From Propylenella binzhouense (GTDB taxonomy: Bacteria; Pseudomonadota; Alphaproteobacteria; Rhizobiales; Afifellaceae), in NCBI RefSeq assembly GCF_009866965.1, contig NZ_SPKJ01000001.1, positions 62,001 to 126,000 on the forward strand: a stretch of DNA of 64,000 nt, written 5' to 3'. This document shows positions 1-64,000 of this stretch, one piece after another. Made by a program: the position numbers and the translations under genes. The stretch's first letter is position 1, and each line of letters opens with the position of its first letter. The notes under the pieces are model-generated. The model saw only the letters and a program-made list of their open reading frames with translations, did no database searches and was not told where the DNA came from.

Positions 1-1053
1 GAAAAACGCCCCGAGCGAGGCGATCCGGCTGAGGTCGAAGAAGACCGTCAGAAAGCCCGCGATCACCACGGTGTAAACGAGCGTGTGGTCCTTGATCGTG
101 CCCGGCATCCCGAAATGGCTGTGCGGGATCATCTTCATGTCGGTCAGCATCGCCAGCATCCGCGAGACGGCGAACACACTCGCGATCAGACCCGACGCCG
201 TGGCCACCAGCGCCAGCGCCACCGTTAGATAGAAGCCTGTCTGACCCAGTGCGGGCCGGGCCGCCTCGGCCAGCGCGTAATCCTTCGCCGCGACGATGCG
301 GTCGAGCGGCAGGCTGGAGCCGACCGCGAAGGCCACAAGCAGATAGACGACAACGCAGATGGCGATGGACCAGACGATGGCGCGCCCCACGTTGCGGTTC
401 GGGTCAGTGATCTCGGCGCCGCTGTTGGTGATGGTGGTGAACCCCTTGAAGGCGAGGATCGACAGCGCAACCGAGGCCACGAAGCCACCGGCGCCCAAGT
501 CTCCGCCAGTAGCTTCGAACGAAAAGCCGCTCGCCCAGAGACCGGCCGTGCCGAACAAGGCGATGCCACCCACCTTCAGCACAGCCATGACGATGGACAG
601 AAGTCCGACCGACCGGTTGCCCGAGACGTTCACGAGATAGGCGAAGACAATCAGCCCGACGCCCAGAACCGGCACCAGAACGCTGTCCGGATCGCCGCCG
701 AACGCCCGAAGCGTGTAGGTGCCGAAGGTGCGCGCGACGAGGCTTTCGTTGATGACCATCGACAGCGCCATCAGCAGCGACGCCCCCGCCGCGACCGTCA
801 CCGGCCCATAGGCCTTCGTCAGGATCATTCCGATGCCGCCTGCCGACGGAAAGGCGTTCGACATCTTGATGTAGGTGTAAGCGCTGAACGCGGTCACGAT
901 GGCGCCCACGACAAACGACAGCGGGAAGAGCGGACCGGCAAGCTCGGCGATCTGACCTGTCAGCGCGAAGATGCCCGCGGCAATCATCACGCCGGTGCCC
1001 ATGGCCACCGCGCCCGTCAGGGTAATGCTGTTCTTCTTGTAGGTGTCCGCCAT
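1..1053 (-). CDS. APC-family amino acid permease (3' end outside window)
   Basis: The minus-strand frame is open from an ATG at 1053 to the left edge (351 codons), so the C-terminus is missing. The N-terminus has the APC-superfamily look: a short hydrophilic start, then a first helix with a GTGVMIAAGIFALTG motif (the glycine-rich unwound substrate site of helix 1), followed by repeated hydrophobic helices. It should be an inner-membrane, proton-coupled transporter of amino acids or related amines; the substrate cannot be read. GAGGAA sits six bases before the ATG. It is the last visible gene downstream of a copper-linked cluster on the same strand, but about 115 bases separate it from the next gene, so co-transcription is uncertain. 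Confidence 0.8.
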   Translation of the reverse strand, partial: MADTYKKNSITLTGAVAMGTGVMIAAGIFALTGQIAELAGPLFPLSFVVGAIVTAFSAYTYIKMSNAFPSAGGIGMILTKAYGPVTVAAGASLLMALSMVINESLVARTFGTYTLRAFGGDPDSVLVPVLGVGLIVFAYLVNVSGNRSVGLLSIVMAVLKVGGIALFGTAGLWASGFSFEATGGDLGAGGFVASVALSILAFKGFTTITNSGAEITDPNRNVGRAIVWSIAICVVVYLLVAFAVGSSLPLDRIVAAKDYALAEAARPALGQTGFYLTVALALVATASGLIASVFAVSRMLAMLTDMKMIPHSHFGMPGTIKDHTLVYTVVIAGFLTVFFDLSRIASLGAFF

Positions 1054-1168
1054 CAGTATTCCTCTTCAGGCTCTTTTCGCAATCCAAACCGCACGAGCGA
1101 CAGTCCCGACCGACGCAGCAGCGTCGGCCGCGGCCTCGGGCTGAAGCAGGATCTGAACGCGCCCGGTG

Positions 1169-1693
1169 TCATGCGGCCGCCTCATCGATGATCTGTGCGC
1201 CAAGGAGGTGGCGACGGGTCAACCAGACCAGGAGCGGAGGAATGACGAGCCATTGCAGAAGCGGACTGAGCCCGGTGCCTAAGGGCGGCACAAGCGGCAT
1301 CAGTTCCGAATAGGTCCAGCGCATGCTGATATTCGTATAGTAATACTCAAACCCGACAGTCAGCAGGATGCCGACAGCGACAAAGATCACGGTTGGAAGA
1401 CGCGTCGGCCGAAGGACCCAGTCCCGTCTGCGCGCCGCCAGAGAGGCAATCCAGAATGCCGTCAGTGCGAACCCGACGTCGCCGAATGTTGCCGATATGC
1501 ACAGCTTGATTGCGTCCCAATGGGGCAGCTCTGCCATGCCGGCATAAGTTGGCACCTGAACGAATTCCCAGACGAAATGCAGCAGGAATGAAAGGAAGAC
1601 GATCGGCAGTTCCGGTGCCCTCCACAGATCGACACGCCGCGCGCGGTTTATTGAAATGGCGCGCCTCGCGGTCATGTTGGAGTGCTGCACCAT
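1169..1693 (-). CDS. small multi-pass membrane protein of unknown function
   Basis: A 174-aa protein with about four hydrophobic segments (around residues 29-47, 63-90, 100-120 and 145-160), basic at the N-terminus. I do not recognise a named family. The ATG at 1693 overlaps the stop of the DUF302 gene by one base (TGATG), so the two are probably translationally coupled. It lies in a run with a multicopper oxidase and a DUF302 protein, which suggests a role in metal or redox homeostasis at the inner membrane; this rests on context only. Confidence 0.7.
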   Translation of the reverse strand: MVQHSNMTARRAISINRARRVDLWRAPELPIVFLSFLLHFVWEFVQVPTYAGMAELPHWDAIKLCISATFGDVGFALTAFWIASLAARRRDWVLRPTRLPTVIFVAVGILLTVGFEYYYTNISMRWTYSELMPLVPPLGTGLSPLLQWLVIPPLLVWLTRRHLLGAQIIDEAAA

Positions 1694-2079
1694 CAGATCG
1701 CCGCGACGGCCTTCGCCAGAAGGTCGCGAACCTGGCCCGCGACGGCGGTCAGTTCGGTGTTCTCGATCGCCTGCATCGACGCCACCGGGTCGATTGCGCT
1801 GACCTCGACGCCGCCCTCGACCTCGCGCAGGATCACGTTGCAGGGCAGCATCGCGCCCACCCGCGGCTCGATCCCGATCGCCTGATGCGCCATCTTCGGA
1901 TTGCAGGCGCCAAGGATGCGATAGGCCGGCATCTCGACGTCAAGTTTCTTTTTCATGGTCGTCTTGACGTCGATCTCGGTCAGTACGCCGAAGCCATGGT
2001 CTGCAAGTGTCTTGCGCGTGCGAGAGTCGACATCATCGATGCCCGCGCCGGGGATCATTCGATCGATTGTGTAAGACAT
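1693..2079 (-). CDS. DUF302 family protein
   Basis: A 128-aa protein matching the DUF302 pattern: an N-terminal strand-helix unit, a 'GFGVLTEIDVK' stretch, then 'YRILGACNP..AHQAI' and 'LPCNVILRE'. DUF302 proteins are small alpha/beta proteins often found beside copper- or sulfur-handling genes; no biochemical activity is firmly assigned. AAGGA lies upstream of the ATG at 2079. It sits between a 37-aa membrane peptide and a coupled membrane-protein gene in what looks like one copper-linked transcription unit. Confidence 0.8.
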   Translation of the reverse strand: MSYTIDRMIPGAGIDDVDSRTRKTLADHGFGVLTEIDVKTTMKKKLDVEMPAYRILGACNPKMAHQAIGIEPRVGAMLPCNVILREVEGGVEVSAIDPVASMQAIENTELTAVAGQVRDLLAKAVAAI

Positions 2080-2095
2080 GAAGAAATCCTTCCTT

Positions 2096-2209
2096 CTACT
2101 TTCCGATGTATTTGATCAGCGCTGCTATGATCAGGACAACAAGGACGATGCAAAGCAGGCCGAAAAGCCAGCCAAAGCCCATTCCATAGCCCATATCGTT
2201 CCAGTTCAT
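2096..2209 (-). CDS. 37-aa single-pass membrane peptide
   Basis: A very short gene: the N-terminal MNWNDMGYGMGFG is rich in Met and Gly and is followed by one hydrophobic helix (WLFGLLCIVLVVLIIAALI) and a short basic tail. The start at 2209 is chosen over an upstream in-frame ATG because AAGGAGGA lies directly before it. Small Met-rich membrane peptides of this type occur next to multicopper oxidases; the function is unknown. It lies 16 bases upstream of the DUF302 gene and 134 bases downstream of the oxidase. Confidence 0.65.
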   Translation of the reverse strand: MNWNDMGYGMGFGWLFGLLCIVLVVLIIAALIKYIGK

Positions 2210-2343
2210 CTTCGTTCCTCCTTCATTTCTGCTGCATGATGCGCCTTTCGCCCGGCCCTGGCGATAACGTGAGGCAGGACGCGAAGGCACATGGCAGGTG
2301 TCGGGATTTCGGTGCGCTTCCCGAGAAAGCGCCCCGTGGCAGA

Positions 2344-3828
2344 TCAGACCGACGCCGTGACCGCAAACTCGGTCATCATTCCTGAGGCCAGATGCGGCAT
2401 GTGATGGCAGTGCAGCATCCAGCGTGCAGCCTCGCCCGCGTCGAGGGCCACATCGATCATCGACATCGGCGGAACATAGATCGTGTCGCGCAGTGCGCCG
2501 GCAACGGCCCGTCCGTTCAGACCGACCACCTGGAAGGCATGCCCGTGCAGATGCATCGGGTGACCCATCATCGACATGTTGTGGAACGACAGCACAACCC
2601 GTTCGTTGTGGCGCGCGACGATCGGCTGTTGCTGGCCCCAGACGTCTCCATTGATCGTCCAGACATAGGGCTGCATCGTGCCGCCGAGCATCAGCATCTG
2701 GCTGCGGTCCACAGGTCGATCAGGCAGGGCTTCGAGGCCGATCAATCGCGCTTCTTGCGCCAGATCGGTGTCGAACGGGGCTGCCTCTGTCTCCGCCAGG
2801 GCCGTGATGCGCCGGACGTCCGCGCCTTGCGTCGCGAGGATCAGGCCGGTGCGCTCGCGCGCGCCTTCGCGCAGCGCCAGGATCGGCCAGGCCCCCCCTT
2901 CGCTCGGCAGGTCGATCTCGAGATCAAGCCGCTGACCCATCGCCAGCCCGAACTGCGTGCCCGGGACAGGCTGAACGGTATGTCCATCCACAGCAATCAG
3001 TCTCGCCGAGACCGCACCGGTGTCGATCCAGAATACCGTCGCCGCGGCAGCGTTGATGACGCGCAGCCGGATGCGTCCGCCGCGCTCGACCTGCACCACC
3101 TCCGGGTCCGAGAGGGTTCTGTCGTTGGCGAGATAGGCGTCCCAGTCGTAATCGTTCAGGTCCATGGCCATGCCACCCATGCCCATCATGCCGTTCATCG
3201 GCATGTTGCCCGTAGCGCCCTGGCCCGTCCCTGGCATCGCACCCCCGCCATGGCCGGCGCCGTGGCCACCTCCATGTCTGTTGGCAGTCTGTCCGCCCGT
3301 GATCTCGGCAAGAACGTCCTCCGGCGGCGTGAACGAGAAGTCATGCAGGAGCATCACGACTTCCTGCCAGTCGGCGCGCAGGTCCTCCGGTGACCGCACG
3401 ATCAGCGGCGCGGCAAGAAGCTGCATCTCCTGGATCGGCACATGGCTGTGCATCCAGTGGGTGCCTGGCCGGGGTTCGAAATCGTAGGATCGGGTCTCTC
3501 CCGGCGCCAGGAGAGGCATCGGCATGTCCGGCACGCCGTCCTGCACGTTGGGCGGGATCTGGCCGTGCCAATGGATGATCGTCGGGGTATCGAGCGTGTT
3601 GGTCAGGTCGACCCGGAACCTCTGGCCGGGGTCGAGCACCAGTCCCTGGCCGCTGGGACCGGCGAGACCGAAAACGGTGGCCGCACGGCCATCAATATCG
3701 AGTGTCCGGGTCGCGGCGGACAGCGCGAGAGGCGCCGCCACCTGCGCGAGGACAGCGCGCGGAAGGTGAACGGAGGCAAACGCCGCCGCACCTGCGGCCA
3801 GAAAGCCGCGTCTTGAAATGGTATGCAT
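2344..3828 (-). CDS. Tat-exported multicopper oxidase (CueO/CopA-like)
   Basis: A 494-aa oxidase expected to oxidise Cu(I) or phenolic substrates with reduction of O2 to water in the periplasm. The N-terminus carries a twin-arginine signal (SRRGFLAAGAAAF, cleavage after about residue 29). All four copper-ligand motifs are visible: HWHG at about 86-89, HWMHSH at about 124-129, HPMHLHGH in the C-terminal third, and HCHHMPH near residue 473. A Met/Gly/His-rich insert near residues 185-225 resembles the methionine-rich copper loop of CueO-type enzymes. GAGGAGA precedes the ATG. It is flanked by a secreted Met/His protein and small membrane proteins, consistent with copper tolerance. Confidence 0.9.
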   Translation of the reverse strand: MHTISRRGFLAAGAAAFASVHLPRAVLAQVAAPLALSAATRTLDIDGRAATVFGLAGPSGQGLVLDPGQRFRVDLTNTLDTPTIIHWHGQIPPNVQDGVPDMPMPLLAPGETRSYDFEPRPGTHWMHSHVPIQEMQLLAAPLIVRSPEDLRADWQEVVMLLHDFSFTPPEDVLAEITGGQTANRHGGGHGAGHGGGAMPGTGQGATGNMPMNGMMGMGGMAMDLNDYDWDAYLANDRTLSDPEVVQVERGGRIRLRVINAAAATVFWIDTGAVSARLIAVDGHTVQPVPGTQFGLAMGQRLDLEIDLPSEGGAWPILALREGARERTGLILATQGADVRRITALAETEAAPFDTDLAQEARLIGLEALPDRPVDRSQMLMLGGTMQPYVWTINGDVWGQQQPIVARHNERVVLSFHNMSMMGHPMHLHGHAFQVVGLNGRAVAGALRDTIYVPPMSMIDVALDAGEAARWMLHCHHMPHLASGMMTEFAVTASV

Positions 3829-3901
3829 GGTCGTCTCCTCGGGACATCCCGTCCCGATCTGAATGCCTATGGGGACGCCGCGGGCGTCCGCCCGGGCGCG
3901 A

Positions 3902-4267
3902 TCAGAGGAGACGGAGCTTGGGAGGGCGGTCGTTCAGCCCGGGCGCATGGCCGACGTGGCCTGCCTCAGCCGGAAACCCATGACTTGCGGACCGTTGCGC
4001 AGGGAGACCGGCTTGCGCGCCGGGCATGGCCAGGAAGGACGCAAAACCCGCGCAGATGAAATCGCACATTCCGGCATCGGCCGCTCCACAATGCCGTGCA
4101 GGGTCACAAGCCGGGTCCGTGATCTCCGGAGAGTGCATCATTTCGCCGACATGCGTCGTGTGGTCCGCGCTGGAACTCATGCTCATGCGCGCGGCATGCG
4201 CCGAACTCACCGCCGTCACCACGGTGATCGCGAGTATGGCAAGCATGGTGACGAGACGTGCGATCAT
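3902..4267 (-). CDS. small secreted Met/His-containing protein, likely copper-associated
   Basis: A 121-aa protein with a clear signal peptide (MIARLVTMLAILAITVV, cleavage near AHA-AR). The mature part has Met, His and Cys in clusters (MSMSSS, HTTHVGEMMH, CDPARHCG, MCDFICAG), as in small periplasmic copper-binding proteins. The ATG at 4267 is the only start that yields a signal peptide at the N-terminus. It lies just upstream of the multicopper oxidase on the same strand and faces away from a broken cytochrome gene. No named family is recognised. Confidence 0.6.
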   Translation of the reverse strand: MIARLVTMLAILAITVVTAVSSAHAARMSMSSSADHTTHVGEMMHSPEITDPACDPARHCGAADAGMCDFICAGFASFLAMPGAQAGLPAQRSASHGFPAEAGHVGHAPGLNDRPPKLRLL

Positions 4268-4395
4268 GCTGCAAAGATAGGTATTGCTCACGCCAATGTC
4301 CAATGTCGCGCGGGCCTCGCCGCTGGCACATGGTGGTCCCAGCGGAATGCGAAAGGTGACGGGGAAAGACATCTTGGGGAAAACCCCTCCGAAAT

Positions 4396-4837
4396 ATTGT
4401 CGGGAGCGGTCTCGTTGTCGGAGGCGTGATCCTCGCTGTCTTCGCCGTCTCGCATAATGCAAGTCCCACATCCACTGCCGTAGCGTCGCTGGGACATTAT
4501 CGCCGATGGACGCCAGATCTATGCCGATCAGTGCGCCGCCTGCCACGGCGTGGATCTGGAAGGCCAGCCGGAATGGCGTAGACCGCCTCCCTCCGGCCGA
4601 TTGCCCGCGCCGCCGCATGACGAGAGCGGTCACACATGGCACCATCCCGACGAACTCCTGTTCCGCATCGTCAAGGAAAGCACTGCCTCAATCGTCGGTG
4701 GCGGGTACGAGAGCGACATGCCCGGCTTCGCAGGAGTAATGAGCGATGCGGAGATCCGCGCCGTTCTCGATTAAATCAAGAGCACATGGCGGGAGCGCGA
4801 ACTCAGCTACCAAGAGAGCGTGTCAGCTGCCAGCTGA
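4396..4837 (+). pseudogene. c-type cytochrome, inactivated by frameshift and stop codon
   Basis: One frame from about 4399 encodes a membrane-anchor or signal helix (LVVGGVILAVFAVS). Near 4498 the reading shifts to a second frame carrying a haem c motif CAACH (4532-4546), then GHTWHHPDELLFRIVK and GYESDMPGF, the distal Met region of a small cytochrome c family found with multicopper oxidases. TAA at 4772-4774 falls where relatives have a Tyr codon, and the same frame continues with IKSTWRERELSYQ to a TGA at 4835-4837. No ATG opens either frame. The gene is therefore a relic with at least two lesions. It is divergent from the copper genes and was probably their redox partner. Confidence 0.75.
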
Positions 4838-5318
4838 CTCTCGTCTTGACCGCCGAGCTACCCGGGCCAGAGCGTGCGGACCGGAATCCAGATCGCCTTG
4901 GCGATCATCATAAGATTCTCGGTCAGGGAGACAAAGCCGAGCGGCACGTTGCCCGATCTGCCGAACCGGCGCATTCAGTTCGCGCTTTTCGATGCAGACC
5001 GCCTTGAAGACCGAGAGCGCACTCCGCTTTGGCCCGAGCAGGGGCACTTTTCCTGCAGAACCGTGCCGACGACTGTGTCGAGGAAGCCATTGCCTCAAAC
5101 GAGCCAGAGGCGCAGCGGCAGAACGTTCGCGAAATCGCTAGCCTCCTATACAACGTCCGCCCGTTCTCAAAAGGCAGCAGAAATAGGTGCCGAATACCCC
5201 ATCTAAAATAGTCGCTTATGGCCGGCAAGGCGAGCGAAAATGGCGGCTAAGACGGGCGGTTGGCCGAATCACGCTCGACTGATTCGGTCGCCGTGCCGAC
5301 CCGCCGCCGGAAGCGATC
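4838..5318. other. about 480-bp stretch without a supportable gene
   Basis: Short open frames exist on both strands, but none has a convincing ribosome binding site and family pattern. A minus-strand peptide ending near 4860 (VSLTENLMMIAKAIWIPVR) looks like a fragment of a membrane protein C-terminus, but there is too little to name it. This is the boundary between the copper cluster and the conjugative-element block. Confidence 0.5.
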
Positions 5319-5348
5319 AGGCCCCACCCGGTCGCTCGGGCGGGGCCT
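5319..5348 (-). terminator. GC hairpin after the DUF736 gene
   Basis: Arms AGGCCCC (5319-5325) and GGGGCCT (5342-5348) enclose a second CCCG/CGGG pairing. The hairpin begins 12 bases past the DUF736 stop. There is no strong U-tract, so it may be a Rho-independent-like terminator or a 3'-stabilising hairpin. Confidence 0.45.
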
Positions 5349-5360
5349 GGGGCTCGCGCC

Positions 5361-5687
5361 TCACTCGCCGTTGCGGCGGCCGTTGGGGCGGGACCAGATC
5401 AGGCTGTAGCCTTCGCCTTCCTCGTCGTCGAAGAGGTTGGCATAGATGGGAGCCGTGAACGACGGGTCGTCGAGCTTGAGGCTCAGATAGTCGCGGCCCT
5501 CGTTGGAGCGCTTGGCCCAGGCGGCGCCGATCTCGACGCGGCCCGCGAAGACGCGGTGGCTGGGAGCGTTCTCGCCCGAGCGGTTGGTCTCGGGAAGGAT
5601 GCGGACGTTCTTCGCTTGGACCGAGAGGGTGACGATCTGGCCGGTGAACTCGGTGCCGGACTTCTTGAAGGTGCCGATGGTCGCCAT
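5361..5687 (-). CDS. DUF736 family protein
   Basis: A 108-aa protein starting MATIGTFKKSGTEFTGQI, the characteristic opening of DUF736, with the conserved 'NVRILPETN' and 'APSHRVFAGRVEIGAAW' blocks and a 'YLSLKLDDPSFTAPIYANL' C-terminal half. DUF736 proteins are almost universal passengers of alphaproteobacterial conjugative plasmids and ICEs; their biochemical role is not established. AAGGAGAA precedes the ATG at 5687. A structured repeat with a relative upstream of the DUF2493 gene lies 128 bases before the start. Confidence 0.9.
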   Translation of the reverse strand: MATIGTFKKSGTEFTGQIVTLSVQAKNVRILPETNRSGENAPSHRVFAGRVEIGAAWAKRSNEGRDYLSLKLDDPSFTAPIYANLFDDEEGEGYSLIWSRPNGRRNGE

Positions 5688-5783
5688 GGTAGTTCTCCTT
5701 GATCTCTGTTTCGAGCCCGCACCATTGCGGCCTCGATGGCGATCGACAGGCCGGAGGCGATCGACGCCGCACCTGCTTGCAGG

Positions 5784-5862
5784 CCGGAGCGCAGCGGAGG
5801 ATGGCAGCCGGGAAGACTTTCTTGTTTCGCGAGGAATGGGCGCAGCCCAGGGGAAGAAAGTC
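5784..5862 (-). promoter_or_regulatory. structured leader repeat C, copy 1 (upstream of DUF736)
   Basis: An inverted repeat GACTTTCTT (5815-5823) / AAGAAAGTC (5854-5862) contains TTCGCGA and an inner GGGC-gca-GCCC hairpin (5838-5848). The preceding 30 bases (CCGGAGCG, AGCGGAGGA, GCAG blocks) match copy 2 at 8369-8457. Its near edge is 128 bases before the DUF736 ATG, against 125 for copy 2 before the DUF2493 ATG. The role is unknown; a leader, promoter or single-stranded-DNA signal is possible. Confidence 0.55.
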
Positions 5863-6281
5863 GATTGGCGCCATTGCGGCATAGGCGATCGAGGCGAAGC
5901 CGGTGTCCGGCCAGATCAGCCCATCAAAAAGGCCGCTTGGAGCGCTCGATCAGACAGAGAAGGATCAGGGAGAACCTGGCCACACCGTCGTGCAACCGCA
6001 GAGAGATCCGACAGCGACGGCGGTCAGGGCTTCGCCATGTCGAGGCAAACGAACCTGCGCATGAATACTCCCGATGAGTAACGCGGGAGCGAGCGATCCG
6101 GCCGCGGCTTTCGCAGGCGTTGTCGTTCGTTGCGCGACCCTGGCCTCGTGTTCCAACGTGACCCCGCGATCAGCAATTCGCTGCGATCCCGGAAGTCCCG
6201 CAGCGCACAGCGAAAGCCAACCGACGCGGCGGAGTCGAAGGCTTCGGGCTGCTCTGGCAATGCCGCGCCGCTGGAATGGCG
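5863..6281. other. about 420-bp stretch without a supportable gene
   Basis: The open frames here are short, low in family signal and lack good ribosome binding sites. A peptide MRRFVCLDMAKP ends near 6024 on the minus strand but its upstream frame looks like non-coding GC-rich translation. Nothing further is recognised. Confidence 0.45.
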
Positions 6282-6722
6282 TCAGGCGCGAGCCACACCC
6301 TGACCGGGCTGACCGGGCGGGGCCAGTGTCGCGAGGCGAGCGAAGGCAGTGATGGCGACGACAATCGCCCCGACAACCGAAAAGGCGATCTGCCAGCCCT
6401 CGGAAGGCATGGTGTGCTTCACGATGCCATGTGTCGCGTGATAGCCGGCGACCGCGGCGGGTACGACGAAAGCCAGGGCGATCGGCAGTCGCAGCCAGAG
6501 CGGCTTGACGAAAATGAGCAGCAAATGCCCGACGAGGAGCGTCGCGAAGCCGGCAACGACCCCAACGGCGATTGCTCCGAGCCAGCCGGCGCCGGTGCCG
6601 TATGCCCACACGCCAGCGGTCACGCCCGCGAAGAGCAGGAGTGTATAGACGGCAAGGTAGAACAACAAACAGCAGATCACGCCGATGGCGGCGATACTGG
6701 CGAGGATGCTGACGGCAATCAT
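6282..6722 (-). CDS. small polytopic membrane protein, conjugative-element associated
   Basis: A 146-aa protein that is almost entirely hydrophobic, with four or five membrane segments (around residues 3-27, 28-47, 50-72, 76-95 and 112-132) and a polar C-terminal tail. The start at 6722 gives an N-terminal helix immediately. I do not recognise a named family. It sits between DUF736 and DUF2493 genes, a position often held by unnamed membrane proteins in alphaproteobacterial conjugative elements. Function unknown. Confidence 0.65.
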   Translation of the reverse strand: MIAVSILASIAAIGVICCLLFYLAVYTLLLFAGVTAGVWAYGTGAGWLGAIAVGVVAGFATLLVGHLLLIFVKPLWLRLPIALAFVVPAAVAGYHATHGIVKHTMPSEGWQIAFSVVGAIVVAITAFARLATLAPPGQPGQGVARA

Positions 6723-6852
6723 GACGGTGGCCTCCGTGAGAAGTATCTGACGGTCGCGCCTTCCACCACCACCACGGCGCGCCCTAGGAATACTGGGATC
6801 GCATCAGAAATGCGAGGGGCAGCGGCAGCACCCAACAGGTCGGAGTGGGCTC

Positions 6853-7285
6853 CTAAGCGAGCGCAAGCACGATATCGGCATAGGCGGTCGGGACGTCCTG
6901 CGGCAGATTGGACCGGCATTCGGAATGCGGCGCTTTCGTAGGGCCCAGTGAAATGCGGGGCGTCGTTGTCGACCGGCTCGGGTGCATCGTATCCGTCGTG
7001 CTCGCCCTCCAGCACGATCGACCGCACGCTCATGTGAGGCTGCGACGCCAACCGTTGCTCGACCGCATCATAGGCCGGATCACTCGCGACGAGACCGAAC
7101 CGATGGCGGTACGAATGGATGACGACGTCCACGAAATCGGGATTGTCGAAGGCCGCCGCAGTTTGTTCGAAGATCGCAGCGTCGAACGGTCATGTCGGAG
7201 ACCAGAGCCGCCACAAGAGGCAGCACAATTCGCGGCGGTGCATCGCCAGCCCGGCTCGGCCGCGTTCGGAATGTCCTGAATGTTG
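6853..7285 (-). pseudogene. alpha/beta hydrolase (epoxide hydrolase/dehalogenase-like) 3' remnant
   Basis: Frames on the minus strand concatenate to the C-terminal third of an alpha/beta hydrolase: HSERGRAGL, then CCLLWRLWSPT, an in-frame TGA at 7190-7192 where relatives carry Trp, then FDNPDFVDVVIHSYRHRFG, LEGEHDGYDAPEP and HFTGPYE. Near 6935 the frame slips and a different frame supplies NLPQDVPTAYADIVLALA with a TAG at 6853-6855; this last block contains the region that follows the catalytic His. The 5' two-thirds are absent. It is a decayed cargo gene next to the DUF2493 gene. Confidence 0.7.
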
Positions 7286-7346
7286 TAGCCGTTGCCGCTT
7301 CGGCATGCGTGACGGCGTGTGCCTGGCCAGCGCGAAGCAGCGGCGC

Positions 7347-8270
7347 TCACGCGCCGCCGAACCGCCACACGGGAATGCCGAGCTTGCGGGCTTTGTCGGC
7401 GAGATTCTCCTGAATGCCAGTGCCCGGAAAGACAATGATGCCGATCGGCAGGACGGCCAGCATGGCGTCGTTGCGCTTGAAGGGTGCGGACTTGGCGTGC
7501 TTCGTCCAATCGGGCTTGAAGGCGATCTGCGGCACGTTGCGGTGATCGGCCCAGCGCGCGGCGATGCGCTCGGCGCCTTTCGGTGAGCCGCCATGCATGA
7601 GCACCATGTCCGGATGCTTGGCGTGCACCTGGTCGAGCTTGGCCCAGATCAATCGATGATCGTTGAAGTCGAGGCCGCCGCTGACCGCGACCTTCGGGCC
7701 AGGCGGCAGTATGACCTCGATTTCGGCGCGCTTCTTCGCGGCGAGGAAGTCGCGGCTGTCGATCATCGCTGCGGTCATCGCGCGATGGTTGACGAGTGAG
7801 CCGTTACGCGGCCGCCAGGCCGAGCCGGTGTGGCGCTCGAAGTGCTTGCAGGCCTGGTCGCGCATCAGCTCGAAGGCGTCGCGCCGCTCAATGAGCGTCT
7901 GTCCTTCGGCGATGAGCCGCTCCAGCTCGACGGACTTGACCTCGGTGCCGTCCTGTTCGCGCTGGCTGCGACGCTGCGCCTGCTCGTTGTCGTCGAGCTC
8001 GCGGGCGATGCGGTCGGCGGCTCGGTGAAAGACGTTGGTGGTCGACCACAGCAGATCTTCGAGATCGGGCTCGAGGCGCGTGTCGCTGAGCGTGGCGACA
8101 AGAGCATCGAAGATGTCGGCGATGGCCCCGGCGACGAGGTTGCCTTCGGGAAGCGGTCGGGGATCCGGTTCGTCCTGAAAGGGGCGGAAGCCATAGAGCT
8201 GAAGCTCGGAGAGAACGTGATCGGTCGGGGACGAGTTGTGGTGGGGTTCGAAGTCGTCGTCGGTGGCCAT
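7347..8270 (-). CDS. DUF2493 (SLOG-superfamily) protein
   Basis: A 307-aa protein. The first 130 residues are acidic and helical (ending in a charged RSQREQDGTEVKSVELERL segment). The C-terminal third is the DUF2493 domain, a Rossmann-like SLOG fold expected to bind a nucleotide or derivative: VAVSGGLDFNDHRLIW, VLMHGGSPKGAERIAARWA, AVLPIGIIVFPGTG. The start at 8270 (MATDDDFEPH) begins the known family boundary; the much longer open frame upstream is GC-driven. DUF2493 proteins are common in proteobacterial conjugative elements. Exact function unknown. A 14-bp perfect inverted repeat lies in its leader. Confidence 0.85.
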   Translation of the reverse strand: MATDDDFEPHHNSSPTDHVLSELQLYGFRPFQDEPDPRPLPEGNLVAGAIADIFDALVATLSDTRLEPDLEDLLWSTTNVFHRAADRIARELDDNEQAQRRSQREQDGTEVKSVELERLIAEGQTLIERRDAFELMRDQACKHFERHTGSAWRPRNGSLVNHRAMTAAMIDSRDFLAAKKRAEIEVILPPGPKVAVSGGLDFNDHRLIWAKLDQVHAKHPDMVLMHGGSPKGAERIAARWADHRNVPQIAFKPDWTKHAKSAPFKRNDAMLAVLPIGIIVFPGTGIQENLADKARKLGIPVWRFGGA

Positions 8271-8368
8271 GGGATGCTCCGTCGCTGGATTGGCCGCGAC
8301 CCTCGCGGCCTTCATGGCGACGGAAGACGGTGGGCGGGCCGGCTCTGCACCCGGAGCGAAGCGCAGGG

Positions 8369-8457
8369 CCGAAGCGCCAGCGGAGGACCGCAGGGGGCCG
8401 ACTATTTTGCTTCGCGATGTAAAGGCGGCTCTGCCGCCGACGGAAAATAGTCGGCCC
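8369..8457 (-). promoter_or_regulatory. structured leader repeat C, copy 2 (upstream of DUF2493)
   Basis: A perfect 14-bp inverted repeat, GGGCCGACTATTTT (8395-8408) and AAAATAGTCGGCCC (8444-8457), encloses TTCGCGA and an inner perfect hairpin GGCGGC-tct-GCCGCC (8424-8438). The 5' flank and internal TTCGCGA match copy 1 at 5784-5862. The near edge is 125 bases from the DUF2493 start. The rest of the 330-bp gap to the Toprim gene shows no gene. Confidence 0.6.
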
Positions 8458-8604
8458 ACAAGGTTGCCGGGCCGGACCGTTTGCCGTCCCGATCGCCCTC
8501 TCGAAGGCCGAGGGCGCGGCTCTCTCCGGCGCTTCGGAGCATCGGCCGCCGGCGAGGTTCTGGACCTCACCTCCGTCCCGGCCGTGCGTTCACGGTCGCG
8601 GGCT

Positions 8605-9666
8605 CTATGCGGCCTCGACCATGAAGCGGGCGACGTCCCGAGCCGCGATCTGCGCCCGAAGGTCCTTGCGCAGCACGTCGGGGCCGAGCATGCGGAGATC
8701 CTCGTTGAAGTCGCCCAGCGTCGGCGACAGCACGATCGCCTCGATCCCATCGTCGCACGCGCGCTCGATCAGCGTCGCCATCGCACCGTCGCCGGCCGGA
8801 TCGTCGTCGCGCGCGATGTAGAGGCGGCGCAGCGTGTCCGCGAAGAGGATGGCCGAGAGATGGGCGGCCGACAGAGCGGCGACCATCGGCATGTCGGGCA
8901 GCGCCATCCTGAGCGAGAGCATCGTCTCGATGCCTTCGCCCGCGGCCATGACCTCGCCGGCGACGCCGAAGCGGACGGCGTGTCCGAGAAGATCGCCCAT
9001 CGCGCGGCGTGGCGTGTCGATCGGCGCCTTGCCGAGACGGACAGGATCGAAGCCTTCGGGATCGAGCCAGGTCCGGTGTGCGCCAGTGAGGCGGCCGTCG
9101 AGATCGGTGACGGCTGCGATCATGGCGGGCCAGGTCTCGGTCGCGGAATGCTCGTCCGGTCGATAGTAGCAGCGCGCGTGGAAGCGGAGCGATCCGGTTC
9201 CGTGCAAAGACGTAATGCCGCGTCGGCGGAGATATGCCTCGACCAGCGTGCCATGGATCGGCCGCGACATGGCGAACAGCCGCCGGGCGGCTTCAGGCGA
9301 GCCAGTGGGCGCCGGCTGGATCGTGCGGCGACGCTCGCTCGCCTGCGGCTCGGGTTGCGGCAGGCTGAGGAAGGCGCGCGCCTCCTTGGCGACGTCGGCG
9401 AAGTTGACGAGGCCGCAGCTTTCGCGGATCACGTCGAGCAGATCGCCATGTTCGCCCGTGGCGGCGTCGGTCCACTTGCCCGCCGCGCCCTTGCCGCTCT
9501 CCGGGCCGATGAGGCGCACGAACATCGAGCGGCCGGGCGTGTTGCGCACGTCGCCGACCATCCAGTAGCGGCCTTCGCGGCGGCCGTTGGACAGGTATTG
9601 ACGGCACACCGCCTCGGCATTGCGCGCGAGACGGTGTGCCAGTTCCGAAGCATCGAGCCTGGACAT
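8605..9666 (-). CDS. Toprim-domain (primase-like, DUF7146-type) protein
   Basis: A 353-aa protein. The N-terminal 110 residues (RYWMVGDVRNTPGRSMFVRL, WTDAATGEHGDLLDVI) resemble the CHC2/DUF7146-type zinc-lacking primase N-domain. The C-terminal half is a Toprim fold with the glutamate motif AAGEGIETMLSL and the DxD motif ARDDDPAGDGA. It is expected to make primers or process replicating DNA of the mobile element after transfer. The ATG at 9666 shares its A with the stop of the upstream helicase gene (TGATG), indicating translational coupling. Confidence 0.85.
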   Translation of the reverse strand: MSRLDASELAHRLARNAEAVCRQYLSNGRREGRYWMVGDVRNTPGRSMFVRLIGPESGKGAAGKWTDAATGEHGDLLDVIRESCGLVNFADVAKEARAFLSLPQPEPQASERRRTIQPAPTGSPEAARRLFAMSRPIHGTLVEAYLRRRGITSLHGTGSLRFHARCYYRPDEHSATETWPAMIAAVTDLDGRLTGAHRTWLDPEGFDPVRLGKAPIDTPRRAMGDLLGHAVRFGVAGEVMAAGEGIETMLSLRMALPDMPMVAALSAAHLSAILFADTLRRLYIARDDDPAGDGAMATLIERACDDGIEAIVLSPTLGDFNEDLRMLGPDVLRKDLRAQIAARDVARFMVEAA

Positions 9667-12600
9667 CACGCCGCCTCCCGCTCGCCGACGCGCACGACCG
9701 GATAGCGGTCCATCACCCTGGCGAGGATCGCGGGCCCGCTTGCGTCGTTGGGCACGAACAGGCGCAGCTTCCACGAGATGATCTCGGAGTAGAGACCGTA
9801 GGCGCAAAGCCGCTCGCGCATCGTGTCGGTGAAGCCCGACAGTTCGATGCGATAGCCGCCCATCACCCGGACGCGGCGGAGCTGAAGCCCCTCGGCGAGG
9901 TCGATGACGGTCTTGCCTTCGAGGAGGGCGGCGAAGGCGTCGTCCGGTGTCAGCGAAGGCAGGCTGGTCGCGGTGGCCGTCGCCGCCCAGGCGGGCGAGA
10001 CCCGGCGGCCGATGATGCGTTCGCCGTCATCGGTTTGCAGCCGGTAGACGCGAGTCGACTCGTTCGGCAGCCGCTTCCAGATCGGCAGGAGCAGACCCGC
10101 GACCATGTGGATGGTCGAGTCCGCGAACGGCGGCACCTCGTTCAGTTCCGCGGTCCAGGCCGCGGCGAAGGCTGTCTCGTCCGCCTCCTGCCAATGGCTC
10201 TCTGCCATGGTGCGCACGGGCATGTTTGGCGCTTCCATCGGCCGGATCAGGCGGACGCGGTATTCGACCTCGCCATCGTCCAGCATGACGGATGGTGCGT
10301 GGACCTGCACGGCGGCGCGGCCGGAGCGCTCGTTGATCAGAAGCCGCGCCCCGCGCTCACAGAGCCGGCTCAGCGCTTCGTCGAGCGTGACCGGCCGGTT
10401 GCGCTGACGCTGCTTGATGGTCAGCAATCGCGTCTCGGCGCCGGTGCCAGGATGGGTGTAGATCGTCTGTCGATCGGTGACGATGAAGCTTTCGGCCCGC
10501 AGCGTCTCCAGTCCCATGTCGTAGGTGCCGGCGGCGATTGCACCCTCGATGCGCCCGTTCAGGAGTTGCTCGAAGGCAGTGAACAGGATGCCTTGCAGCT
10601 CGATGGTCAGCGCGAGCATCCGGTTGAGGAAGGTGGTGATCGGCGGCAGCTCGTCCTTGATGCCGTTCGCGTCCATGAGCTTGAGGCCTGTCGCCGCCTC
10701 GAACCGCTGCAGCGAGCAGCCCTCGACCTTGCCGCGAACGAGCAGCATGTAGAGCTGGCGCAAGGCGTCACGCGCATAGTGGGACTCCAGATTGTCCTCC
10801 GGCCGGAAGAGACCTTGACCGCCAGTCTGGCGCTGGCCGCGCGTGATCGCGCCGAGCGTATCGAGCCGGCGCGCGATCGTGCTGAGGAAGCGCTTCTCGG
10901 CCTTGACGTTGGTCGCGACCGGCCTGAACAGCGGAGGCTGCTGCTGGTTGGTGCGATGCGTGCGGCCGAGGCCCTGGATGGCTGCATCCGCCTTCCAGCC
11001 GGGCTCGAGAAGATAGTGCACGCGAAGGCGCGTATTCCTCGCCGTGAGCTCGGCATGATAGCTGCGCCCGGTCCCGCCCGCGTCGGAGAAAATCAGGATG
11101 CGCTTCTGGTCGTCCATGAAGGCTTGCGCCTCGGCGAGATTGGCGGAGGCGGCCCGGGTCTCGACGACAAGACGGTTGTTTCTGGCGGCGCCGCCCGACT
11201 TGCGAACAATGCAGCGCGAGCGGCCGGTCACCTCGGCGACGATGTCGGTGCCGAAGTGCTGGACGAGCTGATCGAGCGCCCCGGGAACGGGTGGCAGGCT
11301 GGCGAGCTTGGCAATCAGAGAGTCACGGCGAGCAACCGCCTCGCGGCTCTCGACCGGCTGGCCGTCGCGATAAACCGGGCGTGACGACAGCTTGCCTTCC
11401 GAATCCGTGAACGGCTCGTAGAGCTGGACCGGAAAGGAGTGGGCGAGATAGTCGAGAACGTATTCCCGCGGCGTGATATCGACGCGAACGTCGTTCCATT
11501 CCTCGGTCGGCAGTTCTGCAAGACGCCGCTCCATCAGCGCCTCGCCCGTCGAGACGATCTGGACGACGGCGGCATGGCCTTCCTCAAGATCGCGCTCGAT
11601 CGAGCGGATCAGGGTCGGCGTCTTCATCGACGTCAACAGGTGGCCAAAGAAACGCTGCTTTGCGCTCTCGAATGCCGACCGGGCGGCCGCCTTGGCCTGG
11701 CGGTTGAGCGTCCCCGAGCCGCCTTCGCTTCCGCCGGTGATGTTGGCGGCCTGCATGGCGGCATCGAGGTTGTTGTGAATGATCGCGAACGCGTCGGCAT
11801 AGGCGTCGTAGATGCGCGTCTGCTCGGCCGTCAGCTCATGCTCGACCAATTCGTATTCGACGCCGGCGAAGCTCAGCGAACGCGAGGTATAGAGGCCGAG
11901 TGCCCGCAGGTCGCGGGCGAGCACTTCCATGGCCGCGACACCGCCGGCCTCGATCGCCTCCACGAACTCGGCCCGCGTCGAGAACGGAAAGTCCTCGCCA
12001 CCCCAGAGGCCGAGGCGCTGCGCATAGGCGAGATTGTGCACTGTCGTCGCGCCGGTGGCGGAGACATAGACAATGCGGGCGTCGGGAAGTGCATGTTGCA
12101 GCCGCAGGCCGGCGCGGCCCTGCTGCGAGGCTTCCTGATCGCCGCGTTCACCCTTGGCGCCGACCGCGTTCTGCATGGCATGGGCTTCGTCGAAAATGAT
12201 CACTCCATCGAAGTCGGAGCCCAACCATTCAACGATCTGCCTCACGCGGGAAAGGCGTTCGCCGCGGTCGTCGGACCGTAGCGTGGCGTAGGTGGTGAAT
12301 AGGACGCCTTCCCGAAGCGTGATCGGCTTGCCCTGCGGGAATCGCGAGAGCGGCGTGACGAGCAGGCGCTCCATGCCAAGCGCGGACCAGTCGCGCTGCG
12401 CGTCCTCGATGAGCTTGTCGGACTTGCTAATCCACACCGCCTTGCGCCGGCCCTGCATCCAGTTGTCGAGGATGATGCCGGCCGACTCGCGCCCTTTGCC
12501 GACGCCGGTGCCGTCGCCGATCATGCAGCCGCGGCGGAAGCGGACCGCGCCCTTGGCGTCCTCGGCGGTGGCGGTCACGATGTCGAGGGTGTCGTCCACG

Positions 12601-14021
12601 GTCCAGGCGCCGGCGAGATAGTCGGAATGCGCCTCGCCGGCATAGATGACGGTTTCGAGCTGGGCGCAGGAAAGCAGGCTGAGGATGTTCGCCGGAAGGC
12701 GCGGACGATAGCTCGGCTTCGGCGGCGCGACCGAGGCCATCGCCGCCGACTGGACGAGCTGCGTCGGGTGATCCTGAGCGGCGGGAATCCGGATGCTCTG
12801 GAGCGCATAATCCTCGTAGATGGAATCGGAGAGGCGCGCGCCCTGCGGCGGCGTCCAGTCGACCGTCTCGTAGGTGAGCTCGATGCCGGCTGGTTCGGCC
12901 GCGCTCGTGGACTGCGATGCGGCTCGGGCGGCGCGAGCGATGTAGCCGCGAACGGTGCGCGGCGTGGTGACAGTCGGAACGGCGACGGAGGGAGCGACCG
13001 GCAGCCGTGCCGGAACGTGCTCCGCGATCCAGGCCAGCAGCGTGGCAATGTCCGGCGCGACGCCAGGCGCAGCCGGGAACACGGTGGGATCGTCGGCCGG
13101 GCGCTTGTCGATGACGGTCAGCCGCGTCGGGAACGTCGTGCCGTGCCTGGCATATATCCGGCCGTCGATGGCGGCGGAGAAGACGACGCGCCCGCGCTCC
13201 TGCAGCCGGACATAGGAGTCGCGCCAGGCCGGAGCGTCGGGCGCGAAGTTGGCCCCGGTGATCGCGACCAGGCGGCCGCCATCGGCGAGCCGCGCCAGCG
13301 CCGAGCCGATATGGCGGAGCGCGGCGTCGGCCATGCGGCCCTGCACGTTCGCCATCGCCGAGAACGGCGGATTCATGATGACGACGCTCGGCACGATGGC
13401 GGCATCGAGGTGATCGTGAATCTGCGCGGCGTCGTGCCGGGTCACCCCGATGGTCGGAAACAGCAGCGAGAGAATGCCGGCGCGGGTTTCGGCCAGTTCG
13501 TTGAGGATGAGCGATCCGCCCGCGATCTCCGCGAGGATGGCGAGCAGGCCGGTGCCGGCCGACGGCTCTAGCACGCGGTCGGCCGGCGTGATCGCGGCGG
13601 CAGTCAGTACCGCGAGGCCGAGCGGGATCGGCGTCGAGAACTGCTGGAGGGCCTCGCTCTCGGTCGAGCGGCGCGTGTGCGTCGGCAGGAGGCCGACGAT
13701 CTTCTCCAGCATGGGGAGGGCCAGGGCCGGAGAACCGGCCTTGCGTAGAAGCGCCTTTCCGTATTTGCGGAGAAACAGAACGGTCGCGGCCTCGCAGGCG
13801 TCGTAGGCCGTCTTCCAGTCCCAGGCGCCGGACGTATCGGAGCCGGCGAAGGCTTGCTCCATCACGGCACGTAGGAACGCCGCGTCGACTTGGCGGCCCT
13901 GTTCGAGATAAGGGAGGAGGAGCTGGGCGGCCGTGCCGATGCAGCGAGCGATACCAGGACGCGGCGCAAGCGCGGGTGTCGCGACCGCAGGCGCGGCCGC
14001 GAGAGCGGTGGATGTGGTCAT
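9666..14021 (-). CDS. N6-methylase-like/strawberry-notch superfamily 2 helicase fusion
   Basis: A 1,451-aa fusion. Residues about 125-300 form a Rossmann methyltransferase-like domain with EPSAGTG (152-158) and NPPF (217-220), the SAM and catalytic motifs of N6-adenine methylases. From about residue 440 follows a strawberry-notch-type SF2 helicase with Walker A GDGTGVGKG (502-510), Walker B DEAH (611-614) and a C-terminal helicase core (IFSDAGGTGRSYHA, IQGLGRTHR). Such proteins are hallmarks of alphaproteobacterial ICEs and large plasmids and may protect or remodel incoming DNA; the exact reaction is not established. A diverged copy of leader A lies 25-75 bases before the ATG. Confidence 0.9.
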   Translation of the reverse strand: MTTSTALAAAPAVATPALAPRPGIARCIGTAAQLLLPYLEQGRQVDAAFLRAVMEQAFAGSDTSGAWDWKTAYDACEAATVLFLRKYGKALLRKAGSPALALPMLEKIVGLLPTHTRRSTESEALQQFSTPIPLGLAVLTAAAITPADRVLEPSAGTGLLAILAEIAGGSLILNELAETRAGILSLLFPTIGVTRHDAAQIHDHLDAAIVPSVVIMNPPFSAMANVQGRMADAALRHIGSALARLADGGRLVAITGANFAPDAPAWRDSYVRLQERGRVVFSAAIDGRIYARHGTTFPTRLTVIDKRPADDPTVFPAAPGVAPDIATLLAWIAEHVPARLPVAPSVAVPTVTTPRTVRGYIARAARAASQSTSAAEPAGIELTYETVDWTPPQGARLSDSIYEDYALQSIRIPAAQDHPTQLVQSAAMASVAPPKPSYRPRLPANILSLLSCAQLETVIYAGEAHSDYLAGAWTVDDTLDIVTATAEDAKGAVRFRRGCMIGDGTGVGKGRESAGIILDNWMQGRRKAVWISKSDKLIEDAQRDWSALGMERLLVTPLSRFPQGKPITLREGVLFTTYATLRSDDRGERLSRVRQIVEWLGSDFDGVIIFDEAHAMQNAVGAKGERGDQEASQQGRAGLRLQHALPDARIVYVSATGATTVHNLAYAQRLGLWGGEDFPFSTRAEFVEAIEAGGVAAMEVLARDLRALGLYTSRSLSFAGVEYELVEHELTAEQTRIYDAYADAFAIIHNNLDAAMQAANITGGSEGGSGTLNRQAKAAARSAFESAKQRFFGHLLTSMKTPTLIRSIERDLEEGHAAVVQIVSTGEALMERRLAELPTEEWNDVRVDITPREYVLDYLAHSFPVQLYEPFTDSEGKLSSRPVYRDGQPVESREAVARRDSLIAKLASLPPVPGALDQLVQHFGTDIVAEVTGRSRCIVRKSGGAARNNRLVVETRAASANLAEAQAFMDDQKRILIFSDAGGTGRSYHAELTARNTRLRVHYLLEPGWKADAAIQGLGRTHRTNQQQPPLFRPVATNVKAEKRFLSTIARRLDTLGAITRGQRQTGGQGLFRPEDNLESHYARDALRQLYMLLVRGKVEGCSLQRFEAATGLKLMDANGIKDELPPITTFLNRMLALTIELQGILFTAFEQLLNGRIEGAIAAGTYDMGLETLRAESFIVTDRQTIYTHPGTGAETRLLTIKQRQRNRPVTLDEALSRLCERGARLLINERSGRAAVQVHAPSVMLDDGEVEYRVRLIRPMEAPNMPVRTMAESHWQEADETAFAAAWTAELNEVPPFADSTIHMVAGLLLPIWKRLPNESTRVYRLQTDDGERIIGRRVSPAWAATATATSLPSLTPDDAFAALLEGKTVIDLAEGLQLRRVRVMGGYRIELSGFTDTMRERLCAYGLYSEIISWKLRLFVPNDASGPAILARVMDRYPVVRVGEREAA

Positions 14022-14045
14022 GTCGGTGAACCTCGGGAGAGCGGA

Positions 14046-14096
14046 ATGGGCGAGCCGGCCGGCGCTCTCTCTGGACCGCTCCGGCTCAAACCCGTC
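14046..14096 (-). promoter_or_regulatory. structured leader A, diverged copy (helicase gene)
   Basis: The minus-strand leader carries GACGGGTTTGAG like copies A2 and A3, then pairs GAGCCGG with CCGGCTC (14052-14058 / 14081-14087) around an AGAGAGAG-containing loop. The outer closing arm CCCGTC is degraded to CCCATTC here. Confidence 0.4.
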
Positions 14097-14117
14097 CTGG
14101 CCAAGCTCTCCCTCTCG

Positions 14118-14426
14118 TCACGCCGCCGCCTTCACCGCGCGCCACCATGCGACGCGCTCATCGCGTGTGGCGTTGGCGACGCGCAGCAACAGATCGCCGT
14201 GACACGGACGCGGCGCGCAGAAGCAAACGAGGTTGCGTCCGCGTAGCTCGTCGAGCGCGCGCAAGAGATGATGCTGATCCGCAAGCCAGCGCTCGTATTT
14301 CGCGATGACGGCGGCGCGGTCGCCGTCGGAGCCAATCCGGAACGGATTGCCCCACTTCGAGCCGCGGCCAATGTAGACGGCGCCCGCCGGCACGCCTGCG
14401 TGATGCTTGTTGAGGACCCTGCACAT
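14118..14426 (-). CDS. DUF4326 family protein
   Basis: A 102-aa protein with the DUF4326 signature: YIGRGSKWGNPFRIG, a helical middle (VIAKYERWLADQHHLLRAL), then RNLVCFCAPRPCHGDLLL, containing the Cys/His cluster (CFC..PCHGD). Found mainly in phages and conjugative elements; the function is unknown and the pattern suggests nucleic acid or metal binding. It stands alone between the big helicase and a coupled pair of small genes. Confidence 0.85.
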   Translation of the reverse strand: MCRVLNKHHAGVPAGAVYIGRGSKWGNPFRIGSDGDRAAVIAKYERWLADQHHLLRALDELRGRNLVCFCAPRPCHGDLLLRVANATRDERVAWWRAVKAAA

Positions 14427-14567
14427 CCGACGTCTCCTGATTCCGATGCGACGGACTGGCGTTGGATGCGGCCGAGGCCCGGTCGGTCACGCATCGCAGG
14501 CGATGTGGGAACGGCTCGCCCGTTGACCGGCCGGCCGCCGCGTCCAGACAGGCTATGGTGCGAGGGA

Positions 14568-14810
14568 TCAGAAGGTCGGCTTGTCCGGCAGGGTTGCCGC
14601 AGGAGGCATGTAGGCGTCGAAGGGATTGCCGTCGGCGAGATGGCCGAACGGCGTGAACACGAAATCCGAGCCGTCGCGGCCGACAGCGCAGATGACGTAG
14701 CGCGGCTCGCCGGTCGCGGAGTCAGCGCACTCCATGAGCGCGAGGTTGCCGTCAGCCGCAGCTCGCAACAGAGTCGCGAAATTGGTGCGCGCGTGATCGG
14801 GGATACTCAT
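14568..14810 (-). CDS. small conjugative-element protein (DUF6117-like)
   Basis: An 80-aa protein: SIPDHARTNFATLLRAAADG, CADSATGEPRYVICAVG, FTPFGHLADGNPFDAYMPP. This resembles the DUF6117 family seen in alphaproteobacterial ICEs. Its ATG (14808-14810) overlaps the stop of the upstream gene by four bases (ATGA), so the two are translationally coupled. Function unknown. Confidence 0.7.
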   Translation of the reverse strand: MSIPDHARTNFATLLRAAADGNLALMECADSATGEPRYVICAVGRDGSDFVFTPFGHLADGNPFDAYMPPAATLPDKPTF

Positions 14811-15232
14811 CGCGCACCTCGCTTGCTGCGCTTGGTCGAAAGCGTGCTGTCGAGCCAGGGATTGGTCGCAGTCCAGGTGACGGTCTTGCGGCGGCTGAGA
14901 TCCAGCACGTGGGCGCCGCCCCCGAAGGCGTTCACGCGCGGGCGTGAGCAGGTGTTCGCCCACTGAAAACCCCAGCGCCCGGCAAGGCCGAATTCCTCGG
15001 CGCATCGAAGCACGAAGTCGATCACCGCCTGCGGATCGCCGGTGACGTCATCGCGAATCCAGAGCTGGGTTCCGCTATGCTCAGGCTGGATGGACAGAAG
15101 GAACGCATCGGACGGCGTGTCCTCCGCGTCGTTCTCCTCCATCATGCGATTGTAGAGTTCGAGCGCACGCGCGGCATTCTCCGGCGTGCCGACATCGAGA
15201 AGACAGGAGAAGTGTGTGAAGTATTTGGCCAT
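14807..15232 (-). CDS. conserved ICE-associated protein of unknown function
   Basis: A 141-aa soluble protein starting MAKYFTHFSCLLDVGTPENA. It has two alpha/beta-looking segments (VIDFVLRCAEEFGLAGRWG; GGGAHVLDLSRRKTVTW) and a basic C-terminus. I recognise no named family. It is coupled downstream to the 80-aa gene. Its leader duplicates that of the gene at 15501-16154 (leader B). Confidence 0.65.
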   Translation of the reverse strand: MAKYFTHFSCLLDVGTPENAARALELYNRMMEENDAEDTPSDAFLLSIQPEHSGTQLWIRDDVTGDPQAVIDFVLRCAEEFGLAGRWGFQWANTCSRPRVNAFGGGAHVLDLSRRKTVTWTATNPWLDSTLSTKRSKRGAR

Positions 15233-15276
15233 ATCAGGCTCCTGAAACGACGAAGCCCGGCGCGATGGCCGAGCTG
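15233..15276 (-). promoter_or_regulatory. leader B copy 1: hairpin plus embedded Shine-Dalgarno
   Basis: On the minus strand a GC hairpin (AGCTCGG with CCGGGCT) is followed by TTTCAGGAGCCTGAT and the ATG; the AGGA Shine-Dalgarno lies inside the small palindrome TCAGGA-n-CCTGA. About 40 of 47 positions through the ATG match copy 2 at 16155-16198. It could be an attenuator or simply a duplicated gene boundary. Confidence 0.45.
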
Positions 15277-15304
15277 GGTGAAGGACGGGGTTGCTGCTGG
15301 AAGG

Positions 15305-15499
15305 TTAGAGCCGAAATTCGGTGACGAGCCGCTGCGCGTTGGCGTGATGCTCCAGCATCTCGCGGTAAAATCGCCTGCGCGCCTCCCGCTTCGCCGGATC
15401 ACGCCGCGCCGATCGCGTGAGCTTGCGCCGAGCAGCGCGGATCACTGCTCGGTCGCTGGCCCAGACCGTGACGTCGAGGCGGATATACGTGCCGTACAT
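15305..15499 (-). CDS. 64-aa basic protein of unknown function
   Basis: A small Arg/Ala-rich, strongly basic protein (MYGTYIRLDVTVWASDRAVI, then an RAARRKLTRSARRDPAKREARRRF helix). The ATG lies one base after the TGA of the upstream gene (TGAGATG), which supports co-translation. No family is recognised; a DNA- or RNA-binding helix is plausible from composition alone. Confidence 0.55.
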   Translation of the reverse strand: MYGTYIRLDVTVWASDRAVIRAARRKLTRSARRDPAKREARRRFYREMLEHHANAQRLVTEFRL

Positions 15500-15500
15500 C

Positions 15501-16154
15501 TCAGCCTCCCTTCGCCTGCTTGGCTGCTCGCAGGGCGGCGATCACCGCGCGGAATTCCGCTGCGCCGATCTCTTCTGAGAGATCGATGCTGGCGGCGACC
15601 GTCAGGCAGGCGGCGTGAATGTCGCCTTCCGACACGGCTTCTGGTGCGAGACCCGCAAACCTGGGATCGGTCTCGATGATCGCGGCGATCTGGTCGCGAA
15701 CGCGATCCTCCGCGAGCTGCGCCAGGACGTGACAGGGACGCGGCGCCGCGATGGGATCGTCGGGATCGCGGGCGCCGGTCAGGATCGCGTCGGCCTTGGC
15801 GACCGCGGTGCTTGCTCGCGCGAGCCAATACGCGTCGGTACGCCGTTGGGCGACCTGGTCCGCAATGACGATCTTGAGGAGGCCGAACAGCACCTCGAAG
15901 TGCGTGACCTTGCGCTGGATGGTCTCATCGAAATGCGATGGGACCGGCACGGGCGCGCCCGAATAGGCGGCGTTGGCGCCGAGCCAGATGCCGGTGACAT
16001 AGGTTTCGCCGGCGGCCTCGTAGTCGAGCTTGTCATTGGACCAGTCATCGTCCTCGATGGCCTGGCGACAGGCTGCAGCGGGTGTTGCGGCGTCATAAGT
16101 CCGCTGCCTGTAGACGGGCACGCGGTAGGTGGTCTCGATCGTATAGGTGGGCAT
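15501..16154 (-). CDS. ICE-associated protein of unknown function
   Basis: A 217-aa protein. The N-terminal 60 residues (MPTYTIETTYRVPVYRQRTY, then AAACRQAIEDDDW) look like a small alpha/beta module seen in several ICE proteins. The C-terminal part is helical and acidic (DPRFAGLAPEAVSEGDIHAA). No named family is recognised. The start at 16154 has its Shine-Dalgarno inside leader B copy 2. It is followed immediately by the 64-aa gene. Confidence 0.65.
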   Translation of the reverse strand: MPTYTIETTYRVPVYRQRTYDAATPAAACRQAIEDDDWSNDKLDYEAAGETYVTGIWLGANAAYSGAPVPVPSHFDETIQRKVTHFEVLFGLLKIVIADQVAQRRTDAYWLARASTAVAKADAILTGARDPDDPIAAPRPCHVLAQLAEDRVRDQIAAIIETDPRFAGLAPEAVSEGDIHAACLTVAASIDLSEEIGAAEFRAVIAALRAAKQAKGG

Positions 16155-16198
16155 GTCAGGGTCCTGAAAAAGCGAAGCCCGGCGCGGTGGCCGGGCTG
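16155..16198 (-). promoter_or_regulatory. leader B copy 2: terminator-like hairpin plus embedded Shine-Dalgarno
   Basis: Perfect arms AGCCCGG (16176-16182) and CCGGGCT (16191-16197) on either side of an 8-base loop are followed on the minus strand by TTCGCTTTTT, resembling an intrinsic terminator. TCAGGACCCTGA, containing AGGA, then leads directly to the ATG at 16154. Closely matches copy 1. Confidence 0.5.
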
Positions 16199-16225
16199 TT
16201 GGGGGGTGGATGGAGAAAAGGCGGG

Positions 16226-16447
16226 CTAGTAGCCGAATCGCCACGACGGCCAGGGCTGGCCGTCATCGGCGGCCTTGACCGCCTCCCCGAGATAGTCGGC
16301 ATTCCCTTCCACGACGGTCGGGTTCTCGACGGGCGTTTCGTCGATCACCGTCACGGCGCAGACGAGGCCGTCCTCCACCTCGACATGGACGGGCACGTGA
16401 TACTGAAAGACGACGCGGCGCGGCATGGCCGAGCTGAGCTTGGTCAT
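16226..16447 (-). CDS. 73-aa protein of unknown function
   Basis: A short beta-rich protein (VVFQYHVPVHVEVEDGLVCAV; TVVEGNADYLGEAVKAADDG) preceded by AAGGAGCATTCCG and ATG at 16447, a strong ribosome binding site. It lies between ParB and leader B copy 2 on the same strand, as in related ICEs. No family is recognised. Confidence 0.6.
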   Translation of the reverse strand: MTKLSSAMPRRVVFQYHVPVHVEVEDGLVCAVTVIDETPVENPTVVEGNADYLGEAVKAADDGQPWPSWRFGY

Positions 16448-16508
16448 CGGAATGCTCCTTGTTGAGAAATGGCGGGAGCGACCGCAGCCGCCCCCGCCAT
16501 GGTTCGCG

Positions 16509-18662
16509 TCACTCGGCGGCGATCATCGCCGGGTCGTCGGCGTCGGCTTCGCCGTCACCCGGTTGCTCGTCCTCATCGTCGGCGAGGAATGCCGGCAGCG
16601 CATCGTCGCCGTCGGTCTCGCTCGCGTCCGCCGTGCTCGTTGCGTCGGGATCGGCGGGACGCAAGGGCTCCGGCAGCCAGCCGGTATCCGCGAGCAGGCG
16701 CTCGGCCTCCTTGGCCATGTCGGCCTTCTTGAGGTGGTCGATGAGCTGCGCCTTCTCTTCGCCGAGCGCTTCTCGCACGGCTTCGACGATCCGGCTCTTC
16801 GTGACGCGGCCGAGATAATTCGCGACGCTCGGACGCCATCCAGCCTCCACCATGTCGAGGCCCGTGGCACGCGCGAGCCGTTCGGCTTCGCGCATCCGCC
16901 GGTCGAGCCCGTGCTGGGAGACGCCGTTGCCGCTATAGGGATTCGGACGCTCGTAAAGAGCGTTGACCCCGTAGCTGACGCAATGCGCGAGCAGCGCGAG
17001 ACGGCTTGCATCGTCGAGCCCTGCGATCCAGTCCCATAGGCGATCGTCGTCCTCGAGCGGCATGTCGGCCTTCCAGGCCTCGACGCGCGCCTCGATCGCC
17101 TTGGCGGAGGCGCTGTGCTTCAGGTCGGTGGCCTGGACAGGGAAGTGAACCTCGCGAACTGCTGCCTCGACGGCGGAACCGTGTGCGTTGCGCTTGAAGG
17201 CGTCGAGCACGAGCTTGTGCAGGAGCGCCGTGAGGGCGACATGCGGGTGATTGGCGACTGATTCACGCAGCGCCAGCGTGCGATGCGCGGTGAGCTCGAT
17301 GACCAGGCGCTCGGGCAGCGGTTTGACGCCATCATCGTCCTCATCATCGTCGCCCTCTAGTTCTTGTCCGCCGATGGTGATGACAGCGCGCTGAACGGAC
17401 GGTGTTGCGGGAGCATAAACCCCGCCGTCCTCTCCATCGGCCTCGGCGTCGCCGCCGTCGACGGCAACAGGGGCCTCGTCCTCGGGCCGCACATAGCCAC
17501 GGTCGACCACGATGTCGCCGTCGCGGTCCACGCTGACGAAGACCCCGGCGCGAGCGATCTCGGCGGGATCGTAGACGACCGGGCGCTTCTCGAAGGCATC
17601 GAGAGCCTCCTCGATCTCGCCCAGCCGCTGATCGATCTCGTCCGGCAGCTCGTCGGCGCCATCATATTTCGCCTCGAGCCGATCGTATTCTGCGCGCAGC
17701 GTCTCGCGGTCGGCCCGTTCCTCGTTGGTGAGATCGACGGAAGCGCCGGTGATCTGGCGCAGACCATGATCGTAGCCATACGGTAGGTCGAGGTCGATCT
17801 TCACCCACTTCCAGCCTTCGCTGGCGATCTCTTCGGCCACGGTCTTGAGCCGCTCGCCGACCAAGCGATGGAGCAGCGCTGGGTCCTGGAGCCAGCCGCC
17901 GTTATCGTCCTCGAACAGGTCGCGCAGCACCGCGCCACCGGCGGCGACATATGCGTCGATGCCGACGAAGCGCGCACGCTTGTCGGACGCCGCAATCGTG
18001 CTCTCGGTGAGCAACTGGCGGATATGCCAGGGCTGCCGATTGTACGAATGCTGCACCGCCTCCCACACCTGCTCCTGACGCTCGTGATCCGGGTTGACGG
18101 TGAAGGCCATCAACATGTCGAGCGTCATGCTCTCCGCGGCATAGGCATCGCGGAGCGTCGGCGACACCGCGTTGAGACGGAGGCGCTGTTTGACGACCTG
18201 AACGGTCGCGAGGTACGCCGCTGCGATCTCCTCCTCGGTCATGCCCTTGTCGAGCATGTCCTGGAAGGCGCGAAACTGGTCGAGCGGGTGAAGGCCGGCG
18301 CGCAGCAGGTTCTCGGCGAGGGAGTCGTCCTCGGCGAGGATCTTGGTGTCGGACTTGCGCACAATGCAGGGCACGAGCCCGTCCTTGGGGAAGCGCTTGG
18401 CCTTGACCAGGCGCTCGATCGCCCGATAGCGGCGACCGCCGGCCGGCACCTCGAACATGCCGGTCTCATTGCCATCGGCATCAAGGACGGGGCGGACATT
18501 GAGGCCCTGGACCAGGTCCTCGCGCCGGCCGATGTCGTGGGTTAGCTCGTCGAGGTCGGCCTCAGGCCGGATGCGCCGGACATTCGACTCGGACAGCACG
18601 AGCTTGTTGAAGGGGATGTCGCGCGAACGCGAGAAGACGATCTTCTTGGTAGCCTTTGCCAT
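16509..18662 (-). CDS. ParB/RepB/Spo0J-type partition protein
   Basis: A 717-aa protein. The N-terminal ParB CTPase/nuclease-like domain spans residues about 12-130 (IPFNKLVLSESNVRRI, LVQGLNVRPVL, FEVPAGGRRYRAI, LAEDDSLAENLLR), followed by a ParB-type helix-turn-helix (GMTEEEIAAAYLATVQVVKQRL). The remaining 500 residues are an ICE-type extension with acidic linkers (EGDDDEDDDG). It is larger than chromosomal ParB (about 300 aa). No parA is present beside it, so this is probably an orphan ParB of the mobile element acting in maintenance or transcription. Leader A2 (18678-18717) lies 15 bases before the ATG. Confidence 0.88.
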   Translation of the reverse strand: MAKATKKIVFSRSRDIPFNKLVLSESNVRRIRPEADLDELTHDIGRREDLVQGLNVRPVLDADGNETGMFEVPAGGRRYRAIERLVKAKRFPKDGLVPCIVRKSDTKILAEDDSLAENLLRAGLHPLDQFRAFQDMLDKGMTEEEIAAAYLATVQVVKQRLRLNAVSPTLRDAYAAESMTLDMLMAFTVNPDHERQEQVWEAVQHSYNRQPWHIRQLLTESTIAASDKRARFVGIDAYVAAGGAVLRDLFEDDNGGWLQDPALLHRLVGERLKTVAEEIASEGWKWVKIDLDLPYGYDHGLRQITGASVDLTNEERADRETLRAEYDRLEAKYDGADELPDEIDQRLGEIEEALDAFEKRPVVYDPAEIARAGVFVSVDRDGDIVVDRGYVRPEDEAPVAVDGGDAEADGEDGGVYAPATPSVQRAVITIGGQELEGDDDEDDDGVKPLPERLVIELTAHRTLALRESVANHPHVALTALLHKLVLDAFKRNAHGSAVEAAVREVHFPVQATDLKHSASAKAIEARVEAWKADMPLEDDDRLWDWIAGLDDASRLALLAHCVSYGVNALYERPNPYSGNGVSQHGLDRRMREAERLARATGLDMVEAGWRPSVANYLGRVTKSRIVEAVREALGEEKAQLIDHLKKADMAKEAERLLADTGWLPEPLRPADPDATSTADASETDGDDALPAFLADDEDEQPGDGEADADDPAMIAAE

Positions 18663-18677
18663 ATCGGTTTGCTCCGC

Positions 18678-18717
18678 GACGGGCGCCGAGAGCCTCTCTC
18701 TCGGACCTAAACCCGTC
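18678..18717 (-). promoter_or_regulatory. structured leader A2 (40 nt, upstream of parB)
   Basis: On the minus strand an outer stem GACGGG/CCCGTC closes an inner 7-bp stem (CCGAGAG 18686-18692 / CTCTCGG 18698-18704) with a 5-nt loop. Leader A3 at 20186-20225 has the same length and fold; three inner base pairs differ by compensatory changes and one becomes G-U. It ends 15 bases before the ATG. Confidence 0.7.
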
Positions 18718-18785
18718 ACGAAGCGAAGCGTCGCCCTCTTACTCTGAGGACGGCGCAGCCTGCTGACGATCCGGAGAAGGGCAGA

Positions 18786-18817
18786 GCCGGAGACGCGCGC
18801 GAACGCGCATCTCCGGC
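18786..18817 (-). terminator. strong hairpin after the DUF2958 gene
   Basis: Arms GCCGGAGA (18786-18793) and TCTCCGGC (18810-18817) continue, after one mismatch, into GCGCG/CGCGC with a CGAA loop. It starts 24 bases past the DUF2958 stop and is a likely transcription barrier or 3' stabiliser, although no U-tract follows. Confidence 0.5.
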
Positions 18818-18841
18818 CCGGGAGTTCCAGGATGAGGCGCT

Positions 18842-19213
18842 TCACACGCCATCACCACGAGCACGCTGCGCGCGGTAGAGGATGCGTTCGGCGGCGCGGA
18901 CGCTTCCTGCCTCGCGGGCGGCCTCCGCCCAGGTCGAGAGCGTGAAGTCGCCGGTGAAGAGGATGTCGCGTTCGATCCCCATCCCGAACGGCAGACGGAT
19001 CGAGGTTAGCTCCTCGAGGGAAAAGCTGCCGAGCTCAGGATCGCCGAGATCGGCTAGGCCGAATAGCGTGTCGCCGTCGCCGTCCAACTCGGTAGCGAGC
19101 CAGACGCCTTCGCCCAGGGGATTAAAGAACTTGACGACAGGGACATGATCGGCGCCGCGTTCGCGGCCGTTGGCGAGCAGACGCTCGCGCAGGTCGTCGG
19201 TCAGGAGGATCAT
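18842..19213 (-). CDS. DUF2958 family protein
   Basis: A 123-aa protein matching DUF2958: LLTDDLRERLLANGRER, PVVKFFNPLGEGVWLATELD, LFGLADLGDPELGSFSLEEL, LPFGMGIERDILF. DUF2958 proteins are conserved in ICEs and broad-host plasmids, usually next to ArdC-type genes, and their activity is not known. The ATG overlaps the ardC-like stop by four bases (ATGA), so the two are translationally coupled and probably function together in the recipient. Confidence 0.88.
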   Translation of the reverse strand: MILLTDDLRERLLANGRERGADHVPVVKFFNPLGEGVWLATELDGDGDTLFGLADLGDPELGSFSLEELTSIRLPFGMGIERDILFTGDFTLSTWAEAAREAGSVRAAERILYRAQRARGDGV

Positions 19214-20172
19214 GCCGCCCTCCTATCGATGTTGGTTTCGTCGGACTCCGTGGCGGCGGTGGTCTCTGGCAGGAAAGTGAGCAGCCAATCCGCAGCCTTG
19301 CTGGCCTGGGATGCGGAGCGGACAATGGCGCGATTGTCCTCCCGTAGCACGTCGAGCCACGAGGCGATGTAGTCGGTGTGCCGCACAGTCGGGACGATGC
19401 CGAGGGAGGCGCAGCAGAAGGCCGCGTTCATCTCGGCGACCAGTTCCTCAAACGCATACTTCTTCGAGCCGAAGGAGCCGGAAAGATCGCGGCCGAGGCG
19501 GGACGCATGGCCTGTCGCATGACCAAGCTCATGCAGGGCTGTGCGGTGCCAGTTGATCGTCTCGAAATAGGCCTGCGGAGGCGGCACCTGAACGTAGTCG
19601 TGCGCTTGCACGTAGAAGGCGCGATTGCCCCCGATCCGGAAGTCGATTCCCGTCGCCTTGATCAGCGCCTCTACGCGCGGCTCGATCAGGCCGGCCTCCG
19701 GTGCGGGTGGCGCGACGGCGAGGTCATCGGGCAGGTCCTCGCATTGCGCGACGTTGAAGACGGTGAAGCGCTTGAGGAACGGAATGGCCTGCGCTTCCTC
19801 GCCGGTTTCCTGCGCGCGCTTCTTCTCGTCGTCGGGAATGAAGCGGTCGGCGTAGACGACGGTGGTGCCGCGCTCGCCCTTGCGGACATGGCCGCCGAGT
19901 GAGAGCGCCTGGCGGAACGTCAGCCAGCACTGCAGCGGGAAGCCATGCTCGATCACCGCGCCCCACAGGATCAGCACGTTGATCCCCGAATACTGCCGGC
20001 CGGTTGCCGCGTTGGCTGGCATGGCGAGCGGCGCTTTCGCCCCGGCCGTGCCCCAGGGTTGGACCCAGGGCACGCGGCCGGCCTCCAGCTCGGCGATGAT
20101 CTTGTTGGTGATGTCGTCATAGAGGCTCGCCCGGTCGGCGCCGGCACGAACGTTGCGGTTATGTCTGGACAT
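19210..20172 (-). CDS. ArdC-like antirestriction protein (ssDNA-binding domain + zincin metallopeptidase)
   Basis: A 320-aa protein. Residues about 14-130 are the ArdC N-terminal ssDNA-binding domain (ASLYDDITNKIIAELEAG, VPWVQPW, YSGINVLILW, VRKGERGTTVVYADRF). The C-terminal half is the MPTase-like zincin with HELGH (214-218) and a downstream Glu region (YAFEELVAEMNAAFCC). ArdC proteins protect incoming single-stranded plasmid DNA against restriction. It is the promoter-proximal gene of this block; leader A3 lies 13 bases before the ATG. Confidence 0.9.
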   Translation of the reverse strand: MSRHNRNVRAGADRASLYDDITNKIIAELEAGRVPWVQPWGTAGAKAPLAMPANAATGRQYSGINVLILWGAVIEHGFPLQCWLTFRQALSLGGHVRKGERGTTVVYADRFIPDDEKKRAQETGEEAQAIPFLKRFTVFNVAQCEDLPDDLAVAPPAPEAGLIEPRVEALIKATGIDFRIGGNRAFYVQAHDYVQVPPPQAYFETINWHRTALHELGHATGHASRLGRDLSGSFGSKKYAFEELVAEMNAAFCCASLGIVPTVRHTDYIASWLDVLREDNRAIVRSASQASKAADWLLTFLPETTAATESDETNIDRRAA

Positions 20173-20185
20173 CGCGGTTCTCCGC

Positions 20186-20225
20186 GACGGGCGCCGGAGG
20201 CCTCTCCTCCAGCCCTCAACCCGTC
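20186..20225 (-). promoter_or_regulatory. structured leader A3 (40 nt, upstream of ardC-like gene)
   Basis: Outer stem GACGGG/CCCGTC and inner 7-bp stem as in leader A2, ending 13 bases before the ATG. Compared with A2, three inner pairs switch A-U/G-C in both partners and one C-G becomes U-G, so pairing is kept while sequence changes. Confidence 0.7.
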
Positions 20226-20265
20226 ACGGCGAACCCGGTCCGCACTCTCACTCTCTAGGGGCGTT

Positions 20266-20331
20266 GCGGGGGTGTCCCCGCAGAAGGGGTCGGCCGAGAC
20301 CTTGGCTCGGCCGCAGGGGAAGGCCTTCCCC
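20266..20331. repeat. three consecutive perfect palindromes
   Basis: GCGGGG-gtgt-CCCCGC (20266-20281), CGGCCGAG-n7-CTCGGCCG (20291-20313) and the uninterrupted GGGGAAGGCCTTCCCC (20316-20331) lie in tandem in the intergenic region between the ardC-like gene and abiE. Such arrays are typical of protein-binding regulatory or replication/transfer sites; the actual role is unknown. Confidence 0.55.
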
Positions 20332-20452
20332 TCCACTCACTTGGATCACGTCTCTATCACTTCCAATCTGCGGGGCGGTGACTTCCCAATCACTATGCGT
20401 CGCATCTCCGATTTTCCAAGGACGAGCAGGCTACCAAAGGCAGGAGGGAGGT

Positions 20453-20499
20453 GATACAAAACCTCGTAGTATAGGAGCCATATTACGAGTATTTGTATC
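20453..20499 (+). promoter_or_regulatory. inverted-repeat operator at the abiE promoter
   Basis: GATACAAA (20453-20460) and TTTGTATC (20492-20499) are perfect outer arms; CCTCGTA and TACGAG continue the pairing inward with few mismatches over about 18 bases per side. The repeat ends immediately before the abiEi ATG at 20501. AbiEi antitoxins are known to repress their own promoters through inverted repeats, so autoregulation is expected. Confidence 0.7.
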
Positions 20500-20500
20500 A

Positions 20501-21118
20501 ATGCCTCACACCGGTTCCCAGCGGCAAGCCGCCAAGGCCCTTCTTCAGGAGCGAGGAATCGTGCGCCTAGCCGAACTGCGCACCGCCGGCATAACAGCCG
20601 CCACGATGAGCCGTATGGAAAGGGACGGCGAAGTGCTGCGGCTGGCCCGGGGACTATATCAACTCCCCGATGCAGCGCTGGACGCAAGCCATAACCTGGC
20701 CGAAGCCGCCAAGCGCGTACCCAAGGGCGTCGTCTGTCTGGTTTCGGCGCTCGCCTTCCACGGCCTTACCGATCAGCTTCCGAGGAAAGTCTGGCTCGCG
20801 ATCGGTCAGAAGGACTGGGCACCCAAACCAGACAGTTCGTCCATTCGGATCGTCCGTTTCACGGAGAGCCTGCTCACCGAAGATGTGGAGACGCACATCA
20901 TCGAAAGCGTGCCGGTGAAGGTCTTCAGCGTCGCCAAGACCATCGCAGATTGCTTCCGGCATCGCAGCAAAATCGGCCAGACAGTCGCCATCGAGGGGCT
21001 TCAGGAAGCGCTGCGTCAGCGCAAGGCCACGCCGGGGGAAATTGCCCGCCAAGCTGAACGCGGGGGCGTATCCACCGTGATCCGGCCCTATCTCGAAGCG
21101 CTGACTGCGAATGGCTAA
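20501..21118 (+). CDS. abiEi: AbiEi-family antitoxin
   Basis: A 205-aa protein. The N-terminal 60 residues form a winged-helix (LLQERGIVRLAELRTAGITA, MSRMERDGEVLRLARGLYQL) like the AbiEi_4 DNA-binding domain, and the rest is the AbiEi antitoxin domain (PKGVVCLVSALAFHGLTDQL, VWLAIG, VKVFSVAKTIADCFRHRSKIG). Type IV antitoxin and transcriptional repressor of its own operon. The start at 20501 is preferred over the long upstream frame because it follows the operator directly and gives the family length. It overlaps abiEii by 8 bases. Confidence 0.88.
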   Translation: MPHTGSQRQAAKALLQERGIVRLAELRTAGITAATMSRMERDGEVLRLARGLYQLPDAALDASHNLAEAAKRVPKGVVCLVSALAFHGLTDQLPRKVWLAIGQKDWAPKPDSSSIRIVRFTESLLTEDVETHIIESVPVKVFSVAKTIADCFRHRSKIGQTVAIEGLQEALRQRKATPGEIARQAERGGVSTVIRPYLEALTANG

Positions 21119-21980
21119 GGAGCTCAAGAATATCGACGCGTCAGTACGCGCGCGCCTCTTGAGCCTCTCCAAGGCGAGTGGCCAAAGCTTCGAACTGGTC
21201 CTCATCCGATTCGCGCTGGAGCGGCTGCTCTTCCGGCTTGGTCGATCGTCTCATGCAGACCGTTTCGTGCTGAAGGGTGCGATGCTGCTCATGAGCTGGT
21301 TCGACGATCCGCACCGCGGCACGCGCGATCTCGACTTGCTTGGTTTCGGGGACCCAGACCCCGAACCGATGCTCGCAGCATTCCGGGAAATCCTCACCAT
21401 CGATGCCAACGATGGCGTGACCTTCGACGCCGACGCGCTCCGGGTCGATCGCATCCGTGAAGAGCTGGAATATGGCGGTCTGAGACTCAGAACCACGGCT
21501 TCGATCAGCGGAGCTCGGGTCAATCTGGTGATCGACATCGGCTTCGGCGACACCTTGGAGCCGGGTGCTGAGATGCTGGAATACCCGACGTTGCTCGACT
21601 TTCCGGCGCCTCGCCTTCGCGCCTATGCCCGCGAGACCGTCATCGCCGAGAAATTCCAGGCGATGGTGGCGCTCGGCCGTACCAACAGCCGGATGAAGGA
21701 CTTCTACGACATCTGGATTCTGAGCCGGTCGTTCCCATTCGACGGCGATCGCCTGCCACGCGCCATCGCGGCTACTTTTACCCGCCGTGAAACACCGATC
21801 CCGATAGAGTTGCCAGACGCGCTGACGCCGGCTTTCGCCGTAGATCAACAAAAGCAGCGGCAATGGCGGGCATTCGTTGAAGACGTTGCTCTCGACCCCG
21901 GGGATCTGGCAGCAGTGATCCGGGATATTGCAGACTTCCTGATGCCGCATGCCATGACCGCCGCACGGATAAATCAATGA
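21111..21980 (+). CDS. abiEii: AbiEii/AbiGii-family nucleotidyltransferase toxin
   Basis: A 289-aa protein of the DNA polymerase-beta nucleotidyltransferase fold. RFVLKGAMLLMSWF and RGTRDLDLLGFG give the K...R-T-x-D-x-D catalytic motif, and IAEKFQAMVALGRTNSRMKDFYDI is the conserved helical segment containing the K-D-x-x-D motif. AbiEii toxins transfer nucleotides to RNA acceptors and arrest growth, aborting phage infection when the antitoxin fails. Its start overlaps abiEi by 8 bases, the usual arrangement. Confidence 0.9.
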   Translation: MAKELKNIDASVRARLLSLSKASGQSFELVLIRFALERLLFRLGRSSHADRFVLKGAMLLMSWFDDPHRGTRDLDLLGFGDPDPEPMLAAFREILTIDANDGVTFDADALRVDRIREELEYGGLRLRTTASISGARVNLVIDIGFGDTLEPGAEMLEYPTLLDFPAPRLRAYARETVIAEKFQAMVALGRTNSRMKDFYDIWILSRSFPFDGDRLPRAIAATFTRRETPIPIELPDALTPAFAVDQQKQRQWRAFVEDVALDPGDLAAVIRDIADFLMPHAMTAARINQ

Positions 21981-22082
21981 GCAAACTTTGGACCATGGCC
22001 ACAGTAAGCCGGAGACGTAACAGCGAACAAAACGCCGTCTCTCGCACGTGGCCACCAACATATCGAGCGGGAGGTTTCCTCG

Positions 22083-22865
22083 ATGGCCGGTCCATCTGAA
22101 ACAACGGTCAGGCGGCTCTTCGCCCTGTCGGGAAACCTCTGCGCCTTTCCGGATTGTTCGCTGCGCATCGTCGAACCCGATGGGACCATTACGGGAGAAA
22201 TCTGTCATATCCGCGCGCATCGTAAGGGCGGTCCCCGGTACCATGCCATGCAGACGGAGGAGGAGCGTCACGGCTTTGGCAATCTCGTGCTCCTCTGCCG
22301 CCGCCACCACAAACTCGTTGATGCCCAACCCAATGTGTATTCGGCGGAATCATTGCTGGAAATCAAGGTCCTCCGCGAACGGGAGATGGGCCGGCCCGAG
22401 CAACCCGCCGACGGCTTCTACGCCAAGATTCTCCTCAATGACCTTCGGCGGATCACGGTGAAAAACGATGGCGGCAATGTCGCAATCGATAGCCCAGGAG
22501 CGATACAGGCTCAAACCATCAACGTGAAAACTATCCGGAAGACGGTGAAGATCAACGCACCGCCAGGCACTATCGGGGCCGATCAGAACGCGAGCAGGTA
22601 CATTCAGTATCTCATCAACCGTTACAATGAATTCGCCAGTGCGGACAAAACGCGTGCGTTAAAATTCAGCTTCGGCGCGATTTCTAAAAATATAGAGAGC
22701 AATTTCGGCTCGCCCTGGAGACTCCTTCCGATAGAACAATTCTCTTCCTTATGTGAATACCTTCAGCGGCGCATCAGCAAGACACGCGTAGCAAAGCTGA
22801 ACACGGCCAAAAGCCACCGTTCGTTTTCCACTTTTGAGGAATTCACCTGCGGTAAAGCGGTTTGA
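22083..22865 (+). CDS. HNH-endonuclease-like protein
   Basis: A 260-aa protein. Residues 18-80 hold an HNH-type zinc site: C20..C25, ICHIRAHRKGGPR (H42), NLVLLCRRHHKLVD (C72, H75, H76). The C-terminal 140 residues are lysine-rich (VKTIRKTVKINAPPGTIGAD, YLINRYNEFASADKTRALKF) with no family I recognise. GGGAGG precedes the ATG. Base composition becomes clearly lower in GC toward its 3' end, suggesting recent transfer. It sits between abiE and the Vsr/Druantia-like operon, so an anti-phage effector is likely by context. Confidence 0.75.
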   Translation: MAGPSETTVRRLFALSGNLCAFPDCSLRIVEPDGTITGEICHIRAHRKGGPRYHAMQTEEERHGFGNLVLLCRRHHKLVDAQPNVYSAESLLEIKVLREREMGRPEQPADGFYAKILLNDLRRITVKNDGGNVAIDSPGAIQAQTINVKTIRKTVKINAPPGTIGADQNASRYIQYLINRYNEFASADKTRALKFSFGAISKNIESNFGSPWRLLPIEQFSSLCEYLQRRISKTRVAKLNTAKSHRSFSTFEEFTCGKAV

Positions 22866-22972
22866 ATCGCACCGACGCTTTAGAAGGGCGCGATCCGGCC
22901 CTGAGGCTCGGCCAATAATACGGCCAAGGGTGTGCGCTCATCCCTGAATGCGGCGGGCTGCGGAAACGGAAG

Positions 22973-23458
22973 CTAGGCGTAAGGCGGTTTTACGAACTCA
23001 CGAACCTCAGACGGGGCGAAAAATGCCTGGAGGGCGCGCTTGAGGCGCTCGCCATTCCGAACGTCGCATTCCCAGACAACGAGCACGCGATAGCCTTGCG
23101 CTTCTAGAGCTGCGATCTTTTCGGCATCGCGGGCCTGGTTTCGGGCGAGCTTCTCGCCCCAGTAGCTGGTATTCGATTTCGGTGACGACGCAAGCCGGCA
23201 GCCTGTGTGGGAGTGCCAGAAGCACCCATGGACAAAGATCGCCCACTTGCGGCTTTTGTTCGCGAGGTCCGGCTTGCCTGGGAGGTCGACGACATGGTTG
23301 CGGAAACGTAGGCCAAGGGCTTGTACGGCCGATCGGGTCAGCACTTCCGGCTTCGTATTCTTTGAGCGGATGCGCGCCATCATCTGGGAGCGCGTAAGTG
23401 GTTCACGCTTCCGGCGCGGTGGTATCTTTGCGACCGGTGATGACTTGGACTTGGGCAC
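22973..23458 (-). CDS. vsr: very short patch repair (Vsr) endonuclease
   Basis: A 161-aa protein with the Vsr pattern MMARIRSKNTKPEVLTRSAV, LGLRFRNHVVDLPGKPDL (catalytic Asp), WAIFVHGCFWHSHTGC (FWH motif and zinc Cys) and VLVVWECDVRN. Vsr nicks T:G mismatches left by deamination of 5-methylcytosine. Here it is the last gene of an operon that starts with a cytosine-5 methylase, giving it a direct reason to be present. Its start lies 13 bases past the nuclease stop. The loop after PGKPDL is shorter than usual (ANKSRKW), with core residues kept. Confidence 0.9.
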   Translation of the reverse strand: MPKSKSSPVAKIPPRRKREPLTRSQMMARIRSKNTKPEVLTRSAVQALGLRFRNHVVDLPGKPDLANKSRKWAIFVHGCFWHSHTGCRLASSPKSNTSYWGEKLARNQARDAEKIAALEAQGYRVLVVWECDVRNGERLKRALQAFFAPSEVREFVKPPYA

Positions 23459-23470
23459 CTAGCTTTCCTG

Positions 23471-24616
23471 TCACGACAATTGATTTGCGCTCGCAGGCGT
23501 CGCGCCCGTCACTACGCCGGGTAGATCGTCCACCGCGAAGACGCAGGTCGACGGGTCTGCGCGGAGCCGGCCGTCGGGCTTCAGCTTAGCGGAGACGATT
23601 CTCCAGCGCGCGTCCTTTGGCGACGCGGTCAGATCACCGTGAATGCTCCGGCGCAAAACGAGCGGCTGTATTTCTGGCGGCATGAATGGCTGATGGATAG
23701 AGAGATACGCAGTGTAGAGGTCTCCGTCCTGACCCAGCTCGATCCGGTCCAGCACGCCCGCCGCCGCGGTCTCTGTGAGGCCGTTTGAACCGGCCGTTGC
23801 GAGCCACGGCCAGAATGCTGGGCAGAGCGCTTGGAAGGGGCATGCGGTGCATGCCTCCTCTCCGGGCCGAGCAAGCGCTTCTGGCGGAGCAGCTGCAGCA
23901 AGAGCCCGATTCAAGCTGTCGAGCGCGGCAAGTGCGTCTCTGGCTTCTGCCCCGCAGACTGCGGGATCGAGCGGCACATCCATGGTCTGGCCTGATGCGG
24001 CGACAATGCGGCCTTGCGCCGGCCACCGCCCCAGCGCTTCGGCGATGATAGCTGCGTAGAGTCGAAGCTGTCGGCGGAAGCCTTCAAGCACGGCCCCCGC
24101 TCCGCGCCAGGCCGGATCAGGAATCGAGGACTTGTATTCTGTAAGGACACGGCCATCGAAACGGTCCGGGCGGCCGGCAAGCCGGCCTCCTCGCGCTAGA
24201 AGCAGTCGTTCGGCAGACACACTGCCGCTGCGCGGCGCCTTGCGCTGGCTGCCGGTATTCGCTGCGACGATACCCTGCGCCGACGAGAGCGCCCGCTGCC
24301 GGACAAGAAAATAGCCCGGCCAGCGGTCGGGCGCCGCGTAGCGCGCGTCGAGCGGATGCGATCTCGCCGCCGCAGCTGCCTCATCGACCGCCGCCTTCCA
24401 GACCTGCTCCGTGGTTGCGGCTGTTGCACCGGGCTGTGCAGCCGCTTCCGCGACCTTGTGGAATGCCGTTCCTAGCCACGCGCGTGGATCATGCAGGACG
24501 AAGCTCTCCGCAGCCCGCGATGCGGCGAAGGCACCACGGAGCGCGCACAAGCGCATGTGAGACCATAAGGTCGGGCCGGTGCGGTCGAGGGGCGTGAGGA
24601 CGATCCGGCGGTGCAT
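23471..24616 (-). CDS. PD-(D/E)XK nuclease of the RecB/Cas4 type with putative Fe-S cluster
   Basis: A 381-aa protein. Catalytic motifs: WLGTAFHKVAE (His motif), GRPDRFDGRVLTEYKSS (D...ExK core), and a QLRLYAAII motif-IV helix. Cysteines in MRLCALRGAF near the N-terminus and ACTACPFQALC near the C-terminus match the four-Cys iron-sulfur staple of Cas4/AddB-type nucleases. The ATG at 24616 lies one base after the helicase stop (TAGCATG), so it is co-translated with the giant helicase and may act as its nuclease partner. The C-terminal 100 residues, after the cysteine cluster, are of unknown fold. Confidence 0.85.
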   Translation of the reverse strand: MHRRIVLTPLDRTGPTLWSHMRLCALRGAFAASRAAESFVLHDPRAWLGTAFHKVAEAAAQPGATAATTEQVWKAAVDEAAAAARSHPLDARYAAPDRWPGYFLVRQRALSSAQGIVAANTGSQRKAPRSGSVSAERLLLARGGRLAGRPDRFDGRVLTEYKSSIPDPAWRGAGAVLEGFRRQLRLYAAIIAEALGRWPAQGRIVAASGQTMDVPLDPAVCGAEARDALAALDSLNRALAAAAPPEALARPGEEACTACPFQALCPAFWPWLATAGSNGLTETAAAGVLDRIELGQDGDLYTAYLSIHQPFMPPEIQPLVLRRSIHGDLTASPKDARWRIVSAKLKPDGRLRADPSTCVFAVDDLPGVVTGATPASANQLS

Positions 24617-24617
24617 G

Positions 24618-27600
24618 CTAGACCGGCCGCCGCAAAGCCTCGAAAACAGAAATGAAGCTTCGCTGCGGATCGACCCTGAGACCGTGGTTTCGCTCGGCAT
24701 CATCCCAGGCGGACGCGAGTTCAGGACCCACCGCGGTTCTGTCGGTGAGCCACAGCGGGTGGGTGATGATGACCGCCTCTCTGCCGTCTGTCAGGGCAGG
24801 CAGGCTGCCGAACAGCGTGCGGCTGAAGCCCGGCCGCGCCGCCTCGAGCGTGACAGCCGCAAGATCCGCAACGCGGCTCCATCTTGGGGACGATAGCAGG
24901 AGCGGAACGGACGGATCGAGCGCGAGCTGCGCCATGTCGATCGCGAGCCGCCAGTCGAGCAGATTATGGTAGGCGAGGTTGCTGTAGCTGCGCAGACAGT
25001 CGGGACAGGATGTGTCGCAGACGTCCGCGTGAGAGTGGGCAGCCAGCCGGTCATGAAATTCGCGCGGCGTCGGCTGCGCGATCATCTCCAGCAGTTCCTG
25101 CATGGCTGCCGGTGTGCCGAGGTGGGTGGCGTAGCCTGCGCCATTCTCGAGCGTGTCGGAGAGGAAGACCTGGCCGACAACAGTGCCGAGCGCGGGGTCT
25201 TCCTGGCTGCGGATGCCCGCCTTCAGCTCATAGTCCTGGATATCGAGATAGACGGCCGCAGCGCGGCGCAGCATGAAGGCCAGCGAATAGAGCGCCGCCC
25301 GCCCCTGCGGTGTCCGGGGATCGGCGCCACGCCCAGGGCCATAGTCGCGGATGCCCAGCAGCATCATGTCGGTTTCGGTGATCGCTGCTAGCGCGCAAGG
25401 CACCACGGGAGCAGTCGGCGGGAGCGGCGGCGCCGGCCGCCGTCCGACCGATGCAGCCCACTTCTCCTCTGCGGCATTGGCCGCGGCGACGTCGATCATC
25501 GCCTCGCTGCCGAAGCGGCGCTCCTGTGAAAAACGGAAAAGCCTGCCGGCATTGTCATTGACGACGTGAAGCCGTCCCTGGCCAGCGCCGACATCGAAAT
25601 TCAGGTGCGGCGTGATGGGAAAGGCTGGCCTGCCGACCTTCGGCCGCGCGGCACGAGGGACGAAATCGAACACACCATCATAGTCGCGCGCCTTGGTGAA
25701 ATAGCTGACGAAGCCTTTTGGCTGGCGCAGGTCCATCGGGTGGTAGTCGCGTTCGTCCGGCCCCGTCGGTGATGCGCAGACTGGACAGGCTGGGACGTCG
25801 GGGGTCACCGTCTCGACATGCTGGCAGTTGCCGCAAAGTCCGATGCGGACCGATGGACCGAGCGGGTTGCTGTCTTCGACAGCGCGAGGTCCCTGGGGCC
25901 GATAGTGCGCGACGCCGATGGCGGTGTGGATAGTCCGCTCCTTCACGGTCTCGGCGCCGGGGGCGAACATGCTGACCGCGAGTTCGAGATCGCGGTCGAC
26001 GACCTGGCGGGGCGGCCAGTTCGCGGGCTGCTTGTGGTAGAGCAGGCGTGCACGGGTCGGGAACCCGAACATCGGAAGGATGCCGCGATTGGCGAGCCGC
26101 TCGCTCAGGCCGATCTGGATAAGGCTCTGATCCTGGGTCGCAGCCGTGATTTCGGGCACGAGCCTGGTGGTGATCCAGCCGATCGCGGCCGTCCGCTGGG
26201 CGGCGTCGTCGGCGAGACGCGTGCCGACCAGGAGCGCATCGCAGGTGCCTGCGATGGCAGCATGATGCCGGCCGATCCATTCCTGGATGATGTCGGCGAC
26301 GGTCGTGCCCGTATAGCCGGCAGGCGGATTGGGCGGCGGCTGAGTCCACGCGTCGGCCGTGCCGAACTCGCCATGCACGCTGTCTCCTGCCGTGCCCGGG
26401 AATAGACTGAGCTCGGAGAAGACCCTGCGCAGCACTTCCTTCGCAAAAACACGCAGGAGGATCTGCGGCCTGTTGGTATCGACATATGGCGGAGGCGGTG
26501 GATCGGCCGTGATCCGCTCGGGCCGCTGGAAATAATAGTCGTCGTGACTGCGGCCGCGGCAAAGCGTCAGCGCCAGTGAAAGCGGTGCGCCGCGGCGTCC
26601 TGCGCGTCCGACGCGCTGCTGGTAGTTGAAGCGCATCGGCGGCATGTTGGCCATCATCACGGCAAGCAGCGATCCGATGTCGACGCCGGCCTCCATGGTG
26701 GTGGTCACGCTTAGCAGGTCAATATTGTCGGTGAGCGGCACTTCAGCACCGACCGTGATGTTCTGGAAGAGGCGCTGGCGGTCGCGTGCCAGCAGCTTGT
26801 CCGTCTGGCCGGTGAGCTCGGCGCAATTGAGCCGGAAGATGGGGCCGGCGCTCACAGCCAGCCAGCGGTAGTAGTCGGCCTCCTGGCCGGCGTCATCGAT
26901 CCCGATGCGCAGCGGCGTGCCGAGCCGGTTGTGGCAGCCGCTGCAGATTCCGCCGCTTGCATGCAGATGGATGCGCGAACAGCGGCCGCATTCATAATAG
27001 GTCTCGCCGGCATCGGCGGCGAACAGGCCGCGGAAGAGCAGCAGCCCCTGATCGAACACGCCCGCCGATGTCAGGAGATCGGTGACGTCGCGCTCGAAGT
27101 CGGCCGGAACGAGCCCATTCAAGGCGGCGACGGCTTCGAGATAATCGCGCGCATATTTCGGGAGGCGCGGGTCATCGACGGTCGCGCGATGAGTGTCGAT
27201 GCGGCGCCGCTTGCCGAGCATGCGGATGCAGCTGTCTGCGGCTTCGCGGATGACTGCGGAAGTGCCGACGGGCCGCATGCGGTCGAACGTGACATAGCCG
27301 AGCTTCAGGGATTCGAGGTCGCGCCGGCCGCCGGAGAACAGCGTCTCGGCGACGGCTTCGCGTGCCGCAACCTGGATGCGCGTGCGGTGTGCCTGCTCCT
27401 CGCCTGAAAGCGCCGGCCTGTAGTCCGGCGGAGAGCGGGTCCAGTCGAAAAGCCGCTGCCATTCGCCCTGGTGCTCGTCGAGGTCAGTCCACATGACGCT
27501 GCGGTCGACACCGCCGGGGTTCATGCCGGTGGTGAGCAGGCGGCGTGCGGCCTCCTCCTCGAGGTCGGTGACGCGCGAGAGCCCTGCACGGGCCCGCGCA

Positions 27601-30263
27601 AGAACCTGGGCCGCGAGCTGCTCCATCGTCAGGCCGCCGACTGCCGACGGCAAGGTGCGCAAAGTCGGGTGCTGCGCCGAGTGGATGGCTTGTGCTTCCG
27701 TCTGCCGCGAAACGGCGAACCGCCCGGCGAGCGTGGTTTCTTCAGGATTCAGGGCGGCACCCTGGACCTGCCGCTCGAAGAGAAGCACCGCGCGCGTGCT
27801 CTCGGTCATGCCATCGACCAGCGCCTGGCGCAGCCCGTCGAGCCAGTGGGACTTGGCGACGCCGACGGCGAGCTTGGCAGCGTCCTGCCGGCTGTCGGAA
27901 AAGAGGACGAGCTTGCGGCGCACATCTTCCGGCGGCGGACCGGCAGCCGGCTGCGGTGGTGCGATCTCGCGCAGCAGTGAATCGGAGAGCACTTGCGCGA
28001 CCTTCTGGAAGCCGGTGCGCTGCGTGCGGATGGGCGCGGAGCTGGCCATTCCGCTCCAGTTGGCTTCGCACTGGGGGCAAACCGATGGACGCTCGTTGCG
28101 GGCGCTCGGGACGGCCGCACGCGGCGGCACGGGATTCTGGTGAAGATCGGCGACATGGTAGATCCAGCCCGTCGCGTCGGTGCTCCGCCGCGCAACCTGG
28201 ATCTCGCCTGTGCGGTGGTCGAAGACGGCCATGCGCCACCTGCGCGTGACGCCCTCCTGGACCCAGCTGTCCCGCTGCGGCTGCCGGAGCGTGCCGTCCG
28301 GCAGCCGCGCGGGCCAGTAGATGGCGTAGTTGTCGTAGTCGCGATCGTTGGCCGAATGGTCTGGTGCCTTTTCGATGTTGGGATCGTCGGGGACCAGCGA
28401 CCAGACATTCTGCTGCAGCGTGCGGCGGTAGCCGCCCAGAAAGATGTCGCCGCAGGGCTCGCAGTAGAGCATCTCGAGGACGCGCGATCCGCATGCGCAG
28501 GTGGTCGTCGGGCGGTCGAAGAGCCGGCCGACCGGAATGGCAGCGTCGGTCCAGGACGCCTCGCTGCATTGCGGATTGCTGCACGCCCAGACGCCCTGGA
28601 CATTTCGGAAGAAAAGATGGACACGGATCGGCAGTAGCGGCGCGGCACTTGGCGATTGCGCGGGCGCCATGGCTGCGACGAGCCCCGTCGCGGCCGCCGT
28701 CGCATCCTCCCGCGCGTCATCGGGAAAGAGCGTGGCGCCGAGCGCGCCGATGGTCCGGGGTACGACCGTTGGATTCTCGTCCGTGCCGCCATTGCATGCG
28801 GCTCGCACGGCATCCGGCACGCCGGCGTCCGCCAGCACGGTGCCCAGCTGCTGCGCTTCGGGCAGGCTGGCGTCGGGCGCCGGCAGGCCGGCTGCGGCCG
28901 CGAACGCACTGGCCGCAGCTGAGAGACTGGTCCCGCCGCCATTGGCGATCTGATGTCCAAGGTCCGTAAGCGGAGCGGCGAGGTGGCGCAGACGGTTCGC
29001 CGCACCGGGAGACAGCGGGAGCGCACCGCCTCTGATCAGGTCGAACGGGCGCGACCGGCCGAAAAATTGCTGCAGATAGTCCTGCGCCCGGGCTTCGTCT
29101 TCGCCGAGCGATGCGCTGGAGGCCAGGATGCGCAGTTGCGGATGATCGGGATCGAGGCCGAGACGGTCGTAGAGGACGCGAAGGATGTAGCCAACCTCGG
29201 TCCCCGGCGTGCCGCGATAGGTATGCAGCTCGTCGATCACGAGATGGAAGATGTTGGCGGGATCTGCCTCTAGCCATTGGCGGGTCTGGTCGAAGATGGG
29301 AACTTCGACGTCCCGCATCAGCATGATGTTCAGCATGCTGTAGTTGGTGATGAGGACGTCAGGCGGTGCATCCTGCATATCCCAGCGGCTCCACGCCTCG
29401 CCGCCATCGAAGCGGGGGAAGAAGCGCTCGGCGTCGGTTCCGGCGACGCGCGCGGCCATGCTGCTCAGCCGCTGCAGTTCGGTGCGCAGCTCGCCTTCCG
29501 CGCCATCGCGGTCCGGCCGTCCCGAAACCGGTGTCCAGCCCGTATAGCGCCCGAACCAGAAGCGGTTGCCCGGGCGGTTTGCGCCGAGCCAGGCGCGCAC
29601 CTGATCGCCGTCGAGGGCCAGGCGCAGTCTCGCCATCTGGTCTTCGGCGAGTGCGTTGAGCGGATAGAGAACGAGCGCGCGCATGGCCGGCAGCCGGCCT
29701 CCCTGCTCGTGCGCACGCTGGGAGATCCGCGGATGGTAGCGCCGGTTTCCAGAGCCCAGGGGCGGCGGCATGGTCCACCAGTCGTTGCGCGGCGCTGGAG
29801 CAAGCGCGGGCCAGGAGGCGGATTCTCTGATGAGTGCGGCAAGGACGGGGAGATAGATGGATTCGGTCTTGCCCGATCCTGTGCCGGTGAGGATGACCGA
29901 GTCAGCGCCGCGCAGGACGCTCGAACGCAGCATCTCCACCTGATGTGCGTACAGCTCGATCGGAACGGCGCCGCGCGGCAGGTACAGGCCCCGTTCGGCA
30001 ATGCCTGCGAGGTCGCCTACGGCTGCGGCTGTCCAGCCCGCAGCCGCTCCAAGTACGCTCGTCACAGCGGAGCGCACGTCATGGCCGCTGCCGGCGTATG
30101 GCGGCTGCGGCTCTACAAGCGGCTCGCGATAGAGTACGCCGTCGCGGTCGAGCAGCTGCCGGCGGGATCGGACCAATTCGTCAAAGCGCAGGTCGAAGGG
30201 GCTGTCGAAATAGCGCAGATATGCGCCTTTCAGGTTCTGAAAGGTCAGGATTGGATCGCTCAT
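24618..30263 (-). CDS. giant DUF1998-type DEAD/DEAH helicase, DruE-like
   Basis: A 1,881-aa SF2 helicase. Walker A GTGSGKT at 127-133, Walker B DELH at 344-347, motif III ASSASLG, and helicase C motifs VTTTMEAGVDIGSL and NYQQRVGRAGRRG are all present. Several zinc-ribbon pairs follow (CSNPQC, CACG, CEPCG, CPQC, CGRC..CSGC, CGNC..CPVC). The C-terminus ends in the DUF1998/MZB pattern CDTSCPDCLRSYSNLAYHN. Length and layout match DruE, the signature helicase of Druantia defence systems. It is coupled by a 4-base overlap to the gene before it and one base from the nuclease after it. Confidence 0.85.
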   Translation of the reverse strand: MSDPILTFQNLKGAYLRYFDSPFDLRFDELVRSRRQLLDRDGVLYREPLVEPQPPYAGSGHDVRSAVTSVLGAAAGWTAAAVGDLAGIAERGLYLPRGAVPIELYAHQVEMLRSSVLRGADSVILTGTGSGKTESIYLPVLAALIRESASWPALAPAPRNDWWTMPPPLGSGNRRYHPRISQRAHEQGGRLPAMRALVLYPLNALAEDQMARLRLALDGDQVRAWLGANRPGNRFWFGRYTGWTPVSGRPDRDGAEGELRTELQRLSSMAARVAGTDAERFFPRFDGGEAWSRWDMQDAPPDVLITNYSMLNIMLMRDVEVPIFDQTRQWLEADPANIFHLVIDELHTYRGTPGTEVGYILRVLYDRLGLDPDHPQLRILASSASLGEDEARAQDYLQQFFGRSRPFDLIRGGALPLSPGAANRLRHLAAPLTDLGHQIANGGGTSLSAAASAFAAAAGLPAPDASLPEAQQLGTVLADAGVPDAVRAACNGGTDENPTVVPRTIGALGATLFPDDAREDATAAATGLVAAMAPAQSPSAAPLLPIRVHLFFRNVQGVWACSNPQCSEASWTDAAIPVGRLFDRPTTTCACGSRVLEMLYCEPCGDIFLGGYRRTLQQNVWSLVPDDPNIEKAPDHSANDRDYDNYAIYWPARLPDGTLRQPQRDSWVQEGVTRRWRMAVFDHRTGEIQVARRSTDATGWIYHVADLHQNPVPPRAAVPSARNERPSVCPQCEANWSGMASSAPIRTQRTGFQKVAQVLSDSLLREIAPPQPAAGPPPEDVRRKLVLFSDSRQDAAKLAVGVAKSHWLDGLRQALVDGMTESTRAVLLFERQVQGAALNPEETTLAGRFAVSRQTEAQAIHSAQHPTLRTLPSAVGGLTMEQLAAQVLARARAGLSRVTDLEEEAARRLLTTGMNPGGVDRSVMWTDLDEHQGEWQRLFDWTRSPPDYRPALSGEEQAHRTRIQVAAREAVAETLFSGGRRDLESLKLGYVTFDRMRPVGTSAVIREAADSCIRMLGKRRRIDTHRATVDDPRLPKYARDYLEAVAALNGLVPADFERDVTDLLTSAGVFDQGLLLFRGLFAADAGETYYECGRCSRIHLHASGGICSGCHNRLGTPLRIGIDDAGQEADYYRWLAVSAGPIFRLNCAELTGQTDKLLARDRQRLFQNITVGAEVPLTDNIDLLSVTTTMEAGVDIGSLLAVMMANMPPMRFNYQQRVGRAGRRGAPLSLALTLCRGRSHDDYYFQRPERITADPPPPPYVDTNRPQILLRVFAKEVLRRVFSELSLFPGTAGDSVHGEFGTADAWTQPPPNPPAGYTGTTVADIIQEWIGRHHAAIAGTCDALLVGTRLADDAAQRTAAIGWITTRLVPEITAATQDQSLIQIGLSERLANRGILPMFGFPTRARLLYHKQPANWPPRQVVDRDLELAVSMFAPGAETVKERTIHTAIGVAHYRPQGPRAVEDSNPLGPSVRIGLCGNCQHVETVTPDVPACPVCASPTGPDERDYHPMDLRQPKGFVSYFTKARDYDGVFDFVPRAARPKVGRPAFPITPHLNFDVGAGQGRLHVVNDNAGRLFRFSQERRFGSEAMIDVAAANAAEEKWAASVGRRPAPPLPPTAPVVPCALAAITETDMMLLGIRDYGPGRGADPRTPQGRAALYSLAFMLRRAAAVYLDIQDYELKAGIRSQEDPALGTVVGQVFLSDTLENGAGYATHLGTPAAMQELLEMIAQPTPREFHDRLAAHSHADVCDTSCPDCLRSYSNLAYHNLLDWRLAIDMAQLALDPSVPLLLSSPRWSRVADLAAVTLEAARPGFSRTLFGSLPALTDGREAVIITHPLWLTDRTAVGPELASAWDDAERNHGLRVDPQRSFISVFEALRRPV

Positions 30264-31132
30264 GCGTGTTTCAGCCCCGTAATGGCCAGCGTCAGCCTCA
30301 AGATTTCTGGAGGGACGCCGGCAAAGGAGATCCGCCGGCTCGCAGCATCGTACCTCGGAAGAAAGCCGGTGCAGAGGGCAAGAGCCCGCGCGATGGGCGC
30401 AGGTGGATAGAGCTGACCGGGCAGATCGAGCGTGCCCGTGCTGGCCGTCCAGGAGGCAGCCTTGAGCTTTGCGGCAGCGGCGAGCCGGCCCGCGCGGTCA
30501 TCGATATAGGCGCATTCGGAGACGTCCGTCTTAAGCAGGCTCACCCAGTCCCAATCGCGCTTGATGCGGAAGAAGCCGGACCGGGCAGCGGTCGCCTCTG
30601 GGAGGGTGGAGTCGATCCAGCCGATCCGCGACCGGGAGAAGCGGCGCACGGTCTCGACGCGTCCGGCCACCATCGGACAGGGCGTGCGCGGCCAGTCCCG
30701 GATGGCCGGTGTGCAGGCGAGCAGCGTTAGCGCCGCGTCGTGCTGCAGCGGAATGCCGGCGGCAGACGCAGTGGCGGCGAGCTCGCTGTTTGAACCGGCA
30801 ATCACGCGTATCACCGAAGGCCGCGCGGCCGCGGCCTGCGTGTCGAGCTGTACGCCAGCGCTTGCACATGCGCTGGCCAGCGATGCGAGAACGCCGGGAG
30901 TCCGGGCGCCGCACAGCACCGCAGAGGCGCCGCCGTCTGGCCTTTCCGGCAGCGTCGCGAGGACGGGCGGCGCAATCTTCCAGTTCGCGCCGGGCAGCAG
31001 TTCGATATGCCCGAGCGTGGCCAGGTCATCCACGGTGCGGCGGATCGCGCCCGCATCGACGAGGTCGGAGGCGATGTCGCCGACCCGGCCGGACCGGCGG
31101 AAGGACATCCATTCGAGCAGGCGGTCGGTCAT
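30260..31132 (-). CDS. unknown protein in the Druantia-like operon (DruG position)
   Basis: A 290-aa protein starting MTDRLLEWMSFRRSGRVGDI with a winged-helix-like N-terminus (residues about 1-55: DIASDLVDAGAIRRTVDDLATLGHIELLP). It then has small alpha/beta stretches (GASAVLCGARTPGVLASLAS) and an aromatic C-terminal region. I cannot name a family. Overlaps both neighbours by four bases (ATGA at each end), so it belongs to the same unit. In Druantia type II the position between the methylase and DruE is held by DruF and DruG; equivalence is by position only. Confidence 0.65.
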   Translation of the reverse strand: MTDRLLEWMSFRRSGRVGDIASDLVDAGAIRRTVDDLATLGHIELLPGANWKIAPPVLATLPERPDGGASAVLCGARTPGVLASLASACASAGVQLDTQAAAARPSVIRVIAGSNSELAATASAAGIPLQHDAALTLLACTPAIRDWPRTPCPMVAGRVETVRRFSRSRIGWIDSTLPEATAARSGFFRIKRDWDWVSLLKTDVSECAYIDDRAGRLAAAAKLKAASWTASTGTLDLPGQLYPPAPIARALALCTGFLPRYDAASRRISFAGVPPEILRLTLAITGLKHA

Positions 31133-33336
31133 GGGCGCGGCCTCCTGTTCCTGAGCCGGCGGGCGCGCTCCTTGGCCTTCCGCCAGGCATCCTCGCCGGG
31201 TGCATCGGCCTGGACGAGAGGCAGGCGCCGTGCGGCTGCGCTCCGCACAATCGCGACCCATTCCGCGTCGTGCCGCCGGGATGGGCTCTGCGCGGGCGCG
31301 AGGCCGAGCCAGACGACGCGGCCTTGCGACCGGCGGGGACCGGTCGCCGAAAGCAGGAATGCGGGCGGTTCGGCCACGAGGCCGACCGAGACCGCAGCAT
31401 CGGCGCGCCGGCGGAGCGGCGTTGCGCCTGCTCTGGCACCAAGAGCGACGAGTGTTGGCTGGGTCTCGGCGGCGAATACTATTTCGTCGGCCGGCCCCCG
31501 GATGCGCGCACCGCAGATTCTCGCTCGGGCCCAAGGCTCCCCCGCGCCATTGAAGAATCGCTGGGGATGGGCATCCCAGAAGTCCCAGCCTCCGGACAGC
31601 CAGGGATCGGCGGCAATCTCGTAGGAGACAGAAGGCCCGGGGACGATGTCGACCATGTGCTGGCCGGGCCTGTCCCATCCAGGCGCAGTCCAGGCGCCGT
31701 CGGACGAGAGCTCCGCCGGCATGCCGCCAATCGTGACTGACGCAACGCCCGGCGCTGGCGTGATGATGATGCGCGGAGGATGGCCGGCGGCGTAGACACG
31801 GGCGCGGACCGCGAGGCCTCCATTAAAACTGATCTCCAGCCCCTCACCTGGGTCCATCGTCCGGAACCCTGAGGGCAGCGGCGGCGCAGCGGCGTGGACT
31901 GGGGTGTAGCCCGACAGCACGAGCCAGCCGTCGGGGATGCCCTGCCAATGCTCGTGAGTCTGGAGTTCGGGGGAGCCCGTCGCAGCCGCAGCCAGGCGGA
32001 CGGCCTCTGCATCGCTGGACCGGCAGATCAGCGTATGCGCGGTGCTCGCCCTTGCCGCGCTTGTTGAGATCAGCTCGGGTTCGTTCGGATCTTGCGCGAA
32101 GATATGGACCTGCCGCGCGCTGCGGAGCCATTGGAATCCGTCGGCGCTCGTGAGACGCAGCTCCCCCTCGAGGAGCTCGCTCGTCCACGGCAGGTCCAGA
32201 TCGTCGTAGCGCTGCTCGTCATAGGCTTCGACCGCATCGCCGCCGGCTTCGAGAACCGTTACGCGTGCTGGAAAGCCATCCGGACGTGTCAGTACAACGG
32301 ATAGCCGCGCTACGCGGCGGATCGGATGGAGCGACAGACGCAGCCTGGCTTCGGCCGGTGGACGGGCAGAGAGTCCCGGAGTGGGCGCGACTGTCTGCGA
32401 CAGCGCGGCGGCCGTGACCGCCCGGCGTTTTCCTCTGCGGTCGCGATGGACAGTGGGCTGCCTGGGCCGGATCGCTGGGCCGGCGGGAGCTTCCGGCGCA
32501 GGGGGGAGAGCTGGATCGGGACCGGGTTCCGGCTCCACCTCCACGGTGTCCTCGGGCCTGGCCTCGTCCGCTGACGGTGATAGCAAGCCAGCCGTATCGG
32601 CGTCTGGCTCTGCGCAGGGCAACGTCTGCTGGTGAGCGTCAGGCTGATCCCCGATGCCTTCTTGTGGCGCGTCGTCCTGACCGTCCGCTTCGGCCGGATC
32701 GGCGTCGCCAGGCGCGTCGGGTATGCCGGATGAAGGCGGTAGCGGCTCCGCACCATCCTGATGCGCAGTGACGCTGGCCTCTTGCGCGACGGTGCCACCG
32801 GTCGCAGTTTCTGCGGCCTGACTTGCTGTCTCCAGAACCGGCGCGCCACTGTCAGCCGGCTGCAGGATTGGCTCGGGACCGTTCGGCTCGTCGCCATCGT
32901 GCGGCGATACTGGCCCCGCTTCGTCCTTGGCCGGCGGGGGCGGTGGCGGTGGGATGGGAAGGCTAGGCCCGGGCGGCTGGGATGCTACTTCCGGCGCGTC
33001 GCTTTGCGCCGGCGCCTCGTCCTCACCCGGAGCTTCGGTCGGGTGGGCGGCTGCGGCCGGGCCAGCGAGCGCGGGTCCTGCGGGGATAGCTGCCGAGGCT
33101 CCAGCCGGACTGTCCAGCGCCGTCTTAACAGAGGGGCCCGGGCGCAGGCTCCCGCTGTCCACGTCGGGATCGCTGCGAGTCACCTCGGGGGCGGAGACCC
33201 GCAACGTGGCGGCAGCCGTGCGGGGCACCGTCTCGAAGCTACTGGTCCGCGAACGCCGCCGCCACTCCCAAAGACCGGCCATGATGGCCAGTGCGGCGAT
33301 CAGCCCGGCGACAGCGAGAAAGCCTGTTCCCTCCAT
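31129..33336 (-). CDS. membrane-anchored protein with long proline-rich linker (DruF position)
   Basis: A 735-aa protein. The N-terminus has one transmembrane helix (FLAVAGLIAALAIMAGLWEW) and a stop-transfer RRRSR. Residues about 35-290 are low-complexity Pro/Ala/Glu/Asp, including PIPPPPPPPAKDEAG. The C-terminal 440 residues are globular with unknown fold (PDGFPARVTVLEAGGDAVEA, RPGQHMVDIVPGPSVSYEIA). The start at 33336 is chosen because it gives the anchor at the N-terminus and lies 7 bases after the methylase stop. No family is recognised; it could tether the defence complex to the membrane. Confidence 0.65.
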   Translation of the reverse strand: MEGTGFLAVAGLIAALAIMAGLWEWRRRSRTSSFETVPRTAAATLRVSAPEVTRSDPDVDSGSLRPGPSVKTALDSPAGASAAIPAGPALAGPAAAAHPTEAPGEDEAPAQSDAPEVASQPPGPSLPIPPPPPPPAKDEAGPVSPHDGDEPNGPEPILQPADSGAPVLETASQAAETATGGTVAQEASVTAHQDGAEPLPPSSGIPDAPGDADPAEADGQDDAPQEGIGDQPDAHQQTLPCAEPDADTAGLLSPSADEARPEDTVEVEPEPGPDPALPPAPEAPAGPAIRPRQPTVHRDRRGKRRAVTAAALSQTVAPTPGLSARPPAEARLRLSLHPIRRVARLSVVLTRPDGFPARVTVLEAGGDAVEAYDEQRYDDLDLPWTSELLEGELRLTSADGFQWLRSARQVHIFAQDPNEPELISTSAARASTAHTLICRSSDAEAVRLAAAATGSPELQTHEHWQGIPDGWLVLSGYTPVHAAAPPLPSGFRTMDPGEGLEISFNGGLAVRARVYAAGHPPRIIITPAPGVASVTIGGMPAELSSDGAWTAPGWDRPGQHMVDIVPGPSVSYEIAADPWLSGGWDFWDAHPQRFFNGAGEPWARARICGARIRGPADEIVFAAETQPTLVALGARAGATPLRRRADAAVSVGLVAEPPAFLLSATGPRRSQGRVVWLGLAPAQSPSRRHDAEWVAIVRSAAARRLPLVQADAPGEDAWRKAKERARRLRNRRPRP

Positions 33337-33343
33337 GGCGGCG

Positions 33344-34522
33344 CTATCCGCTTGCCTTGCGGGGTATCTGGTCCAGCAGGCCTGAAACGGCACGCGCGAC
33401 CGCCCGTCCCATGAGCGGGGGAACCGCGTTGCCGACCTGCTTTAGCTGCTGCCACTCGCTGCCGTAGAAGACGAAACCGTCGTGGAACGACTGAAGCCGC
33501 GCCGCTTCGCGGACCGTGATCCAGCGGTCATGTGTCGGATGGATCCACTCGGACAGGTCCCGATGCATCTGCGCGAGGATGGTGTAGGAAGGCTTCTCAG
33601 GATCCAGGCGGCGCCATTTGTGCCCGCGCGTGCCGTTCCACAGCGCGGTCGGAAGGGAATCCCCGCGGGCGCCAGGACGAATGGCGGCGATGATCTTCTT
33701 GCGGCGGGCTTCGATGCCTTTCGTATGGTGGTTGTGAAGCGCGTCTTCGGCCAGACCCGTCCGCTTTCGCTCAGAGGTCAGCAGCTCATGGTCCCAGTCC
33801 AGACGCATGAGCTTCTGGAAGTCGGAGTAGCGCCCGCCGGGCTTTTTTGGATAGGGGAGCGGCGCATTGTCGTCCGACACGGTTTTGGGAAGATCGGACA
33901 GCGCTTCGCGGACCGTGACGATCGTGTCGGACTTCTCCCGCTCGACCAGCGCTTTGATGGCTTCTTCGAAACTCCCGGCGAACGGCAGCCTGTCACGGAT
34001 TCCGAAGATGAAGACGCGGCGCCGGTGCTGCGGAACCCCGAAGTCTGAGGCGATGGCCGGCAGGATCGCCGTTCGCGAATATCCTGCTTCCCGGAATGCA
34101 TCGAGGATTCGCGCTTTGAAGTGGCCATTCTTCATGGCCACCATGTTCGGGACGTTCTCCATCACGAAGGCGCGAGGCCGAAGAAGCCGGACAACGCGGA
34201 CGAATTCTTCGTAGAGGCGGTTCCGGGGGTCGGCGAGATTGCGCGGACCAATCTGGCTGAAGCCCTGGCAAGGCGGCCCGCCATAAACCACGTCGATCTT
34301 GCGGGCAGTCAACTCGCGCAGGCTTGGCACGCCAGGCTGCTCATCCTCCAGAAAGCGGGCGATATCGCCCTTGAACAGTGCGACTTCGGAGAAATTGGCA
34401 GCATGGGTTAGGCACGCCTGCGCATCCGACTCGACGGCACAAACGACATCCCATCCTGCGAGGCGCACGCCCTCGCAGAATCCGCCTGCACCGCTGAAGA
34501 GCGACACGGCCGTCAGAGTCAT
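33344..34522 (-). CDS. DNA (cytosine-5) methyltransferase (DruM position)
   Basis: A 392-aa C5-cytosine methylase: motif I AVSLFSGAGGFCEGVRLAGW, motif IV with catalytic Cys YGGPPCQGFSQIGPRN, motif VI MENVPNM, motif VIII QHRRRVFIFGIR, and the C-terminal QVGNAVPP motif X. The start at 34522 (MTLTAVSL) is preferred to the upstream GTG because family members begin here. It is the first gene of a six-gene coupled operon with the DruE-like helicase, Cas4-type nuclease and Vsr. It should mark self DNA; the recognition sequence cannot be read. Confidence 0.92.
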   Translation of the reverse strand: MTLTAVSLFSGAGGFCEGVRLAGWDVVCAVESDAQACLTHAANFSEVALFKGDIARFLEDEQPGVPSLRELTARKIDVVYGGPPCQGFSQIGPRNLADPRNRLYEEFVRVVRLLRPRAFVMENVPNMVAMKNGHFKARILDAFREAGYSRTAILPAIASDFGVPQHRRRVFIFGIRDRLPFAGSFEEAIKALVEREKSDTIVTVREALSDLPKTVSDDNAPLPYPKKPGGRYSDFQKLMRLDWDHELLTSERKRTGLAEDALHNHHTKGIEARRKKIIAAIRPGARGDSLPTALWNGTRGHKWRRLDPEKPSYTILAQMHRDLSEWIHPTHDRWITVREAARLQSFHDGFVFYGSEWQQLKQVGNAVPPLMGRAVARAVSGLLDQIPRKASG

Positions 34523-34907
34523 GTTAAGCTGCCTGCCGGCATCGGATGTTGCCGCTGCCACCACTGCTTCGGTATCGTGGAAATTCGATATGCCCCATAG
34601 TCCCCCCCGTCACGGCTGCGGTTCGATCCACGTCCCGCAGATTCCCTCATATTGAGCGCGCGTGGACCCAGACGCACCAAACGCCGGCAGAGTCGGCGCA
34701 TTTTCCGAGGCGATGAATCCCGTGTGTGGCGGCCCTAGGCGCTCGTTTCGCGAACAGTATAGGCGAAAGAAGTTTATGTTCTCTAGCCCACACGCTACAG
34801 TAGCGCCAGCGGTCTGAATCGGCTTTGCAAGCCTAGTCCTGCTGGATCGCAGGGCAGCGAGAGCGCCCCGTTCCGGTGCCGCTCCAGCAAGCTGGAGCCC
34901 TCTTGAT
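34523..34907. other. intergenic region upstream of the methylase operon
   Basis: About 385 bases without a supportable gene, locally lower in GC around 34740-34800, where the promoter of the minus-strand operon probably lies. No clear -10/-35 pair stands out. Confidence 0.4.
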
Positions 34908-34986
34908 GCGCGCCTTGCACGCGCGCCGTCTCGGGCGTCCATACTCCGTGCGTTCCAATGGTGAAGCGCCGAGTGCGACCCCTTCG
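34908..34986 (-). pseudogene. tyrosine integrase N-terminal fragment
   Basis: The minus-strand translation across 34917-34980 reads RTRRFTIGTHGVWTPETARVQ, identical in that stretch to the N-terminal domain of the integrase at 40117-41460, while the DNA differs at about a quarter of positions. Everything else of the gene is missing and the CapP-like stop abuts it. It is a scar of an older, related integrase. Confidence 0.75.
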
Positions 34987-35865
34987 TCATCGAAACCGCG
35001 GAGTCCATCGCTCGACGAGATCGTCCTCGTCTTCTTCATCGTCGCCTTCCTCTTCGCGGCTGATCGCGCCAGAGGAAAGGACGGTCAGGACCTTGCCGTA
35101 TCCGCCAAGGCCGACCGACTCCTCGGAGACGGACGCCTTCGTGGTTCCGCCCAGCCAGTCGCGTACGTCCGCCTCGTCGGCCACAGTTGCGCCGGCGCGC
35201 ACCTGGTCCGGGTCATCCGCGAGCCGCGCGGTGACCGTGCCGATGGGAAGCTTCGTTCCTTTTCTCAGCCATGAGAGTTTCGGCAGGGTCTTCATCGCGT
35301 CCGACATGAAGCAATAGTCGATGACGCCGCCGGTGCTGACGATGATCGCGACGGCGGCGCGGGTCAGTTCGGCATAGCGGATCGCGGTCGCGGTGCGCGA
35401 GGTGACGCAGCGGGCGGCAAGGGCATCCACGGCGGCGAGGCCCGGCTCGTAATTTTCCATCTCCATGCGGAAGGGCGTTTCAGGCATAAGCAGGCCGGCG
35501 GCGAAGTGATCCGCCTCCAGCTCATAAGGGTCTGCCGTGACGAAGCCGGCGCGCGAGACATGCACGCCCGTCTTCAGAAGCTGGTCGATATGGCCTTCGA
35601 GGAAATAATGCCCCAGCTCGTGGCTCACGCTGAAACGCTGAAAGCCTTCGTTGGGGATATGCGTTGCGTAGACGATGCCGAAGCTGTTGCCATGGCGCAG
35701 CAACATGCCCGATACGCCGTCATGCGCTTCGGGCTTGCCCTCGACCGTGATGTCGCGCCCGGCAGCGAGGGCGAACGGATCGACCGGCAGGCTCGTGATA
35801 CCCTCCTCTCTAAGCAAGGCCTCGGCGCCGCGCCGCGCGATCATGAGGCGGAACGGCCGGCTCAT
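34987..35865 (-). CDS. ImmA/IrrE-type metallopeptidase, CapP-like
   Basis: A 292-aa protein. HELGH at 82-86 and the downstream YELEADHFAAGLLMP give the zincin site of ImmA/IrrE peptidases. The C-terminal 170 residues carry a sensor-like region and an unusually acidic EEEGDDEEDEDD segment near the end. Its ATG overlaps the stop of the HTH regulator by four bases. CapP proteins cleave the CapH repressor on sensing DNA damage and so switch on CBASS; the divergent CBASS operon next door makes that role likely. Confidence 0.82.
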   Translation of the reverse strand: MSRPFRLMIARRGAEALLREEGITSLPVDPFALAAGRDITVEGKPEAHDGVSGMLLRHGNSFGIVYATHIPNEGFQRFSVSHELGHYFLEGHIDQLLKTGVHVSRAGFVTADPYELEADHFAAGLLMPETPFRMEMENYEPGLAAVDALAARCVTSRTATAIRYAELTRAAVAIIVSTGGVIDYCFMSDAMKTLPKLSWLRKGTKLPIGTVTARLADDPDQVRAGATVADEADVRDWLGGTTKASVSEESVGLGGYGKVLTVLSSGAISREEEGDDEEDEDDLVERWTPRFR

Positions 35866-36215
35866 GATCCCTTGTCCTTCTTGCTGCGCTCCGCGAGCAT
35901 CTTCAGGAAGTCTTTCGCGATCTCCCGGTCGTTGCCGCTCAGTTTCGCCACGTCGCGGAACAGAGGATCGCCGGCCTCGGCAAGTTCGGGGTCATCGACG
36001 CGGCCCAGCAGGTAGTCCGTGGTAATCTCCAGCGCGATGGCGAGCTTGCGCAGTGAGTCGAAGGACGGCTTGCGCGTGCCGGCCTCGAAATGAGCGACCG
36101 TGGTTGCGGGCATTTTCGCGCGTTCCGCCAGTTGCTCTTGTTTGTAGCCCCTCATCTCGCGCGCCTCCCGCAGGCGCTGGCGGAAAATGTCCGAGGGGGA
36201 TGGCTCTTCGTTCAT
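35862..36215 (-). CDS. XRE-family HTH repressor, CapH-like
   Basis: A 117-aa regulator. Residues about 13-70 form a Cro/CI-type HTH (LREAREMRGYKQEQLAERA, PATTVAHFEAGTRKPSFDSL, KLAIALEITTDYLLGR), followed by a short helical dimerisation tail (VAKLSGNDREIAKDFLKML). It is transcribed divergently from the CBASS genes and coupled to the CapP-like protease, the known CapH-CapP arrangement. It should bind the palindromes in the 36216-36358 gap and repress both directions. Confidence 0.85.
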   Translation of the reverse strand: MNEEPSPSDIFRQRLREAREMRGYKQEQLAERAKMPATTVAHFEAGTRKPSFDSLRKLAIALEITTDYLLGRVDDPELAEAGDPLFRDVAKLSGNDREIAKDFLKMLAERSKKDKGS

Positions 36216-36234
36216 GTCGTCTCCGGCAAGTGCG

Positions 36235-36299
36235 ACTTGACGGGTTTTTTCCCCGTTCTATATAATGCGAGTCAAGTTTCTCATGTCGCCCCCGACATG
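36235..36299 (+). promoter_or_regulatory. CBASS promoter with flanking palindromic operators
   Basis: TTGACG at 36237-36242 and TATAAT at 36261-36266, 18 bases apart, form a near-consensus sigma-70 promoter toward the CD-NTase. ACTTGAC (36235-36241) and GTCAAGT (36271-36277) bracket it, and CATGTCG-cccc-CGACATG (36282-36299) lies just downstream. A further CATGTCG half-site overlaps the CapH start at 36213-36219. Confidence 0.7.
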
Positions 36300-36358
36300 T
36301 GCAAGCAAAACCCTCACCGGCCGGGCGACTGGCCGCGGCAGCGCCAAGGAGCGACGCC

Positions 36359-37648
36359 ATGAACGAGCATGTGAACCCTTTCCGGCAGACCGATGCCCTC
36401 GACGAAGTGCTGCTCGACGTCGCGGCGCTGATCGAACTGAGTCCCCGCGACCGCCGCGTCGCGGACAACCGCTACCGCCTTCTCAAGCAGCATCTGGAGC
36501 GCAAGGGCAGCCCGCTGGCGCCGTATCTCGTAGACGGCGTCAGCCTGATCTACGCGCAGGGCTCGATCGCCACCAGCACGACGATCGTCAGCGGCACCGA
36601 TGACGACCGGTTCGACGTTGACGCAATCGTCGAGATCGACGTGCCGGCGCATTGGGACAACGACCGGGCGCTCGATCTTCTTGAGGAGTCGCTGCAGGGC
36701 TTCCCCGGCGTCGTGAAGATCGTGCGCTGCACGCGCTGCGTCCAGCTTCAGTTCGCCTTCATGCATATGGACGTGACCATCATGGACCGCCGCGCCCGCA
36801 TCGCGGTCGAGCGGGCGGGGGAGATTTTCCACTCGCCCGACAAGGGCGAATCGTCCCGCGTGCCGTCCAACCCGTGGGGCTTCACGTCGTGGTTCCGCCG
36901 CACGGTCGGCATCGGGCAGGAGGCGTTCAAGGAAATCCTGCGCCGCCACCGCGGCGCCGCGGGGCGGGACCGGCTGCCGCTCCTCAACGAGCGCGAGCGG
37001 CTCGTCGTCGCCAAGGCCGACCAGGTCGATCTGCCGCCGATGATCCCGAGTGCCATCGACGCGCAGGAGGCCGTCGCGCTCAAGCTTTTGAAGCGTTTCC
37101 TCAACCTGCGCTATGAGGGCCTGCCGGTGAAGCGGCCGCCCTCGATCTACCTGACCAAGCGGGCCGGGGATGTTGGTTACGTCCCGCAGGGTCTCACGGC
37201 GCAGCTTTTCGCGCTCGCCGATTCAACGGCCAAGATCATGCGCGGCCACATCGCCGCCGGGACGCGCCCCCGCGAACTCAATCCTTCCTATCATCCCGAC
37301 CGCATCAACGACCGCTGGCCGGCTGACGGCGCGGTGGGCATCAAGGACATGAAGATGTTCGCCGAGCATCTTGAATATCTCTGCGACCGCCTCGAGCAGA
37401 TGGCGATCGCGCCGCTCGACGACATGGCCAAGGTCATCGACGAGCTGTTCGGCGAGCGCGTTGGCAAGGCGCAGCGCGAAGCGATGGCCGCCCGCTACGA
37501 CCGCCGCCAGGAGCCGGGCCGGCTCTTCGCGGTGCCGCGCAGTGGCGCCATCGCCGCCCCGGCCATTGTGCCCGCGCCGCAGACCTACCGCGAGGTCCCG
37601 CGTCATAATTTCCATCCCATGATCCTCGGCGGCGAGGATGAAGGCTGA
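36359..37648 (+). CDS. CD-NTase (cGAS/DncV-like nucleotidyltransferase), CBASS
   Basis: A 429-aa second-messenger synthase. The nucleotidyltransferase core has QGS at 67-69, DVD at 86-88 (in RFDVDAIVEID) and a third Asp in MHMDVTIMD (Asp138), the metal triad of CD-NTases. A helical OAS1-C-like second half follows. The chain ends in ...EDEG; a free C-terminal glycine is the kind of residue used in E2-mediated priming in short type II CBASS. AAGGAGCG precedes the ATG at 36359. It overlaps the E2-like gene by 11 bases. Confidence 0.85.
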   Translation: MNEHVNPFRQTDALDEVLLDVAALIELSPRDRRVADNRYRLLKQHLERKGSPLAPYLVDGVSLIYAQGSIATSTTIVSGTDDDRFDVDAIVEIDVPAHWDNDRALDLLEESLQGFPGVVKIVRCTRCVQLQFAFMHMDVTIMDRRARIAVERAGEIFHSPDKGESSRVPSNPWGFTSWFRRTVGIGQEAFKEILRRHRGAAGRDRLPLLNERERLVVAKADQVDLPPMIPSAIDAQEAVALKLLKRFLNLRYEGLPVKRPPSIYLTKRAGDVGYVPQGLTAQLFALADSTAKIMRGHIAAGTRPRELNPSYHPDRINDRWPADGAVGIKDMKMFAEHLEYLCDRLEQMAIAPLDDMAKVIDELFGERVGKAQREAMAARYDRRQEPGRLFAVPRSGAIAAPAIVPAPQTYREVPRHNFHPMILGGEDEG

Positions 37649-38138
37649 GCCCGCTCGCCGACGCTCTCCTGACGCGCAACTGGCGGCGATGCGCCGCCAG
37701 TGGCCGGACTTTGCAGGCCGGCGCCTTGGCGACGGGACGCTGATCTGGCAGGGACCGCTGCGGCCGAAAGCGCAACTCTATACGGTCTTCATCTGCTGGC
37801 ATCCCGTCACGATGTCCCTGCCTTACGTCATCGTGGATGATCCGCCGCTGCGGCCCCGCCCGGGCGGCGCCTTCGCGGAAATCCCGCACCTCATCTTCTA
37901 TGCTGACAAGCCGGAACAGTCGGGTCTGTGCCTTTTCGATCCCGAGGGCCGTGAATGGTCGCCGGCCGATCTGATCGCCGACACCACAGTGCTGTGGACC
38001 GCCGAATGGCTGACCTACTATGAACTGTGGCACATGACCGGCGAATGGCTCGCGCCGGGCGTGGGTTACGAGAGCGTCGCGCGGATGATACGGGCCGATG
38101 CGGAGGCCGTGAAGGCGGTGCTGGACGATGTTCACTGA
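37638..38138 (+). CDS. E2-like conjugating protein of short type II CBASS
   Basis: A 166-aa protein with the prokaryotic E2-like fold: TVFICWHPVTMSLPYVIV strands, PHLIFY, then QSGLCLFDPEGREWSPAD, whose Cys98 fits the catalytic cysteine, and a WLTYYELWHMTGEWLAPG C-terminal helix. There is no E1/JAB protein in the locus, so this is the E2-only (type II short) organisation, where the E2 forms a thioester with the CD-NTase C-terminus and primes it. It overlaps its neighbours by 11 bases on both sides. Confidence 0.8.
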   Translation: MKAEPARRRSPDAQLAAMRRQWPDFAGRRLGDGTLIWQGPLRPKAQLYTVFICWHPVTMSLPYVIVDDPPLRPRPGGAFAEIPHLIFYADKPEQSGLCLFDPEGREWSPADLIADTTVLWTAEWLTYYELWHMTGEWLAPGVGYESVARMIRADAEAVKAVLDDVH

Positions 38139-39165
38139 CCGCCGCGCAAACAGCCGGGGAACGCGTCGGCGCAAGCAGCCCTGGCCCGAGGACCGGCCGT
38201 TCAGAATCCTGGCGCTCGATGGCGGGGGCATCAAGGGCGTCTACACCGCTGAACTGATGCGGCTGTGCGAAGAGCATTTTAGGAGGCCGGTGGCGCCGGC
38301 GTTCGACATGATCGCCGGCACCTCGACCGGCGGCATCATCGCCCTCGGCCTTGGCCTCGGCAAATCCGCTGCCGAAATCGCCGCCTTCTACCACGACGAC
38401 GGGCGGCATATCTTTCCGCCGCTGCCGCAGCGCAGACTGATGCGGTGGTGGAAGCTCTGGTGCGCGCTGCACGGCCCCAAGCTGAACCACGGGGAGCTGG
38501 AGCGCGCCCTGAAGCGGCGGTTCGAGGATCATCTTCTCGGCGAGTCGACATGCCGCCTCGTAATCCCCGCCTTCATGATGCCGAAGACCGAGATCGCCGT
38601 CTTCAAGACTGACCATCACGAGGATTTCCGCAACGACTACAAGACGCCGATGTGGAAGGTGGCCCGGGCGACATCGGCGGCCCCGACCTATCTCAAGGGG
38701 CTGGAGCACGAGGAAAGCGGCCGCATCTTCATCGACGGCGGCGTGTGGGCGAACAACCCGGCCATGGTCGCGCTGGTGGATGCACTGACTGCCTACGACA
38801 TCACGCCCGACCAGGTGCAGATGCTGAGCATCGGCACCGGCAACGCGCCGTTCTCCCTCAGCAGGGACAAAGTCATGAGCGGCCTTGTCGCCTGGCGCGA
38901 AGCCATCAAGGCCGCGATGTTCCTGACCACCGACAACGCCACCGCGCAGGTCAAGCTCCTGCTCGGTCCCGAACGCTGCCTGCGGATCGAACCGGCGGGT
39001 GATGACGCGGCAGTCGAGATGGACGACTATGACGCGGCGTTCGCCTGCCTTCCGGCGCTGGCCGCCGCGGACTTCGCCGCGCACAAGGAGGCCGTCGCGC
39101 CCTTCTTCGCGCAGGCCGCCGCGCCGCGCGAACGGCACTATACAAGCGTGCCGCACGGAGATTGA
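38128..39165 (+). CDS. patatin-like phospholipase effector, CapV-like
   Basis: A 345-aa effector. DGGGIKG at 31-37 (oxyanion hole), GTSTGG around 64-69 with nucleophile Ser66, and the catalytic DGG at 203-205 (IFIDGGVWANNP) form the complete patatin Ser-Asp dyad. In CBASS, CapV is switched on by the cyclic dinucleotide and degrades membrane phospholipids, killing the infected cell. It is the last of three genes with 11-base overlaps, so effector and synthase are tightly linked. Confidence 0.9.
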   Translation: MFTDRRANSRGTRRRKQPWPEDRPFRILALDGGGIKGVYTAELMRLCEEHFRRPVAPAFDMIAGTSTGGIIALGLGLGKSAAEIAAFYHDDGRHIFPPLPQRRLMRWWKLWCALHGPKLNHGELERALKRRFEDHLLGESTCRLVIPAFMMPKTEIAVFKTDHHEDFRNDYKTPMWKVARATSAAPTYLKGLEHEESGRIFIDGGVWANNPAMVALVDALTAYDITPDQVQMLSIGTGNAPFSLSRDKVMSGLVAWREAIKAAMFLTTDNATAQVKLLLGPERCLRIEPAGDDAAVEMDDYDAAFACLPALAAADFAAHKEAVAPFFAQAAAPRERHYTSVPHGD

Positions 39166-39193
39166 GGAGGACCGTCAGGGCGCGGCCTTCTCA

Positions 39194-39481
39194 ATGGGAT
39201 GGTCTACGTGCGACCTGACGCGTGCGCTCGCGGTCATCAAACTGTGGGAGAGCGACAAGGGCGATCTCGACTACGACGGTTTCGCCAGGCGGGTCGCGGG
39301 CGGCAGGGACTACGACGTCGGAGACCTCCAGACGCTGCTGCGCAACAACGAGCAGCCAGTCCTGGACGCTGTGATAGAGCATGTAACCGAAAACCGCCGC
39401 TGGCTCGGACAGAGGACCGCTCTTGAAACCCGGATCACGCAGGATGCCAAACGCACGCTCAAGGAAGAGGTCGCCACCTAA
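39194..39481 (+). CDS. 95-aa unknown protein downstream of capV
   Basis: A small, charged, helical protein (MGWSTCDLTRALAVIKLWES, VGDLQTLLRNNEQPVLDAVI, RTALETRITQDAKRTLKEEV). No family is recognised. The start at 39194 is 28 bases past the capV stop; a GAGGAGG lies about 24 bases upstream, too far for an ideal site, so the start is uncertain. Codon use is regular. The position suggests a CBASS accessory gene. Confidence 0.5.
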   Translation: MGWSTCDLTRALAVIKLWESDKGDLDYDGFARRVAGGRDYDVGDLQTLLRNNEQPVLDAVIEHVTENRRWLGQRTALETRITQDAKRTLKEEVAT

Positions 39482-39554
39482 GAGTCGAAAACCGTCAAGC
39501 GCGTGGCATGGCTCCACACCTTGCCCGCCTCGACGATCCTGATCGCTGATCCCG

Positions 39555-39992
39555 ATGACCGAAAGAGAGAAACACGCGCCGCGCTTCCCTGAAATCTGCC
39601 CCGGCGACTGGATCGGGGAAATCGTTGGAAGCTGCTCCGTCAATTTCGGGCAGGTCGTGCAGGACGGGCCACCGAGGCAGTCCGTCGAGCTCACCTATCT
39701 CATCATGCCAGCGGCGCTCGCGATGCCGGAGACCCGGTTCACCTGGCCCGGCGTCATCGTGATCATGACGCCGACGCCGATGAAGACCGAACATGCTGAC
39801 GCCGGCAGCTTGTTCAAGGCGGCACATTTGCCTGCGCTTGCGCTTTCGCTCGATGTCACGCGCGGCCAGTTCTCCGACATGCTGCGGATGTTCGAGGCAA
39901 AGCGCCTGCGAGGCTTTCACTTTACGCTGGAGGCGGGAAGCGACGGCGCGTGGCCCGTTCGCAGCTGGGGAATGGGTGCAGCCATAACCTAG
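39555..39992 (+). CDS. 145-aa unknown protein
   Basis: A soluble protein with a mixed alpha/beta look (CPGDWIGEIVGSCSVNFGQV, RQSVELTYLIMPAALAMPET, DMLRMFEAKRLRGFHFTLEA). No family is recognised. The plus-strand frame is preferred over a longer minus-strand one because its hydrophobic periodicity is protein-like and it follows the CBASS genes in the same direction. It may be a CBASS accessory or an independent cargo gene next to the integrase. Confidence 0.5.
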   Translation: MTEREKHAPRFPEICPGDWIGEIVGSCSVNFGQVVQDGPPRQSVELTYLIMPAALAMPETRFTWPGVIVIMTPTPMKTEHADAGSLFKAAHLPALALSLDVTRGQFSDMLRMFEAKRLRGFHFTLEAGSDGAWPVRSWGMGAAIT

Positions 39993-40116
39993 CGACCGCT
40001 GCGTCCGCCTCGCCGCCATGCAATGGGCTCGCCGAGGAGGTCACGCACATCGTCGCCTGCCACGGTCGGTCGAGAAGTGGCCGGTACCAAACATCGCCGC
40101 GCACGAACCCGCTCTC

Positions 40117-41460
40117 CTATGCCGCGAGGCGCTTTCCCGGTTCGGCCGCGTTCTCGGCTGACGCAAACAGGCGCTCCATCGCTGCTAGACGCGACTCACG
40201 ATCAATTGCGTAAGAGCTTCGCTTGAACTGTACGCCTTCGAGCAACCCGTTGATGTAACCGGCCACAGCATCAGCAGCCATGATCAAGGCGGTGTCGACG
40301 GTGTGGATGTATCGGCTTGTGACAGTGCCTTGTGCGTGACCGAGAAGCGCAGCGACGGTCGATTCGGTAAAGCCGAGGTCGTTGGCCACACTAGCGTAAC
40401 TGTGTCGAAGCACGTGGGGCGTGATGCCGGCGAGTGGCGTACCCCCGACCATCTTGTGCCAGTGCTTGGGAAACCCGACGAGCGGCTTTCCCTCAAGGGT
40501 TCCGACGAACACGGGTCCGGCTGGGTGTTCTGGGCGACGAGCGGTTAGCAGATCGATCACTGGTAGCCCGACGGGGCGCACCGATGCGCCTTCCTTGCTG
40601 TCGGTCAGACGCAGACAACTGTTATCGGCGTCCACTTCCGGCCAGATGAGATTGATGATCTCGCCGCGCCGGCAGCCGGTCAGAGCGATTGTTCGCGCGA
40701 TCGCCGCTGCCGTGGCGAGTTGATCATCCTGTGCCGCCTTCCGCAAAAGCTTTCCAAGGAGCCGATATTCGTCCTCCGACAGGCGTCGGGTTCGCTTGTC
40801 ATAGGCCGGCTTGCGAATGCCATGAGCCGGATTGGTCTCGATAATCCCGTTCTCGCGCGCATAGGTGAGGATGGCGCCGAGCATGCCGACTGTCCGTGTG
40901 CCCGTGCCGATCCCGCCGCGCACGATCGACCTGCCACGCTTCTTGGTCTTCTGATCGGCCTTGGTCTTTCCTGAAGCGACATCGCGCATGAACCGGATGA
41001 TGTCGGCGCTGGTGAGATCCTTCACGCGCCGGGTCCCCAGCAGGGGAATGATGTGGCGCCGGATGCGGCCTTCATCCGTATAGATGGTCGAGGCCTTCTT
41101 CGGGCGCCGCTTCTTGCCGAGGATCAGGCCATTCTTCGCGTCCTCGAGATAGCGCTCGCACAGCTCCTTGACGGTGATCGCCTTGTGATCGAGTTCGCGC
41201 TCTTCGGCGGGATTGTCGCCCTGCGCGATGCGGCCGAGCAGGACGCGCGCTTGGACGCGCGCAGTCTCGGGCGTCCAGACGCCGTGCGTGCCGATCGTAA
41301 AACGCCGCGTGCGCCCCTTGGCGCGGTACTGCACGAGGTAGCTGCGCTTGCCCGACTTGAAGACGCGCAGCCCGAAGCCGGGCAGTTCGTCGTCCCAGAT
41401 GAAATAGTCTTTGTCGCCGGCTTCGGCGTGATCGACGATGCGCTTGCTTAACTTCGCCAT
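40117..41460 (-). CDS. tyrosine recombinase (island integrase)
   Basis: A 447-aa integrase. The N-terminal arm-binding domain (LPGFGLRVFKSGKRSYLVQY, RRFTIGTHGVWTPETARVQA) is followed by a SAM-like core-binding domain and a catalytic domain with TGCRRGEIINLIW (first Arg), PHVLRHSYAS (His-x-x-Arg), LLGHAQGTVTSRYIH (His and nucleophile Tyr). It ends the island: about 200 bases beyond its start are putative arm sites and the tRNA-Arg 3' half. It should catalyse site-specific integration and excision. Confidence 0.92.
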   Translation of the reverse strand: MAKLSKRIVDHAEAGDKDYFIWDDELPGFGLRVFKSGKRSYLVQYRAKGRTRRFTIGTHGVWTPETARVQARVLLGRIAQGDNPAEERELDHKAITVKELCERYLEDAKNGLILGKKRRPKKASTIYTDEGRIRRHIIPLLGTRRVKDLTSADIIRFMRDVASGKTKADQKTKKRGRSIVRGGIGTGTRTVGMLGAILTYARENGIIETNPAHGIRKPAYDKRTRRLSEDEYRLLGKLLRKAAQDDQLATAAAIARTIALTGCRRGEIINLIWPEVDADNSCLRLTDSKEGASVRPVGLPVIDLLTARRPEHPAGPVFVGTLEGKPLVGFPKHWHKMVGGTPLAGITPHVLRHSYASVANDLGFTESTVAALLGHAQGTVTSRYIHTVDTALIMAADAVAGYINGLLEGVQFKRSSYAIDRESRLAAMERLFASAENAAEPGKRLAA

Positions 41461-41604
41461 GTGACATACTCCGGCGGCTGCGCCGCGTTCCGTTGGACCC
41501 TTTCCGCGGAAGCACCACGGAAGCAGCCGGACGGAAATTCGGGGTCATCACAGGATACTGGCTTCGGGATTGATAACCAGAAAAGATCAGCGTCTACAGT
41601 GGTT

Positions 41605-41622
41605 TAGCGTGCCCTAGCGTGC
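41605..41622. repeat. tandem integrase arm-type sites
   Basis: TAGCGTGC occurs at 41605-41612 and again at 41615-41622, a 10-bp period (one helical turn), 35 bases from the tRNA remnant and next to the integrase promoter region. Spacing and place fit arm-binding sites of a tyrosine integrase. Confidence 0.5.
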
Positions 41623-41656
41623 AAATAGAAACTGTGGCGCAAACCGTCTTTTCAGG

Positions 41657-41701
41657 CTCCGAAGGCAGAGGTCACAGGTTCGAATCCTGTCGGGTGCGCC
41701 A
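41657..41701 (+). other. attachment site: displaced 3' half of tRNA-Arg(CCG)
   Basis: From the anticodon loop CTCCGAA (anticodon CCG at 41659-41661) the sequence continues as a normal tRNA 3' half: GGCAG stem, variable loop, ACAGG-TTCGAAT-CCTGT T-arm, CGGGTGC acceptor, G, CCA. The upstream sequence does not pair to complete a cloverleaf. This is the end left behind when an element integrates at the anticodon loop; the intact tRNA should be at the island's left end, outside the window. Confidence 0.75.
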
Positions 41702-41866
41702 ATTTCCTCAGGTCCATTCCGGAATAAGGCTGGGCACTGGGTCTGCTATCGACCCCATTCCTGATGTCCGGAATGTCCGCTTCACTGCAGGCTAGTTGGC
41801 ACCGAATGGGACAGGAAAGGGCTACGTCGTGGCCGCCCCTCGAAGAGCACCACCGCTAGTAAGCGG

Positions 41867-42571
41867 CTATTTCTTGGAGGCCTTGCGGGCGTAAATTTCT
41901 TTCACCATCGCCTCCCTCTCTTCCTTAGAACGCAGGTTGGCATAGAACTCGTCCACAAACTCGTGCGTCGAATTCACAATCGATTCGTACCGTTGAGCTG
42001 ATGTCTGTTCCTTCAGTTTCTCTGCGGTTTCCTCTGCGGTGTCGCATGCGAGCACAGTTGCAGCGCGGATGTTAATTTCCGCTGCGTCGATCATTCTATC
42101 CACCATCTCGCTTGTGATGACATCCGACGGTCGCTTGAAAAGCCCATCGACGAAGTCGCAATAAAGCGATGCGTTCCGTCCCTGGAAAAGCATGGGGCCC
42201 ACGTTGACACCGACGAATGCTTTAGACAGCACCTCGTCGATGCTGACAGATTTCTGGCCTTCTTTAATGGCGCTTTCCAATATCGGAATGGCATTTGCTA
42301 AGCCCATAAACTGGCTGGCCTTAGAGTCGTGCGATCTAAACCGCTTGGCCGTTGATTTCCAATCGACAGCATGGCCAATGATTATTTGCGTTGCAGCGCC
42401 GAGCAGAATGGAAAGCTTGCCAATTTCCTCGCAAGCCATGTAGGCCACAGCATAAGATCTGGCTAGCTTGTTGTTAGCGCGTAGAATCTTTGCATCCTCC
42501 AACAGGTCAAGCGCGTTATCTTTGACGGCAACGATGCCCTGACACAGGGTTCTAAGATCAAGATCCTTCAT
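41867..42571 (-). CDS. AbiV-family abortive infection protein
   Basis: A 234-aa helical protein with the AbiV core: DNALDLLEDAKIL, LARSYAVAYMACEEIGKLSI, and later a NSTHEFVDEFYANLRSKEER helix. AbiV blocks phage protein synthesis in Lactococcus; distant homologues are common in defence islands. The start at 42571 fits the family; an alternative ATG at 42595 adds eight residues. GC is clearly lower than in its neighbours, a sign of recent transfer. It lies just outside the integrase-defined island end. Confidence 0.75.
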   Translation of the reverse strand: MKDLDLRTLCQGIVAVKDNALDLLEDAKILRANNKLARSYAVAYMACEEIGKLSILLGAATQIIIGHAVDWKSTAKRFRSHDSKASQFMGLANAIPILESAIKEGQKSVSIDEVLSKAFVGVNVGPMLFQGRNASLYCDFVDGLFKRPSDVITSEMVDRMIDAAEINIRAATVLACDTAEETAEKLKEQTSAQRYESIVNSTHEFVDEFYANLRSKEEREAMVKEIYARKASKK

Positions 42572-42724
42572 CGAACTGCTTACCAATTTCCTCATTGGAG
42601 TGCTGTCGCATGATGCGGTTACCCCCTCACAACCTAAATGTGAGGTTTCATTAGGTTGTCCATCCGGTCCGATCCGGGAGAAGCTGAAGGTGTCAAAGCC
42701 GCAGCACTTCAGGAAGAGGTCCGG

Positions 42725-42820
42725 ATGAACGTGCACAAGAATGCCCGCCTGACGCTGATTGGTCGAGAGCGGATGGTGATGATGGTCATGCGCGGACAGA
42801 CGCCGAAGAATTATATGTAG
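42725..42820 (+). pseudogene. IS481-family transposase N-terminal remnant
   Basis: MNVHKNARLTLIGRERMVMM is the typical start of IS481-type transposases (HTH region); the frame is cut after GQTPKNY by a TAG at 42818-42820, where relatives continue into the helix-turn-helix. No catalytic DDE domain is present nearby. Confidence 0.7.
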
Positions 42821-43301
42821 CACTGACAATGACATAGCGGTGCCCAGTTTCATCCTATCCGGCGCGCCAATTTCCGCAATGAAGTCAACGAATTATCTGA
42901 TTGTGCGCGCCTTCCAGGTTTTGGCGGCCTCTGCCCACGGAAGCGCCGCGTCGCGTTTCCTGCGCGACGGAAAAGGGGGCGTTGGACGCGTTTCTGCGGA
43001 ATTCGAGGACGCGCCTGAGCCATTCTTGGCGAAAGCATTTCGGCTCGAGACACAGCTAACCCATCGAGCGTTGCTCACGTGGGCAACGCCCATCGTTATT
43101 GGCGCAAGCTAATTTGCCAGGTGGACGGTAAGGCTTCCTGTGACCCATAGCAGCGGTTCGGAACGCCTGCTTTCGGCGCAATGCGACTATTTCGCCCGAT
43201 AGGGCGAGACCTGCCTCACTGCTGATCTTGACGCAATCCGCTTTCGGTCCGTCGGAAAACCCGATGATCGGCGCTATAAGGTTTGACCTGCCGCTGAACC
43301 T
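42821..43301. other. about 480-bp stretch without a supportable gene
   Basis: Lies between two transposon remnants. Short frames occur on both strands but show no family pattern or good ribosome binding site. GCGCCAATTTCC at about 42864-42875 repeats the sequence at the tRNA remnant end (41697-41708). Otherwise nothing is recognised. Confidence 0.4.
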
Positions 43302-43566
43302 TCATCGAGCGGCGATTGGAGTCTCGGCTGTTGATGCACCATTTGGCGCTGCATGAGCAATCGGCGCCGTCGCGGAGCTTTCATCCGGCGGAGCGTCGCT
43401 GCCGGTTGCGGTGATGGTGGTGGCGAACTCGGCCGGAATGGCGTAGCCCAACGCCGAGTGAGGCCTCTCGTGTTGTACTCGCTGACCCACTCGGCGATGG
43501 CGTTCCGGGCGTGATCGAGGCCGAAGAACAGGCTCTCGTTGAGCAGCTCGTCGATGCTTTTCAGAG
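43302..43566 (-). pseudogene. IS3-family transposase (OrfB) C-terminal remnant
   Basis: The minus strand reads SIDELLNESLFFGLDHARNA and IAEWVSEYN in one frame, then after a slip RPHSALGYAIPAEFATTI, the end of the IS3-family DDE integrase domain. The 5' part of the transposase is absent. It directly abuts the 3' end of an ABC permease gene, where the missing ATPase gene would be expected. Confidence 0.75.
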
Positions 43567-43567
43567 G

Positions 43568-44230
43568 CTACCTGGCGGTGCGGCGGCGGTTGCTCACGTC
43601 GAGCTGACGCTCGGTCCATTCGACCAGTTTGGCCGCAGGATAGCTGATTGCGAAATAAAGAACCGCCACCAATCCGAAAATCTCGAAATGGTGAAAGGTT
43701 TTCGCCGCGAGGAGTTGTCCCGTCATCATCAGATCTCTCATGGTGATGACCGAGACAAGCGACGAATCCTTGAACATCGATACGAAAAAATTTCCCAGCG
43801 AAGGAATGACCAGCCGGATCGCTTGCGGAATGAGTATCTTCCAGAGGGCGAGCCGTCGCGTCATGCCCAGCGCCGTCGCCGCCTCGAACTGGCCGCGCGG
43901 CACGGCCTGGATGCCGGAGCGGAACACCTCGGCCATATAGGCGGCATAGTTGATCGAGAGCCCCGCCACCCCCGCGACGAAGGGCGACAGCACGATGCCG
44001 CCATAGGGCAGCACGTAATAGAGCGTAAAAAGCTGCAGCAGCAGCGGCGTGCCGCGTATGAACTGAATATAGGCGGCGGCCAGCCAGCGCACCGGTGCCA
44101 GCTGCGACAGACGCGAAAGCCCGATGAGGAGGCCAAGGCCAAGCGCGAGCGCATAGGCGGCGAAAGAGACCTCCAGCGTCACCAGCGCGCCGTACAGCAG
44201 GGGCGGCAGGTAGGAGACAAGCTGCTGCAC
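43568..44230 (-). CDS. amino-acid ABC transporter permease (His/Glu/opine family)
   Basis: A 220-aa inner-membrane permease with five hydrophobic segments and the EAA loop EAATALGMTRRLALWKILIPQA that contacts the ATPase. N-terminal TLEVSFAAYALALGLGLLIG and IQFIRGTPLLLQLFTLYYVL are typical of the polar amino acid family. It lies 71 bases downstream of the binding-protein gene. No ATP-binding-protein gene follows; an IS3 remnant is there instead, so the transporter is incomplete here or borrows an ATPase. Confidence 0.9.
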   Translation of the reverse strand: MQQLVSYLPPLLYGALVTLEVSFAAYALALGLGLLIGLSRLSQLAPVRWLAAAYIQFIRGTPLLLQLFTLYYVLPYGGIVLSPFVAGVAGLSINYAAYMAEVFRSGIQAVPRGQFEAATALGMTRRLALWKILIPQAIRLVIPSLGNFFVSMFKDSSLVSVITMRDLMMTGQLLAAKTFHHFEIFGLVAVLYFAISYPAAKLVEWTERQLDVSNRRRTAR

Positions 44231-44300
44231 GGTGCGATCCTCGTGGTCCGGCGCCCGGGAACAGGCAGGGCGGACCGTCCCACGACAATCCGCCCGATGC

Positions 44301-45215
44301 TCAGTTGTTGACGGCGGTCAGGCCCCACTTGGCCAGAATCTTCGGCATCTCGCCATTGTACTGCATCCATTCCACGGCGGCCGAGATCGCGCTCATGAGC
44401 TGGACGTCCTTCTGGCGGAAAGCATAGCGGCTATAGGCGCTCGGGTTCTTGACCGAACGCGGGGCGTAGTCCTCGACCATCTCCACCTGCCATTCGGGAT
44501 GGTCCTTGAGCGAGGCCGCCATCACCGGCTGGTCGTAGAGCACGGCGTCGAGGCGGCCCATGGCGAGCTCAGGCAGCATCTGCACCCAGTCCTGATAGAG
44601 CTGGGCATCGAGGCCCTTCTCGGCGTCGAGCCATTCGGCATAGTTGCTGCCGATCAGCGTGCCGACGCGATGGCCCTTGAGATCGGCAAGCTGGTGCAGC
44701 TTGAGCGGGTTGCCTTTCTTCACGACCAGAGCCTCGGCGTAATAATAGGTCGGGAAGCTGAAGCTCACGACCTTCGCCCGCTCGGTGGTGGACATGATGG
44801 AATCGCCGACCATGTCGAAGCGTCCGGCCTCCACGCCCGGCACAAGGCCATCGAACGTTACGGTCTGGGGATCGATTTCCTTGATTTTCAGCATCTTTGC
44901 CGCGAGGCGGATGATATCGGCATCGATGCCCTGCCACTCGTTGGAGCCGGCGTCGAAGAAGCTGAAGGGCCAGCTGTTCGCCGTGGCCACGACCAGCTTT
45001 CCCTTGGCCTGAACATCGGCCAAGGAACTGTCCGAGCCGCCGATATCGGGAATGGAAAAGCCCTCGAAGCTGGTGTCGATGGCCGGCGCCGCGGCGCGGG
45101 CCGCCGGCGCATTGGCCAGCACGGCGGCACCCGCGGCGGAAGCGAGGCCGGCACGCATGAAATCGCGACGGCCGAAGGTCGGCCGCGCGGACGGCGTATC
45201 GTGAGATGCAGTCAT
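44301..45215 (-). CDS. amino-acid ABC transporter substrate-binding protein
   Basis: A 304-aa periplasmic binding protein of the cluster-3 family (SBP_bac_3). Tat-type signal GRRDFMRAGLASAAGAAVLA, then KLVVATANSWPFSFFDAGSN, WQGIDADIIRLAAKML, DMVGDSIMSTTERAKVVSFS and LIGSNYAEWL, the hallmark strands of the two-lobed fold. It should deliver an amino acid or related amine to the adjacent permease. The start at 45215 (MTASHD) gives the proper signal peptide length. Confidence 0.9.
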   Translation of the reverse strand: MTASHDTPSARPTFGRRDFMRAGLASAAGAAVLANAPAARAAAPAIDTSFEGFSIPDIGGSDSSLADVQAKGKLVVATANSWPFSFFDAGSNEWQGIDADIIRLAAKMLKIKEIDPQTVTFDGLVPGVEAGRFDMVGDSIMSTTERAKVVSFSFPTYYYAEALVVKKGNPLKLHQLADLKGHRVGTLIGSNYAEWLDAEKGLDAQLYQDWVQMLPELAMGRLDAVLYDQPVMAASLKDHPEWQVEMVEDYAPRSVKNPSAYSRYAFRQKDVQLMSAISAAVEWMQYNGEMPKILAKWGLTAVNN

Positions 45216-45667
45216 GCCCGTCTCCAAGATTGTCCCTGCTTCGATGCAGGGGGTTGTTCCCCATCGTCGTCAGCCCGGAAGGTGATGCTGCCGACGGAAC
45301 GATCGCTCGCCGTTACGCAGCCGCTGCTCAACCCGGCTCATTCGCGAGCGACGAGTAACGTCTCATAAAATTCGCATAGATTCAAGCAAATCGTTCAATA
45401 ACTTTATTATTGGAGAAAAAATTTTCAGCTCAACGAATTAGTGTATTGGCTTCAGAACCAAGAACTTCTTTGAAATGAAATTGATACACCTTTCCAAACG
45501 TCACTTCACATCGAATTGTCTTCGCCTCATCTTCTCCGCAGCCCTATACGCGCGTGCGAGTACTGCCGCCCAGGCAGGCGGCCTTGGTCGGATGCGAACG
45601 CGCGGCGCGGCCGCACCGGCCGGCCACGCAGCCTGAAATGGCGGAAGCCCGCTCCCGCCAGGCCCCT
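45216..45667. other. AT-rich intergenic region with likely promoter of the ABC genes
   Basis: About 450 bases without a gene. The part 45360-45500 is conspicuously AT-rich (runs of A and T around 45400-45430) compared with flanking DNA and probably carries the promoter for the minus-strand binding-protein gene. Confidence 0.5.
45640..45659 (-). terminator. hairpin after the sarcosine-oxidase-like gene
   Basis: GGCGGGAG and CTTCCGCC pair (one G-U) around CGGG, 9 bases past the stop at 45668. A short ATTT follows. Candidate terminator of the hyu/oxidase unit. Confidence 0.4.
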
Positions 45668-46810
45668 TTAGAACAGCGGCAGCGAAGGCTCGGCCTTGCC
45701 CGCCGCCCACGGGGCGATCCGCTCCACGGGCTGCTCGCCAAGAGCGGCCGCGGCGATGCCAGAAGCGACAAGCGGGGCCAGCTTGAAACCGTGGCCGGAA
45801 CAGGCCGAAACCGCAAAGCCGTTCGCGCCCGGCTGCACCACCCGGAAGGTCTCGTCGTCGGTGACAGTGTAGAAGCAGGCGCGCGGCTCGATGATGCTGT
45901 AGCTCTCGACATCGCGGTAGGCCTTCTTCATGCCGGCCCAGATGGGCGCGATGTCGTCCGCGGTCGCGATGCGGTCCTCGTCGGGATCGCCGGTGAGCGA
46001 GAAGCGGTGATCGCCGATCTTGAGGCGGGTGCCGCGCCGGGGCGGCAGGCAGTAGAGCCCGGCCTCGACATCCCGGACCACTACGACCGGCGCCGACATC
46101 CAGACGCGCAGATGCTCGGGCGGCGGCGCGAGATAGAGCACGGCCTGCCGCGAAGGCACGGCCACGCCGTCGAGGCCCGGCACCAGCCGCCCGATCCAAG
46201 GCCCTGCCGCCACGATCACGCGGTCGGCGCCGAACACGCCCCTGGACGTGGTAACGGTGGCCCTGTCAGGATCGACGTCGGTGACAGGCGTATGGGCCTG
46301 GAATTCAACGCCCAGCAGATTCAGATGGACGATCAGGTCGGTCATGATCCGGCGCGGGAACAGCAGCCCTGATCCGCCGACCTCGACCGCGCGGGAAATG
46401 CCCTGCTCGTTCAGCACCGGCAGGCGCCGGACGACCTCGGCGGCACCGAGATCCTTGCAGGAAATACCCATTTCCGCGAGTTGGGCTACCGTGTTGTCGT
46501 ACCAGGCATCCTCATGGCGCAGCACATAAATGCCGCCGGTCTCCTCATAGTGCGATCGCCCCAGATCCGCCCACAGCGCGTCCCAGGCGCGGAAGGCCTG
46601 CGGCATCATCCGCGCATAGCCGTTGAGCTTGCCGTAGGCGTGGCGGTTGATGCGATGCTCGTCCAGCGAGGACGACATCGGGTTGGGGATCGGGCCCTGA
46701 TCGAACAGCGTGACCTTCACGCCGCGCCTGGAAAGGGCCCAGGCGAGGCTCAGCCCCATGATGCCGACCCCGACGACGATGACGCTCCCGACTGACGGTG
46801 TTGCGGACAT
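45668..46810 (-). CDS. sarcosine oxidase-like FAD oxidoreductase (DAO family)
   Basis: A 380-aa flavoenzyme of the monomeric sarcosine/N-methyl-amino-acid oxidase type. The N-terminus has the FAD dinucleotide fold (VIVVGVGIMGLSLAWALSRR). Near the C-terminus PRACFYTVTDDETF places a Cys where monomeric sarcosine oxidase binds FAD covalently, followed by SACSGHGFKLAPLVASGIAA, the flavin-contact motif. Expected reaction: oxidation of an N-methyl amino acid to amine, formaldehyde and H2O2. The ATG directly follows the hyuB stop (TGAATG), linking it to the hydantoinase genes. Confidence 0.85.
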   Translation of the reverse strand: MSATPSVGSVIVVGVGIMGLSLAWALSRRGVKVTLFDQGPIPNPMSSSLDEHRINRHAYGKLNGYARMMPQAFRAWDALWADLGRSHYEETGGIYVLRHEDAWYDNTVAQLAEMGISCKDLGAAEVVRRLPVLNEQGISRAVEVGGSGLLFPRRIMTDLIVHLNLLGVEFQAHTPVTDVDPDRATVTTSRGVFGADRVIVAAGPWIGRLVPGLDGVAVPSRQAVLYLAPPPEHLRVWMSAPVVVVRDVEAGLYCLPPRRGTRLKIGDHRFSLTGDPDEDRIATADDIAPIWAGMKKAYRDVESYSIIEPRACFYTVTDDETFRVVQPGANGFAVSACSGHGFKLAPLVASGIAAAALGEQPVERIAPWAAGKAEPSLPLF

Positions 46811-48538
46811 TCACGGCTCCTCAAACTGCGGATAATGGCGAGCAAGGTAGTCCGGCGTGTATTTCCCGGAACTCAGGTCCGCCTGGACGGACTGCGGGCT
46901 GCGGGCCTGCGGCGCGCCATATCCGCCGGCGCCGGCCGTCTCGACGGTGATCGACTGGTCCGGCGTCACCGGCGTCAGTCCGGGCTTTGTCGGCAGGTCT
47001 TGGCGCCCCTCGCCGTCCTGCATGTAGAAGCGACCGCGCCCGCCCTCGGTCCCGCCGAAAATGCCCCAGGGCGCATTCAGGAACCGCTCGCCCTGCCCGG
47101 TGAACTGCGCCGTATGGCCGACCGGACGAATGGTCCGGCGCAGGCCCAGCCCGCCGCGATGCCGGCCCGCGCCGCCGGAATCCTCGACAAACTCATAGGC
47201 TTCCGCCAGAAGCGGATACTCCGTCTCGATTGCCTCGACCGGCAGGTTGGAGGTGTTGATCAGATGAACCTGGACCCCGTCCTTGCCGTCCTTTCCGGCG
47301 CGGCCGCCAAAGCCGCCTCCGACGGTTTCGAGATAGACATAATCCTTGCCGGTCTGCGCATCGCGACCCGCGAACACCACCATGGTGTTCGCGCCATTGG
47401 CGGCGCCGACCGCTCGGTCGGGAAGCGCCGGGGCAAGCGCGCCCAGAACCACGTCGATGACACGCTGGCAGGTATTGGCGCGCCCGGCGACCGCTGCCGG
47501 GAAGGTCGCGTGCAGCATCGATCCGGCCGGCGCCACGATGTCGATGGCGTCGAGCATGCCCTGGTTCGAGGGAATGTTAGGATCGAGCAGCGCGCGCATG
47601 GCATAGACCACCGAGGACTGCAAAGCCCGGTAAGGGACGTTGATATTGCCCCGGACCATGGGATGCGAGCCGGTGAAGTCGCAGCGTATGCGTCCTTCGT
47701 CCGCCGGGTCCCCCACGGTCACGCGCAGCCGGATCGGCATGTTGATGGCGCCGAACCCGTCATCGTCCATCACGTCTTCGAACACGTAGCTTCCGGGCGG
47801 AACCTGTTCGATCGCGCGGATCATTCGGCCATAGCTGCGGGCGAGAATCTGCGCGAACGCCGCCTCCAGCGCGGCGAGCCCGTGCTGGGCGGCGAGTTCG
47901 TGCACACGGCGCTCTCCCAGCCGGCAGGCGGCGATCTGCGCGTTGTAATCGCCGTGGCGCTCATCGGGCACGCGGGCGTTCAGGAGGACCAGATCGAGAA
48001 TGTCCTGCTGCAGCTCGTAGCCAGAGAACAGGCGAACCGGCGGAATGCGCAGGCCTTCCTGATAGATCTCCGTCATGCCGCCCGACATCGATCCCGGCGC
48101 CATGCCGCCGATATCGGCATGGTGGGCGATGTTGCACATGAAGCAGATCAGCTTGCCGTCGACGAAGACCGGCATGGAGAAATTGACGTCGGGCAAATGC
48201 GAGCCGTCGGCGACATAGGGGTCGTTGGCGATGAAGATGTCGCCGGGCCGGAACGCTTCCAGCGGGTATTTGCGCAGAAGAGCCCCGGTCAGCCCCAGCA
48301 TGGACGACAGATGAATGGGTTGCGACTTCTCGCACAGGCAGAGCATCCGCCCGTGAATGTCGATCAGCGCCGTGGAGTGATCGTTGCGTTCCTTGATGTT
48401 GGTCGAGAACGCGCTCTTCATCAGCGCGATGTAGGTCTCATCCGCGATCGAACGCAGTCCCGAAAGGATGATCTCCAGCGTCACCGCGTCGAGTTCCGGC
48501 CGGGCGGCGGCATCGGTCATATAGGCGGGGAGGCTCAT
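46811..48538 (-). CDS. hyuB: hydantoinase B / oxoprolinase subunit
   Basis: A 575-aa HyuB-type subunit: LDAVTLEIILSGLRSIADE, STNIKERNDHSTALIDIHGR, FIANDPYVADGSHLPDVNFS, FVDGKLICFMCNIAHHADIG, and the C-terminal GAGRHRGGLGLRRTIRP and TPVTPDQSITVETAGAGGYG. Together with HyuA it should hydrolyse a hydantoin or oxoproline ring in an ATP-dependent way. The start overlaps the hyuA stop by four bases (ATGA). Confidence 0.92.
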   Translation of the reverse strand: MSLPAYMTDAAARPELDAVTLEIILSGLRSIADETYIALMKSAFSTNIKERNDHSTALIDIHGRMLCLCEKSQPIHLSSMLGLTGALLRKYPLEAFRPGDIFIANDPYVADGSHLPDVNFSMPVFVDGKLICFMCNIAHHADIGGMAPGSMSGGMTEIYQEGLRIPPVRLFSGYELQQDILDLVLLNARVPDERHGDYNAQIAACRLGERRVHELAAQHGLAALEAAFAQILARSYGRMIRAIEQVPPGSYVFEDVMDDDGFGAINMPIRLRVTVGDPADEGRIRCDFTGSHPMVRGNINVPYRALQSSVVYAMRALLDPNIPSNQGMLDAIDIVAPAGSMLHATFPAAVAGRANTCQRVIDVVLGALAPALPDRAVGAANGANTMVVFAGRDAQTGKDYVYLETVGGGFGGRAGKDGKDGVQVHLINTSNLPVEAIETEYPLLAEAYEFVEDSGGAGRHRGGLGLRRTIRPVGHTAQFTGQGERFLNAPWGIFGGTEGGRGRFYMQDGEGRQDLPTKPGLTPVTPDQSITVETAGAGGYGAPQARSPQSVQADLSSGKYTPDYLARHYPQFEEP

Positions 48539-50586
48539 GGATCGATCTCGATGACAAGGGTGGAGGTCGAGCTGGAGCGGGCGCGATCGCCGGGGAACAG
48601 CACGGTGGTCGTATCGAGCTGCTCGACGATGGCCGGCCCGGCAATCTCCTGCCCCGGCCCGATGTCATCGCGCCGATACACTGCGGCGCGGTGCGGCGCC
48701 TCGCGCTGGAACCAGACCTCGCGGTGATCGACCGGCTGCGGAGGGCCGGCGAACCCACTGGAAACCGCGGCCGGGGTGAACTCGGCACGGTCGGTATGGC
48801 GGCCCGACGCGGCAAGCTGCGCCGAGGTCACCTCGATCTGCGCATTGGCGTTGTCGAAGCCGTAGATCCGGCGATGAACCAGCGAGAAGGCCTCCCGCAT
48901 CGCCACCGCGTCGAAGGGCAGCTCGGGGTCCCAGGGAACGGTGATCTCGAAGTTCTGCCCGGCATAACGCATGTCGAGCGTCGCCCCGCTGCGCCGGCTG
49001 GCCGGGCTGACATCCTGGGAAACGAACCACTGCCTCGCCTGTTCGGAAAGCTCGACCCACAGCTTCGCCAGCGCCGGCGCCAGCGCCTCGGTCAGCGGCA
49101 GGTGCAGCGGCGCGACGAAATGTTCGAGCTGGTCGGCCACGATCAGCCCCTGCGCGCAAAGAATGCCCGGATGCGGCGGGATGACCACCCGCGGGATTTG
49201 CAGCGCCCGCGCCACCGCGGACGCATGGAGCGGACCCGCGCCGCCATAGGCGATCAGCGTCAGCTTGCGTGGATCGTAGCCCTTCTCGACCGAGATCGCG
49301 CGGATGCCGCGCGCCATGTTGGTGACGGCGATGTCGATGATTCCGAGCGCGGTCCAGATTCGCGGCAGATCGATCTGCGCGGCAAGCGCGTCAATAACCC
49401 CGGCCGCGAGCTCGGGGTGCATCGGCATGTCACCGGCCAGCAGCCCCCTGGACGACAGGCGTCCGAGAACGACATTGGCATCCGAGACCGTCGGGCGTGT
49501 GCCGCCCCGGCCGTAGCAGGCAGGCCCCGGAAACGCGCCGGCGCTTTCCGGCCCGACCTTCAGCAGTCCGTCGGTATCGATCCACGCCAGCGAGCCGCCG
49601 CCGGCCCCGATGGCGTCGATATCGACCGACGGCATGCGGACCGGATAGCCCTCGACCCAGCGCTGGCTGACATTGCGCGTCCGATAGTCCCAAATCAGCG
49701 ACACATCCGAACTCGTGCCGCCAATGTCGAGGCTGATGGCATGGGGCTCGTCGATAGAGCGCAGCTCATGCGCCGCCCCCGCTACGCCGGCCGCCGGACC
49801 CGAGAGCGCGGTACGGATCGGAAAGCGCCGCGCACGCTCGGCGGAAATCAGCCCGCCGGAGGACTGGTTGATGCCGAGCGGTACATCGCCGGTGAGTTCG
49901 CGCACGCCCTGCTGCAACGAGCCGAGATAGGTGTCGAGAACCGGCTGGAGATAGGCGTTCAGCACTGTGGTCGACAGCCGCTCATATTCGCGGAATTCCG
50001 GGCGGACCTCGCAGGACAGCGATACCGACACACCGGGCATCGCGGCGGCCAGCGCCGCGCCGATCCGCCGCTCGTGCTCGGGCGCCACATGGGAGAACAG
50101 CAGGCAGACCGCCACCGCGCCGGGCTTCGAGGCCGCGACCTCGGCCACGACCCGCACGATTTCCTCATCCGTCAGCGCGAGGACCACGCGACCGCCGCGC
50201 GTGATCCGCTCGGCCACCTCGAACCGGCGCTCGCGCGGCACCAGAGGCGGGGGAAAGTCCTTCTGGAGATCGTAGATTTCCGGGCGGACCTGCCGCCCGA
50301 TTTCCAGCAGGTCGCGAAAGCCGCGCGTTGTGATCAGGCTGACACGGGCGCCCTTGCCCTCGATGAGCGCGTTGGTCGCAATTGTGGTGCCATGCGCGAT
50401 GCGGCTGAAGGCGCCCGGATCAAGCCCGAATCGGGCGCACAGTTCGGCGATGCCGGCGAGGATCGCCTCGGCGGGATTGTGCGGGGTCGACGGACGCTTG
50501 TGGTAGAAGGTGCGGCCATCGGCGGGGTTATGGGCACACAGATCGGTAAAGGTGCCGCCGACATCGATGCCTAGGGTCCAGTTCAT
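48535..50586 (-). CDS. hyuA: hydantoinase A / oxoprolinase subunit
   Basis: A 683-aa ATP-binding subunit of the acetate/sugar kinase-like fold: TLGIDVGGTFTDLCAHNPAD, IAHGTTIATNALIEGKGARV, GGTSSDVSLIW, DIDAIGAGGGSLAWIDTDGL and VGPESAGAFPGPACYGRGGT. It acts with HyuB in ATP-driven opening of five-membered imide rings (N-methylhydantoin, hydantoins, 5-oxoproline). Its neighbour relations with a sarcosine-oxidase-like enzyme favour N-methylhydantoin-type substrates. Confidence 0.92.
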   Translation of the reverse strand: MNWTLGIDVGGTFTDLCAHNPADGRTFYHKRPSTPHNPAEAILAGIAELCARFGLDPGAFSRIAHGTTIATNALIEGKGARVSLITTRGFRDLLEIGRQVRPEIYDLQKDFPPPLVPRERRFEVAERITRGGRVVLALTDEEIVRVVAEVAASKPGAVAVCLLFSHVAPEHERRIGAALAAAMPGVSVSLSCEVRPEFREYERLSTTVLNAYLQPVLDTYLGSLQQGVRELTGDVPLGINQSSGGLISAERARRFPIRTALSGPAAGVAGAAHELRSIDEPHAISLDIGGTSSDVSLIWDYRTRNVSQRWVEGYPVRMPSVDIDAIGAGGGSLAWIDTDGLLKVGPESAGAFPGPACYGRGGTRPTVSDANVVLGRLSSRGLLAGDMPMHPELAAGVIDALAAQIDLPRIWTALGIIDIAVTNMARGIRAISVEKGYDPRKLTLIAYGGAGPLHASAVARALQIPRVVIPPHPGILCAQGLIVADQLEHFVAPLHLPLTEALAPALAKLWVELSEQARQWFVSQDVSPASRRSGATLDMRYAGQNFEITVPWDPELPFDAVAMREAFSLVHRRIYGFDNANAQIEVTSAQLAASGRHTDRAEFTPAAVSSGFAGPPQPVDHREVWFQREAPHRAAVYRRDDIGPGQEIAGPAIVEQLDTTTVLFPGDRARSSSTSTLVIEIDP

Positions 50587-50606
50587 GGAAGGCTCCTGCC
50601 CGCGGC

Positions 50607-51797
50607 TCAGGCCGCGACGGCAAAGGCGGCGAAGTCCGGCAGGCCGGTTCCGCTCAGGTCCCGCGCACAGAGCGCCTTGAATCCGTCGAGATCGACCGGC
50701 CCCTCGGTGGCGATCACCAGCACGCGAGACTGGTCATCGAGCCCGATCGCGGCGCGCAGATCGCGCTCGCCGGATAGCGAGATCAGCCCGGCCAGCCCCG
50801 CGACGCCGCTGTCGCCGACATCCACCGGCGCATCGCCGAAGGCACCGAGATGCAGCCCCTGCATCACCCAGATCGCCAGTTCGTCGGTCGTGGTCATGAA
50901 CGCGTCGGTGCCATGAGCGATCACCGGCCAGGCCAGGCCCGAGGCCTCTCCCACCGAGAGCCCGGCCATGATCGTGTCCAGCGCTCCCTCGATGATCAGC
51001 GGCCGCCCGGCCCGCGCCGAGCGGATCAGGCAATCGGCCTTGGTGGGCTCCACGATGATGCAGCGCGGCCCGAGGTCGCCGGGAAAACGCTCCCGCAACA
51101 GGCCGATTATCGCGGCGGCGAGCCCGCCGCAGCCGCCCTGGATGAAGACATGGGTCGGCATGGCGAGCTGCGCGGCCTCACCCAGCAGCTCCTCGACCAT
51201 CACGCCATAGCCCGCCATGACGTGAACGGGATTGATGTCGTAGTCGTGCGAGGTATCGGGCACCAGCACCCAGCCATTCTCTGCGGCCACCCTGCGGGCG
51301 GTGGCGGTGCTGACGTCGTAATTGCCGTCGACACGGATGATCTCGGCGCCCTGGGCTTCGATCAGCGACTGGCGCATCGGGGAGACCCCGCTGTGCAGGA
51401 ACACCACGCAGCGTATGCCGGCCTTGCGCGCGCCCCATGCCAGCGAAAGACCGTGATTGCCGTCGGAAGCCGTCGCCGCGACCGGTCCGTCCGGTGCGCC
51501 CCGCCAGCCCTCCAGCACGCGCTGAAGCGCATAGGCGCCGCCGAGGGCCTTGAAGCTGCCGATGCCGAACCGCGCACCCTCATACTTGCAGTCGATCGCT
51601 GCCACGCCGCACCGGCGCGCAAGCCCCTTGAACGACAGCACAGGCGTCGGCCGATAGCCCGGCCACGCGGTGATGCGGGCAATCGCCTCACGCGCGAGGT
51701 CCCACCCGACAATGCGCTTCAGCCCGTCATCATAGGCTCCGTCCTCGTCATGCAGGGGACTGAGGAAAAACTCCGGACGGCTGATCGGCTCTGGCAC
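50607..51797 (-). CDS. diaminopropionate ammonia-lyase-like PLP enzyme
   Basis: A 396-aa fold-type II PLP enzyme. Lys in GIGSFKALGGAYALQRVLEG is the Schiff-base lysine, ATASDGNHGLSLAWGARKAG binds the cofactor phosphate region, and FIQGGCGGLAAAIIGLL is the glycine loop. This pattern fits the YgeX/diaminopropionate ammonia-lyase group (2,3-diaminopropionate to pyruvate and two ammonia). The GTG at 51797 is taken as the start because GGGAGA lies 7 bases before it; an upstream frame without a site would add 20 residues. Confidence 0.85.
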   Translation of the reverse strand: MPEPISRPEFFLSPLHDEDGAYDDGLKRIVGWDLAREAIARITAWPGYRPTPVLSFKGLARRCGVAAIDCKYEGARFGIGSFKALGGAYALQRVLEGWRGAPDGPVAATASDGNHGLSLAWGARKAGIRCVVFLHSGVSPMRQSLIEAQGAEIIRVDGNYDVSTATARRVAAENGWVLVPDTSHDYDINPVHVMAGYGVMVEELLGEAAQLAMPTHVFIQGGCGGLAAAIIGLLRERFPGDLGPRCIIVEPTKADCLIRSARAGRPLIIEGALDTIMAGLSVGEASGLAWPVIAHGTDAFMTTTDELAIWVMQGLHLGAFGDAPVDVGDSGVAGLAGLISLSGERDLRAAIGLDDQSRVLVIATEGPVDLDGFKALCARDLSGTGLPDFAAFAVAA

Positions 51798-51857
51798 TGT
51801 GACATCTCCCGGGGAGGCTCGCCAACGCTTCGCGCTTCGGCAAGTTGTAGAAAACAT

Positions 51858-51871
51858 TTTCCTAAAGGAAG
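51858..51871. promoter_or_regulatory. palindrome-like operator candidate
   Basis: TTTCCTAAAGGAAG lies 61 bases before the ammonia-lyase start; a similar TTTCCTATGAGAAA lies at 56683-56696, 63 bases before the dctP start. Similar half-sites and distances suggest a shared regulator; weak evidence. Confidence 0.3.
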
Positions 51872-51990
51872 TAATTAGTCAACTTCTTTCCAAATTCACC
51901 AGAATGAGAAACACCTGCGATCCTCGGAAATGCGTCGTCCGCACCGGGGCCTTCCGGCAGCCGCTACGGGGAAGAGCCCGCAGCATCCGG

Positions 51991-53604
51991 TCATGCCACC
52001 GCCTTCTCGGGCAGCCGGTTCACGTCGCCATGGCGCAGCGCGGCGGCCCCGCGTTCGCCAATCATGATGGCCGGCGCATTGGTGTTGCCGGACACGATGG
52101 AAGGCATGACCGAGCAGTCGATCACCCGAAGGCGCTCCAGCCCGTGCACGCGCAAGGACTGATCGACCACCGCCATCTCGTCGGCGCCCATCCGGCAGGT
52201 GCCCACGGGGTGGTAGTCGGTCTTGGCGCGCTCCTTGACGTAGCGCGCGATCGCGTCGGGCGTCGTCGCCTCCGGTCCTGGATAGACCTCGCCCGCGTGC
52301 AGCGCGCGGAAGGTCGGCGCCTTCATGATCCGCCGGCCCAGCTCGATCGCGCGGACATTGTGGTGAATGTCGTCGGGATGAGAGAAGAAATTCGGATCGA
52401 TGAGCGGCGCGGCCCGCATGTCGGCCGAGGCCAGCGTTACCCGTCCCCGGCTCTTCGGGCGCAGATAGGAGCACAGCACGGTGACGGCGTGGCCGTTGAT
52501 CTGCTGATGGGAGTCCAGCGCGACCGGCATGAAATGGAGCTGGATGTCCGGCCAGGAATCATCCCCCTCCGAGCTGTAGAAGGCGCCGCCTTCGCATGCA
52601 TTCGAGGTGGCCGGCCCGTTGCGGAACATCAGATATTGCAGGCCGTGGATCGCCGCCATCAGCCCCTTGTCGTGGCCGGTATAGGACAGCGGGCGATTGA
52701 TCCGCACGCAGACATAGGCGTCGACATGATCGTGAAGGTTCCGCCCGACGCCGGGCAGATGGTGGACCGTCGCGATGCCATGGCGGCCGAGCTGCCCGGC
52801 ATCGCCGACGCCGGACAGCATCAGCAGCTTGGCGCTATTGATCGCCCCGGCGGAGACCACCACTTCCTTGCGCGCGCGGATTTCGCGGACACCTTCGCTA
52901 CCGACGATCTCGACGCCGACGGCGCGCTTTTCCTCGAACAGGATGCGCCGCACCGGGCTTTCGGTGATCAGGGTGAGATTGGAGCGGCGCCCCAGCGCCG
53001 GATAGAGATACGCATGGGCCGCCGAGCAGCGCTCGCCGTTGCGCTGCGTGACCTGATACAGCCCGGCGCCGGACTGGCTTTCGCCGTTGAAATCGGGATT
53101 GAACCGCAGCCCTGCCTCCTGCGCCGCGCGCACGAACATGCGTGACAGCGGATTCGGCGAAATCTGGTCGGCAACGCCCAGCGGGCCGCCCGTGCCATGA
53201 AAGCCGTCGGCGAGACGCGCATTGTCTTCGCTGGCCCGGAAGAAGGGCAGGACCTTCTCCCACCCCCATTCGCTGTTGCCGGCGTCGCGCCAGGCGTCGT
53301 AGTCGCGCGGATTGCCGCGAATATAGACCATGCCGTTCACGGCCGACCCGCCGCCGACCATTTTGCCCTGGGCCATCGGCACCCTGCGGCCGTCGGCAGC
53401 AGTCTGGGGTTCGGTCATCCACTCGTAGCGGTGCCGTTCGTTCTGCAGCTTGGCGAAGCCGGCGGGCCAGCGCACGAAGATGGAGTCGTTGCGCCGCCCG
53501 GCCTCGATCACGGCCACCTTATCGCCGGGGTTCTCGCTCAGCCGGGCCGCCACCACGCAGCCCGCGGACCCGGCGCCGATCACCACGTAATCGAACTCAC
53601 GCAT
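51991..53604 (-). CDS. GMC-family oxidoreductase (choline dehydrogenase-like)
   Basis: A 537-aa FAD enzyme. N-terminal FDYVVIGAGSAGCVVAARLS (dinucleotide fold), GKMVGGGSAVNGMVYIRGNP with the GMC signature 1, SAGAINSAKLLMLSGVGDAG (signature 2), and the C-terminal DCSVMPSIVSGNTNAPAIMI region with catalytic His in the TDYHPVGTCRMG block. It oxidises an alcohol to aldehyde; the substrate is unknown. The start at 53604 (MREFDYVV) omits four weak upstream residues. Confidence 0.9.
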   Translation of the reverse strand: MREFDYVVIGAGSAGCVVAARLSENPGDKVAVIEAGRRNDSIFVRWPAGFAKLQNERHRYEWMTEPQTAADGRRVPMAQGKMVGGGSAVNGMVYIRGNPRDYDAWRDAGNSEWGWEKVLPFFRASEDNARLADGFHGTGGPLGVADQISPNPLSRMFVRAAQEAGLRFNPDFNGESQSGAGLYQVTQRNGERCSAAHAYLYPALGRRSNLTLITESPVRRILFEEKRAVGVEIVGSEGVREIRARKEVVVSAGAINSAKLLMLSGVGDAGQLGRHGIATVHHLPGVGRNLHDHVDAYVCVRINRPLSYTGHDKGLMAAIHGLQYLMFRNGPATSNACEGGAFYSSEGDDSWPDIQLHFMPVALDSHQQINGHAVTVLCSYLRPKSRGRVTLASADMRAAPLIDPNFFSHPDDIHHNVRAIELGRRIMKAPTFRALHAGEVYPGPEATTPDAIARYVKERAKTDYHPVGTCRMGADEMAVVDQSLRVHGLERLRVIDCSVMPSIVSGNTNAPAIMIGERGAAALRHGDVNRLPEKAVA

Positions 53605-53646
53605 CGGTCTCTCCATCCCGGCGAACGCCCGCCGGTGAACGGCCCG

Positions 53647-54951
53647 TCAGAACAGGACGTTGGGCAGCCAGGTCACGAGTTGCGGGAACACGGTGAACAG
53701 CGCCCCGGCGGCGCACATCAGCAGGAAGAACGGGAAGGCCGCCACGGAGAGCCGCGCCATGCTGAAGCCGGTCATTCCCTGAAGAACGAAGAGGTTGAAG
53801 CCGACCGGCGGCGTGACCTGACCGAGCTCGGCCATCACGATGAGGAATACGCCGAACCAGATCGGATCAAAGCCGGCATTGACCACCAGGGGCAGCACGA
53901 TCGGCACGCTCATCACCATCATCGAGATGCCGTCGAGCGGACAGCCGAGCAGGACGTAGAACAGGCCGAGAATGAGAATGAGCATGTAAGGCGCGAGATC
54001 GAGCTGGCCGATGGCCATGGACACGTCCTGCGGCACATGCATGTAGCCCATCGCCGCCGACATGAAGCTCGCCGCCGCCATCAGCGACAGCAGCATGGCC
54101 GAGGTCCTCGCCGTGCTCATCAGCGCGCGCACCAGCATGGGCAAACTGAGCTGCCGGGTGACCAGCGCCATCGCCAGCGTCGCGGCAAGCCCCATCGCCG
54201 CCGATTCCGAGGGCGTGGCGATGCCCAGATAGATGCTGCCGAGCACGATCAGGATCAAAAGGGCGATCGGCATCAGGTCGATCAGCGAGGCCAGACGTTC
54301 CGGCCAGCCGGCCCGCTCGCTCGCCGGCGCCAGCGACGGATTGATCAGGCAGCGCACGATGATGTAGCCGGCATAGAGCGAGGCGAGGATCAGGCCGGGA
54401 ATGACGCCGGCCGCGAACATCTTCGCGATCGAGACTTCCGCCAGCACGCCATAGATGATCATGTTGATCGATGGCGGGATCATCAGGCCGAACGTCCCCG
54501 CCCCCGCCAGCGACCCCAGCGCGAGGTCCTGGTCATAGCCGCGCGTTCGCAGCTCCCCCGCCGTGATCTTGGCGATCGTGGCGGTGGTGGCGACGCTCGA
54601 TCCGCAGATCGCGGAGAACAGCGTGCACCCGCCGATATTGGCGTGCAGCAGCCGGCCGGGAATGTGGTTGACCCAGGGCGCCAGCCCGCGAAACAGCCGA
54701 CGCGCCATGTCGGTGTGGAAGATGATGTCGCCCATCAGGATGAACAGCGGGATGGCGGAAAGTTCCCACGCCGAGGCGCTGCGCCACATGATCTGGGACA
54801 TGATCGCGCCGATGCGGGGGATGTCCATGCCCACGACGAGCATGAGCCCAACCACGCTCAGCAGCAGGAACCCGACGAACAGCCAGACGCCGACCCCGAG
54901 GAACAGGAACATCAAGACGAAGACGGCGAGCGAGCCGGCATACATATCCAT
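53647..54951 (-). CDS. dctM: TRAP transporter large permease (DctM)
   Basis: A 434-aa protein with about 12 hydrophobic helices, including VFVLMFLFLGVGVWLFVGFL, GATTLFSA-type LHANIGGCTLFSAICGSSVA and PPSINMIIYGVLAEVSIAKM, the DctM pattern. It forms the sodium-coupled elevator of a TRAP system with DctQ and DctP encoded just upstream on the same strand. Confidence 0.9.
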   Translation of the reverse strand: MDMYAGSLAVFVLMFLFLGVGVWLFVGFLLLSVVGLMLVVGMDIPRIGAIMSQIMWRSASAWELSAIPLFILMGDIIFHTDMARRLFRGLAPWVNHIPGRLLHANIGGCTLFSAICGSSVATTATIAKITAGELRTRGYDQDLALGSLAGAGTFGLMIPPSINMIIYGVLAEVSIAKMFAAGVIPGLILASLYAGYIIVRCLINPSLAPASERAGWPERLASLIDLMPIALLILIVLGSIYLGIATPSESAAMGLAATLAMALVTRQLSLPMLVRALMSTARTSAMLLSLMAAASFMSAAMGYMHVPQDVSMAIGQLDLAPYMLILILGLFYVLLGCPLDGISMMVMSVPIVLPLVVNAGFDPIWFGVFLIVMAELGQVTPPVGFNLFVLQGMTGFSMARLSVAAFPFFLLMCAAGALFTVFPQLVTWLPNVLF

Positions 54952-55029
54952 CGCGCAATCCCTTGTGCGTCGCGATCGGGCGCGGCGGCCGCGCTCCGGC
55001 GGCCGGCCTCCCGCGCAGGCGCCGATGCC

Positions 55030-55569
55030 TCAGGTCACCGCCGTCTCGTCCTGGCTTTCCACCAGAAGGCGCTCGGTCGACGTGACCAGCCCCAGCCCGT
55101 AGACGAAAACCTGGAGCCAGAAGATCGCGATGCCGAGAAGCATGACCCCGGTCGGGATCCATTGCGGAATGCCGGACATGGTGCCGCTGGTGTAGCCCCG
55201 CGTGTACTGACGCGCGACATTGCCCCAGAGATACCAGACCAGCAGACCGACCACCGCGAGCGTCGCCGCCACGCAGCCGAGCTCGATCGCCATCCTCAGG
55301 CGCGGGCGGGCCTGCACCATGTTGAGCAGCAGGTTGACGCGCAGGATGCCTCCGGTGGCGAAGGCATAGCCCAAGGGCAGGAACCCCACCGCCGCCACGA
55401 GATAGCCGACGAGTTCGTCGCTCATGAAGGTGGAGGTCGCGAACAGCGTCCGCAGCACGACCTCCACCAGTATGACGGCGACGATCAGCACGATGGCGAC
55501 CGCCGCGCCGACGGCACCGGCCAGTGACAGCAGGCGCGCGAGCCAACGAAGTCCGTTGACGGCGAGCAT
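55030..55569 (-). CDS. dctQ: TRAP transporter small permease (DctQ)
   Basis: A 179-aa protein with four membrane helices (LSLAGAVGAAVAIVLIVAVI; VGYLVAAVGFLPLGYAFATG; LGCVAATLAVVGLLVWYLWG; WIPTGVMLLGIAIFWLQVFV) and the typical RTLF..STFMSDELVGYL segment of DctQ. The ATG at 55569 gives the family length. It lies between dctP and dctM. Confidence 0.85.
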   Translation of the reverse strand: MLAVNGLRWLARLLSLAGAVGAAVAIVLIVAVILVEVVLRTLFATSTFMSDELVGYLVAAVGFLPLGYAFATGGILRVNLLLNMVQARPRLRMAIELGCVAATLAVVGLLVWYLWGNVARQYTRGYTSGTMSGIPQWIPTGVMLLGIAIFWLQVFVYGLGLVTSTERLLVESQDETAVT

Positions 55570-55618
55570 GGAAGCGTCTCCCGGCTTATGGACAGCCAAA
55601 CCTTGGCCAGCTCTTGGC

Positions 55619-56620
55619 CTACTTGGCCTGCACCGCCTGGGTGTACAGCTCGATGACCATATCCGCCTGCGGGCCGAAGCGCTTCTTCCAGTCGTCGATC
55701 GCGCCGGCGGCCGACTTGCGGAGATAGTCCTTGAACGTAGGCGCGGGTTCGCTGATCGCGACGCCCTGCTGCTTCATCTTCTCGATGTTGTCGGCGATGG
55801 TCTTGCGCGCCAGCGCCCAGCCATAGGTCTGTGCTTCGCCGGCCGCCGTCAGCAGCACGATCTGCATGCCGGCCGGCAGCGCCTCGAACGCCTCGCGGTT
55901 CACGTGCACCATCTCGACACCCACGGTGAAGCCGACGGGGGAGAAGGCGGTGAGGCCGGATTCCGGGAATTTCGCCGAGAGCCCGCCATCGTCCGAGGTA
56001 AGCACGCCGTTGATCGCACCCGTCGAGATGGCGGGAAGCGTATCGGCCCAGGAGAGCTGGATGGCATCGGCGCCGGCGGCCTTCATGGTCTGCACGGCGG
56101 CGAGGTCGACGACGCGCACGCGCAGGCCCTTGAGGTCCTCCTCGGAAGCCACCGGCTTCTTGGCCCAGAAGCCCTGCGGAGTCCAAGGCATGGTGAACAG
56201 CACGAACTGACCGTTCTTGGCCATGGCGTTGTCGTAGAAGGGGCGCAGCAGGCGGTCCAGCGTTTCCGCCTCGTCGAGGGTCGATTGCAGGAACGGCAGC
56301 GACTGAAGCTCGAAGATCGGGTTGATGCCGTTCATGCGGTTGAACGGCGTGCTGGCGATCTGAAGAGCTCCATCCTCGACGGCCGTATAGTGATCCGCCG
56401 CCTTGAAGCCGAGCGCACCACTGAAATGGACGGTGATGTCGAGTTCGCCCTTGGACAGGGCCTTCACGCGCTCGGCGAAATAGGCATCGACCCGACCCGG
56501 AAGCGAGGTCGGCGCGTATTCGCTCGAAAGGTCCCACTTCACCGGCGCCGCTTCGGCTCCCGAAACAGCGAGCACCAGCGCGCAAGCCGCGACCGTCAAT
56601 GCTTTGAATGGCATACGCAT
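55619..56620 (-). CDS. dctP: TRAP transporter substrate-binding protein (DctP)
   Basis: A 333-aa periplasmic protein with a Sec signal (FKALTVAACALVLAVSGAEA), then WDLSSEYAPTSLPGRVDAYF, SKGELDITVHFSGALGFKAA, LQSLPFLQSTLDEAETLDRL and KGLRVRVVDLAAVQTMKAAG, the DctP fold with the usual substrate Arg in the LRVRV block. The ligand is unknown; DctP proteins commonly bind organic acids. AT-rich DNA at 56640-56720 before the gene probably holds its promoter. Confidence 0.92.
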   Translation of the reverse strand: MRMPFKALTVAACALVLAVSGAEAAPVKWDLSSEYAPTSLPGRVDAYFAERVKALSKGELDITVHFSGALGFKAADHYTAVEDGALQIASTPFNRMNGINPIFELQSLPFLQSTLDEAETLDRLLRPFYDNAMAKNGQFVLFTMPWTPQGFWAKKPVASEEDLKGLRVRVVDLAAVQTMKAAGADAIQLSWADTLPAISTGAINGVLTSDDGGLSAKFPESGLTAFSPVGFTVGVEMVHVNREAFEALPAGMQIVLLTAAGEAQTYGWALARKTIADNIEKMKQQGVAISEPAPTFKDYLRKSAAGAIDDWKKRFGPQADMVIELYTQAVQAK

Positions 56621-56682
56621 GTCTATCTCCGCCGGCCAAAATTTGATGCGAATATACCTATATTTTCTAAAACGATCAAATA

Positions 56683-56696
56683 TTTCCTATGAGAAA
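56683..56696. promoter_or_regulatory. operator candidate upstream of dctP
   Basis: TTTCCTATGAGAAA in the AT-rich leader of dctP, similar to the site before the ammonia-lyase gene at 51858-51871. Confidence 0.3.
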
Positions 56697-56719
56697 AAAT
56701 AGGCAGTATTGATGAATTT

Positions 56720-57309
56720 TTAGCCAGCCTCGCTGCGCATGCCAGCACCGGGGCCGGCCCGGTCCGCGGATCGTCCGGCGCTGCGGCCAGCCGGGTCGCC
56801 AGCGGGGTGGCCAGCCGGGTGGCCAGCGGGGTGGAACGGCTCCCGCGGACGGTCGAGGGGCGGTGGAACGCGCCGGAACCAGCCGGCCGTACGCTCATAG
56901 ACCGCGGCGAGCGACATCAGCCGCAGGTCGCCGCCCAGCTGCCCGACGAGTTGCAACCCGACCGGCAAGGGATCCGGGGTGAATCCGCAGGGCACCGACA
57001 CCGCCGGGTGACCGCTCGCGGTGAACGGCCCCGTATTGCGCCAGCGCAGGGTCTCGCCGGCTTCCGGTCCCTCGGCGATGGGTGTTGCGGCATGCGGGGT
57101 GGTCGGCAGCAGCACCAGATCGACCTGCCGGATCGCCCGGTCGAGTTCCGCGCTCATGCGCGCCTTGTCGGCCAGCGCCTGCGCGTAGTCGCCGGGCGTA
57201 CGTGCCCGTCCGCGATCGAGAAACGCCCGGAAGCTGGAGCCGATCTCGGCCGCATCCCCGTCGGCAATGGCGCCATGATAGGCCACCGCCTCGAACTGTG
57301 CGATCACCG
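56720..57309 (-). pseudogene. amidase (amidase-signature family) C-terminal remnant
   Basis: The frame encodes about 195 residues of an amidase C-terminus: QFEAVAYHGAIADGDAAEIG, DKARMSAELDRAIRQVDLVL, LPTTPHAATPIAEGP, TASGHPAVSVPCGFTPDPLP and VGLQLVGQLGGDLRLMSLAA. The Ser-Ser-Lys catalytic part (about 300 N-terminal residues) is missing, so it cannot be active. The 5' edge abuts a formaldehyde-activating-enzyme remnant, indicating a deletion that fused the two. The tail is a repeat-derived HPAGHPAGHPAG peptide. Confidence 0.75.
56789..56836. repeat. 12-bp tandem repeat
   Basis: Four copies of a 12-bp unit alternating AGCCGGGTGGCC and AGCGGGGTGGCC (one with GTCGCC) encode the HPAG-repeat tail of the amidase remnant. 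A slippage expansion in relaxed sequence. Confidence 0.6.
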
Positions 57310-57471
57310 ATTGCGCGGTTGTTGTCCTGCACCGCCACGGGATCGTGCGCGTCGGGATTGACCCAGACGGCGGCGATCACCATCCAGTCGTCGGGCCCGC
57401 CGGCAAACGCGCCGGCCAGCGCGATGGGCGTTGTTGGGTATCTCGCCGACCAAGGCCTCGCCTATGAACAT
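57310..57471 (-). pseudogene. formaldehyde-activating enzyme (Fae) remnant
   Basis: The ATG at 57471 overlaps the ureD stop (TGATG). One frame starts [16 protein letters not shown], the hallmark N-terminus of Fae proteins. A second frame then supplies DDWMVIAAVWVNPDAHD and NNRA, matching the C-terminal half of Fae2-type proteins after an internal deletion of roughly 60-70 residues. The gene breaks off into the amidase remnant. Fae joins formaldehyde to tetrahydromethanopterin, so its former place in this operon hints that the pathway released formaldehyde. Confidence 0.65.
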
Positions 57472-58328
57472 CACCCTTCCCTCGCGCCCTGGCGGGCGGC
57501 ATCGGCCAGCAGGCCGAGCAGCCGATCGCTTTCGGTTTCAAGCTCCTCAGGCTCCCGTCCCGCCAGCCGCAGCACGAAGCCGGCTTCCCGGCTGAACGGT
57601 GCGACGCCGCCATAGACCGCGCCCGGACGATGCAGCCGTTCGACCAGCGCCCGCCGCAGTGGCTCGGCTCGGCTCAGACGCGCCGAGACAACATGGATCG
57701 CACCGAACGCCCGGTAGCGGCCGATCACACCCGGCGGCGCGGCGTCGAAATCCCGGCCGTGCAGATAGCCTGCCTCGTGAAACAGCGGCCCGGTGTCCGT
57801 CCGCCGCAGACGGATCTCGCTGCGGAAGACATCGAAGCTGGCCGTGGACGCGTCCCCGGAGCCTGCGGGACGGTGGGCACAGAAGCCCTCGTGGAAGATC
57901 AGCGTCGAGTCGGCATCCACCGCCGCCTCGATGCATTGGGTGAGCGCTCCACCCGGCAGCAGGATGTGCAGCCGAGGATGCCACATCAGCACCGCGCCGC
58001 CGGTGACATGAAGGCGGATGTCCTGCCGCGCAGGAACCGCGCAGGCGCGCACCACCGCCGCGGCAGTGGCGGCCACTTTCACGACAACCTCCCGGCCGGT
58101 CGCGGCGAGCGATATCGCGATCCGCTCGCCTGAATAGAGCCCGCCCGAGACCGATTGCAGCCAGGCGACCGCCCCGCCGGCAGTGTTCGGCCAGGGATGC
58201 AGCGGGCCCATGGAAAACGGATAGTGGACGCGCCGCCTTTCCAGCACCGTCTGCCCGCCACGCCCGCAAAAATGCAGCTCGAGCTGCGTGCTCGCCGGCG
58301 CGTCCACAGATGGGGGGATCGCGTTCAC
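57471..58328 (-). CDS. ureD: urease accessory protein UreD
   Basis: A 285-aa UreD/Ure[61 protein letters not shown], then [20 protein letters not shown]. UreD acts as the scaffold that lets UreG and UreF load nickel into the apo-urease. It overlaps ureG by four bases. It is the last intact gene of the operon; the fae remnant follows with a one-base overlap. Confidence 0.88.
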
Positions 58329-59023
58329 GAAGTCTCGGCCCGCGTGAGTTCCGCCGCCGCGTCGCGGATCGGCACGTCAGGGTGCGACATGTCGCGAAAC
58401 AGCACATCGTGGCACAAGAGGTCGGCGACGGTTTCGACGCCCCGGCCGTGCCGGCAACTGGTGCCGACCACGATCCTGCCGTCTCGAACCGCGCGCGCCT
58501 CGGCGAACATGCGGTCGAGATCGACCCCGACATGGGGCGCGAGATCGGTTTTGTTGATCACCAGCACGTCGCAGCGCAGCACGCCCGGCCCGCGCTTGCG
58601 CGGAATGTCGTCGCCGCCCGCCACGTCGATGACGAACAGCCAGTAGTCCACGAGGTCGAGCGAGAAGGTCGAGGCGAGGTTGTCGCCGCCGCTCTCGATC
58701 AGGATCAGCTCCAGGCCGGGGAAGCTGCGGTCCAGCCGGTCGGCAGCCTCGATGTTCAGCGTCGGGTCCTCGCGGATCACCGTGTGCGGGCATGCCCCCG
58801 CCTCGACGGCGAGCACGCGTTCGGGCGCGATGATGCCGCTGCGGCGCAGCCTCTCGGCATCCTCATGCGTGACCAGATCATTGGTGATGACCGCCACGTT
58901 CACGCCCCGCGCGAGCAGGCAGGGCAGCAGCGCTTCCAGCAACGCGGTCTTGCCCGAGCCCACCGGCCCGCCGATTCCAACCCGCGCCGCTCCCCGCGCG
59001 CCGTTCAGATCATGGACGGTCAT
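58325..59023 (-). CDS. ureG: urease accessory GTPase UreG
   Basis: A 232-aa SIMIBI GTPase: P-loop [46 protein letters not shown] (CPH nickel site), [15 protein letters not shown] and the NKTD motif. It hydrolyses GTP to deliver Ni(II) to urease. ATGA overlaps with both ureC and ureD. Confidence 0.95.
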
Positions 59024-60726
59024 CGCAGCATGTATCTCCGGTTCAGCGGCACCACCGCGGCGGGCTCGCACATCAGCAGACGCCCATCGGCGCGCACCTC
59101 GAAATTCTCGCTGTCGACTTCGATCCGGGGCATGAGGCTGTTGCGCACCATCTGCGCCTTGCCCAGATGCCGCACCGACTTCATCGGCAGGAAGGTCTTC
59201 TCGACCCCGAGCCGGCGTGCCACGTCGTTCTCGACGGCGAGCCGTGACACGAAGGTATGGCCGAGATGCGCGCGCGCCCGCCCGAGCGCCGCCCACATCG
59301 GGCGGTGGATGACCGGCTCCGATCCGACCAGCGAGCCGTTGCCGTCGCCCATCGGCGCCCAGGCGATGAAGCCGGACTTTATGACCTGGGAAGGCTTGAT
59401 GCCGAAGCTCTGGCGCGGCCAGATCACCAGGTCGGCAATCTTGCCCGGCTCGATCGAGCCCACATAGTCATCGATGCCGCAGGCGATGGCCGGGTTGATG
59501 GTGAGCTTTGCGACATAGCGCTTGATGCGCTCATTGTCGGCGTCGGCGGTGGTCTCTTCAGGCAGGCGCCCGATGCGGTCCTTCATGATGCTGGCGAGCT
59601 GCCAGCAGCGGGCAACGTTCTCGGCCAGCCGTCCCATGCCCTGCGTATCGGTGGCGAAGATCGAGATCGCCCCCATATCGTGGAGGAAATCCTCGGCGGC
59701 CATGCTCTGCGGGCGGATTCGGGCTTCGGCGAAGTGGATGTCCTCTGTGAGCCGGTAGTCCAGGCGATGGCCGATCATCGTCATCGGCACGCCCTCGTCG
59801 AGCGCATAGGCGGTGAAGGGGTTGGTCGGGTTGGTCGAGGACGGCAGGACGTTGGGATAGGCACAGACCGCGATCTGGTCCGGCGCGTGGCCCCCGCCCG
59901 CGCCCTCGACATGGTACATGTGCACCGAACGCCCGGCGATCGCCGCCATCGTGTCCGCGCAGAAGCCGAACTCGTTGATCGAGTCGGTGTGCACCTTCAC
60001 GCTGAAATCATTGGCGTCGGCGGCGCGCAGCGTCGCGTCGATCACGGCCGGCTGTGCGCCGAAATCCTCGTGGATCTTCACGCCCAACGCCCCGCCGGCA
60101 ACCGATTCCTCGACCGCCCCGACATCCGAAGCCGCCCGGCCGAGGAAGCCGAAGTTGAGGCAATATTCCTCGGCGGCGCGGATGATCATGCCGACCGAGT
60201 TCGGCCCCGCGCAGCTAATGTCGAAGTTCGGGCCGATGCCCATGCCGATCATGGTGGTGGTGCCCCCCGCCAGCGCATGGTCGCATTGTTGGGGCGAGGA
60301 GAAATGGGCGTGGACCTCCACGGCCCCGGCCGTGACGATGCAGCCGTCGGCCGGCATCACCGCCGTATTGGGACCGCAGCGCAGCTCGGGATGAACGCCG
60401 TCCATGATGTCGGGATTGCCGGCCTTGCCGAGCGCGACGATGCGCCCGTCGCGTATGCCGATATCCGCCTTGACGATGCCCGCCACCGCATCAACGATCG
60501 TGGCGTTGATGATGACCAGATCGAGGCCGCCGGCGGCATAGCTGGCGCGGGCCTGAAAACCCTCGCCGTCGCGCAGCGACTTGCCGGCGCCGACCGTCAG
60601 CTCGTCGCCATAGCGGGTGAAATCGTGCTCGATTTCCGCCAGCAGCGAGGTATCGCCGAGCCGAATGCGGTCGCCCTTGGTCGGGCCGTAGATCGAGGCG
60701 TAGTGGCCGCGCTCCATCCGGGTCAT
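59020..60726 (-). CDS. ureC: urease alpha subunit, divergent type with Gly in place of flap Cys
   Basis: A 568-aa UreC of normal length. Nickel ligands are all present: HAH (139/141), carbamylated Lys217 in GVKIHED, His246 (VKVHTDS), His272 ([13 protein letters not shown]) and Asp360 ([10 protein letters not shown]). But the mobile-flap motif, VCHHLD in classical ureases with Cys319 and His320, reads IGHRLD here: Cys319 is Gly, His320 is kept, His321 is Arg. The first motif is also altered ([10 protein letters not shown] for THIHxICPQQ). It should still bind two nickels, but substrate or kinetics may differ from a standard urease. ATG at 60726, one base past the ureAB stop. Confidence 0.9.
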
Positions 60727-60727
60727 G

Positions 60728-61480
60728 TCAGCGCTCCCCGCTGTCGTCGCGCGATGCCGGCGTTCCAGCCGGCGTGCCGGCCGGCGCCGGCAGATATCCG
60801 CGCTCGCGGGCGCGGCCCATGGCACGGGCGGCGACCTGCGCGTCATCGAGCGCGCCCTCGACCAGCCCCGCCGCGCCATGAATGGCGCGGGAGCCGCCCA
60901 TGGCGACCAGCGCGACCCGGCGCCGGATACCCGGCTCGAACCGGACGCCGACCCCGGAGGGCAGGTCCAGCCGGAAACCGAACGTCTTCTCCCGGTCGAA
61001 CAGCAACGCGCGATTGACCTCGAAGAAATGGGTGTGGCTGCGAACCTGGATGTCGCGGTCGGCGGAATTGAACACCTCGATCTCGATCCGCGCCCGCCCC
61101 GGCGCGAGCTCGATCTCGCCCGAGGCCGGCAGAACCTCGCCCGGCCGCGGCTCCGCGTGTTGAGCCGGGCTCAGGCCCGGACCGATCGGGTTGAAGACCA
61201 CCATCATCTTGGTGCCCTCGGTGAAATTGCCCTCCACCACGATGTGGGGGATCATCGAGGCGACGCCGGGCTCCACATCGTCGAGGGTCAGCAACCGGCC
61301 GGCCTCGTCGACGATCTCGGCATAGCCAAGCCCGCGCCGCGCGGCGTGCAGCATCCAGTCGCTGATGAAGGCCACCGCTTCGGGATGCGACAGCGCAATG
61401 CCGTCGGCGCGGTTGCGCTCGGCAAAGCGCGCGGCCGAGAAGATCAGCAGGCGCTCCATTTCGGTCGGGGTCAGGTTCAT
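60728..61480 (-). CDS. ureAB: fused urease gamma/beta subunit
   Basis: A 250-aa fusion. Residues 1-100 are the gamma subunit (NLTPTEMERLLIFSAARFAE, LSHPEAVAFISDWMLHAARR, VASMIPHIVVEGNFTEGTKM), residues about 110-225 the beta subunit (GEIELAPGRARIEIEVFNSA, VRSHTHFFEVNRALLFDREK, GVGVRFEPGIRRRVALVAMG). Most alphaproteobacteria have separate ureA and ureB; fusion is known in Helicobacter and some soil bacteria. A proline/alanine-rich tail follows. Confidence 0.92.
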   Translation of the reverse strand: MNLTPTEMERLLIFSAARFAERNRADGIALSHPEAVAFISDWMLHAARRGLGYAEIVDEAGRLLTLDDVEPGVASMIPHIVVEGNFTEGTKMMVVFNPIGPGLSPAQHAEPRPGEVLPASGEIELAPGRARIEIEVFNSADRDIQVRSHTHFFEVNRALLFDREKTFGFRLDLPSGVGVRFEPGIRRRVALVAMGGSRAIHGAAGLVEGALDDAQVAARAMGRARERGYLPAPAGTPAGTPASRDDSGER

Positions 61481-61519
61481 GTCGGCAGCCCTGCTTCTTG
61501 GATCGGGTCGGACGGCAGA

Positions 61520-62245
61520 TCAGTTGGAGAACAGGCGGGTCGTGCGGTCGGGATGCCGCAGCATGGCGATTTCAGCCAGGGGAGCGAAGGCGCAGGCCTC
61601 CAGCGGCGAGCGGATCGGCCCCGACAGCCCCTCCGCCACGCGGACCCCCATCGCGTTCAACGCCGACTGCACGTCGAGGTGGCTGGCATGGCCGAGGCGG
61701 AGCGCGGCCGAGCACAGCCCGGTCAGATAGCCATAGGCGGCCACCAGCATGGCCCGCTCGCGACCAAGACCGCAGAGCGCGAGCATCGCTCCGAGCACGA
61801 CCGGCTGATGCCCACCCTCGCCCGCCAGCATGAGGTCGCGCAGTTCCCCTGCGCCCGGCGTGCCAAGGCGGACATGCACGCCCATGAGCGCCCGGCCGGC
61901 GCGCAGCGACCCCTCGCGCTGCGCCGTCCCGGCCACGCGTAGGTCCAGCTCGGCATCAAGTTCAGCCAAACGTGCCGGTTCACGCGCCAGTGCAAAGGCC
62001 GCCTGAAGAAAGGGCGCGTCGAAGCTCAGCCATTTCTGCTCGAAGCTCGCAGCCAGAAATGCCGGAAGATCGCCGCGACGCAGCTCGCCATCGGCGAACA
62101 GCCCCTCAAGGCCCCAGGAAAAGCCGAACCCGCCGCTCGGAAACAGGCTGTCGGCAAGGCGCAAGCTGTGAAACAGCTCATGGAGGCTGCCGCTGTCCTT
62201 GCCGGCGTCTGGGGCGAATTCCCCCTCCCCTCCATCAGCCGACAT
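61520..62245 (-). CDS. ureF: urease accessory protein UreF
   Basis: A 241-aa all-helical protein: LHELFHSLRLADSLFPSGGF, GFSWGLEGLFADGELRRGDL, GHQPVVLGAMLALCGLGRER and YGYLTGLCSAALRLGHASHL. UreF regulates the UreG GTPase within the activation complex. The ATG at 62245 overlaps ureE by 11 bases and follows a GAGGGGGA site. Confidence 0.88.
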   Translation of the reverse strand: MSADGGEGEFAPDAGKDSGSLHELFHSLRLADSLFPSGGFGFSWGLEGLFADGELRRGDLPAFLAASFEQKWLSFDAPFLQAAFALAREPARLAELDAELDLRVAGTAQREGSLRAGRALMGVHVRLGTPGAGELRDLMLAGEGGHQPVVLGAMLALCGLGRERAMLVAAYGYLTGLCSAALRLGHASHLDVQSALNAMGVRVAEGLSGPIRSPLEACAFAPLAEIAMLRHPDRTTRLFSN

Positions 62246-62756
62246 GACGCACCCGTCCCTCGTCGAGCAGCGGCGCGACGCGTGCGAGATAGTCGGCCGC
62301 CTTCGTCTCGGCCGCCACCAGCAGATCATCGCCGTCGAAGCGCACGCGCCAGTGCAGATTGCCGGCGTGGTAGCCCAGCTCAAGCGCAGCGGCGGCGTCG
62401 AGCGGGTGCAGGCGTAGCCAGATTTCGGCCTCGACCCTCAGCACCAGCGCCAGATCGGGCTCGGCGTACAGCACCGCGCCGTCGAACAGGAAGACATCGC
62501 GCGGCAGGTCGACGATTACCTCGCGCCCGCACATCGAGCGCGCGCGGAAACGATGCCGCCGCAGATCGGCGGCCGGCACCTCGACGATCTCGACCGCGCC
62601 GGCATGTTCGATGGCATGCAGGCGGCGGTGCCAGCCGGCCTCGGCCCGGTCGCCGAGGATCGCCACGACACGCAGCGGCGCAAGCGCCTCCGGGCCTGCC
62701 GCTCCGCCGTACGAATGCGCTCCCTCCCGGCCGTCATCTCCGCCGGACGAGGTCAT
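62235..62756 (-). CDS. ureE: urease nickel chaperone UreE
   Basis: A 173-aa protein with the UreE order: N-terminal RVVAILGDRAEAG, a strand-rich middle (RARSMCGREVIVDLPRDVFL, LYAEPDLALVLRVEAEIWLR) and the ferredoxin-like C-domain ELGYHAGNLHWRVRFDGDDL with the conserved H-x-GN-x-H metal region. The His-rich tail of some UreE proteins is absent. It delivers Ni to UreG. Confidence 0.82.
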   Translation of the reverse strand: MTSSGGDDGREGAHSYGGAAGPEALAPLRVVAILGDRAEAGWHRRLHAIEHAGAVEIVEVPAADLRRHRFRARSMCGREVIVDLPRDVFLFDGAVLYAEPDLALVLRVEAEIWLRLHPLDAAAALELGYHAGNLHWRVRFDGDDLLVAAETKAADYLARVAPLLDEGRVRHVG

Positions 62757-62789
62757 CGGGCGCTCCCTCCCGTCGGATCGAGCATGAGG

Positions 62790-64000
62790 CTAGCGGGCAT
62801 CGGCCGCTCCCGTGATGTCGGGCAGTCCGCCGTCGCTCAGGAACCCGTTGACGACATTGGCCATGATCCGCGAGACGGCATTGTCGAAATCGTTCCAGGG
62901 CAAGGCCCCCGCCCAGGCGATGGAGCTCGCGGAAAACACCGCCCCGCCATTTGCGGTGCGGAAATACACCATGTCGCACCGCACCTGCGGATGCTCGTCG
63001 CCGCCCAGGCCGGGATGGCTGAAGAAAATCTCCTCCTGCACCAGCGGCCAGTTCGATGTCAGCGGCTCGGACGAGGCGAGAACCACCGCGCCGGGCGGCG
63101 AGCCGAGGGCCGCGTCGTAACGGTCGATCTCAAGGCCCACCACCCCACCGTGGATCAGGCCGAAATCGCCGATCAACTCGCCCTCGACCCCCTCCAGAAT
63201 CCAGGCGACCTCGGGGGCGAAGCTGGCCGGCATCCGGCGAAACGGGACCGAGATGTCCATTCCTTCGGACGCGAAGCCCACGCCCACCAGCTTCTGCGGC
63301 GCCCGGTTGCGGTGCCGCCACAGCCCGCCGGGCTCGCCGGTGGTGACGAGATAGCCTTCGCCGGGACGGCATTGCCAGGCCCGCGAACCGGCCTCGCGGC
63401 GGCGTATTTCCATCACCCACGGCTCTTCCGGGCGGAAGGCAACGACCCAGTACAGGCCGTTGCCCGACAGATAGAGGATGCGCCCGCCCCCCGCGCTGAA
63501 ATCCTCGATCGCGTCGAGCATCGGCTCGGACGCATATTCGGCGTGGCTGCCGGTGATCAGCACCCGGTAGCCGTCGAGCGCCGCCCGCCCCTCGCGGTCG
63601 AGGTCCTCGTCGGTGATCACGTCATAAGCGTGGCCGGACTGCTCCAGCCAGGCGATGATCGACAGGTCGGCTCCCAGCCCCCAGGGCGCGGCAACGCCGG
63701 GAAAGCGGTAGTCGGGCTGCATGGTGAAGATCGGCCGGCGATAGGAGGTGTAGCAGACCCCCGCGCCGTCGCGATGGACATCATAGGCCGAGAGGCCGAA
63801 CAGATAGTTGTTCTCGCAGGCCTCGATATCGGCGCGGGCGAGGATCGGAGACCGCCCCATCAGCGCCTGCCCGATATCGCCTTCCATGCTGCGCGGTCCG
63901 TTGGCATAGGCCATGTAGGTCGCGGTCGGCAGCAGGAAGCAGATCGGCGCCGAGCGCCGCGCGGGACGAACACAGAAAACCGCGCGTTCGGTCACCCCGC
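62790..64000 (-). CDS. N,N-dimethylformamidase beta subunit-like protein, N-terminus outside window
   Basis: The minus-strand frame is open to the right edge; the visible 403 codons match the C-terminal domain of the dimethylformamidase large-subunit family: ICFLLPTATYMAYANGPRSM, SAYDVHRDGAGVCYTSYRRP, WLEQSGHAYDVITDEDLDRE, YRVLITGSHAEYASEPMLDA and GRILYLSGNGLYWVVAF. An apparent GTG start at 63995 is probably internal, as relatives continue upstream. The enzyme hydrolyses an N-methyl amide such as dimethylformamide. It is the first visible gene before ureE in the same direction, so it may head the urease operon. Confidence 0.8.
   Translation of the reverse strand, partial: GVTERAVFCVRPARRSAPICFLLPTATYMAYANGPRSMEGDIGQALMGRSPILARADIEACENNYLFGLSAYDVHRDGAGVCYTSYRRPIFTMQPDYRFPGVAAPWGLGADLSIIAWLEQSGHAYDVITDEDLDREGRAALDGYRVLITGSHAEYASEPMLDAIEDFSAGGGRILYLSGNGLYWVVAFRPEEPWVMEIRRREAGSRAWQCRPGEGYLVTTGEPGGLWRHRNRAPQKLVGVGFASEGMDISVPFRRMPASFAPEVAWILEGVEGELIGDFGLIHGGVVGLEIDRYDAALGSPPGAVVLASSEPLTSNWPLVQEEIFFSHPGLGGDEHPQVRCDMVYFRTANGGAVFSASSIAWAGALPWNDFDNAVSRIMANVVNGFLSDGGLPDITGAADAR

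Follow-up and report, generated by a model that had tools for sequence, protein, structure and literature searches.

A probable structured 5′ mRNA leader, predicted to pair with the Shine–Dalgarno sequence, shared by ardC, parB-like and other module genes of alphaproteobacterial conjugative elements

What are the two similar hairpins that stand shortly before a parB-like gene and ardC in the DNA of Propylenella binzhouense, and which strand folds into them? Both lie in a stretch of 64,000 nucleotides of contig NZ_SPKJ01000001.1 (the window, to whose positions all coordinates refer unless stated otherwise), and an earlier note on this stretch offered two explanations, a cis-regulatory RNA or a single-stranded-DNA promoter like Frpo. 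To our knowledge, the timing of anti-restriction and maintenance genes is largely open for conjugative elements beyond the F and pLS20 groups. The reading argued for here, to which we assign a probability of about 0.7, is that a structured 5′ mRNA leader controls translation of the partition and anti-restriction module of alphaproteobacterial conjugative elements.

Three leaders in an integrative conjugative element

The window lies within an integrative conjugative element (ICE). The integrase is encoded at 40117–41460, and a DUF3363/relaxase protein, TrbB- and TrbE-type ATPases, RepA and ParA are encoded to the left on the same strand. The scaffold of Tn4371-like ICEs comprises int, RepA/ParA/ParB, a VirD2-type relaxase, TraG and Trb; TraG of the window's element was read by eye. 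A DUF2958 gene (Pfam) is also among the module genes, and the gene order of the window's element recurs on plasmid pYP1 of Ketogulonicigenium.

From the module to the integrase (20558–42853) the window carries dense defence cargo: a Druantia-like DruE (24618–30263) accompanied by a weaker DruK-like nuclease and a C5 methyltransferase, a CBASS-like cyclase–E2–phospholipase trio (36299–39165), a Vsr-type nuclease, an AbiEi/AbiEii pair and an AbiV-type HEPN protein. Elsewhere in the window, 60273–60566 on the plus strand matches the Rfam family 5′ ureB sRNA with a score of 40.7 bits against a cut-off of 40; a long ORF (59020–60879) runs across it on the minus strand.

The leaders and their genes are all on the minus strand. 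ardC (19210–20172) encodes ArdcN and zincin-like metallopeptidase domains (Pfam), and the parB-like gene (16509–18662, ATG start) encodes ParB_N and HTH_ParB domains scoring slightly under the Pfam cut-offs, with homologues annotated as ParB. The core hairpins at 20186–20225 (ardC; 78.1 bits with the covariance model R1 described below) and 18678–18717 (parB-like gene; 72.3 bits) fold as previously described, with minimum free energies of −25.2 and −21.9 kcal/mol, respectively; only 2 of 200 and 1 of 200 dinucleotide shuffles folded as well. Each has GACGGG/CCCGTC arms, an inner stem of 7–8 bp (7 in the earlier note) and a 5-nt loop, AGAGG, and ends 13 nt (ardC) or 15 nt (parB-like gene) before the ATG. 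Reading the two sequences against each other bears out the reported differences, namely three inner pairs changed on both sides and one pair that is C-G in one copy and U-G in the other. When the fold was extended to the ribosome-binding site, z-scores of −5.6 (ardC) and −4.2 (parB-like gene) were obtained and none of 200 shuffles was as good in either case. No T run follows the hairpins, as an intrinsic terminator would have, and a mobile repeat was ruled out by gene linkage, fixed distance and orientation.

In the extended fold the Shine–Dalgarno (SD) sequence GCGGAG, at 20180–20185 (7 nt before the ATG of ardC) and 18672–18677 (9 nt before that of the parB-like gene), is predicted to be paired with a segment on the 5′ side of the basal stem. 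This anti-SD segment lies at 20226–20231 in the ardC leader, where it pairs with GCGGAG except for one G.A mismatch, and at 18718–18723 in the parB-like leader, where CUUCGU is predicted to pair with all of it. Further upstream stands a AGAGNNAGAG box, as an exact match in the ardC leader (AGAGTGAGAG, 20245–20254) and also in the parB-like leader (AGAGTAAGAG, 18736–18745). The SD-pairing stem and the AGAGNNAGAG box, about 28 nt before the arm, are both new beyond the earlier note. Just before the box of ardC a short G+C-rich hairpin, TGCGGGG...CCCCGCA (~20255–20285), is conserved in ardC and DUF932-type leaders and is not conserved in ParB leaders. In ardC leaders a bistable alternative fold, using a GCGGA that repeats the SD downstream of the box, was noticed by eye; it is inconsistent across gene families and is not claimed.

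A third copy had been placed before the helicase gene at 14046–14096, and it is indeed present there as a diverged relative of the other two. The gene (9666–14021) encodes a Strawberry-notch-type helicase (Pfam AAA_34 and Helicase_C_4). This hairpin gives no match to R1; its right arm is CCCATT in the window and CCCGTC in several relatives, which keep the GACGGG/CCCGTC arms. The inner fold is different, the SD (GAGG) is merely flanked by pairing, and the extended fold is not convincing (z −1.8; 11 of 200 shuffles as good). The box is again present (AGAGGGAGAG, 14106–14115), and both RNAalifold and single-sequence folding predict that it pairs with CGCTCTCC (14036–14043), which adjoins the SD. 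Across all loci searched, 60 helicase loci were matched and a start was chosen in 59, of which 58 have box and loop and 54 all four patterns. The box lies about 19 nt from the hairpin in these leaders, with predicted pairing to CGCUCUCC beside the SD; among them this pairing has no covariation support, its letters being nearly invariant. A pseudoknot between the loop and the pre-SD region, where the letters likewise hardly vary, is possible.

A leader family linked to particular genes

A similarity search with the ArdC protein returned 283 relatives, from which the best 80 loci were kept (77–92% identity). Covariance model R1 was built from 88 leaders, and at all 80 of these best loci an R1 match lies directly 5′ of ardC. 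Counting the window as well, the leader precedes ardC in 81 of 81 cases (close relatives, at 77–92% identity), the parB-like gene in 76 of 77 and a gene of 185 aa in 9 of 9; the single parB-like gene that lacks it is 32% identical and located elsewhere. Searching the 80 loci with a DUF932 query gave no gene, hence this family was not anchored by gene. The name DUF932-type is the annotation on plasmid p5; the protein tested stays below the Pfam cut-off (20.6 versus 23 bits).

The covariance model yielded 252 unique leaders in Alphaproteobacteria, in 332 rows, once four matches cut by locus ends and 26 scoring no more than 27 bits had been set aside. Assigned by a text rule on the downstream gene, 134 of the rows precede ParB-like genes, 123 ardC, 31 DUF932-type genes and 44 other or unresolved genes, some of the last being ArdC or ParB by eye. 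With the own genome included, R1 matched 20 of 289 genomes of the class (E ≤ 0.01) and, under a threshold of E ≤ 0.001, matched 37 of 199 genomes of the organism's own order and 32 of 398 sampled from the phylum, where all listed matches fall inside the class; two other orders gave 32 of 82 and 13 of 96 genomes under this second threshold. The ardC leader also found matches in 214 plasmid records by blastn. Leaders are carried by the DUF932-type and ParB genes of the Thioclava plasmid p5, a repABC plasmid typed as non-mobilizable.

Within the P. binzhouense genome, R1 at E ≤ 1 gave seven matches: four are good, two are weak and the remaining one lies on the strand opposite to a good match. Contig C146 holds another pair of ardC and ParB-like genes with their leaders (contig positions 32676–32729 and 35501–35554; L086 and L087), so that a second related element is probable. 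Two loci (L106 and L109) have weak second matches of about 31 bits with another loop and no AGAG box, before a gene of 120–128 aa starting MHDRDYS, and these are possibly a remote subfamily. ArdC- and ParB-like ORFs beside the leader give contig IMGVR_UViG_3300031749_000006 (L228), which is filed as viral, the look of a conjugative element. No Rfam 15 family match overlaps the leaders of the window or of locus L005, the matches there lying elsewhere; the ‘ssNA-helicase’ motif, compared via Rfam, likewise gave no match on the leaders. An earlier description of this leader was not found in the literature searched, whose scope mostly excluded subscription papers.

The earlier note had argued from two copies that the fold, and not the sequence alone, is kept, and had named covariation no greater than expected by phylogeny as the finding that would speak against it. 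Compensatory changes were counted as pair-preserving two-sided branches on trees of the downstream proteins, with 300 simulations per gene family. The counts lie above the null in all three families: 31 in 115 ardC leaders (null mean 4.2, maximum 11), 22 in 103 ParB leaders (3.3, maximum 9) and 12 in 27 DUF932-type leaders (3.7, maximum 9). The stricter all-pairs G-test, on a tree from the leaders themselves, was weaker: E fell below 0.05 for only 1 of 18 pairs, although the structure accounts for 7 of the 10 pairs that scored highest. Because alignment A2 had been picked by a regular expression demanding GACGGG and CCCGTC, its outer stem is invariant by construction, and changes in the outer arms were judged on model matches instead. 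The arms are near-invariant there, with compensated variants GACGGA/TCCGTC in six, GGCGGG/CCCGCC in four and GACGAG/CTCGTC in two of the 252 leaders. R1 favours pairing sequences, so that counts on its matches lean towards structure. A conserved secondary structure, supported by covariation on protein trees and less strongly by the all-pairs test, thus lies 5′ of specific genes.

Folding strand, Shine–Dalgarno pairing and upstream box

A half-way change between two pairs appears as G.T when it is the coding-sense strand that folds, whereas folding of the template strand leaves A.C on the coding strand. Counted as cells rather than events, the half-way states on the coding strand of the 252 leaders were 770 G.T versus 50 A.C, or 380 versus 49 without two standing U.G pairs (390 cells). 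The 51 ardC leaders chosen by gene gave 165 versus 7, and 69 versus 7 without the same two pairs. Expressed as changes on the protein trees, the G.T:A.C ratios were 43:13, 55:10 and 23:6, compared with 51:34, 49:19 and 21:11 under the null, so that the excess is real but moderate. R1 scores point to the same strand, the opposite strands of the same places reaching about 15–27 bits versus 31–81 for the leaders. The preponderance of G.T indicates that the mRNA sense folds and not the template, which removes the main support for an Frpo-like promoter.

Outward from GACGGG/CCCGTC the stem goes on, with GCGGAG facing a conserved 5′ segment. From the inside outward, the six positions of GCGGAG are paired in 96, 96, 93, 92, 88 and 96% of 102 ParB leaders, in 99, 98, 100, 99, 40 and 84% of 90 ardC leaders (the A of the SD thus in 40%) and in 92, 100, 96, 96, 58 and 92% of 24 DUF932-type leaders; with the partner displaced by one or two letters the average falls to 26–63%. 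The innermost SD pair is U.G in 169 of the 252 leaders, U-A in 46 and C-G in 23. In a sample of the first 60 ardC, the first 60 ParB and 26 DUF932-type leaders, the mean unpaired probability of GGAG was 0.185, 0.083 and 0.143, respectively, versus 0.421, 0.334 and 0.386 with shuffled flanks. GGAG ends 7–9 nt 5′ of an ATG in 240 of the 252 unique leaders. The leader structure is therefore predicted to engage the ribosome-binding site through paired GCGGAG.

The upstream box is coupled to the hairpin. AGAG..AGAG occurs within 32 nt upstream of the leader in 208 of 247 unique leaders, compared with 0.2% of shuffled sequences and none in the preceding 28 nt. Its start mostly lies 22–24 nt before the model start, which corresponds to about 28 nt before GACGGG. 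The window has three box matches, one per leader, and the 80 loci have 209, of which 17 lack a hairpin by pattern, six of these being leaders by eye. A GAGAG motif is also present in the inner arm or loop region of 220 of the 252 leaders. An antisense RNA directed against the box was considered and rejected: with full complements tested, no other AGAGNRAGAG was found on either strand of the window, nor did the 60 kb on its left side contain AGAG[GTC][GA]AGAG.

Proposed translational control and its alternatives

The first proposal of the earlier note, a cis-regulatory RNA, is supported by these data and sharpened by the predicted reach of the stem into the SD. The folded leader would mask the ribosome-binding site by pairing GCGGAG with the conserved anti-SD segment and so hold translation back. 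Reduced translation from the masked site, the existence of a factor and a role in timing or dosage around conjugative entry are inferred. The box, the loop region with its GAGAG and the outer arms, which hardly vary, are linked at a fixed distance and are most simply marks for one factor, and the leader is probably read by such a factor. This could be a protein or, less likely, an RNA; bound to box and loop, it would open or lock the leaders, set the level of translation, perhaps timed to entry, and switch ardC, the parB-like, DUF932-type and 185-aa genes and, through its diverged leader, the helicase gene together. With leaders present on the non-mobilizable p5 as well, a trans factor encoded by the element would belong to the few proteins that the modules share, the alternative being a host factor. 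The fuller proposal, that an RNA-binding factor of element or host reads the AGAG box and loop and switches the whole module, so that ArdC, ParB-like, helicase and DUF932-type proteins would surge together on entry, is tentative, and we would not bet on it at even odds.

No trans factor for the leaders was found. This, together with a predicted fold that is very stable and pairs the SD, would also suit a passive attenuator, in which the hairpin keeps translation low and constant and no factor reads it. The sequence-kept outer arms, the GAGAG motif and the fixed-distance box would, however, be superfluous for such a device, and we regard it as rather unlikely. An element of mRNA stability or processing, acting in 5′ protection or as a nuclease site instead of as a translation switch, would fit a stable 5′ UTR hairpin with an upstream purine box, but leaves unexplained both the fixed spacing to the start codon and the SD in the stem, and is improbable. 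Box and inverted repeat might instead be bound as double-stranded DNA by a regulator or by RNA polymerase; the box is a direct repeat at a fixed distance, and dyads can also show two-sided changes. Duplex DNA nevertheless offers no reason for G.T far above A.C, the repeat has a one-sided internal loop, the pairing reaches the SD, and a scan of 18600–20600 with an E. coli-type consensus found no sigma-70-like pair, so that we give a DNA operator or promoter very little chance. The Frpo-like promoter active on the incoming strand, which the earlier note had also proposed, has the right kinds of gene, co-oriented with and upstream of the relaxase and trb genes in the window's element and pYP1, in an order that fits a leading region if oriT lies between, but the wobble test places the fold on the coding-sense strand, opposite to the incoming template strand, the same consensus scan gave no −35/−10-like pair and the SD already occupies the basal stem, which makes the promoter the least credible of all.

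SD-sequestering translational leaders in general have the SD, close upstream of the start codon, paired in a stem. Unlike these, the present leader is one design across unrelated genes of a mobile-element module, with an upstream AGAGNNAGAG box in addition. The closest published idea found is EGeRS1 of the pLS20 family, a conserved sequence containing inverted repeats that recurs immediately upstream of the ribosome-binding sites of several establishment operons, including ardC (PMC8708921). It resembles our leader in being repeated before ardC and other establishment genes, but on the paper's description it is 400–750 bp long and belongs to Gram-positive plasmids, whereas ours is about 75 nt, alphaproteobacterial and has an SD-pairing stem; its authors argue against a single-stranded-DNA promoter and give the mechanism as unknown (PMC8708921). 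Like our leader, Frpo/ssi elements place a hairpin upstream of genes that belong to the leading region of conjugative elements or act against defence, but there, as described, the transferred strand folds and carries −35/−10 boxes (PMC11541004), whereas here the coding-sense strand folds and the E. coli-type consensus scan of 18600–20600 gave no site. STAXI is described as a candidate structure of tandem pseudoknot repeats near ssDNA-binding, antirestriction and integrase genes (PMC2864571); our leader, in contrast, is one SD-adjacent hairpin with no overlapping Rfam match.

A leader common to several genes that the element probably needs on settling may thus give them one shared translational control. 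Across many genera of Alphaproteobacteria, plasmids and integrative elements carry this leader of about 75 nt, which marks a candidate regulon that is already at hand, and R1 can be used to predict module genes, several of which have no Pfam family. If one factor does switch the whole module on entry, this would be an RNA-level counterpart, across Alphaproteobacteria, of Frpo promoters and of repressor-based zygotic induction.
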